A DNA stretch of 33,839 nucleotides, taken from assembly GCA_947467625.1 (NCBI GenBank), contig CANIJN010000029.1, positions 1-33,839 on the forward strand, read 5' to 3'. Below are positions 1-33,839 of the stretch, one piece after another. Below the pieces are notes generated by a model that worked only from the letters and a program-made list of their open reading frames with translations, searched no databases and was not told where the DNA came from. The position numbers were made by a program, and so were the translations under genes. The DNA comes from Opitutia bacterium (GTDB lineage Bacteria > Verrucomicrobiota > Verrucomicrobiia > Opitutales > Opitutaceae). Every line of letters begins with the position of its first letter. Within the stretch, counting starts at the first letter, position 1.

Positions 1-1
1 C

Positions 2-259
2 GTCGCCATCCATGCGAGGCCCGTCGAGGTGAACCTTTTTCAGTTTTTCTGGAAAGAACTGCGATTGATCGGCACCCGCGTCTACGAGCCCGAGGACTAC
101 GAAAACGCGATCCAGCTGATTACCTCGGGCGAGCTTCCGCTGGCCGACCTCATCACAGAAGTCCACCCGTTGGAGAAGATCGCCGAGTTGTTTCCCCGCT
201 TGGAGGCAGATCCCTCCGCGATGAAGGTCCTGCTCTCCTGTCAGGACGACACGCCATGA
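2..259 (+). CDS. Zinc-type alcohol/polyol dehydrogenase (MDR family), C-terminal part only
   Basis: The frame is open from the left edge of the window (first whole codon at base 2), so only the last 85 residues are seen. They read VAIHARPVEVNLF..FWKELRLIGTRVYEPEDYENAIQLI, then a LITEVHPLE-type stretch and an AMKVLL ending. This is the usual C-terminal lobe of medium-chain dehydrogenases of the butanediol / sorbitol / threonine dehydrogenase group, where the Rossmann half is followed by a short return to the catalytic domain. The catalytic zinc ligands and NAD site lie outside the window, so the substrate cannot be told. The stop overlaps the next start (ATGA, 256-259), so it is co-translated with the KduD-like reductase. 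A role in sugar-acid or polyol oxidation is inferred from that pairing. Confidence 0.8.
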   Translation, partial: VAIHARPVEVNLFQFFWKELRLIGTRVYEPEDYENAIQLITSGELPLADLITEVHPLEKIAELFPRLEADPSAMKVLLSCQDDTP

Positions 260-1026
260 GTTTACCCGAAAAATTCAGCCTCCGCGGAAAGACTGCCCTC
301 GTAACCGGCTGCCGGCGCGGAATCGGCGAGGCCATCGCGGTCGGGCTCGCCGAGGCCGGCGCGGATATCATCGGTGTGAGTGCCTCTCTCGCGGAGAGTC
401 CCGGCACCGTCGCGGAGCGCGTTCGCGCCGCGGGTCGATCGTTCAAGGGGTTTTCGTGCGACCTCGCGGATCGTGCCTCGCTGTATGGTTTCCTGGAAAA
501 GGTGAAGGCTGAGTGCGCGCCGATTGATATTCTCGTCAACAACGCCGGCATCATCCGTCGGCAACCCGCCGCCGAACACTGCGATGCGTATTGGGACGAA
601 GTCTTAGCGACCAACCTTGGTTCCCAGTTCATTCTCGCGCGAGAGTTAGGCCGCGCGATGGTCGCCCGCGGCTCGGGTAAAATCATATTCGTCACCTCCC
701 TGCTGGCCTTTCAGGGCGGGATCAACGTTCCCGGCTATGCTGCCAGCAAGGGCGGAGCGGGCCAGCTCACGATGGCGCTTGCCAATGAGTGGGCCGGCAA
801 GGGCGTTAACGTGAATGCCATCGCGCCCGGCTATGTCGCGACCGACAACACCGAGGCGCTGCGCAACGACCCTGTGCGGCAGGCGCAGATTCTCGCCCGC
901 ATTCCGGCAGGCCGGTGGGCGGCCCCCGAGGATATCCAAGGCGCGGCGGTATTCCTTGCTTCCGCCGCCGCCGACTATGTCCACGGCGCAACGCTCATCG
1001 TCGACGGCGGATGGATGGGGCGTTGA
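256..1026 (+). CDS. kduD: SDR oxidoreductase, KduD-like (2-dehydro-3-deoxy-D-gluconate 5-dehydrogenase type)
   Basis: A 256-residue classical short-chain dehydrogenase of normal length. It has the TGxxxGIG cofactor loop (17-24), NNAG (95-98), N120, S148 and the Y161xxxK165 catalytic pair. The tail IPAGRWAAPEDIQGAAVFLAS...VDGGWMGR is typical of the KduD / gluconate 5-dehydrogenase branch. KduD interconverts 2,5-diketo-3-deoxygluconate and 2-keto-3-deoxygluconate with NAD(H) in the breakdown of pectin- or alginate-type uronates; closely related SDRs act on other sugar acids, so the exact substrate is inferred. The start is set by the ATGA overlap with the upstream MDR dehydrogenase. It is a cytoplasmic enzyme with no signal peptide. 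It supports the view that this region handles uronate-containing sugars. Confidence 0.8.
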   Translation: MSLPEKFSLRGKTALVTGCRRGIGEAIAVGLAEAGADIIGVSASLAESPGTVAERVRAAGRSFKGFSCDLADRASLYGFLEKVKAECAPIDILVNNAGIIRRQPAAEHCDAYWDEVLATNLGSQFILARELGRAMVARGSGKIIFVTSLLAFQGGINVPGYAASKGGAGQLTMALANEWAGKGVNVNAIAPGYVATDNTEALRNDPVRQAQILARIPAGRWAAPEDIQGAAVFLASAAADYVHGATLIVDGGWMGR

Positions 1027-1347
1027 GTGGACGGGGCTGAAAGAGCGCCGCATCGTCGACGCCATGCCGGCGTGGGTGAAGTGAAGCGCCAGCGGCCTTA
1101 CTTGATCTTCCACCAAGCGGTGGATCGCAACGCGCAGTCGGCGCTGCGGTGGGGCAATTTCAAATTGGTGAAGACGTGGAAGTCCGGAAAGCTCGAGCTC
1201 TTCGATCTCTCGAAATATCTCAGCGAAGCGAACGACCTCTCCGCGAAAATGCCGGAGAAAACCAAGGAATTGGATCAGACGCTCACAGCGTTTCTCGCGC
1301 AGGTGAAGGCGACGACCGTGCAGACGAAGATTGGGAAGGACGAGTGA
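1027..1347 (+). pseudogene. Sulfatase remnant (C-terminal about 90 residues only)
   Basis: The frame immediately after the KduD-like stop contains, from about base 1078, a clear C-terminal segment of an arylsulfatase A-type protein: PYLIFHQAVDRNAQSALRWG, NFKLVKTWKSGKLELFDLSK, then a NDLSAKMPEKTKELD helix and a final LTAFLAQVKA helix. Full sulfatases are about 450-600 residues; the N-terminal domain with the CxPSR formylglycine site and metal ligands is absent. The first 17 codons (1027-1077) resemble nothing and are probably out-of-family sequence joined by a deletion. Catalysis is impossible, so this is the scar of a lost sulfatase gene that once followed kduD. A short peptide could still be translated from the GTG at 1027. 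Confidence 0.7.
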
Positions 1348-1443
1348 GGCGTTCGGCGGTAGCAGAACAAACATCAAAAGCGTTCTTCTCCGCTCATTGG
1401 CCATAGTCCCCGGCTATTCCCTGCCTACTGGGGAAATGATTGT

Positions 1444-2633
1444 TCACTTGGGGATGAACGCGGGGAGGATTCTTTTCGGCGCCATGGCGAGCGTCGTGCC
1501 CATGCCTTTGTGGTGGGCAGTCACCACGACGATCAGATCGAGTTCGGGCAGGATGAGGATAAATTGGCCGCCGGCACCGCGGGCGGATTTACATTCAAAT
1601 TCCTTTTGTCCTACCTTCATCGTGTGGTGCCACCAGAAGAAACCATACGAGGTGCCTTGCGGGTTGGTATAAAGGGGGCTGGTCGCCCTGGATACAAAGA
1701 CCGCCGGAATGAGCTGCTCGCCCTGCCATTTGCCACCACCCAGCACGAGCATACCCCACTTGAGCATGTCACGAGAGCGGACGCCGCTGCCTGCAGCCGA
1801 TTTTGGCAGCCCGGAGACATCGGTCTCCCAGTTGAAGTTCGTGATGCCCATCTTGCCGAACAGTTCCTTCGTGATGAATTCCCGCGCGGAACCCGGAACT
1901 GCTGTTTCCAACACCTGCATCGTCATGGAGGGATCAGACGCCTGGTATTTGTAGTCGCGCGGCGGGTCCGGGATGGGTGCGCTGTTTTCGAGGTATGCTT
2001 GAATCTGCCCCTGCCCTTTGAGCGCGGCGGGGTATTCCATCAATTGCGCGGCCCGGGCCTCGTCGAGACGAACGCCCGAACGCATGTTCATTGTCCGCGT
2101 AAGGTGATGGATCTTGCACCCGACACGAACCGGTCTGGTTCCAGATTTTTCAGGTAACTGAACACGGGTTTGTCGAGATCGGCCATGGTCAGATGGCCCA
2201 ACTGGATCGCCCGGCCGATCGCCATAGCGGTGTAGGACTTGGTGATCGACATCTGGTAGTGCGGGTAATTGAGCCGTCCGCGCCGGTAGTAGGATTCAAA
2301 GAGCAGTTTGCCGTGATGCGCGATGAGCAGGCTGTCGATCTCGCCGTGCCCGCCGGCCGCGATCTCCCCGGCGAATTTCAGGACGGTGTCTCTGTCCCCG
2401 CCGTCGACGCCGAGCGCGCCGACCGGGATGCCATCGCGCAGGTCTTGGGGAGCGGTGCCGAGGTAGGCCTGCGGGAGATCGGGCAGTTTTGCCTCCAGCG
2501 CATAGGAAACGGCGGCGGGATTCAGGTTGGCGATCTCGGGGGCCAGGCCGTTGCTTTTCTGCGCCTGAAGGACGAACGCGCCACTCAGAACGAGCAGCAC
2601 CGCCAGGGAATGTCGGGAAGAAGGTGTAGCCAT
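1444..2633 (-). pseudogene. Exported beta-lactamase-fold serine hydrolase, split by a frameshift at about 2088-2100
   Basis: Two consecutive minus-strand frames form one beta-lactamase / class C penicillin-binding-like protein. The first (2633-2088, 181 codons) has an N-terminal signal peptide, a HHGKLLFESYY segment and the nucleophile motif SITK (S129, K132), and stops just after ARSITLRGQ. The second (2091-1444, 215 codons) continues with NMRSGVRLDE, YKYQASDPSM, the ELFGKMGI segment and WWHHTMK..ARGAGGQFILILPELDLIVV, the equivalent of the C-terminal K/H-T/S-G strand. In the family, LR..L and NMRSG lie in one frame, so about one base is missing near 2090-2101. The break makes an ATGA stop/start overlap (2091-2088) like the real operon junctions in this window, so two separate chains may be made. 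Family members are esterases or peptidases; the substrate is unknown. It is the last gene of locus A. Confidence 0.7.
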
Positions 2634-2659
2634 GCGTTATTCAGCCTGACGTCCCTCAC

Positions 2660-4384
2660 TCATGGCTTCATGGTGGGTCGTTCCCAATCCACCCCGGATT
2701 TCTCGTTTTCCTGTTCAGGTTTGTCGACCGTCACGATCTCGGCCTTGGGGTCGAAGAGCGGCCAATTGTCCGTCCGGAAGGGCGACGCCGGAAATCCTTC
2801 TCGGTTGTAGAGGAGATTGCGCTGCGACGGATTCATCGCCCAGGCATAACGGACGGCCACCGGCCGCGTCACCGTCTTGGACGAGAGTTCCACGGTGTTG
2901 CCCTTAATTTCCGCTTCGGCCCAGTGCCACACGCGGTCAGCGCCCGCGACCGCAAAACTGTTCAAGGGACCAGGCTTGGCGGCCATCAGGCCGCGCCCGA
3001 TGGCGTCGAACTCCAGAATGATCTTATCGCCCCGGACCGATTGCTGCTTGTAGCGCGGGCCCGAACCCACGGCGATTTTCCCGTAGGTCCGTTCGAGCGC
3101 GAGGTAGGCGTGCCGGAGCCCGACGGGTTGTTTGTTCTTGGGATGCAGGGCCACGGAATCACCCGTGTCGATCGCGACAGCGATGCCGGTATTGGGAACC
3201 TCCTCCGCGACGAGCCGCATCATTTCGCGGTTTACCGCCCAGGGGGCCGTCAAACCCTCGACGGGTTCAGTCTGCGGTGCCGTCCAGGAAGGGAGCTGTG
3301 TGAAATAGAAGGGAAAATCCTTGGCGACATTTCCTCCGGAAAGCTCGTGCCAAGATGAGCGGTAATAGCCGACCAGCAGGGCCAATTGTTCCCGGTAGTG
3401 AAAAGCCTGCGGCACATCCTTAGCGTTGCGCTCGCCTTGATACCAGATGGCGCCACGGATGCCATACGGCCGGACGGGATGGATCATCGCATTGAAAATA
3501 TGGGCTGGATACTGATTCCCGAGGTTTGCTGGCCGGGCAATGAAGGGAGGTGGCATGGTCCGGTCGCCATCCTTCATGTTTTCGCCTGCGTCGACCTTGG
3601 CGTTATACGCGGCGAGTTCCTTGCGATGGTTTTCCAAGGCCTGGGCTTTCGTGATGTTCTGCTTGCCGGCTTTCCGACCGGCGGTCTCGGCATATTGCTT
3701 CCTCAGTTCCAGGGCGCGCGGGTCGTTTTGCTGAATCTCCCACGGCATCCAACCCTCGATCGGGGTTCCGGCATAGGCTTGCTGAATAATCCCCACCGGA
3801 ATGCCGAGTTCGAGCTGGAGCGTCTTGCCAAAATAGTAGGCAACGGCCGAGGTTTCGGCGGCGGATTCCGGGTTGCACGGTTTCCACTGGGCGAGCCGGT
3901 CGCGGGATTCTTCCAAGGGTTCATGCCAGTGCTCCCGCTGCGATTTGAAGATGCGATAATTGGGCAGGTTGGCCGCCGCCGCTTCTGCCTCGCCGCCAAA
4001 ACAGTTTTTTAATGCCCAGCCGAGATTCGACTGACCGGCACAGAGCCACACTTCGCCGATGGCGACATTTTTGCGCTCGATGGTGTTCTTTCCGCTGACG
4101 CCCAGGGAATGTCCGGTGCCGTAGGCGGGAGTTTCGAGCAATACTTTCCACCGGCCATCCGGCCCCGTCTTCGTCGAAGCTTCCACGCCCCAGCTCGCTT
4201 TCACCGTGACCCCTTCGCCGGGGTCGGCCCAACCCCAGACCGTGTTCTTCGTTTTCTGCTGCAAGATCATGTTGTCGCCGAAGAGCCGCGGGAGGCGCAC
4301 ATCACCCAGGGCGACGCGCAGACCGGGTCCGAGCAAGAGGATGCAAAGCAGCAGGACTTGGCCGAAAGCGGTAGGGATTTTCAT
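2660..4384 (-). CDS. Exported sialate O-acetylesterase-like carbohydrate esterase (SASA/SGNH)
   Basis: A 574-residue exported esterase. The frame extends upstream, but the start chosen at 4384 (MKIPTAFGQVLLLCILLLG) gives a clear signal peptide; the upstream extension would run into the TonB receptor gene. VRLPRLFGDNMILQQ and the VWGWADPGE beta-domain are the usual N-terminus. The SGNH block-I motif GQSN has S119; the catalytic Asp/His lie in DTGDSVALHPKNKQPVG with H414; ERNAKDVP follows an IWYQGE element. Members remove O-acetyl groups from sialic acid or, in plant-polysaccharide degraders, from xylan or pectin side chains. With no sialidase nearby, an acetylated plant or algal glycan is the likelier target (inference). 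It is 70 bp downstream of the receptor gene and probably co-transcribed with it. The C-terminus ends in a charged unstructured tail. Confidence 0.85.
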   Translation of the reverse strand: MKIPTAFGQVLLLCILLLGPGLRVALGDVRLPRLFGDNMILQQKTKNTVWGWADPGEGVTVKASWGVEASTKTGPDGRWKVLLETPAYGTGHSLGVSGKNTIERKNVAIGEVWLCAGQSNLGWALKNCFGGEAEAAAANLPNYRIFKSQREHWHEPLEESRDRLAQWKPCNPESAAETSAVAYYFGKTLQLELGIPVGIIQQAYAGTPIEGWMPWEIQQNDPRALELRKQYAETAGRKAGKQNITKAQALENHRKELAAYNAKVDAGENMKDGDRTMPPPFIARPANLGNQYPAHIFNAMIHPVRPYGIRGAIWYQGERNAKDVPQAFHYREQLALLVGYYRSSWHELSGGNVAKDFPFYFTQLPSWTAPQTEPVEGLTAPWAVNREMMRLVAEEVPNTGIAVAIDTGDSVALHPKNKQPVGLRHAYLALERTYGKIAVGSGPRYKQQSVRGDKIILEFDAIGRGLMAAKPGPLNSFAVAGADRVWHWAEAEIKGNTVELSSKTVTRPVAVRYAWAMNPSQRNLLYNREGFPASPFRTDNWPLFDPKAEIVTVDKPEQENEKSGVDWERPTMKP

Positions 4385-4454
4385 TAAGACGGACTGAGGT
4401 TTTCTTGCACGCGATGACGGTGGCAATAGCCGGGAAATCCAGGTCGGGCGGGTT

Positions 4455-7400
4455 TCAAAACGTATAGGTGGTCGTGAACCGGATCTCCCTTGGATCGACG
4501 ACATCGTAGCGACTGTAGGCCACACCGTGGCCGCCCGGGAGCGTAAAACTGGGGTCGTCCGTCAGCAGACGCACGGGCACGATATCGGTTTTGTCGAACA
4601 GGTTGGAGATGTTGATTTGAAAACTCAATCGACCTGGCAGGCGCGGGAATTTCCGCGCGTAACGCAGCATGAGGTCGGCGGAGGCCAGCCCGGCGCCAGT
4701 GATCTCGCGACCGCTGGGGTCGGCGCCGATCACGTTGGGACTGCGCCAGCGCCAACCTCCCCCAACGGTGAAACCCTTGAGGAATCCCTGCCGGAAATCA
4801 TAAGCGGTGAACAGGGCGATCCGGTGCGGCCGCAGGCCCCAGCGTCGGTCCCCGTTCACCTTGTTAGCGCCGGTTTGATCCACCAAATCGAATATCTCCT
4901 GCGCCACGGTCGAGCCGGTGCTCGTGGTGAGAATGGCGGGATTGGCGGCCGGAGCCATCGCGCCCAACTCAAGCCACTTCGCGACCGCGCCGTCGGGTGT
5001 ATAGGCGCTGGGATTGATGAGGTATTGCCCCGAGGCGTTCTGGCTGACGCCCTGCGCGAGGCGGCCCGAGGCATCGAGCTTGAGCCCATACCACGGAATG
5101 ACGTCGAAGCTGTAGATTCCCGTGTTCGTGTAATCGTTGTAGGCGTAGTTGGCCATGAACCGCCAATTCGTCGTGAGATTCGCCGTGATGCGCGCCTCGT
5201 AGCCGGTCGAGTCGAGTTCCGACTGCGTGCTGGTGACCGGTGGGGTATAGGCGAGATAGATTGGATCCCACTGGCTTTGCGAAAAGGGTCGGCCGGGGCC
5301 GACGAGCACGCCGGCCAGCGCGTCCATGACCCGCGGATTGCGCTGGCGAAACTGGCCGGCGGCGGTCGTCTTGCCCTGCTCGTTGCTGGTGAAGTAGACG
5401 AGCTTGGCGTTGAATCGGCCCTCGAGCAGTCGGAAGTCCAGCCCGTAGTCGGTGCCCCGGCCGCGCGGTCCCGCCGCGAGCCGGCCGTCGGGGAAAATCG
5501 TGGTCCCCACGGAAGGCACGCCGACACTCGTGGAACGGTTGGCCAGCAGCGAGACCCAGTCGAATAGGTGGTAGACGGCGCCGGCCGTGACGGTGCGGCC
5601 GGGATAAAATGCCGCGGTCTGCTTCGCCGGATCGCGGTCGACGACATCGCCAACCTCCGGATCGCTGTAAACCCCGAACCGGATGAGCTTCGCGAGATCC
5701 GTCCGATACCCCAGGGTCGTGACGAGCCGGTCGCGAAGGAAGTGGCTCTGGACCACGGCGAGGCGCGAGTTCGTGAACTGGATACTGCCGCCGTTGGTGA
5801 CGCGGTCAGCCGGCACATTGGCGTAGGTGGTGCCGTAGCTTTTCCCGAGGAAATCGATCGTCTTGGGCAGCGAGCGCCAGTCACCGACGCGGTAGGTGTT
5901 GTAATCCCCCTCCGTGAGGTAGTTTCGCACGGTCACGCGGTTGTTGGTATTGAACGGAGAGGGATTGAAGGGATGCCCGGCGAGGACGAGCCATGAGTTT
6001 ACCCGCTCGTTGGTGTCGGTGGAATGAGAGAGCATCCCGGCGAGGCGATGCGTGCCGAGCCACTTGGCCTTGGGCTGGAAATTGTAGGATAGCGAGACCC
6101 GCGACTCGCGGTATATCCGAGAAGCAATGTCGCGGTTCCAGTTACCGTCGAAGTAAAGTCGACCGACGTAGGGATTTTGGGGACCGCCGATGCCCAAGGA
6201 GCGGTTGGGATCGCCGCGCAGCGTGGGATCCGAGTTTACCAGCAGGTTGATGAGCACATCGGTTCGCTGGTAATTGTGGCCGAGATTCAGGAAGAGATTC
6301 TTTGTCAGCTGCCAATCGGCGAAGGCGGTGGTGTTGGACAGGCTTTGGTAGCGAGACATCCCCGGGCCGGCGGCGTTGTTGAACGTGGGATAGATTTTGA
6401 AATCGGCGAGTTTCAGGGGGCCGCCCGTTACGCCAGGCAGGCCGCCGAGTTTCACGGCGTTGTTGTTGTAGGTGCCGGTGAGATAGGTGCCGATCGCATC
6501 GAAGAACACGCCGTCGTTTTCAACGTATGTCAGGCGATGATTCAGGCCGCCGCTGGCGCCATTGCGGCCGGTGACACCGAGCGCGGTTTGCGCGGCGGTG
6601 GGCACGGCATTGTTGGGGGTAAACGTCACCGCGTTCACGCCGAGCGCGGCGCGGTTGTCATACCACGCGAGCACTTCTTCCGTATCAGTCAATGTGCGGA
6701 TGATGGCGTTGATGTCGCGGCCGGTCTCGGCGGTGACGTTGACGGTCAGCTGCGAAACGGGGCGAAACACCACCGCGCCGAAAAGCCGCTTCTTGTCCTT
6801 GAAGTCGAAATTGCGCCACCCGCCATTCTCCTGCTGCACCGCGGCGAGGTTGAACGCGAGCCGGTCTGGGCGGAGCACGCGGTTGGCCTCGAGTTCGATC
6901 CGGCTGCTGTCCCACGAACCCATCGTATAGCGCACCGTGCCGCTGTCGCGGTGAGTGGCGGCGAGTTTGGACGACTGATTGATGATGCCGCCCGCATTGC
7001 TGATACCGAACAGGATGCTGTTCGGGCCGCGGCTGTCGTCGTAACGGCCGACCCGGTAGGAGTCGGCCGGAGCGATGCTCGTGAAATAATCCAATCCCTG
7101 GCTGGCCGAGATGCCGCGGGTGCGGACATTGACGTTGAGATTGGAGGCGTCGATGTAGGTATTTTGGTTCGGGCCGCCAGCGCCTGTCCCGACGTCCACC
7201 TCCGAATTCACGGAGTATTCGACCAGTTGGCGGATGTCGTTAATCCCGAGATCATCGAGAAACTCCCGGGTAAAGACAGAGATCGAACCTGGGGTGTCGC
7301 GCAGCTTGGTGTTCAACCGGCTGCCGGCGAGTGTGTTCTCGGCGAGGTAGCCCAGATCCCTGGCGGTGTTGACCACGAACGGAGAAAGTTCGACCGTTTC

Positions 7401-7802
7401 GGAATCACGGCCCGTGCTTGGCGCCGGGCGGTCGCGATTTTCCAGTTGTGCCGCCCGCGGAGAGTTTGCGTCGACGGCTCCCTTCCGCACTGCCAGCGCA
7501 CCCGTGGTGGTATCGCGGCTGACGACGAGCGGGGTTCTCGCCACGAGCAAATCCAAGGCTTCGAGCGGGGGGAAATCGCCGCGCACGGCATTGGTCTGCA
7601 CGCCACGGACGGCGGCCGGTGAAAACACGATCTCGCGATCCGCCTGCTCGGCGAAGCGGGCGAGCGTCTGCGTGGCGTCGCCGACGGGAACATCGAAACG
7701 GCGCTTCGTGTCGAGGGCGGGCGAAGGGGCGGCGGTGGCCAACGCGGTCGTCAGCGCCAGCAGCAGTGCCGAGACAAAAGGGAGGAGGCGGGGTGAAACC
7801 AT
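4455..7802 (-). CDS. TonB-dependent outer-membrane receptor with N-terminal STN signalling domain (locus A)
   Basis: A 1115-residue receptor. The start at 7802 gives the signal peptide MVSPRLLPFVSALLLALTTA. An alternative ATG at 7847 adds 15 residues with no signal character, and the longer open frame up to 8336 merely shadows fecR. Domains: STN (about 36-107, FDVPVGDATQTLARFAEQAD ... GALAVRK), a variable linker, the SETVELSPFVV motif (134-144) probably serving as TonB box, plug (about 150-290, with GSRLNTKLRDTPGSISVF), then a 22-strand barrel ending in RFTTTYTF with a terminal Phe for BAM assembly. STN domains pass ligand occupancy to a FecR-type anti-sigma factor; the matching FecR and sigma genes lie directly upstream (67 bp). 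It probably imports a glycan breakdown product or siderophore; the adjoining esterases favour a carbohydrate. No SusD partner is present. Confidence 0.92.
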   Translation of the reverse strand: MVSPRLLPFVSALLLALTTALATAAPSPALDTKRRFDVPVGDATQTLARFAEQADREIVFSPAAVRGVQTNAVRGDFPPLEALDLLVARTPLVVSRDTTTGALAVRKGAVDANSPRAAQLENRDRPAPSTGRDSETVELSPFVVNTARDLGYLAENTLAGSRLNTKLRDTPGSISVFTREFLDDLGINDIRQLVEYSVNSEVDVGTGAGGPNQNTYIDASNLNVNVRTRGISASQGLDYFTSIAPADSYRVGRYDDSRGPNSILFGISNAGGIINQSSKLAATHRDSGTVRYTMGSWDSSRIELEANRVLRPDRLAFNLAAVQQENGGWRNFDFKDKKRLFGAVVFRPVSQLTVNVTAETGRDINAIIRTLTDTEEVLAWYDNRAALGVNAVTFTPNNAVPTAAQTALGVTGRNGASGGLNHRLTYVENDGVFFDAIGTYLTGTYNNNAVKLGGLPGVTGGPLKLADFKIYPTFNNAAGPGMSRYQSLSNTTAFADWQLTKNLFLNLGHNYQRTDVLINLLVNSDPTLRGDPNRSLGIGGPQNPYVGRLYFDGNWNRDIASRIYRESRVSLSYNFQPKAKWLGTHRLAGMLSHSTDTNERVNSWLVLAGHPFNPSPFNTNNRVTVRNYLTEGDYNTYRVGDWRSLPKTIDFLGKSYGTTYANVPADRVTNGGSIQFTNSRLAVVQSHFLRDRLVTTLGYRTDLAKLIRFGVYSDPEVGDVVDRDPAKQTAAFYPGRTVTAGAVYHLFDWVSLLANRSTSVGVPSVGTTIFPDGRLAAGPRGRGTDYGLDFRLLEGRFNAKLVYFTSNEQGKTTAAGQFRQRNPRVMDALAGVLVGPGRPFSQSQWDPIYLAYTPPVTSTQSELDSTGYEARITANLTTNWRFMANYAYNDYTNTGIYSFDVIPWYGLKLDASGRLAQGVSQNASGQYLINPSAYTPDGAVAKWLELGAMAPAANPAILTTSTGSTVAQEIFDLVDQTGANKVNGDRRWGLRPHRIALFTAYDFRQGFLKGFTVGGGWRWRSPNVIGADPSGREITGAGLASADLMLRYARKFPRLPGRLSFQINISNLFDKTDIVPVRLLTDDPSFTLPGGHGVAYSRYDVVDPREIRFTTTYTF

Positions 7803-7869
7803 GGGGTAGCGAGTTTCACTCAAGACACGCGGCAGCCGCGTTTCCATTATCCCGTAGTTCCAGAAAACT

Positions 7870-8895
7870 CTAGCGAGAGGCCCGCAAAACGATTTCACCG
7901 CCCGCATCCGGTTCGGAACGCACGCCGAAGTCCGCAGCCAGGAGTCGCAGGAAACCGGAGACGTTGTCGGAGCGGAAGCGCACGGTGAGCCGCAGTTCAC
8001 GCAAAGCGGGGGCAGCCACGCGCAGGACCACCGGATTGTGGCGGTTGAATTCGTTGACAATCGTCGAGAGCGATTCGTCGGCAAACCCGAGCAGGCGCGG
8101 CTGCCACGCCAGCCGGCGATCGAGCTCCTCCTTCGACAACAGGCCGACCACGGGCGCGCCCGTCGCTGCGCGCGGCACGAACGCGCGCTCGCCGGCAGAC
8201 AGCGCGGACAAAACGCCGGCTCCGCTCGCGTCGCCGCGCGCCACGGTGACGATCCCCTCTGTAACGATGACTTCGATGGCTTGCTCGGTAAGACGAACAT
8301 TGAACGCGGTGCCGACGGCGCGGATCTTGACGCCACCGGATTCGACGACGAAGGCCCGGACGGAATCCTTCGCGACGGCGAAATCCGCCTCGCCGCGTTC
8401 GAGGCGCACGCGGCGTTCGTCGGGCGTAAACGCGACTTGCAGGGTGGCGCCGCGGTTCAACCGAATCGTCGAACCATCCTCGAGCGTGCGCTCTTCAATC
8501 GGCGTCAGCTGTGCCGCCGCCAACGACGCGCCGGCGGAGGTGACCGCCACGGGCCCGGATCGGTTTGCGACGACGAGCAGAATTGCAGCGGCCGCAGCCA
8601 GGGGCACGGCCAGCCACGCCAGCCGCCGCCAGGTCCGTTGCGGCATCACGCGGCCGTCCGGCGCGAGCAAGTCGGGATCCGGAATAGCAGGCACGGAAGC
8701 ATGCAGGCCGGCGAGGCGGTCAAACTTCTCCCACGCGCTGCGGTGGCGGGCCATCGCCTCGCCGTTACACGGATCGGCCGCAAGCCATTGCAGGAACTCG
8801 TCTTGCTCGGCGGGCGAGAGGCCGCGGTCATGACGCATCACCCAGCTGGCGGCGACATCCGCCGGATCGCGATTCTCAGAAGGCGCAGGTTTCAT
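7870..8895 (-). CDS. fecR: FecR-family anti-sigma factor (locus A)
   Basis: A 341-residue inner-membrane regulator. The start at 8895 (MKPAPSENRD) is chosen because its ATG overlaps the sigma-factor stop (ATGA, 8895-8892) and the earlier in-frame start gives only basic low-complexity sequence. Domains: cytoplasmic DUF4880 anti-sigma segment (12-55, AASWVMRHDRGLSPAEQDEF), one membrane helix (90-112, rich in Ala/Leu/Val), periplasmic FecR domain (about 132-225, LEDGSTIRLNRGA and IRAVGTAFNVR), and a C-terminal DUF4974/STN-like domain (265-330, SLSTIVNEFNRHN). In the Fec paradigm it holds the sigma factor and releases it when the receptor's STN domain reports ligand. It is translationally coupled to its sigma factor, which keeps the two in balance. 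Confidence 0.9.
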   Translation of the reverse strand: MKPAPSENRDPADVAASWVMRHDRGLSPAEQDEFLQWLAADPCNGEAMARHRSAWEKFDRLAGLHASVPAIPDPDLLAPDGRVMPQRTWRRLAWLAVPLAAAAAILLVVANRSGPVAVTSAGASLAAAQLTPIEERTLEDGSTIRLNRGATLQVAFTPDERRVRLERGEADFAVAKDSVRAFVVESGGVKIRAVGTAFNVRLTEQAIEVIVTEGIVTVARGDASGAGVLSALSAGERAFVPRAATGAPVVGLLSKEELDRRLAWQPRLLGFADESLSTIVNEFNRHNPVVLRVAAPALRELRLTVRFRSDNVSGFLRLLAADFGVRSEPDAGGEIVLRASR

Positions 8896-9470
8896 CGCTG
8901 GGGCGGCGGCGCGTCGCCGTGGCGTTGGAAATACTCGGCGCATTTGCGGATGCCGATGGTGCCCTGCACCTCGACGGTGTTTTCCGAGATGCCGAGTTTC
9001 TGGGCGATTTCCTTCTGCGATAGACCGTAGATCTTGCGCAAAGTGAACACCTGGCGGCAGCGTTCGGGCAGCGACTGGATGGCGGCGATGAGCATTTGGA
9101 TGTCTTCGGCGTGGGCGACCGCTTCCGGCACGCCGATGCCATCGTCCAAGACACCTGAGAGGTCGGTTTCCGTTAACGCGATCGGATGGGTGTAGCTGCG
9201 GTGGCGGATTTGGTTGAGCGCGAGGTTGCGCGCCGTCTGGAAGAGCAGCGCCCGCGGGCAGACCACCGTGCCCTCGCTGTGGGCCCGCAGCACGCGGGCG
9301 AAAGCCTCCTGCACGATGTCGTCAACATCCGGCAGCGCAGGAAACCGCGCCCGCAACCATCCGCGCAGCAACGCCTCATGCGGCAGCACTTCAGCGGCGA
9401 ACCAGGCGGAGTGATCGGGACGGGGCGAATCCACGGCGAGACGCATGCAGGCGCGCGCTGCTGGACTCAA
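8892..9470 (-). CDS. fecI: ECF RNA polymerase sigma factor, FecI-like (locus A)
   Basis: A 192-residue ECF sigma factor. Region 2 (about 32-95) includes DVDDIVQEAFARV and PRALLFQTARNLALNQIR; region 4 (134-170) includes LPERCRQVFTLRKIYGLSQK and the helix-turn-helix EIAQKLGISENTVE. The start is set at the TTG at 9470, because the paralogue at 28018-28599 aligns without a gap from an equivalent TTG, including CxRLAVDSPRPDH; an ATG at 9446 would cut off conserved residues. No good Shine-Dalgarno is visible ahead of the TTG. It should direct transcription of the downstream receptor operon, with activity held by the coupled FecR. The gap to the next gene upstream is 75 bp (9471-9545), where I see no convincing promoter. 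Confidence 0.9.
   Translation of the reverse strand: MSPAARACMRLAVDSPRPDHSAWFAAEVLPHEALLRGWLRARFPALPDVDDIVQEAFARVLRAHSEGTVVCPRALLFQTARNLALNQIRHRSYTHPIALTETDLSGVLDDGIGVPEAVAHAEDIQMLIAAIQSLPERCRQVFTLRKIYGLSQKEIAQKLGISENTVEVQGTIGIRKCAEYFQRHGDAPPPQR
9411..9450 (-). repeat. Segment nearly identical at base level to the second sigma gene (copy 1)
   Basis: This stretch inside the 5' coding region of the locus A sigma gene matches 28540-28579 at 39 of 40 bases, with the first 33 identical, including every third codon position of RLAVDSPRPDH. The rest of the two genes differs freely. It may reflect base-level constraint, gene conversion or recent shared descent of the 5' end. Confidence 0.75.
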
Positions 9471-9545
9471 GTGCGTTTGCGGAAAGTGTGCCCGCGGGGT
9501 GGCGCGTGCCGCGCCGCGGCACTACTTCGCGGATCGTACCGTTGA

Positions 9546-10379
9546 TCAGCGCGAGTGGCTCGCGATGAAATCAACCACGGGCGTCGGATCGACCAAGCCG
9601 TGCGGGTGATGCCCTTCGGCCTCGCGCCGGATCAAGGTGAACGTCCCGCCGAGTGTATCGTAGTGCGCTTTCATGCGCGCGCCGTTTTCCGCGTAAGGCA
9701 CCACGTCGTCTTTCGCCCCGGTGAGGTAGATGATCGCGACGTTGTCGGCGGCGAGTTTCGGCGCGAGATCGACGGGATTTTGCGTGAATGCCAGGGCCTC
9801 CGCTTCGGAGGTGAAACGATAGACCTCGAGTAGGCTCTGCCAGTCCTTCGGGCTGCCTTGGCCGAGTCCGAGTTTACCGCCCGGCCAGCTTTTGAAATCG
9901 CACACGGCTTTGTCCAAATAGAGGCACGAAACTTTTCCCGGATTCGCGGCAGCCCAGCGGGCCATGGGCAAACCTTCGCGGCTCACTCCCATCAGCGCGA
10001 CGTGTTGGGACAGGCCGTATTTCCCGGTCATTTCTCGATAGACGGAATCCCAAACGCCCTGCGGATCGGGCGCGCCGAGAACGACACTGGGACTGGCGCA
10101 AACCACATGGAATCCGCGCCGGACCAATGCGAGCTGGGTGCGGGTCATGTTCGCCACCGCCGGATTCCGCACGTCGTAAAACGAGGGGGCCAACACCCAC
10201 GGCTTTCCGGCGGCGGGCTTCTCTGGGCAAAGCACGAACGCGTTTCCATGGCCAATTGGCACCGAGCGCAGCGCAAAGGCCGGGTAATCGATCTTCTCGT
10301 GAGGAAACGGCTCGGCGGCGTGGAGTGCGACGAACGGGAAGAGTGTCAGCGCGGCGAGGAGGTAGCGACGGAGGTTCAT
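9546..10379 (-). CDS. Exported alpha/beta hydrolase (esterase/peptidase-like)
   Basis: A 277-residue protein with a signal peptide (MNLRRYLLAALTLFPFVALHAA). The alpha/beta-hydrolase fold is shown by the nucleophile elbow GVSREG (S133), a KDDVVPY segment with the likely acid (D224 or D225), and EGHHPHGL with the likely catalytic His (257-260). The segment FVLCPEKPAAGKPWVLAPSF is typical of small hydrolases found with polysaccharide lyases and sulfatases in Verrucomicrobia and Planctomycetes. The substrate is unknown; an acyl ester of a sugar is a reasonable guess. Its ATG overlaps the stop of the upstream two-domain esterase (ATGA, 10379-10376), so the two are translated together. It is the last gene of its run, 75 bp before the divergently regulated sigma gene of locus A. 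Confidence 0.8.
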   Translation of the reverse strand: MNLRRYLLAALTLFPFVALHAAEPFPHEKIDYPAFALRSVPIGHGNAFVLCPEKPAAGKPWVLAPSFYDVRNPAVANMTRTQLALVRRGFHVVCASPSVVLGAPDPQGVWDSVYREMTGKYGLSQHVALMGVSREGLPMARWAAANPGKVSCLYLDKAVCDFKSWPGGKLGLGQGSPKDWQSLLEVYRFTSEAEALAFTQNPVDLAPKLAADNVAIIYLTGAKDDVVPYAENGARMKAHYDTLGGTFTLIRREAEGHHPHGLVDPTPVVDFIASHSR

Positions 10380-12520
10380 TGGTGGATCGGAGTTCCCATG
10401 TTGATCGCGGTGGTTGGTTTCGTCGCGGGATCGGGGATGCCGGCCTGCTCGACGAGAAAACGGTTCCGCAGGCTATCGAACCAGCGGCTGCGGTTGTGGC
10501 CCAAGAGCGGAACGAGATCGATCTGCTTCGGGCAGCTCAACGTATTATAAATTGAGAGCACGGTCATCGGCGGACAGGCCGTGTCGATCAGGCCGCTGCT
10601 CATGAGCACAGGCACCTTCACGAAACGGGCGAAGTTGCAGGTGTCGTAGTAGGCGGTGGCGGCGATGATTTTGAGATCGGGCGTCTTCTTGTCGCGGCCC
10701 ATAATGAGGTTGCTGGGCGCGGCGTCGGGTCGGCCATGGAGTGGGCCGGTGTGCTCGCCGAGCGCGGGTGCGATGCTCACGACGGCCGTGATGCGCGGAT
10801 CGAGCGCGGCGGCGATCAGCGCGAGTCCGCCGCCTTGGCTGGCGCCGGAACTGATGACGGCCTGTTGATTCCAATCGGGACGCGAGGTCATGTAATCAAT
10901 CCCACGCACCATGCCTGTGAAGACCTGCCGGTAGTAGTAAGTCATGCGATCGTCACTGCCGATATACGGATAACCCATGTATTTTTTCCACCGGGCTTCA
11001 TCCTCGGATGTTCGCTCCATGGGCATGTCATGCGCGCTCATATCGAGCGCGAGAAACCCTAGGACCGCATTGCCGATGACCCAGCGCGACTCCTTCAAGC
11101 CATTTGGGTGCACGCCCATGCCCGGCTGCGAAATCATAATGGGTAGCGAAGAGGCGCCCTTGGGCTTGGCGAGGTAACCGTGCGAACGGCGGCCGTCGAT
11201 GTTCGCGAAACTCACCTCGAAGAGTTCGACGTGCGGATTCTCCTGCGCAACCGGACTGATCTTCGCGTCGATAGGGATTTTCGCCAGCGCTGCTTTCTGC
11301 ACGTTCCAGAACTCTTCGAAGTCAGCGGGGAGTGTCGTGGTGGGCGCAATGTGGTCGGGCGCGAAGGCGACCGCGGCCATGCCGGAGCCGAGTGTTGTCT
11401 GGTCTGCGACGACGACCGGCGTCACCCTGAGTTGCAGCACGCCGGGTTGGTCGAGCGTTCCCTGGACTGTGGCCGCGCCGGACTTGAGCGAGAGGGTGCC
11501 CTTTCCCAAAACCGTCGCCCCGTCGAGCGTCAGCGTCCAGGAGAGTTCGGCGGGCAAGCTTGGAGCGTGGTCGGCCAGGGTTACGCGAAACACCGCGGTC
11601 TCGCCGAGCTCATAGATCGCGTCCGGATGGTCGCTCTCCGTTTTGATCCACGTGTTGAGCGGCACCGGAGTGCTCGCAGCTTGAGCGGCCGGAGAGCTCA
11701 AAGATCTTAGCCACGGAAGAAACCGGTCCGGCCAATGGGACGCTGCGGTGGTCTGATCCGCATGAAACGCCCTGTGCCCGCCAGCGGGGTAAAGGTGTAC
11801 CTCCACGGGCACCGCCAATGTTCGCAGCGACTCCGCAATACCGACGGTGAATTTGCTCGGGGCGACTTTGTCATCTTTCGCGGTCGCGATAAATACGGGC
11901 GGCGATTGACGGCTAAATTTGAAATCGCTCGCCTGCTGCCCGCGGGGAAAAGGGCAGAGCGCGACAATGAAGTCCGGCCGGCAGCTCTCCCGCAGGATCG
12001 GATCTTCCGACTGAGGTTCGCCGCGATCAAAATGACCTGCGAGGGTAAGGGCCAGATGGGATCCGGCCGAGTATCCCAGGACGCCGATTCGTTTCGGGTC
12101 GAGGCGCCACTCGGCCGCGCGATGGCGCACGAGGCGCAAGGCCTGCTCTGCATCCACCAAGGCCGTGGCCACCGTCGCCTCCGTGACTTCGACGCCCGGT
12201 GGAGCCACCCGATATCTCAACCCAATCACCGCAATGCCCCTGGGTACGAAGTAGGCGGCGTTCGCCTCAACGTGTCGGCGGATGTCATGGCCGTGATAAC
12301 CGCCGCCGGGAAAAACGACCAACGCGGTGCCCGTGCTTGTGCCCGGTGCGGGCAGATAAACGGTGAGGTTGGCTTGCTCGCGATCCGTCCGGTTCGCCTC
12401 ACCGGCCTCCAGACTCTTGCCCTGCAGATCAAAACATTGCGGGGACGCCTCAATCCCACGCAGCGCGCACGACCCAGACACGATGAGGATTACAAGAGCG
12501 TGGGTGATCAGAGTTTTCAT
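10376..12520 (-). CDS. Two-domain esterase: BD-FAE-like hydrolase fused to CE7-type acetylxylan esterase
   Basis: A 714-residue exported protein (signal peptide 1-25) with two complete alpha/beta-hydrolase domains. The N-terminal one (about 45-275) has oxyanion motif FPGGGYHGHD (70-79), nucleophile GYSAGS (S151), acid in AKDDKVAP (D216/D217) and H249, as in BD-FAE / bacterial xylan esterase proteins. A beta-sandwich-like linker (285-390) follows. The C-terminal one (about 395-700) has GASQGGGLALIAAALDPRIT (S561), GLIDTACPP (D646) and LLGHNRSRW (H675), matching carbohydrate esterase family 7 (acetylxylan esterase / cephalosporin C deacetylase). Both triads look intact. The fusion would deacylate two positions or two kinds of ester on the same glycan (inference). 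It starts with an ATG at 12520 after a 500-bp poorly coded stretch and is coupled to the next hydrolase by ATGA. Confidence 0.85.
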   Translation of the reverse strand: MKTLITHALVILIVSGSCALRGIEASPQCFDLQGKSLEAGEANRTDREQANLTVYLPAPGTSTGTALVVFPGGGYHGHDIRRHVEANAAYFVPRGIAVIGLRYRVAPPGVEVTEATVATALVDAEQALRLVRHRAAEWRLDPKRIGVLGYSAGSHLALTLAGHFDRGEPQSEDPILRESCRPDFIVALCPFPRGQQASDFKFSRQSPPVFIATAKDDKVAPSKFTVGIAESLRTLAVPVEVHLYPAGGHRAFHADQTTAASHWPDRFLPWLRSLSSPAAQAASTPVPLNTWIKTESDHPDAIYELGETAVFRVTLADHAPSLPAELSWTLTLDGATVLGKGTLSLKSGAATVQGTLDQPGVLQLRVTPVVVADQTTLGSGMAAVAFAPDHIAPTTTLPADFEEFWNVQKAALAKIPIDAKISPVAQENPHVELFEVSFANIDGRRSHGYLAKPKGASSLPIMISQPGMGVHPNGLKESRWVIGNAVLGFLALDMSAHDMPMERTSEDEARWKKYMGYPYIGSDDRMTYYYRQVFTGMVRGIDYMTSRPDWNQQAVISSGASQGGGLALIAAALDPRITAVVSIAPALGEHTGPLHGRPDAAPSNLIMGRDKKTPDLKIIAATAYYDTCNFARFVKVPVLMSSGLIDTACPPMTVLSIYNTLSCPKQIDLVPLLGHNRSRWFDSLRNRFLVEQAGIPDPATKPTTAINMGTPIHQ

Positions 12521-12689
12521 TTCGGTTTTTTTCGCTACGTGACCACGACCTGCCTGAGCGCAGGAACGGCTTGAACGAGCATGCGATGCTTGCAGACCAC
12601 GAGGAGACGTTGAGCGAGCGAGTCACGGGCGCTCGCGAGCACGTGCGCAGAATGATTCAACGCCATGACGACCGCGCTCGAACGCGTAC
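12521..12689. other. Non-coding or decayed stretch between the dehydrogenase and esterase genes
   Basis: No recognisable gene is present on either strand; frames that cross it give arginine-rich or low-complexity peptides resembling nothing I know. It has short inverted repeats (AGCATGCGATGCT at about 12579-12591; GCGAGC...GCTCGC at about 12614-12638) that could fold in RNA, but no T-run typical of an intrinsic terminator. Together with the short frame that follows upstream (12690-13034), it may be the decayed body of a lost gene. Confidence 0.35.
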
Positions 12690-13034
12690 TCACACCGACC
12701 AGCGCCCGCGGTCGTCGCGCTTCAGCCATTGCGGATCTCCGGTACGGCCGGTGAACGTGAACCGGCGGGGATCCCCTGTTAACCGCGTGTGGTGATCGTA
12801 GCCTAGGTTCAGGAGGTGACAGCAGATCGCGCTACGGCCGACTCTTTGCTCGTTCGTGTAGGGCTGGCTCCAGGACGTCAGCGGCGTGCGGTCGGTTGAG
12901 TTCTGGAAATCCGTTACGGCGCGCAGCAAGGGCCGCGACCCTTGCGCCACCCGTGCTCGGTCGGGTTCGCCAGCGTGGAGCGCTACGAGGGAGGCCCACA
13001 TAAGAACCGGGAGGAGAGTGCGGGCGGGTTTCAA
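12690..13034 (-). CDS. Short hypothetical protein with signal peptide, possibly a decayed gene
   Basis: A 114-codon frame beginning with TTG at 13034 whose TTGA overlaps the stop of the dehydrogenase gene, the same arrangement as the real junctions nearby. The first residues (LKPARTLLPVLMWASLVALHAGE) look like a genuine signal peptide with an AHA/G-type cleavage region. The remainder, including TSWSQPYTNEQRVGR, a CC pair and FTFTGRTGDPQWLKRDD, matches no family I recognise. Third positions are GC-rich to a coding-like degree. It is probably the start of a gene whose main body has been lost, or a small secreted protein. Function unknown. Confidence 0.4.
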   Translation of the reverse strand: MKPARTLLPVLMWASLVALHAGEPDRARVAQGSRPLLRAVTDFQNSTDRTPLTSWSQPYTNEQRVGRSAICCHLLNLGYDHHTRLTGDPRRFTFTGRTGDPQWLKRDDRGRWSV

Positions 13035-15700
13035 CGATTAGTCCCGCTATGGCCTGGAGAGATCGCCGGCGTGAAGAGGACCACGTTGTCCAGTGCCCAG
13101 CTCCAATTTTTGCTTGGGTCCGAAGAGGTGATACGGACGAATTTTGCGCGGGTGGGTGCAAAACTCAGCTCAAGGATCGGCGCGGTGCTCTTACCGCTGA
13201 CGACGGGACTGCCCCAATGGGTGCCGTCCTCGGAGAGTGTAATGTCGCACGCGCGGATGTAGTTGTTCGGGGACTTGGAACTGCCGAGCCGAACCTCCGA
13301 AAGCGTGGCGGGCTCAGGCAGCTCGATTTGGACCCAAGCGCTCGCGGTCTGGCCTTTCTCAACCGTCAGCGGGAGTTTGGTTGAGCCGGTGGCATAGAGG
13401 ATCGGCGCGGGAGTCGGCGTCATCGTGCTGGCCGTGGTCGCCGTCGTCGTCGCGATCGCCTTCGCGGGTGAGGCGGTGACGGGTTCCGTCTTGCGCGCGC
13501 GGTTGGAGGTGAATTTCCACTCGGCGCGACTCGACAGCGGCTGGGCGTGCAGAGGACGGAGGGTGTCGAGCGTCCAGGGATCGGTGCGGCGGGGATTGGC
13601 GGCGCGGACGCGAGCGACGTCCTTGGGATCGACGGTCGAGGCGCCGTTGCTGAAGGCGGTGCGAATGTAGGAGACGACGGCTGCGATCCACTCATCGTCG
13701 TTGGCGCCCATCGGGATCATGGCCGCCTCGTAGTTGCGCCCCTCAATCGGACCGGCGACGCCAAAGAGCACGGCACTTACGGTGAGGTCACGATGGCCCT
13801 GCGCCGTCGCGGAACCCGCGAGAGGTGGCGCCAGCGTGATATCCTTGATCTCGGTCGGCGTGCCCTTGCCGTCGACGCCATGGCAGGCGAAGCAAAGCTC
13901 CATGTAAATTTGCTTACCCCGCTCCAGCCGCGTTTTATCGGTGCCATTATAGCCGTTAGCAATTTGCGAGGAGAGCGGGTTGAGGAGCTGCGTGCCGATT
14001 TCCTTGATGGCGACGGACGCGCCGGTGACGGCGGTCTTCTGGATGAGCGCCTTTGCCTCCGGCAGTTTGAGCAGGTCAGCAGTCATCATCGCCTGGATCA
14101 CCACGGCGGGATCAGCGTCTTTCACGAGCGCGAGAACGTCGGCGGGCAGTTCGCGGTCGCCCTGCTTGATGAGCGACTCGGCGGTGCGGAGGGCGGCGAC
14201 GCGCACGGGCGTGCTTGCGTCCTTGAATTTTTCACGGACGAGATCGGCGTCGAGGGCGCCGAGGCCCTCGAGCGTCCAGAGTGCGTGCACGCGCGCGAGC
14301 GGGTTGGCGTGGGTGCGGGCCATCGCCTTGAGTGCGGGCGCGACGGATTTGTCCTGCGCGAGGACGAGGAGCTTTTGCGCGGTGTCGCGCCACCAGCCGT
14401 TCGGGTGCGCCAAGTGGGTGACGAGTTGTGCGGGAGTTTCGTCGAGCAGGCGCGGCGCGGGGCCTGGCTTCGCGCTGTCGTGGACGAGCCGCCAGATGCG
14501 GCCGCCGCCGACGTTCTTGTCGAGGGAGTATTGCTCGATCACGGTCCGGAGGTAGGAGCCCGCTTTGGTCCAGTTGCCCTCCTGAATGATGCCGCGATAC
14601 ATGTCGGTGATGTAGAGTGTGCCGTCGGGGCCGGTGACGAGGTTGACGGGGCGAAAATACGGATCGGAGGAACGGATGAACTCGGATTTTTCGTAGGCGT
14701 TGCGCAACGTGGTGAGGCCATCCTTCACGTCGATTTTCGTGCGTCGGATGAGTCGACCAACGGGTTCGCAGTAAAGTAAATCACCCGCGAGATCGGCAGG
14801 CAGGCGATCCCCGCGGTAGACGTCGGCGCCACAGGCGGCGGTGATATGGTTGAGGGTTTTCTCGACGGGGCGGAAGCGGTTCGTGCCGCCCTGCACATCG
14901 GGAATCGGGACGAGGGGCCAGACCTCCTTGTAGTCGCGCGCGACTTCGTCGCGGAATTTGAACGCACCATAGACGATCGGTTGCTGAAAATTGATCGGGC
15001 CGAGCTCGCCTCCCGCGTTGACGATCCAAGGCTTGCCGGAGTCGTCCTGCGTCAGACCCCACTGGCCGCCGTTGGGCGCGGTGGGTTCTTTGATGATGCC
15101 GGTGGGAGTCCAGCGGATACGATAGGCATTGTAGGTCGTATAGAGCCAGTTGTCGGTGGACCAGATGAGTCCGCTCGGCTGGTGCTCGAGGTTTCCTTGG
15201 CGCGGACCTCCGGCGTAGAAGAGTTTCTTGTCGTCAGCGATGCCATCGCCGTCGGTGTCGCGGTATTCATAGATATCGTTGGTGTCCGTCTCTTGCACGA
15301 GGAGGCTGTCGCGCAAAGGGAGCAGGATGCGTGGCAACATGAGGCGGTCGATGAACACCGAGTGGCGATCGAAGACGCCATTGCCCTGCGACGACCAGTG
15401 CATCGAGACGCGGCTCACGGGGGCTTTCTCGTCCGTCGCGTCGATATCTTTCATGTAGGAACGCATCTCGGCTACAAACATGCGGCCATTGCCATCGAAA
15501 GCAGTGACGACGGGCTCCGCGATGAGCGGTTCACTCAAGACCAGTTCGAGGTGATAGCCCTGCGGCAGTTCGAAGAGTTTCAGGCTCTCGTTCGCGGGCA
15601 GATACGGCGGCGATGGCATCGGCGGGAGGCGCGGGGGCTCGGCGGCCTGGGCCGCACCAGCGAGGGCGAGGGCGACGAAAGAGGAAGAGCGTAAACGCAT
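13031..15700 (-). CDS. PVC-type dehydrogenase: beta-propeller + HEAT repeats + cytochrome c + discoidin domain
   Basis: An 889-residue exported protein (signal peptide 1-20). Domains: a DUF7133/NHL-like sugar-dehydrogenase propeller (about 40-405; GYHLELVLSEPLIAEPVV, FDGNGRMFVAEMRSYM, TDTDGDGIAD-type acidic loop, GPDGTLYITDMYRGII), HEAT-like repeats (about 415-580), a class I cytochrome c (590-685) with heme site CFACH (C603, C606, H607) and a probable axial Met in MIPMG (M661 or M664), an Ala/Thr/Pro linker (745-765), and an F5/8 type C (discoidin) domain (768-876) likely to bind glycan. Such PVC-type dehydrogenases are abundant in Planctomycetes and Verrucomicrobia; oxidation of a sugar with electron transfer to heme is inferred and has not been shown for most. 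The ThuA-like gene directly upstream (28 bp) is a common partner. Confidence 0.88.
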   Translation of the reverse strand: MRLRSSSFVALALAGAAQAAEPPRLPPMPSPPYLPANESLKLFELPQGYHLELVLSEPLIAEPVVTAFDGNGRMFVAEMRSYMKDIDATDEKAPVSRVSMHWSSQGNGVFDRHSVFIDRLMLPRILLPLRDSLLVQETDTNDIYEYRDTDGDGIADDKKLFYAGGPRQGNLEHQPSGLIWSTDNWLYTTYNAYRIRWTPTGIIKEPTAPNGGQWGLTQDDSGKPWIVNAGGELGPINFQQPIVYGAFKFRDEVARDYKEVWPLVPIPDVQGGTNRFRPVEKTLNHITAACGADVYRGDRLPADLAGDLLYCEPVGRLIRRTKIDVKDGLTTLRNAYEKSEFIRSSDPYFRPVNLVTGPDGTLYITDMYRGIIQEGNWTKAGSYLRTVIEQYSLDKNVGGGRIWRLVHDSAKPGPAPRLLDETPAQLVTHLAHPNGWWRDTAQKLLVLAQDKSVAPALKAMARTHANPLARVHALWTLEGLGALDADLVREKFKDASTPVRVAALRTAESLIKQGDRELPADVLALVKDADPAVVIQAMMTADLLKLPEAKALIQKTAVTGASVAIKEIGTQLLNPLSSQIANGYNGTDKTRLERGKQIYMELCFACHGVDGKGTPTEIKDITLAPPLAGSATAQGHRDLTVSAVLFGVAGPIEGRNYEAAMIPMGANDDEWIAAVVSYIRTAFSNGASTVDPKDVARVRAANPRRTDPWTLDTLRPLHAQPLSSRAEWKFTSNRARKTEPVTASPAKAIATTTATTASTMTPTPAPILYATGSTKLPLTVEKGQTASAWVQIELPEPATLSEVRLGSSKSPNNYIRACDITLSEDGTHWGSPVVSGKSTAPILELSFAPTRAKFVRITSSDPSKNWSWALDNVVLFTPAISPGHSGTNR

Positions 15701-15728
15701 GGGATTTTTTGGGTGGACGGGAGATGGG

Positions 15729-16187
15729 TCAGCGGGCGGATACCGGGCGCACGGATACGTTGGTGGGGGAACGTTCGCCGGAATGCGGCGAGGGTAGGGT
15801 GACGTCGCCCGTCGCAGACCATTCGCCGCCGCGGGCGAACGTCACTTGGAAACCGAGACCGTTCACCGCATCAACCGCATGGCCACGCGCCGTGTGGAAG
15901 ACGCGGCCTTGGCCGAACGGAATCACCATGAGCATCGGCTCTTGCTCGTTGGTTTTATCGGAGAGCGCGGAGGCGAGCACGGTGACGTTTTCCGCGGGGC
16001 CACGGAGCCCATGATAGAGTTCGTCTTTTGCGTGCAGCCATTTTTCAGGAAGGCCGCGCAGGATGGGGTGGTCGGCGCGCGTCTCGACCAGGAACTCGTG
16101 CTGCGCTCCATGGCCACTTGCGACTGAGACCATCGCGATAGCGAACGTCGTCAGTTGGAGGAGGGAACGGAGTCGGGGAATGTACAT
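15729..16187 (-). pseudogene. ThuA-domain protein lacking the N-terminal half (in-frame deletion)
   Basis: The start at 16187 ([23 protein letters not shown]) gives a signal peptide directly followed by [20 protein letters not shown] and [20 protein letters not shown], the C-terminal half of ThuA-like (trehalose-utilisation, glutamine-amidotransferase-like fold) proteins; [20 protein letters not shown] and the LTLP-like end are also present. Full members are about 240-280 residues. Here only 152 remain, and the first beta-alpha units of the fold are missing between the signal peptide and the conserved GHG..HEF segment. The frame is otherwise intact, so it could still be translated, but the fold should be incomplete. 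ThuA proteins often pair with PVC dehydrogenases and NAD-dependent sugar oxidoreductases; here the dehydrogenase gene follows after 28 bp. Confidence 0.65.
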
Positions 16188-16221
16188 AGGGAAATCGGAG
16201 CTTCGGGGAGCTTTCCTTGCC

Positions 16222-16422
16222 TCAGATGTTCCGAAGGGTGAAGGGTCGGGGAGTTGCATTGCCGCCGACGGTCAGAGCTTCGGCAATGAATTTCGCCAGT
16301 GCCTCCACGATCGTATCAAACCACTCAATCCGCTCACGGATTATTTGGGGTGCGATGTTTTCGGCTTCCAGTGAAGGCGAAACGATCAACGGAATAGCCA
16401 GGACCGCGCGGCGGTGTTTCAT
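16222..16422 (-). CDS. Small hypothetical ORF coupled to the beta-helix gene
   Basis: A 66-codon frame starting with an ATG that overlaps the stop of the beta-helix gene by 4 bases (ATGA, 16422-16419). It encodes a basic N-terminus, a short hydrophobic run (AVLAIPLIV), then what looks like an amphipathic helix ([28 protein letters not shown]) and a polar tail. I recognise no family. The overlap and the plausible helical composition support translation, but the frame is short in GC-rich DNA and may be a chance ORF or a gene remnant. Roughly 35 bp separate it from the ThuA-like start. Confidence 0.3.
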
Positions 16423-18815
16423 CGCAGGGTGTGGGCGCGTTGCATTTTTTCGAAGGGGATCGGCTCGAAGCCGGGGATTTCCCTGAACACGCGCGAGTCG
16501 GGGCGAAGGGCGAAGTTGCCCGCGGCCTCGTCGACGAAGCCGGGATCGGTGTCGATCTCCACGTTGTGGTGGCGGTAGTCCTGGTCGGGGTAACGGCTCG
16601 GACCGACGCCCTCGTTGTTGCCGATGAGGGCGTTATTGAAAATGCGATTGGTGAGCGGCGTGGTCGGATCGTTGTTCACCCCTACGCCGACGTAGGTTTT
16701 GGCGAAGGCGGGATAGCGGGTCGAATACGGTGGCGCGGTCACATCGACATCTTTCGCCAGCATGTTCGCGCTCGCCTGGAAGGTCTGCCGCGTCTTCTCG
16801 AAATCGCCGCCGTCGTTGATCTTCACTCCGGGATTGTCGATGAAGAGATTGTTGGCGATGACGTGGTCGTGTCCCCCGGTGACGCCGATCTGCGCGCGAC
16901 TCCACGGCGCCACGGTCCGCCCAATGTTGCGAAAAAAAACGTTGCCGACGATTTCCACGCCGTGGGTGCTGTTATCGAGGTAGATCGTGCAGTTCTGCGC
17001 GTTGTGGTCGGGACTGCCTCGCTCGTTGTGGTGGAAATAATTAAAGCGAATCTGGTTGCCGAGCATGCTCGGATTCTGACGCGTCTCGACGACTCCGCCG
17101 TCCTTGGACGCGGTCAGGCCGCGACAAATCTCGTTGAACTGGATGAGGTGATCGTTGCCGAGGAAGTAGAGCAGCCCGCCGTAGTTATCGTGGAGATAGT
17201 TTCCTTCCACGAGATTGCCGCACCCGTCCACGACCACGGCCTCGGCATACATATGCACGCGGCGGTCGGTGCGGGAGATGTCGCAATTGCGCACAAAATT
17301 CCCCGCCGGCGTCAGCGTCTTGCGATCACCGCCGCCGAGAATCACTCCGCCGATTCCGGTACCGTAGATTGTGCAGCTATCGAGACCGTTGCCCCGCCCG
17401 CCTTGACGATCCAATGCCGTCGCGCCCGGGAGGCGATTCGGCAGGCGCTCCATCCCCGTGCAGAGCACATGCCGATACGAGCCAGGGAGCCGCGGGAGCG
17501 GATTGCCGGTGCCAGCGGCCACGACTTCGGGCGGAGCGGCGACGCCACGCGAGACTTGCGCTGCCCATTCACCGGGCAAGCCGGTGTCCCAACCGAAACC
17601 GATCTGTGCGCCTGCGATGCCGGTGTTTCGAATGACGCAGTGCTCGACGATGTTGTCCTCCCCACGCTCGATGTAGACAGCGCTCGTGCGCGTGGCTTCC
17701 AAGGTGAGTCCACGGAGGCGCACGTGGGAGCAACCCTCCATCGCGACGAGTACGTCGTTGAGCATCGACACCACGACCTCCGATTTTTCGTTGAATCCGG
17801 CAGTCGGATACAGCGTCAGCACGCCGGTCTTTCGATCAAGATAATACTCGCCCGGCACATCGAGTTCCTCTGGGAGATTGGAAAAATAGAACCACTTCGC
17901 CATGTCGTGGTAAGTTGGCCACACTTGGATCGGAGTCGTGAACGTCACGGTCCCCAGCTTGGCGTCGATCGCGCCGATTTTCCGACTCGTGTGCGCGTAG
18001 GCCCGCACCAAGCCGCCGACGACATAGGCATCTTCCAGCGCTCCCCACTGGCTCAGATGCGAGATCGCCTGCTGCGGAAACAAGGCCGGATAGTCGCCGT
18101 TCCCCTCGGTTCCCCAGGGTTTAGTCGGCACGTCTTTTAAGATGAGGGTCGAATACTCCTTCGCCCCACCCTTGTCATCTTTTACCATGGCCTGCACCGC
18201 GCTCTCGATCAACCCGAGCATCGGCGCGGCGTCGTTGCGGTTCGGCCAGCGGGCCAACGTCGCCGCTTTCCCGTCGATGAACAATTCCAGCGGTGCAGTC
18301 ACGTAGTGGGTGTTGGACCCGAAGTCCACCGCATGCACTGGAATCAACTCGCCATAATCCGTAATGCCCAACGCCTTCAAATCCGCCTGCAACAGGTGCC
18401 GTCGCGCGGCGCGACTGCTGACGCGATCTAAAAAAACGCGGTCCACCACCGGACGAAAAGCCGACGCCGGCACCGTGCGCCCGCCGACGAGGCGCACCGT
18501 CTCTCCGGCACTGGCGGCATAGACGACGGGCGCGCCGCGTTGGCCGGAATCACGCGCATCGAGATCGAAGGAATGCTTGCGTTGATACACCCCGCCTCGG
18601 ATGCAAACCGTGACGCCCTCGGCGGGATACGTCTTCGCTGCGCTGAGTGCGCGCACGGCATCCCGCGCACGCTCCAACGTGGCGAACGGACGTTCGTGGC
18701 TACCCGGACTCGCGTCATCGCCTTGTGGGGCGACGTAAAACTCGGCGGCTGGCAAAAGAAACGACGAAGCCGTGAGCAGAACAACCAGAGCGCGAAGCGA
18801 ACCAAGGCGTGTCAT
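16419..18815 (-). CDS. Exported right-handed parallel beta-helix protein (pectate-lyase-like fold)
   Basis: A 798-residue protein with a signal peptide (about 1-23). The mature N-terminus FYVAPQGDDASPGSHERPFA, followed by TLERARDAVRAL and CIRGGVY, is the standard opening of PbH1 beta-helix proteins. The centre has many short turns of the type ..IVEHCVIRNTG..IGG..V, NLVEGNYLHDNYGGLLYF, NQIRFNYFHHNERG and HVIANNLFIDNPGV, repeated about every 22-25 residues. The C-terminus (FVDEAAGNFALRPDSRVFRE) is also family-typical. Such proteins are polysaccharide lyases, glycosidases or epimerases, or bind polysaccharide; I cannot place a catalytic site, so the activity is unassigned. The neighbours (esterases, dehydrogenase) suggest extracellular or periplasmic glycan processing. 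It lies 99 bp after the triple esterase. Confidence 0.85.
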   Translation of the reverse strand: MTRLGSLRALVVLLTASSFLLPAAEFYVAPQGDDASPGSHERPFATLERARDAVRALSAAKTYPAEGVTVCIRGGVYQRKHSFDLDARDSGQRGAPVVYAASAGETVRLVGGRTVPASAFRPVVDRVFLDRVSSRAARRHLLQADLKALGITDYGELIPVHAVDFGSNTHYVTAPLELFIDGKAATLARWPNRNDAAPMLGLIESAVQAMVKDDKGGAKEYSTLILKDVPTKPWGTEGNGDYPALFPQQAISHLSQWGALEDAYVVGGLVRAYAHTSRKIGAIDAKLGTVTFTTPIQVWPTYHDMAKWFYFSNLPEELDVPGEYYLDRKTGVLTLYPTAGFNEKSEVVVSMLNDVLVAMEGCSHVRLRGLTLEATRTSAVYIERGEDNIVEHCVIRNTGIAGAQIGFGWDTGLPGEWAAQVSRGVAAPPEVVAAGTGNPLPRLPGSYRHVLCTGMERLPNRLPGATALDRQGGRGNGLDSCTIYGTGIGGVILGGGDRKTLTPAGNFVRNCDISRTDRRVHMYAEAVVVDGCGNLVEGNYLHDNYGGLLYFLGNDHLIQFNEICRGLTASKDGGVVETRQNPSMLGNQIRFNYFHHNERGSPDHNAQNCTIYLDNSTHGVEIVGNVFFRNIGRTVAPWSRAQIGVTGGHDHVIANNLFIDNPGVKINDGGDFEKTRQTFQASANMLAKDVDVTAPPYSTRYPAFAKTYVGVGVNNDPTTPLTNRIFNNALIGNNEGVGPSRYPDQDYRHHNVEIDTDPGFVDEAAGNFALRPDSRVFREIPGFEPIPFEKMQRAHTLR

Positions 18816-18914
18816 GAGGTCGAGGAAGCGTCCCGGCGCGAGTGCAAGGGTTTTGGTTTCTGCTCAAAGCGTGTGCTCCCTCTTGGATTTTGCATCGGGC
18901 GGCGTCGTTTATTG

Positions 18915-21900
18915 CTATTTTTCGACGGCTTCGGCCGCGACGGAGGCAGCACTGCCGAGGGTGAAATCGGCGGCCTGGCCGCGGCGCTGGCGGGCGAGCC
19001 ACGCGATAGCGGCGGCGGGTTCGGAATCATGTCCGCCTTCGAAGACGGTGATGCGGGCCTGGCTGGCGATCCGGCGGAAGAGCACGGGCTTTTGCCGCTC
19101 CGGGTCGGTTTGGGTCTCGCTGGCGAGCGCGGCGGGAATCTTCTGCTCCTTCACCATGGAGCGGATGTCGGCCTCGCTGACTTTGCGTTCCGGGTGGCCC
19201 GAGGCTGCGGCGAGGGCGTTGAACGCGTAAAGCGAGTGGCTCACTGGCACGGACCCCGTGTGTCCGTCGTGGATACCGGTATTGATGTCGAGCGGCACAG
19301 CTTTGGCCGCGGCCAGATGAAAAAGGGGGGAGCGCTTCCGATATTCGCTCTCGGTCGTCGGGCTGGGCGGGCCGCCGCAGGATTGTTCGAGCATCTTTGC
19401 GTAGTTGGTCTTGCGGGCGGTGCTCTCCGCGTGCCAGGCGGCGAGGTCGGAGATGGGCACCCAAGCGCTCACGCCAGCCCACACCTGCGGTGCGCGGGCG
19501 GCCATGACGAGGGCCATGTGGCCACCACCCGAGCCGCCGAGGAGGGTGATGCGGGACGAGTCAATGCGAGCGTGTTTCTTCGCGTAATCGACGGCGTCGA
19601 GAATGTCTTGGGAGGCGAGTTCCGAGGCGCAGGCTTCGGGGCGGCTATTGGGTCCGCGAAAATCGGGAGCGACGAGCACCCAGCCCATTTTCTTAGCGAG
19701 GCCGATGAAGGACACGCCCTGCTCGAAGCCGCCGCTCCACGAATGGAGGTAGACCAAGAGCGGGACTCCTTGGCCCTGCACATCGCGGGCTGCGCTCTCG
19801 GGGCAATGCCAGATGACCAGTTGTTCTGTTCCGTCAATCGAGCTGGGGATACGAACCGCGTGCTGTGCTGCCGCCGCGCGTTGCTCGGCGAGCGTGAGAC
19901 GTTTGGCTGGCGGTGGCTTCACGGGAGCAGAGGCCGGTGCGGTCGCAGGTTTGCTGGGCTCGATGGCCGCGGGCGGTGCGTTGATTTTTCCCTCGCGCTG
20001 AAAGGCCTGCCAGTCGGTGGCAAAGGCGGCGTTGATGAGCCAGGAGGCCGTGGCTCGGTTGCCCTTGAAATCTGCGAACGGGGTGACGCTCAGGGTTTGA
20101 GCGCCGCCCTTCGTCGGATCCCAGTTTTGGCCGAGGTGGCCTTTCTCGATGGGGAGGGAGGTGAGCTTCACGGGGCTTTGGCGAGCATCTCCAGCGGCCG
20201 GCACCCGCGCCGCGAAGCTGTGCCGGAGAAAGGAAAATACCAAGGGCCAGGTCTTTTCACCGGGGGCGTGACCGGTCTTCGGCTCGACGGCGAAGCTCCA
20301 CACGGCGGCGTGGTTTTTTCTCAGCGTCGGGACCACGGCGAGATTCTCCTCCTTGGACGGACGCGCCAGAAAGGGATCGTCCTCGCCGAAGATGACCAAC
20401 CCTGGCACCTGTGCCGCGCCGGGCTGATACACCTGAAACGTGATGCCGGGGCGCATCGACACCCAGCCCCAGACGCGATCCGGCGCAGACGCGGGGAACA
20501 CCGCAGAGAAGCCGGTGCCGTTCGAGTGGCCGTAGAGAAAGAGCGGCGCATGACCCAGCTCAGGGTGGCCGGTTTTTTCGCCCCAAACCTGCAATCGATC
20601 GAAAAGTAAACTGCCCGGCCAGAAGCCCCGCTGCAGGGGATTGCCCACGAACTTGAACAAAGCCAGGTGCAGCTCCTGGGCGAGCGCGCGCAGGTCAGCA
20701 CGGCGGAAGAGATTCTCGCCGCTGCCGTGGCCGGACATGACGACGATGCCTTTCACCACGCTCACCCCATCCGGCAGCCAGAGATCCCACTTCACCTCCT
20801 CGCGTTTGCCTTCGCCTTTCTGCTTCACCGCTTCGGCCCACTGCGCGGCACTGATTTTCCAATCCCAATTTCGCGCCACCACCTGCTGCGGCGCGGGCGT
20901 GCCCCACTTCGCTTCATCGAGCACGCCGTTCCAGCTCTGCGTGTCCTTCGACTGCACGTTCGCACTGACCCAACCGATGCTATGGCACTCGGGGAGGTGC
21001 TCGTAGCCGCTCCATTCCGTGCCGCCATGCGCACGTCTCGGCGCAGTCCATTGTTGATCGAGCCATGGCACGACCTTCTCCGCCCACTTTGCACCATGTT
21101 CGCGCAGGCCCTGGCCGCTGAAGTGAACACCCTGACCGTTACGTTCGCGCAGCTCGCCTTTGAGCGCGTCGCTGTCCGGGCCTGCAAAGGCGATGCCATC
21201 CTTCCACAGCGAGGCCTGCGCCGCGCGGATGTCGGCGCTGCCTTCGTCGCCGGGCACATGATAACTCGCCTGTGCGACAAACCACGGCGCTTCCCAGCCG
21301 ATCGCCCGTCGCGAGTCGCGGATGAGCTTTTCGAGATACTTGCGGTAAAGCGGGCCCGCCAGCGTCCGCGACGTGTCTTTCTGGTTCGCATCGCTCTCGC
21401 CCTGATGCCAGAGCACGGCGCGAAAGCCTTGCGGTCCGAGTGGTTTCAAACGTGCGACGAAGGCGTCGTAGGCTGCGCCTTGGCTGGCCCAGGTGCCGTC
21501 GGGGCGTTTCTCCACGCGGCGCTCGATGGTGGGAGGATTCGGAAAGGTCGCGCCCTTGGGCAACCACTCGCGTACACTCGTCGCGCCGATGCCGCAGGCG
21601 ATGATGCCCACGGGCACCTCTTGTTTGGCCACCACGGCATCGGCAAATGGCGGGATGAAACTACCCCCGCCACCGCTCGCGCCCGGCTGCGGATCGTCCG
21701 CGAGCCGCCAGCTCGTGCCATCAAATGTGGCGACGCGACCGCTCTGTGGTTTTTGTTTTTCCTGACCGTGATTAGCCGAGTTTGACTGTCCCGCGATGAC
21801 GAACACCTCGCCCACGCCGACATGCTCGACAGCGCCAGAAGCGACCGCCTTGCCTCCGTGGGAAACGCGCACCTCGAGCCTCCACCAACCACCGGCCGCA

Positions 21901-22166
21901 GCGTCGAGGACGCCGGAAATCGTGCGGTTGGAAAACGTCGCATTGAGTCGCTGCCACCCTGCGTCCGACGCGGCGCCGACCAACCGCGCCTCCATGACCG
22001 CATCGCTCGGCACCACCTCGGGAAGCTGTCCCGCGATCTTCAGCATCCCCCGCGTGAGAGTGGCCCGCTGCACGACTTGGAAATCACGCGGCGAGGTCAG
22101 CGTGAGATTGGCGGCGTGCAGTGCGGCGAGGGGAGCGAGTAGCAGAACGAGGAGGAGGTATTTCAT
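18915..22166 (-). CDS. Triple-domain esterase: SASA/SGNH + alpha/beta hydrolase + prolyl-oligopeptidase-like hydrolase
   Basis: A 1083-residue exported protein. The start at 22166 gives signal peptide MKYLLLVLLLAPLAALHAA; the earlier frame overlaps the receptor gene. Three catalytic modules follow. (1) SGNH/SASA esterase (about 20-375): AGQSNSAN with S128, WHQGESDA (253-260) and VHFSGQGLREHG with H348. (2) Alpha/beta hydrolase (about 455-655): MSGHGSGEN, nucleophile GHSNGTG (S548), FGEDDPF and TGHAPG (H633). (3) After a Pro/Ala linker (730-755), a prolyl-oligopeptidase/DLH-like hydrolase (about 765-1060): LHSWSGG oxyanion motif, GGSGGGH (S879), GIHDGHTG (D967) and EGGHD (H1046). All three triads look complete. 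A secreted enzyme removing several esters from one glycan is the likely role (inference). It follows the second receptor gene by 91 bp. Confidence 0.85.
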   Translation of the reverse strand: MKYLLLVLLLAPLAALHAANLTLTSPRDFQVVQRATLTRGMLKIAGQLPEVVPSDAVMEARLVGAASDAGWQRLNATFSNRTISGVLDAAAGGWWRLEVRVSHGGKAVASGAVEHVGVGEVFVIAGQSNSANHGQEKQKPQSGRVATFDGTSWRLADDPQPGASGGGGSFIPPFADAVVAKQEVPVGIIACGIGATSVREWLPKGATFPNPPTIERRVEKRPDGTWASQGAAYDAFVARLKPLGPQGFRAVLWHQGESDANQKDTSRTLAGPLYRKYLEKLIRDSRRAIGWEAPWFVAQASYHVPGDEGSADIRAAQASLWKDGIAFAGPDSDALKGELRERNGQGVHFSGQGLREHGAKWAEKVVPWLDQQWTAPRRAHGGTEWSGYEHLPECHSIGWVSANVQSKDTQSWNGVLDEAKWGTPAPQQVVARNWDWKISAAQWAEAVKQKGEGKREEVKWDLWLPDGVSVVKGIVVMSGHGSGENLFRRADLRALAQELHLALFKFVGNPLQRGFWPGSLLFDRLQVWGEKTGHPELGHAPLFLYGHSNGTGFSAVFPASAPDRVWGWVSMRPGITFQVYQPGAAQVPGLVIFGEDDPFLARPSKEENLAVVPTLRKNHAAVWSFAVEPKTGHAPGEKTWPLVFSFLRHSFAARVPAAGDARQSPVKLTSLPIEKGHLGQNWDPTKGGAQTLSVTPFADFKGNRATASWLINAAFATDWQAFQREGKINAPPAAIEPSKPATAPASAPVKPPPAKRLTLAEQRAAAAQHAVRIPSSIDGTEQLVIWHCPESAARDVQGQGVPLLVYLHSWSGGFEQGVSFIGLAKKMGWVLVAPDFRGPNSRPEACASELASQDILDAVDYAKKHARIDSSRITLLGGSGGGHMALVMAARAPQVWAGVSAWVPISDLAAWHAESTARKTNYAKMLEQSCGGPPSPTTESEYRKRSPLFHLAAAKAVPLDINTGIHDGHTGSVPVSHSLYAFNALAAASGHPERKVSEADIRSMVKEQKIPAALASETQTDPERQKPVLFRRIASQARITVFEGGHDSEPAAAIAWLARQRRGQAADFTLGSAASVAAEAVEK

Positions 22167-22257
22167 GCGGGTAGCGACCCGAGCCTGGAGAAACCAATCA
22201 CGGCTAAAGCAAGCGCGTGAAACAGGTGGGCCACAGAGCGAGTTGCACAGAATATCC

Positions 22258-25200
22258 TCAGAAATCAAACGTCGTCGTAAAGATGAACTGGCGCCGGCTG
22301 ACAATCCGCCACGCCGCGATTGAACCGTCCGCGTCCGCAGCGATGGGCTGCAGGCGGCCGCCCTCGGTCAGGTTGCGGACGTTGAATTGAAAGGTTGTCC
22401 CGACCTTGTTGCCAAACAGCCGCGTGCGATAGCCAGCAAATGCGTCCACATAAAGGTGCGCCTTGTCGTAGATCGGCCGCGTGGGATCATAGTCGGTGAT
22501 GACGGCCGGCAGCTGCTGCTTACCCCAGTAGCCGATTGCTCCTTTGTCCTCCCAGCGCAGCGCGCCGCCGACGTTGATTCTTTTCAGGATGGAATTTTCG
22601 GTGATCCCGGCTAGCTGGAAGTTTGTCGTGGCGTTGGCGCGATACTTGCGAATCTGTGGATTGGAGAGACCCTCGGTGGCGAGCGCGAGGTTGAGCGGTG
22701 CTATGATGTTTGCCGCCACATCCTGCGCCTGCGTTTGCGAAGTGTTCGGATATCTGAAGGTGAACCACGGCTGACCATTGATTGGGTCAATGATCGATTG
22801 CCACACCTTCATGCGCTCAGCCAGGTACTGGGCGACTTCTTTGCCAATATGGCCCTGAATCGACTCGGACTCGGCGACGTTGAGCTTCAGCGTCCAAAAT
22901 TTCGTCGGGTTGTAGTTGAGCTCGATCTCCCGACCCTTTGCGATCACGTCTTGGGTAGCGGTCATGCTGTATTGAAATTGATTCAGGAAACTTACCGGCA
23001 TCTGCATGATGGCCGCTACCCGGGTATTCAATTCACTCGGCGTCAGCGTTTGGCCTTGAGCGGCGGCCGCCGCATTTGCCCAGATAATCGCCTGCTGCTG
23101 GAGCTGGTAAACCGCGAAGGAGGTCACCGGCAAATTGTTGATGCCGCCGATGTGGTCTACGCCGATGATGCGGGTCGCAATGATGCCGGCGTTGCCGGTG
23201 CGAGAGCGGAGTTGCCGCGTGTCATACTGGTTTGCCCGGATCACGAGCTTCCCGGAGAAAAGATTGAGCGCAAAACCGTAGTCCTTCCCCGTGCCACTGG
23301 GATCGGGTAGATTTTTTAGATAGATGTCGGTTTGAATTGTTGCCGGCTGGAAGCTGTCTGATTTGTTGGCAAACACGCTGAACCACTTCACCGGCTTGAG
23401 CACGATGCCGATATTCCGCGTTGGGCCTTTGCTCAGGAGCCAGTCGGTGGTCGGAAAGCTGAGAAAGGACTTCTCATCGACTGTGTAGCCGTCGGGGTTG
23501 ATGTAGATCGGCGCGTTGGCCTGAGCGTAGCGCGCATCGTGCCGGAGGCCCAGGGTCGTCACGACCCGGTCGTCAAGAAAATGACTCTGGAGAATGGCGC
23601 CACGGCTCTTGAGAATCTGCCACGAGCGGCTGCTGCCATTGTAGGCGGGCGCGAGCCGGGCCTGTTCGGTGACCATCTGTCCGGCGCTGTTGACGCCCCA
23701 AGTAAACGGATAGACGCCCGGCGTCTGATAATTGAAGGGCGCATAGTCGACATTCTGTCCCTGATTATCACCCATGTAGAAAAAGAAGTTCGGCAGGGCC
23801 ATCGTGGTGCCTTGAGGCAAGGTGCGTCCGTCCCTCATCGGCAGGCCGGCGGCGGCGCGGACTGCGTTGTTCAACCAGGGATGGTCGTCGATGATCGCGT
23901 CGCGGCTGGTGCGGCTCCATGACTTGAAATCCTTGTACTCGGTGAAGGCGCCCAGCTCGTGGCGGCCGAGCCAGCGCAGCCAGCTCCTGTCGCGAGTGAA
24001 GTCGAGCCGGTAGGCGAGTTGCGCGCGATAGGTGTCGCGATCAAGCGGGTTGGTGACCGTTTGGTTGATGTTGTTGATGAAGGGCCTGAGAAAACCCGGA
24101 TTGGGCCGGCCATCGAGTAGGTTCTTGTTCACGTCGACCTGCAAAATCGCCTGGCTCAGCGTGCCGCCGGCAATGACGTTGCGCACGTACCGATCCGTCT
24201 GCTCACGGAACCAACCCAGTTGGACAAACGCGTTCTGGCGCCCGGTCGAAAGCAGCGACTGATCAATCAGCACCGAAGCGATCTCACTCTTGTCGTCCTG
24301 ATGGTTGGGCGCCGCCAGATTGATGCGCGTCCAATCGTAGATGGCCTTGGAGGCCAGCGGCGGAAAATCGTTCACCAGCGGTTGGGAAACCCGGTAGCCG
24401 CTGGGGTCGAGCGCTGGTGCCTCGAAGAATGCCGGGCCATTTTGGGAGGCCGGGTTGGCCGGCCCCGTCGAGGTGTTGCTGGAAAGTCCGGAGCGCGAGG
24501 GTCCCCAATAGAACATGCCGTTTTGATCGAGCAGGAACACCGAGTTTCCCGGGTAGCGATCACGGTTGAGCACGGAGGGTAAACCAACCGTGGTGACTCC
24601 ATTGATCGTTGCCGACGCAGTCACCGGATCCCAGGTCGGCGAACCGGCATTGCGCCACGCTGTGATCGATTCGCGCGGCGTGGTCGTATTGGGGCGGTTG
24701 CCATAGCTGTGATAATACGAAAACGAGCCGGAGATGCTAGTGGTCTTGAAAGGATTGAAACGGATCATGCCGTTGTAGCGCTCGGTCTGGTAGCCCGATG
24801 GTTTGAGCTGAAAGCCATCGCGCTGCCCGACGGCGCTACCGCGAATCGCCAACACACCCGGCTTAAGCACGCGGTTCAGGTCGAGGCTCGTGCGATAGCC
24901 ACCGAAGCTGTCGTAGCGCGCGCTGACTTGGGAGCGGCTCTTGGAGAGATTAACGGAAGCCCGCACCGTGTTCACTGTTCCGGCGGCGTTACCGATGCCG
25001 AAGATATTGGAATTAGGTCCGCGTCCGAGTTCCACCGCGTCGACCTCAAGCACGTCGATCGGCGTGCGACCGCTCGTCTCAAAATTGCCGAAGGAGACAT
25101 TCGCATTGCCCACGCCGCGAATGCGGTTGGCGGTGAGTGGATCGTATTGGGTATTATCGGTCGCGGAGCCGTTGCGGTCGAACGAGAAATTGGTGAACGT

Positions 25201-26040
25201 CGCCGTGCCCTCGGTGCTGGCCTCATAGGCGAAAATGTCGTCCATGTTGAGCAGCGCGAGGTCGGTCATCTGCTGTTTGGTGATGACCGTGATCGAGGCG
25301 CCGAGGTCCTCGAGTTTGGCGTTCATGCGCGTTCCCGAGAGCGTGTTGGCGCCGTAGTAGCCCGCGTCCTTTTCTGACGTGACCATGAAGGGTGAGAGTT
25401 CGACTGTTTCGCTCGTGGCGGGCGCGACCGGAGCGGTTTGGGCCGAGGCTTCAGCGGCGCCAAACGCGAGCAGGCTGAGGATCGAGAGCAGGGTGGGGGA
25501 TTTCATCGGAGTTTGGGGGGCGTTCGTCTGGTTTCGGGGATTCGCGGTAGGTTCCGCCGGATTGGCGGGGGGTGAAATGGGTGTCGGTGAAATTCCCGGT
25601 CGGACCTGAGGTGCCAGCTTCTTCACTGCGATGGAGCCGCTGTCCGTTTGCACCGCGATCAGGCTCGTGCCGGCGAGAATCCGGTCGATGGCCTCGCGGG
25701 GTGTGAACGCCCCCTTGACTGCGTTCGTGCGCACGCTCGTGGCGTCGTCGGCGACGTAGAGAAGTTGCACGCGAGACTGCGCGATGAACTGCTTAAAAAC
25801 CGCCGCCGCTTCACCCGAGGGAAGATCGAAGGACCGCTTGGCCGAGGCTTCGGGAGTCGTGGCAGCCCCTACGCTCGAGATCAAGGCGCAGCCCACCGCG
25901 AAATGTATCGCGAAGGTTGGCGGAAAGTAGACGCGGGGTAGGGGCACTGCTACTAAGACGAACCACCGCAAAAAACAGTTAGAGGCGGAGCGAAAGCGCC
26001 GCGGGTCGTGGCGGGCGGGCAACGGCGTCATGCGCAGCAT
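22258..26040 (-). CDS. TonB-dependent receptor with STN domain and an internal second signal-peptide-like segment (locus B)
   Basis: A 1260-residue frame. The N-terminus has a long basic lead, a hydrophobic run (FAIHFAVGCALISSVGAA, about 43-60) and an STN domain (about 68-140, RSFDLPSGEAAAVFKQFIAQ ... GSIAVKK). A Pro/Asn-rich linker (142-177) follows, then MKSPTLLSILSLLAFGAAEA (179-198), which reads as a complete second signal peptide, then ETVELSPFMV (211-220), plug (about 225-370; GTRMNAKLEDLGASITVITK) and a barrel ending FTTTFDF with a terminal Phe. Translation could begin at 26040 (with STN) or at the internal ATG at 25506 (without STN), the latter giving a normal receptor of about 1082 residues. 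The upstream sigma/FecR pair (26937-28599) should be its regulator but is separated by a toxin-antitoxin module. The ligand is unknown. Confidence 0.88.
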   Translation of the reverse strand: MLRMTPLPARHDPRRFRSASNCFLRWFVLVAVPLPRVYFPPTFAIHFAVGCALISSVGAATTPEASAKRSFDLPSGEAAAVFKQFIAQSRVQLLYVADDATSVRTNAVKGAFTPREAIDRILAGTSLIAVQTDSGSIAVKKLAPQVRPGISPTPISPPANPAEPTANPRNQTNAPQTPMKSPTLLSILSLLAFGAAEASAQTAPVAPATSETVELSPFMVTSEKDAGYYGANTLSGTRMNAKLEDLGASITVITKQQMTDLALLNMDDIFAYEASTEGTATFTNFSFDRNGSATDNTQYDPLTANRIRGVGNANVSFGNFETSGRTPIDVLEVDAVELGRGPNSNIFGIGNAAGTVNTVRASVNLSKSRSQVSARYDSFGGYRTSLDLNRVLKPGVLAIRGSAVGQRDGFQLKPSGYQTERYNGMIRFNPFKTTSISGSFSYYHSYGNRPNTTTPRESITAWRNAGSPTWDPVTASATINGVTTVGLPSVLNRDRYPGNSVFLLDQNGMFYWGPSRSGLSSNTSTGPANPASQNGPAFFEAPALDPSGYRVSQPLVNDFPPLASKAIYDWTRINLAAPNHQDDKSEIASVLIDQSLLSTGRQNAFVQLGWFREQTDRYVRNVIAGGTLSQAILQVDVNKNLLDGRPNPGFLRPFINNINQTVTNPLDRDTYRAQLAYRLDFTRDRSWLRWLGRHELGAFTEYKDFKSWSRTSRDAIIDDHPWLNNAVRAAAGLPMRDGRTLPQGTTMALPNFFFYMGDNQGQNVDYAPFNYQTPGVYPFTWGVNSAGQMVTEQARLAPAYNGSSRSWQILKSRGAILQSHFLDDRVVTTLGLRHDARYAQANAPIYINPDGYTVDEKSFLSFPTTDWLLSKGPTRNIGIVLKPVKWFSVFANKSDSFQPATIQTDIYLKNLPDPSGTGKDYGFALNLFSGKLVIRANQYDTRQLRSRTGNAGIIATRIIGVDHIGGINNLPVTSFAVYQLQQQAIIWANAAAAAQGQTLTPSELNTRVAAIMQMPVSFLNQFQYSMTATQDVIAKGREIELNYNPTKFWTLKLNVAESESIQGHIGKEVAQYLAERMKVWQSIIDPINGQPWFTFRYPNTSQTQAQDVAANIIAPLNLALATEGLSNPQIRKYRANATTNFQLAGITENSILKRINVGGALRWEDKGAIGYWGKQQLPAVITDYDPTRPIYDKAHLYVDAFAGYRTRLFGNKVGTTFQFNVRNLTEGGRLQPIAADADGSIAAWRIVSRRQFIFTTTFDF

Positions 26041-26147
26041 AGACTGTCAGCCCAAGCCGTTTACCGAAGGGATACCTGCGCTCCAGCTTTCCGATCGGCG
26101 CTCAGTTATGGATTGCAGATCATACGTCATTGAAGTAGTGTCTAACG

Positions 26148-26459
26148 ATGATCACTTTTGTCGAGGATGAGCAATTCACCAAAGCGGCCGACCGGCTGCT
26201 CAGTGGTGATGAACTCTTTGCCCTCATGCAGAAGCTCGCGGCGGAGCCCGAGGCCGGTGACATGATTCCGCAGTCGGGTGGCTGTCGAAAGCTCCGTTTC
26301 GCCGCCAGGGGCAAAGGCTCTCGCGGTGGAGCCCGCGTGATCTATTTTTATCGATCCAGCGCCGGGCAAATCTTGCTCCTGGAAATTTACGCCAAGAACG
26401 AAAAGACCAATCTTTCTCCCAACGAACTCAAGGTTCTTAAACAAAAGGCCAAGTCATGA
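26148..26459 (+). CDS. Type II toxin, RelE/HigB-like mRNA interferase
   Basis: A 103-residue cytoplasmic protein of the usual RelE/ParE-superfamily size. Markers are the N-terminal FVEDEQFTKAADRLLS helix, the central GCRKLRFAARGKGSRGGARV strand region, IYFYRSSAGQILLLEIYAKN, and the basic NELKVLKQKAK tail. RelE/HigB toxins cut mRNA on the ribosome when the antitoxin is lost. Its stop overlaps the antitoxin start (ATGA, 26456-26459), giving the toxin-first order typical of higBA-type pairs. It is one of two genes on the plus strand in the middle of a long minus-strand array. The 107 bp before it (26041-26147) also contains the start region of the receptor gene transcribed the other way; I see only weak promoter-like hexamers there. 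Confidence 0.85.
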   Translation: MITFVEDEQFTKAADRLLSGDELFALMQKLAAEPEAGDMIPQSGGCRKLRFAARGKGSRGGARVIYFYRSSAGQILLLEIYAKNEKTNLSPNELKVLKQKAKS

Positions 26460-26830
26460 AACCCGCAGAACTCAAAGAAATCGTGCGCCGCAAAACGGCC
26501 CTGCTCGCCGGCACCACCCGGCCCGGCCGCGTCACGCAACTCGTGCCCAACGGCAAAGGCGGCTACGTGCGGCGGCTGATCAACCCAGAGACCTATCGCA
26601 AGGCGCAGGCGGCCGACCAAGCTGCGAGCGTGACGGCGGCGAGGGCGAAGCTCGGGCTTTCCCAGCGGGAGATGGCTACCTTGATGGGCATTTCCCCACG
26701 GACCCTTCAGAACTGGGAACAGGGCCAGCGCGAACCCGATCAGGCGGCGAAAATGCTGCTGCGCGTGGCCGTGCGGCATCCGCAGTCCGTGCTCGATGCG
26801 GCCGAGCCAGTTTTGGCCCGCGCGGGTTGA
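26456..26830 (+). CDS. Type II antitoxin, HigA-like with XRE helix-turn-helix
   Basis: A 124-residue antitoxin. The N-terminal half (1-55) is the toxin-binding part, with GRVTQLVPNGKGGYVRRLIN. Residues 60-108 form an XRE-type HTH: TAARAKLGLSQREMATLMGI followed by SPRTLQNWEQGQREPDQAAK, similar to the DNA-binding domain of HigA/MqsA-like antitoxins. It should neutralise the toxin and repress the shared promoter. The ATGA overlap couples its synthesis to the toxin. It ends 106 bp from the convergent fecR gene; the gap (26831-26936) has a small GC-rich hairpin but no clear terminator. The pair is self-contained and typical of modules that move between genomes. Confidence 0.85.
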   Translation: MKPAELKEIVRRKTALLAGTTRPGRVTQLVPNGKGGYVRRLINPETYRKAQAADQAASVTAARAKLGLSQREMATLMGISPRTLQNWEQGQREPDQAAKMLLRVAVRHPQSVLDAAEPVLARAG

Positions 26831-26936
26831 GCGAGCATTCGTGGTCATCGCAGGACTCGGGTAGCGGAGGGTCCGCCAAACGTAACTCGGCAAAGCCACG
26901 GACCCGGCGTCCTCATGCCCAACACCCCGTCCGGCG

Positions 26937-28028
26937 TCACCGCCGCGAGCGCAGCACGGTTTCGTTGCCGCGCGTTTCGACCGCCACTTGGGCGGTGGCC
27001 GCGAGCAGCACCAAAAAACCATCGGGATCATCGGCACGGAAGGAACCGCCGAAACGCAGGCCCGCCAGCGCCACATCGGCGACCACGAATTGCTGGCGAT
27101 TGTAGCGATTGAACTCCGCGACGATCTCGGCGAGTGGCGCCGCCTCGAAGGCGAGCGTGCGCTGCTGCCACGCCAGCGCCGCCTCGATTTCGCTGCGGGC
27201 CAACCGCTCCACGGTGGCGGTCACGATTGGCGCGCTGGGCTTCGGAATGCTCACCTTCGCTTTTTCGCCGGCGGAAAGCACGGGCGCATCACGCGTCGCT
27301 TCCACTTTCGGCAGGAGCGTCGCGCGGGGCGCGCCGGGCTGCGCAGACTCCACCCCGACTTTGCCCTCGGTCACGAGGACCTCTACCGATCCAGCAGCCG
27401 TGGCGACGCTGAAGGCCGTGCCCACCGCGCGGACGCCGACGCCATTGGCCTCCACCACGAACGGGCGCGCGGGATCCTTCGCCACGGTAAAGTGCGCCTC
27501 GCCGCGGAGCAGCTGAATGTGGCGCTCGTGCCGGCCCAAGCTGACGGCGATCGCGGAGGACGGGCGCAGCCGCACAACGGAGCCATCGGGCAGGTTGACG
27601 CGCTTGAGCATGCCGGCTTCCGCCGTGGTCGACTCGGCGAACTGCGTTTCCTGGTCGCCCGGTCGTTGCCAGACCCAGGCGGCGATGGTGAGTGAGGCCG
27701 CGGCCGCCAGCGAAGCGGGCAGCCAGAAGCGGCGCGTCCGGTGCGCCAGTGTGGAAACGCCGGGAGAATCAGCCGAGGGCGCAGTCGTCGCGGCCAGAGA
27801 GGCCAGCGAGAGTTCGCGGGTGCGATCCAAGAGCGACCACGTGTCCTCCATGTCGCCGAACAGCTCGGCGTGACGGGCATCTTGCTCGAGCCAGCGGATA
27901 AATTCCTCATGCTCGGAGGACGTCAGGCCGGCGTCTTGACGCGCCCGCCATTCCGCCGCCGCGCGCACGGCGGCAGCACCAGCGTCGCGGTCGCCGTCGC
28001 CGGGCGATTGGCGTGGGTCAGGGGTCAT
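26937..28028 (-). CDS. fecR: FecR-family anti-sigma factor (locus B)
   Basis: A 363-residue inner-membrane protein. The cytoplasmic DUF4880 region (about 20-65, AAAEWRARQDAGLTSSEHEE) is followed by a membrane helix (101-120, FWLPASLAAAASLTIAAWVW), a periplasmic FecR domain (about 140-225, VNLPDGSVVRLRPSSAI and VRAVGTAFSVATAAGSVEVL) and a C-terminal DUF4974-like domain (290-355, PLAEIVAEFNRYNRQQFVVA). The start at 28028 lies 11 bases inside the sigma gene end, so the two are tightly coupled. It is predicted to hold the locus B sigma factor until the receptor (22258-26040) signals. The receptor is normally the next gene, but here the toxin-antitoxin pair intervenes on the opposite strand, so the receptor needs its own promoter. 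Confidence 0.9.
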   Translation of the reverse strand: MTPDPRQSPGDGDRDAGAAAVRAAAEWRARQDAGLTSSEHEEFIRWLEQDARHAELFGDMEDTWSLLDRTRELSLASLAATTAPSADSPGVSTLAHRTRRFWLPASLAAAASLTIAAWVWQRPGDQETQFAESTTAEAGMLKRVNLPDGSVVRLRPSSAIAVSLGRHERHIQLLRGEAHFTVAKDPARPFVVEANGVGVRAVGTAFSVATAAGSVEVLVTEGKVGVESAQPGAPRATLLPKVEATRDAPVLSAGEKAKVSIPKPSAPIVTATVERLARSEIEAALAWQQRTLAFEAAPLAEIVAEFNRYNRQQFVVADVALAGLRFGGSFRADDPDGFLVLLAATAQVAVETRGNETVLRSRR

Positions 28029-28599
28029 GGCGATCTTTCCGCAGCAAACCGCGGGCCCGAAAATATTCCCGGCAGCGCAGCATCGCGAGGGTGATGTGGG
28101 CGTTCACCGTGTTGCGAGTGATCCCGAGGCGCGCGGCAATTTCTTCGTGGGAGAGGTCGTGATATTTTCGCAAGATGAGTACTTCGCGGCAGCGCTCGGG
28201 CAAGGTGCGGATCGCGGCGGCGAGCGTTTCGAGTTCGAAGTCGACATCGGGAGAGGTGGCATCGGCGTTACCCTCTAAGACGAACGAGCCCTCGGAATCA
28301 GTTAGAGGCTCGAATGCCACGACCCGATCTCTCCGCACGCGATCGAGCGCGGCATTACGCGCCGTGTTGAACAGATACGCCTTCGGATGGTCGATTTTTC
28401 CTGCGGCGCGGGCGCGAAAGACGCGCAAGTAGGCTTCCTGGAGGACATCGTCGATATCGCGCACCGAGGCAAACCGCGCTTGCAGCCAGGACCGCAGCGC
28501 CGGCTCGTGCGGGAGCACTTCGGAGGCAAACCAAGCGGCGTGATCGGGACGGGGCGAATCCACGGCGAGACGAATGCAGTTGCGAACCGCGGAGTTCAA
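28018..28599 (-). CDS. fecI: ECF RNA polymerase sigma factor, FecI-like (locus B)
   Basis: A 193-residue ECF sigma factor starting at the TTG at 28599. The open frame extends to 28680, but alignment to the locus A sigma factor is gap-free only from this TTG, and the upstream 27 codons are Arg/Pro/His-rich. Region 2 (about 32-95) includes DIDDVLQEAYLRV and PKAYLFNTARNAALDRVRRD; region 4 (133-172) includes TLPERCREVLILRKYHDLSH and EEIAARLGITRNTVNAHI. It shares NSAVRNCIRLAVDSPRPDHA-type N-terminal sequence with its paralogue. It should direct the locus B receptor operon. The 139-bp gap to the PSD1 stop (28600-28738) has no clear promoter. Confidence 0.88.
   Translation of the reverse strand: MNSAVRNCIRLAVDSPRPDHAAWFASEVLPHEPALRSWLQARFASVRDIDDVLQEAYLRVFRARAAGKIDHPKAYLFNTARNAALDRVRRDRVVAFEPLTDSEGSFVLEGNADATSPDVDFELETLAAAIRTLPERCREVLILRKYHDLSHEEIAARLGITRNTVNAHITLAMLRCREYFRARGLLRKDRHDP
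28540..28579 (-). repeat. Segment nearly identical at base level to the locus A sigma gene (copy 2)
   Basis: Partner of 9411-9450: 39 of 40 bases match, inside the 5' coding part of the locus B sigma gene. The codons for RLAVDSPRPDH are the same in both genes, although the rest of the proteins have diverged considerably. Confidence 0.75.
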
Positions 28600-28738
28600 G
28601 TGCGGATGCGGGCGAGGCGAAAGTCTCGCGCCAAGCTGGCAGGTTGCTCCGCGCACCCCGGCCGCTGCCGTCGCCCGCAATCAATAACTGAAGCGGCTCG
28701 TGATCACCCATTCGAGCGGGGGATTGGTAAATGAAGAG

Positions 28739-31195
28739 TTAGTTTTCCTGAAACGCGGGGCTCGCCACGATCCCGTGGATCATGTCGCGGAGACCGCGCC
28801 CGGGGGTGCGCAGGTCCTTGACGATGGTGTCCACGGCAGCGCGGTCGGTGAGGCCGGGCTCGCGGCCGATGGCGTAGGTCAGGAGCTTCTGCGCAAGGGC
28901 GCGGGTGGTGTGCTCGTGGCGCTCGATGAGCAGGTGGCGGAAGTCGGCGACGCCGGTGAATTTTTCGCCCGTCGGTAGGTCGCCGCTCGAATCGATCTTC
29001 TGCTCTTTCGCGTAGGTCGCGCGCCAGCCGCCGATGGCGTCGAAGTTTTCCAACGCGAAGCCGTAGGGATCGATCTTTTGGTGACACGCGGCGCAGGTGG
29101 CGTTCTCGCGATGTTTGGCGAGCTGCTCGCGGATCGTCTTGGCTCCGCTGGCGTCGGGTTCGATGACCGGCACGTCGGGCGGCGGCGGTGGCGGCGTGTA
29201 GCCGAGGATTTTTTGTTGCACGTAGACGCCACGCACGACGGGCGAAGTATCGACGCCGTTGGCCGAGGCGGTCAGGAACGCGCCTTGTCCGAGGAGACCG
29301 CCCCGCACGCCTGGCGGCACGGACACCTGCCGCAGGTGCACGCCCTCTACCGGCGGTAGACCGTAGTGCTGGGCGAGTTCGCGATTCAAAAACGTGTAGT
29401 CGGCGGCGACGAATTCGCGCGGGGGCAGATTGCGGTCGAGCACGTGGCGGAAAAATGCCGCCGTCTCGCCGCGCATCGCCGCTTCGAGGTTGTCGCGGTA
29501 AAAGCTGATGAAGTCGGGCGAAGGCGGCATCTCGCCGAGGTTGTCGAGGTTCAGCCAGAGTCGGACGAAGTTCTCCACGAAGCGCTGCGACTTCGGGTCG
29601 GCCAGCATACGATCCACCTGCGCGCGCAGGGTCGTGGGTTCGTGAATTTTTCCGTCGTGGGCGAGCTGGAGCAGCGCCGCGTCGGGCATCGACGACCAGA
29701 GGAAATACGACAGACGCGACGCCAGCGCGTGGTCGTTGAGTTTACCGGTGCCGTCGTGCAGATGGAGGAAGGCAGGTGAACAGAGGATCGCTTGAAAACC
29801 GAGTTGCAGTGCGGTGAGCGGCTGCATGCCCGCGTCGAGTTTGGCGGCAACGAGCGTCTCGATGGGAGTGAGTTCGCCGGCCCGCAGGGGGCGGCGAAAC
29901 GCGGCGGCGGCGAAAACGCGGAGGCGTTCAGGAATAGTCGCGCGGTTGATTTGGTCGGGCCGGAGGTTGGCGTAAAGCAACGCGTGACCCCGAGTCGGCC
30001 ACTGATCGAGGTGCGGACCGTTGACCTGCATTTCCCAGATGCGGAGCTTGGGGCCGCGATAGACTTTAAGGAGAGCAACCGAGCGCTCGCCAGGATTTTG
30101 GATGGCTGCGGGTGCCTTCAGTTCGGGATACCGCTCGCCATTGCGGCTCATGAGAAAGGCCTGCCGCTTGGCCCTGACCGGGCCGTTGCGGAAGCGCACC
30201 TCGGGTTCCTCGCCGCGCTCGAGATCCACGGTCCACTCGAACCACTGGGGCTGTTCGCTGGTGAGTTCCACCAAGGCGAGCGTGCGCTGCGTGGTGATGT
30301 TGCCCGTGCTCTCGACGCTGCCCTCGCGATTCACTGCGGCGATTTCCATCACGATCGGATCGCCGTTCCGGTAGTCGTCGATGAAGTCGTAGGGGTGCGT
30401 GCGGTCGATGGCGGCGGCTTGGATGCGAATCGTGTAGCGCCCGCTCTGCGGCGCGCCGCCGCGCGCCATCGGTGCGAACCCGATGTGCCCGCCGCGATAC
30501 TGCCGCCCGACGAGATCGTCATAGCCCTTGTCGGAGACCCAGCGATAACGGTCCGTCTGAAAGAGCTTGGGCAGATCGGCGATTTTTCTTTTCTCGAAAT
30601 AGAATGGCGAGCGTTGCGCGTAGCCCTTCGTCTCCGGTTTCGGCCCAAACGCCGTCGCACGCTTGATGGCTTCCTCGGCGGCGACGAAATAGTGATCGAG
30701 CAACATCCCCGACGTCACTTGCGCGGCGGCATTATTGTCGAAGCCACCGACGCGCGATTCCGGCGGAAAATCGACGGTGGGATTCCATCCCGCGACGTTG
30801 AGTCCGAGCAGGTCGCCGATGGTCTGGCGGTATTCGTAGCTGTTGAGCCGGCGCAGCACCGTATGAGGTGCGGTGGCTTTGAAACGCTGCGCCGCCTCAC
30901 CGACGGAGGCCGTGATCGCATCCACGGCCGCGAGGATTTCCGGTTTCGGTGGCTGCTTCTCCTTGTGCGGCGGCATCTCGCCCTGGTTGAGCTGATCGAG
31001 AATCTCCTGCCAGAGGAGCGCCTCGTCCGGAGTTTTGATTGCTGCGGTGAGCGAATCGAACCGCCGGTCGCCCTTCTGTTTCTCGGGGCCGTGGCATTTG
31101 ATGCAGTAGGTCTTCAGGAACTCGGGGGAAGGGCCGGCAAAAAGATGGGCGGTAAAAAATGCTGAGAACAGAAGTCCCCATCTTTGACCGCACAT
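28739..31195 (-). CDS. PSD1-type cytochrome c protein (DUF1587/1595/1592/1588/1585)
   Basis: An 818-residue exported protein of the PVC-specific PSD1 architecture. Near the N-terminus LKTYCIKCHGPEKQKGDRRF carries a heme motif (C31, C34, H35). A DUF1587 region follows (HTVLRRLNSYEYRQTIGDLL), then carbohydrate-binding-like and DUF1595/DUF1592 parts (LASRLSYFLWSSMPDAALLQ), and the DUF1588/DUF1585 end with a second CxxCH (TCAACHQKIDPYGFALENFD). These proteins usually neighbour DUF1552 proteins, are proposed to act in periplasmic redox or polysaccharide breakdown, and lack a proven biochemical role. The start at 31195 and residues 1-22 (MCGQRWGLLFSAFFTAHLFA GP) lie within the left hairpin of the GxxExxY element, so the signal peptide is element-derived. 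The ORF's further extension to 31324 overlaps the GxxExxY gene and is rejected. Confidence 0.85.
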   Translation of the reverse strand: MCGQRWGLLFSAFFTAHLFAGPSPEFLKTYCIKCHGPEKQKGDRRFDSLTAAIKTPDEALLWQEILDQLNQGEMPPHKEKQPPKPEILAAVDAITASVGEAAQRFKATAPHTVLRRLNSYEYRQTIGDLLGLNVAGWNPTVDFPPESRVGGFDNNAAAQVTSGMLLDHYFVAAEEAIKRATAFGPKPETKGYAQRSPFYFEKRKIADLPKLFQTDRYRWVSDKGYDDLVGRQYRGGHIGFAPMARGGAPQSGRYTIRIQAAAIDRTHPYDFIDDYRNGDPIVMEIAAVNREGSVESTGNITTQRTLALVELTSEQPQWFEWTVDLERGEEPEVRFRNGPVRAKRQAFLMSRNGERYPELKAPAAIQNPGERSVALLKVYRGPKLRIWEMQVNGPHLDQWPTRGHALLYANLRPDQINRATIPERLRVFAAAAFRRPLRAGELTPIETLVAAKLDAGMQPLTALQLGFQAILCSPAFLHLHDGTGKLNDHALASRLSYFLWSSMPDAALLQLAHDGKIHEPTTLRAQVDRMLADPKSQRFVENFVRLWLNLDNLGEMPPSPDFISFYRDNLEAAMRGETAAFFRHVLDRNLPPREFVAADYTFLNRELAQHYGLPPVEGVHLRQVSVPPGVRGGLLGQGAFLTASANGVDTSPVVRGVYVQQKILGYTPPPPPPDVPVIEPDASGAKTIREQLAKHRENATCAACHQKIDPYGFALENFDAIGGWRATYAKEQKIDSSGDLPTGEKFTGVADFRHLLIERHEHTTRALAQKLLTYAIGREPGLTDRAAVDTIVKDLRTPGRGLRDMIHGIVASPAFQEN

Positions 31196-31205
31196 TTTTT
31201 TGCCG
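31131..31205 (+). repeat. Left terminal hairpin of the GxxExxY element
   Basis: Arms 31135-31161 and 31179-31205 are imperfect inverted repeats (23 of 27 paired) around a 17-base loop. The outer arm's 30 bases (31131-31160) are repeated perfectly inverted at 32057-32086. On the minus strand the inner arm contains the ATG and the outer arm the FFTAHLFAG codons of the PSD1 protein. It has no trailing T-run, so it does not look like an ordinary terminator. Confidence 0.85.
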
Positions 31206-31214
31206 AATAAAAAC

Positions 31215-32000
31215 TCAGCGAATGGTGGTGAAGGTAACATGGCGGTGATTGATATTGGCCCAATGAATGGCCTTGAGGGTGGTGTGTTGAATGAGGCGGC
31301 GGGCATGTACCTCAAACGCTTCAAGTCGATCCGGGAAGCCGGTTAGCTTGAAAGCGACATCAGGTGCCAGGAGGCGCATCGTTTGATCGTGCAGATGTCC
31401 TTTCGCTCCCATGACTGGCACAGGCATCAGAACCCGCTCCTCGCCACCCAGGAAGTGGGTCAACGCCTCTTCGTAGAGCCCCGTCTCAAGGCCGGAACCC
31501 CAGTCTTTGATCACGCTCATCAGGTGGTCATGGAAGCAGGCTGACCCGGCAACGGCAGGTTCGAACTTGGACGTGTCCACGGCTGGATTTCGCAACGCAT
31601 CCAACCGCAAGTGGCAGTTCACGAACTCAGCGCTTACTCGCTCGGGACGGACGTTGATGAGCTTGCCATGCGGGAGATCAAAGAGGAGCAGGTAGTTGAT
31701 GGTCTGACCGCGATGACGGGAGGCAATACTCTCGGCGGCCTTGAACTCGAAAATCCCTCGTTTGTGGGCGAGGACGTCGAGTTTGTAGAGCTTCGAGAAC
31801 GATCCGTGAGTGACGGTGACCGGGAGTTCCAGCTCCATGCTTGGCAACCTGCCGGCGAGCTCGCGTTTATAGACGGCTTCATCGAAGAAGCGACCGAACT
31901 CGTGGTGGATTTCATACACGCAGTTCATCACCTCGTAGGCGATCTGACCGAACTCGGATTGAGTCGGGCGGATGGTTTCGGTGGTGCGGGTGATGGGCAT
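31215..32000 (-). CDS. GxxExxY-family protein, two-domain, PD-(D/E)XK-like
   Basis: A 261-residue cytoplasmic protein. The start at 32000 (MPITRTTETIRPTQSE) is preferred; an upstream TTG at 32036 lies inside the hairpin and adds residues encoded by the repeat. The N-terminal domain (about 15-130) has YEIHHEFGRFFDEAVYKREL, corresponding to the family's IHxxLGxGxxExxY segment with E41 and Y44 kept, then LYKLDVLAHKRGIFEFKAAE (D75, E85, K87) and INYLLLF...GKLINV, resembling a PD-(D/E)XK nuclease core. The C-terminal half (about 155-261) has a second copy-like segment GSGLETGLYEEAL with Glu shifted by one, then LAPDVAFK and FEVHARR. GxxExxY proteins have no established function; they occur in many copies in some Verrucomicrobia. 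It is enclosed by hairpin repeats, suggesting a part in the element's own maintenance (inference). Confidence 0.8.
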   Translation of the reverse strand: MPITRTTETIRPTQSEFGQIAYEVMNCVYEIHHEFGRFFDEAVYKRELAGRLPSMELELPVTVTHGSFSKLYKLDVLAHKRGIFEFKAAESIASRHRGQTINYLLLFDLPHGKLINVRPERVSAEFVNCHLRLDALRNPAVDTSKFEPAVAGSACFHDHLMSVIKDWGSGLETGLYEEALTHFLGGEERVLMPVPVMGAKGHLHDQTMRLLAPDVAFKLTGFPDRLEAFEVHARRLIQHTTLKAIHWANINHRHVTFTTIR

Positions 32001-32015
32001 CGGGAATGGGTTTCG

Positions 32016-32086
32016 CGGCAAAAAGATGTGCGGCAAAAGATGAATGCAGTGATCCTATTTTTTACCGCCCATCTTTTTGCCGGCCC
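32016..32086 (+). repeat. Right terminal hairpin of the GxxExxY element
   Basis: Arms 32016-32042 and 32057-32082 pair at 23 of 26 positions around a 14-base loop. The inner arm shows the tandem units most cleanly (GCGGCAAAAAGATG then GCGGCAAAAGATG). The outer arm ends at 32086, 3 bases from the DUF1552 stop codon. The inner arm matches the reverse complement of the left inner arm at 24 of 27 bases. Confidence 0.85.
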
Positions 32087-32089
32087 AAA

Positions 32090-33400
32090 TCACCCGATCT
32101 TCATTGGCGAAAACGTGCCCGTGCTGCGCCCGAAGCCCTCGCGCTCCACGCCGAACCACTGGAGCGAGGACAGCCAGAGATTGGACAGCTGGATCCGTTT
32201 GCGCTCTTCGGCCGGGCACACGACGTGGCCCTGATGCTGGAGGCTGCCTCCGGCGAGGATCACCGGGAGATTGCGGTTGGAGTGGGTGGAGCCGTTGCCC
32301 ATGCCGCTGCCGATCACCACGAGCGTGCTGTCCAGCAGACCCGCTTCCTTTAGTTTCCCTAACACGTGCGCGAACTGCGTGATCAAGTATTTCTCCACGA
32401 TCTGCAATTGGGTGAGCAGACCCTCCTGTTTACTGTGATGTGACAGCCCGTGGTAACCGCCGACGTTGAGGTCGGTCGTGTGAAATTGCAGCGGGACTTC
32501 GAACGTCGCCACGCGCGTCGAATCCGTTTGCAGCGCGAGCGCCATCAAATCCAAAAACAGCGGCATCTCTTCGATCTGCAATCGCTCCGCGTCCGTGATC
32601 GCATTAATGGGCGACTTCGGCTTCGGCCGCCCCAGCCACGCCTCGGACATTTGCAGCCGCCGCTCTGCGTCGCGCACCGACGTCAGATATTGGTCGAGTT
32701 TGCTGCGGTCCGCCGCATCCAGATTTCCACCCAGGTGCTTCGCCGACTCTCGCAACGCATCGAGCACGCTGGCGCGGTGCGACAGACGCTCGCGCTCCGC
32801 GACCTTGGCGCCTGCGCTCGCCTCGACAAACAGCGCTTCGAACAAACGCGCGGGATTGTTCACCGGCGGGATGCGCACGCCCGCGCGGTTCCAGCACATG
32901 TCCGTGCCCTCGGCCAATCCCGCGGTGATCGAGGGATAGCGCGTCGCGGAGCCGACGTGTTCTGCGGCGACCTGGTCGATCGAAATATTCTTTTCGGGAA
33001 ATCCCGCCGACTCTTCCTTTTTCACGCCGGTCAGGAACGAATGCACGGCGCCGTGTCCACCCTTCGCATCGTGATCGAGATGGGAGAAAACGGTGAAGTC
33101 CTTCCGATAGGCCTGCAACGGGGCGAGCGTCTTGCTGAGTGTAAACTGGCGCCCATCCGTCGTCGGGAAAAACCCCTCCGGCCAGAAGCCCAGATGATTG
33201 CCGATGCAGAGCAGCCGGCGCGGATCGGTCTTCGGAGCCGTGGCCGCAAAGCCGACGTTGAGACTCTCGAACGCCGGGAGTGCGAGTGCCATTCCCAGGC
33301 CGCGGAGGAAATGGCGGCGATCGATGAAAGGCGTGGAGGGTGTTTTGTTACGCTGAGTCGGACGTTCGGTGAAGCCGGGGGGGAGTGGTCTGATGTTCAC
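32090..33400 (-). CDS. DUF1552 family exported protein (Tat signal)
   Basis: A 436-residue protein of the DUF1552 family. A twin-arginine signal is seen in DRRHFLRGLGMALALPAFES (27-46). Typical blocks follow: RRLLCIGNHLGFWPEGFFP, FTVFSHLDHDAKGGHGAVHS, FLTG, SIDQVAAEHVG, RYPSITAGLAEG, YLTSVRDAERRLQMSEAWLG and GLLDSTLVVIGSGMGNGSTH. The His/Asp-rich blocks resemble the DUF1501 / alkaline-phosphatase-like proteins, suggesting a metal site. The function is unproven; in Planctomycetes and Verrucomicrobia it almost always accompanies a PSD1 cytochrome protein, which here follows but is separated by the GxxExxY element. The start is a GTG at 33400 whose GTGA overlaps the stop of the upstream PhoD-like gene (33397-33400), indicating one operon. 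The stop (32090) is 3 bp from the element. Confidence 0.88.
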   Translation of the reverse strand: MNIRPLPPGFTERPTQRNKTPSTPFIDRRHFLRGLGMALALPAFESLNVGFAATAPKTDPRRLLCIGNHLGFWPEGFFPTTDGRQFTLSKTLAPLQAYRKDFTVFSHLDHDAKGGHGAVHSFLTGVKKEESAGFPEKNISIDQVAAEHVGSATRYPSITAGLAEGTDMCWNRAGVRIPPVNNPARLFEALFVEASAGAKVAERERLSHRASVLDALRESAKHLGGNLDAADRSKLDQYLTSVRDAERRLQMSEAWLGRPKPKSPINAITDAERLQIEEMPLFLDLMALALQTDSTRVATFEVPLQFHTTDLNVGGYHGLSHHSKQEGLLTQLQIVEKYLITQFAHVLGKLKEAGLLDSTLVVIGSGMGNGSTHSNRNLPVILAGGSLQHQGHVVCPAEERKRIQLSNLWLSSLQWFGVEREGFGRSTGTFSPMKIG

Positions 33401-33839
33401 AGCTTCACGGCTTGCTGCCCGGACTCGGTCTTCGGCTTGGGTTGCAGACCGGCGAAGGTGTGCGTGGCCGGCTTATCCGCGCCGATTTTGATGGTGTGTT
33501 TGCCGGTGGAATAGACTCGCGGATGGAAGCGGCCGCCTTGGGCGCGGACGGTGTAGAGGATGTCGCCCGTCGCTTCCTCGATGACTTGCACGACGGGATT
33601 CGGTACGCCTGCAAACACCAGCTCCGGCAGCCAGCCCGCGACGTTGCGTCCGTCGTTCGCCTCCATCGCGACGGTGATGGGCCAGCCGGGGAATTGCGCT
33701 TTGGCGCCCTGTTTCGCATCGGAGAATCGCGGCCAGCACTCGAACGTGATGGTGCGCTTCCGCTTGTCGAAGCGGGCGATGCCGTAGCCGTCGGCGCGCT
33801 GTTTTTCGTCGGCGACGTCCGGCGGATTGGCGTAGGCCA
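33397..33839 (-). CDS. PhoD-like phosphatase / metallophosphoesterase, C-terminal part (partial)
   Basis: The frame is open to the right window edge; 147 residues are visible. They include AYANPPDVADEKQRADGYGI, ARFDKRKRTITFECWPRFSD and QFPGWPITVAMEANDGRNVA, then a beta-rich tail (ELVFAGVPNPVVQVIEEATG, YTVRAQGGRFHPRVYSTGKH) and a charged end. The YGxARFDKRKRTITxECWPR segment is typical of the C-terminus of alkaline phosphatase D-like proteins of Planctomycetes and Verrucomicrobia; the catalytic metal site lies outside the window, so the call rests on this part alone. It overlaps the DUF1552 start by 4 bases (GTGA) and is the first visible gene of that operon. Confidence 0.6.
   Translation of the reverse strand, partial: AYANPPDVADEKQRADGYGIARFDKRKRTITFECWPRFSDAKQGAKAQFPGWPITVAMEANDGRNVAGWLPELVFAGVPNPVVQVIEEATGDILYTVRAQGGRFHPRVYSTGKHTIKIGADKPATHTFAGLQPKPKTESGQQAVKL

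Follow-up and report, generated by a model that had tools for sequence, protein, structure and literature searches.

A single gene in the window (the whole stretch of DNA analysed, 33,839 nucleotides) reads as three hydrolases in one secreted chain, which raises the questions of whether the join is real and what such a protein would act on. A signal-peptide-like start is followed by an SGNH/SASA domain with nucleophile S128 (domain A), an alpha/beta hydrolase with S548 (domain B) and a second alpha/beta hydrolase with S879 (domain C). The features of the chain are as follows.

18915..22166, (-), whole gene, three-domain secreted hydrolase A-B-C of 1083 aa, an uninterrupted ORF
22113..22166, (-), signal peptide, residues 1-18 (MKYLLLVLLLAPLAALHA), assigned by inspection
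21027..22112, (-), domain A, residues 19-380, an N-terminal all-beta part (about 20-118) and an SGNH/SASA fold (Pfam, Foldseek)
21783..21785, (-), Ser128 of GQSN, nucleophile of A, invariant in 27 sequences
21123..21125, (-), His348 of GxGVHF, catalytic His of A, invariant in 27 sequences
19974..21014, (-), domain B, residues 385-731, alpha/beta hydrolase without a Pfam family (AF2 model)
20523..20525, (-), Ser548 of GHSNG, nucleophile of B, invariant in 22 sequences
20376..20378, (-), Asp597 of GEDD, acid of B, conserved among relatives
20268..20270, (-), His633 of TGH, His of B, invariant in 22 sequences
19893..19973, (-), Pro/Ala-rich linker, residues 732-758, the B-C fusion point, of low pLDDT and the place where A+B relatives stop
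18918..19892, (-), domain C, residues 759-1083, S9/PHB-depolymerase-like alpha/beta hydrolase (Pfam, Foldseek)
19530..19532, (-), Ser879 of GGSGGG, nucleophile of C, invariant in 33 sequences
19266..19268, (-), Asp967 of GIHDG, acid of C, 97% conserved
19029..19031, (-), His1046 of GGH, His of C, invariant

The full chain was modelled with AlphaFold to a mean pLDDT of 86 and a pTM of 0.49, a low pTM being expected with domains on flexible joints. Two stretches, residues 410-433 and 731-755 (the Pro/Ala linker), had a pLDDT below 50. Domains A, B and C are predicted by these models to be three separately folded serine-hydrolase units on flexible joints. The first-pass annotation had proposed three hydrolase domains in one secreted 1083-residue chain, with which the ORF, the signal-peptide-like start, the Pfam matches and the models agree; its three nucleophiles were correctly placed and are invariant among relatives. 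At least two esterase-fold catalytic domains are therefore carried by one secreted chain, the arrangement by which a multicatalytic carbohydrate esterase is recognised.

An artefactual join of separate genes, which the first-pass annotation had allowed for, is very improbable, whether it arose in assembly or in annotation. The full order is known from MAGs and assemblies alone, and the search yielded a single further complete copy. That copy, however, is in a separate MAG (L032, labelled Opitutus sp. GAS368), where the 1083-residue ORF is complete at 96.6% DNA identity (3.4% divergence) with zero base changes in the signal peptide region. dN/dS between the window and L032 was 0.16 for A, 0.31 for B and 0.25 for C, indicating purifying selection on all three domains; the linker value was 0.79, on few sites. 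A third assembly (L037) shows the B-C joint on a contig that begins inside B. Partial fusions with matching borders occur in other lineages, A+B in five relatives (L033, L034, L035, L038, L096) and in pieces in L060, B+C in L036, and single A, B or C genes were also found. The A+B proteins stop where the linker of the window starts, and single C proteins (65-74% identity) have their own signal peptide directly ahead of the shared C core. The full chain is moreover nested among A+B fusions in a domain tree. When overlapping samples of 273 genomes from the order and 387 from the phylum were searched, with two candidates scored per genome, the full A-B-C order was located only in the window's own genome, and it was absent from one sampled genome of the same genus. 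The exact A-B-C order is confined to one tight species group among the data examined.

All fused rows, A+B and A+B+C alike, group in a single clade of the A tree (support 100/98), and the full chain is nested beside the A+B protein of a Spartobacteria MAG (98/92). In the C tree the C domains of the full chain and of the B+C protein L036 are sisters (100/100), and the B-C junction of L036 has a Pro/Ala linker similar to that of the window. The B of L036 groups with single B genes with weaker support, the B tree being poorly resolved. The clade of fused rows in the A tree implies that A joined B once and that C would have been added later via a Pro/Ala linker. Today the A+B fusion spans more than one class and also occurs in a Pirellulaceae MAG. 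These trees are most simply read as shuffling between fused genes.

Domain A was matched by Pfam to SASA at residues 120-365 (E 8e-21), and its best structural matches in Foldseek were SIAE and CE20 enzymes. Comparison with XacXaeA (7kmm) gave a Z of 23.4 and an rmsd of 4.0 over 300 residues, approximate values from an alignment range that exceeds A. In classical SGNH esterases the acid lies within a DxH or DxxH motif. Asp was found at H-2 or H-3 of the catalytic His in 0 of 27 A sequences; H-2 is Gly in all 27, and H-3 is Gln in the window (Q345/G346). Only Ser128 and His348 are visible as catalytic residues in the sequence of A, and the HQGES block is invariant or nearly so across the 27 sequences, distant ones included. 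The earlier proposal of intact triads in all three domains thus held for B and C and failed for A, where the expected acid is missing. CE20 and SIAE enzymes nevertheless remain active without the canonical acid, the acid acting via a water in the CE20 enzymes studied and a carbonyl holding the His in SIAE (PMC12313940). Because the canonical acidic partner is missing, A was likened to acid-displaced CE20/SIAE enzymes and not to CE6, and the label SIAE/CE20-like, with no acid apparent, suits it better than that of a triad enzyme. It resembles XacXaeA (7kmm), Fl8CE20_II (9h4u) and SIAE (8f9q) in fold and, going by the sequence, may like them have a catalytic His that no Asp contacts directly, but differs in being shorter, in its GxGVHF motif and in lacking the inserted ancillary domain of the bacterial CE20 subgroup (∼360 aa against ∼620-640 for 9h4u/9ega). 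The CE6-type motifs GQSN and HQGE and the SGNH fold are present in A, with profile matches to 1zmb and 2apj; CE6 membership was ruled out because neither position -2 nor -3 from the catalytic His holds an Asp.

Relatives of A were also located in other chains. One, at L054:6639-12641, is part of a 2001-aa chain, with an alpha-L-fucosidase (GH29) on one side of it and a GH106-like rhamnosidase domain on the other. Further fusion partners are a metallophosphatase (L013), DLH (L039), an S9-like hydrolase (L051) and, of cytochrome/cupredoxin type, DUF6797 + cupredoxin (L050).

Domain B modelled alone (AF2) gave a pLDDT of 83 and a pTM of 0.86. Asp597 is present in relatives down to about 27% identity, is ambiguous in 3 of the most distant rows and is nearly invariant in A2; by residue conservation the triad S548-D597-H633 is judged complete. 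B did not reach a Pfam or NCBIfam cut-off (Hydrolase_4 22.9 against a cut-off of 27; zero NCBIfam matches over B), the B of the window searched alone gave zero Pfam matches at E 0.01, and generic weak Pfam matches were obtained in at most 9 of 21 family members. Structural matches included feruloyl esterases, monoglyceride lipases and others; no B-specific family stood out in these searches, the rows being generic alpha/beta hydrolases. A relative of B (69%) at L095:2398-5829 opens a 1144-aa chain whose other ∼760 residues have no Pfam match.

Domain C was matched at residues 827-988 to Peptidase_S9 (E 3.5e-16, Pfam), with additional BD-FAE/Abhydrolase matches, and Foldseek returned 8daj and S9 catalytic domains. 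Its triad S879-D967-H1046 is likewise complete as judged from conservation, giving an S9-type Ser-Asp-His catalytic domain. The N-terminal beta-propeller is absent, the linker and domain B preceding C, and single C genes (∼340-420 aa) are too short for one. The earlier label of prolyl-oligopeptidase-like therefore applies to the fold of C and not to its architecture. C resembles PHB depolymerase/feruloyl-esterase-type hydrolases and S9 catalytic domains (8daj, 3wyd, 4hxe) in fold and Ser-Asp-His order, but at about 16-22% identity, with no propeller and under the NCBIfam curated cut-off. Membership of CE1/PHB depolymerases was rejected at the curated NCBIfam cut-offs (NF050058, 49.7 bits against 150; TIGR01840, 27.5 against 107.85). 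C is best read as a putative esterase. Resemblance in fold does not tell esterases, lipases, thioesterases and peptidases apart. A single C gene filed under Polynucleobacter (L041) groups tightly with Verrucomicrobia C genes and has the same neighbours; the contig is probably mis-binned.

Two neighbours of the fusion gene were annotated as follows.

22258..26040, (-), TonB-dependent receptor with an STN domain, upstream of the fusion gene (Pfam Plug), syntenic in L032
16419..18815, (-), right-handed beta-helix protein resembling GH141 BT_1002 (phmmer), syntenic in L032 and L037

The match of the beta-helix protein to 5mqp (phmmer, E 8e-11) extends across residues 19-190 only. Upstream of the fusion gene and on the same strand are an ECF sigma factor, FecR and the TonB-dependent receptor; downstream are the GH141-like protein, then ThuA, a PVC-type haem protein and a BD-FAE + AXE1 double esterase, with a second sigma/FecR/TonB set and another SASA protein farther along. 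The gene order from the sigma factor through the double esterase is conserved in L032. An importer and glycan-active genes thus adjoin the fusion gene, as is characteristic of a polysaccharide locus. No sulfatase was found in the window. The two ECF sigma/FecR/TonB-dependent receptor sets (4458-9470 and 22258-28680, (-)) flank the esterase-rich genes of the 34-kb contig. The double esterase (10376-12520, (-), 714 aa) is a second fused protein, with a BD-FAE-like and then an AXE1-type acetylxylan-esterase domain. A beta-lactamase-fold hydrolase (1444-2633, (-)) is split into two ORFs (2088-2633 and 1444-2091) overlapping by a few bases, of which only the second matches Pfam Beta-lactamase, and this suggests a frameshift or assembly error.

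Single A and C genes are 1-11 kb apart in four related genomes of the order Opitutales, and single C genes immediately follow BD-FAE-type esterase genes, with sulfatases, an FGE-type protein and SASA nearby. This clustering, together with the BD-FAE, sulfatase and FGE-type genes of the single-C loci, supports a shared task of A and C on what would be decorated, partly sulfated glycans. Around the A+B genes are sulfatases, GH127 or cytochrome/ThuA genes, while the single-B loci are mixed; from Pfam scans of nearly 50 neighbours no one common substrate could be named across the mixed A+B, B+C and single-B loci. A cluster with single A and C genes at L100:2092-14634 also contains a cytochrome P450, an O-methyltransferase relative and a second methyltransferase-like protein, which hints at methylated sugars. 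Verrucomicrobiota have been reported as specialists on sulfated methyl-pentose polysaccharides (PMC8857213).

With a TonB-dependent receptor and a GH141-like protein flanking the gene, three-headed de-esterification of a decorated polysaccharide is the likeliest role. The gene product is rather likely to be a putative secreted (periplasmic or outer-surface) multicatalytic carbohydrate esterase, and its target is probably one algal or plant polysaccharide from which several decorations are stripped by the one protein. Domain A may release small acyl groups, O-acetyl being the probable one. Its mechanism would use Ser and His, with a backbone carbonyl, a water or a displaced acid holding the histidine in the manner of SIAE/CE20. 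B and C may act with ordinary alpha/beta-hydrolase triads on other or differently placed esters, such as bulkier acyl groups or uronic-acid esters. One diffusing, linked protein would clear adjacent decorations of the same polysaccharide outside the cytoplasm, after which the GH141-like enzyme could cleave the glycan and the TonB-dependent receptor import the sugar; the fusion would hold the activities together, as in CE6-CE1. We infer the three distinct activities and the substrate. The removal of several esters from one substrate, as had been proposed at first, is consistent with the anatomy, the polysaccharide locus and the neighbouring or paired modules of relatives; the accompanying option of a peptide-like bond is weak, since C is without a propeller or any other part of a peptidase. 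A more specific version, offered only tentatively, is a three-headed esterase with one specificity per domain acting on a methyl-pentose- or uronate-rich polysaccharide, with B a new carbohydrate esterase family and A an acid-free (dyad or water-mediated) SGNH centre.

It is unlikely that esterase activity is limited to one or two of the domains, with A mainly carbohydrate-binding or poorly active and the fusion serving anchoring or dosage. The missing acid of the canonical SGNH triad and the many unrelated fusion partners of A, like those of a mobile module, fit such a role, but near or full invariance of GQSN, HQGES and GVHF in 27 sequences would be needless for mere binding, CE20/SIAE enzymes function without the acid (PMC12313940) and dN/dS is lower in A than in B or C. 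Nor is C, and perhaps B, at all likely to be a peptidase or amidase in a protein that cuts an ester and a peptide-like bond in a glycoprotein or peptidoglycan-type substrate. Peptidase_S9 is the top curated Pfam match of C and S9 peptidases are its top structural matches; C is however a lone hydrolase domain without the S9 beta-propeller, it also matches PHB depolymerase and feruloyl-type esterases, and single C genes are located directly behind BD-FAE-type genes and near sulfatases.

The first-pass annotation knew of no described enzyme of this order, but precedents exist. Fused CE6-CE1 acetyl-feruloyl esterases (BoCE6-CE1, FjCE6-CE1) have been characterised, and the full-length B. ovatus CE6-CE1 outperformed the separate domains through intramolecular synergy (PMC7110780). 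Nine uncharacterised CE6-CE1-CE1 proteins have been listed from PULDB (PMC8040265). The window protein resembles CE6-CE1 in being secreted, with an N-terminal SGNH esterase, a C-terminal alpha/beta hydrolase and an adjoining TonB-type importer in a polysaccharide locus. CE6-CE1 proteins have two domains, of families CE6 and CE1, in xylan loci of Bacteroidetes, whereas the window protein has three, its A is without the CE6 acid and a CE1 identity of B and C is unsupported. CE6-CE1-CE1 proteins, going by the names given in that list, likewise combine an SGNH domain with two alpha/beta-hydrolase domains; they are said to carry CBM48 and are mostly from Flavobacterium. Fused esterases of related design are thus already known, and other families seem to occupy each position of the window protein.

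The most useful aspects are domain B, which lies outside the curated families examined and represents a conserved hydrolase family without a name in general libraries, and the partial-fusion series. Characterised fused esterases are rare, and the benefit of fusing decoration-removing domains is an open question (PMC8040265). Related bacteria provide a natural series of A, B, C, A+B, B+C and A+B+C, so the benefit of fusion is testable with native proteins.
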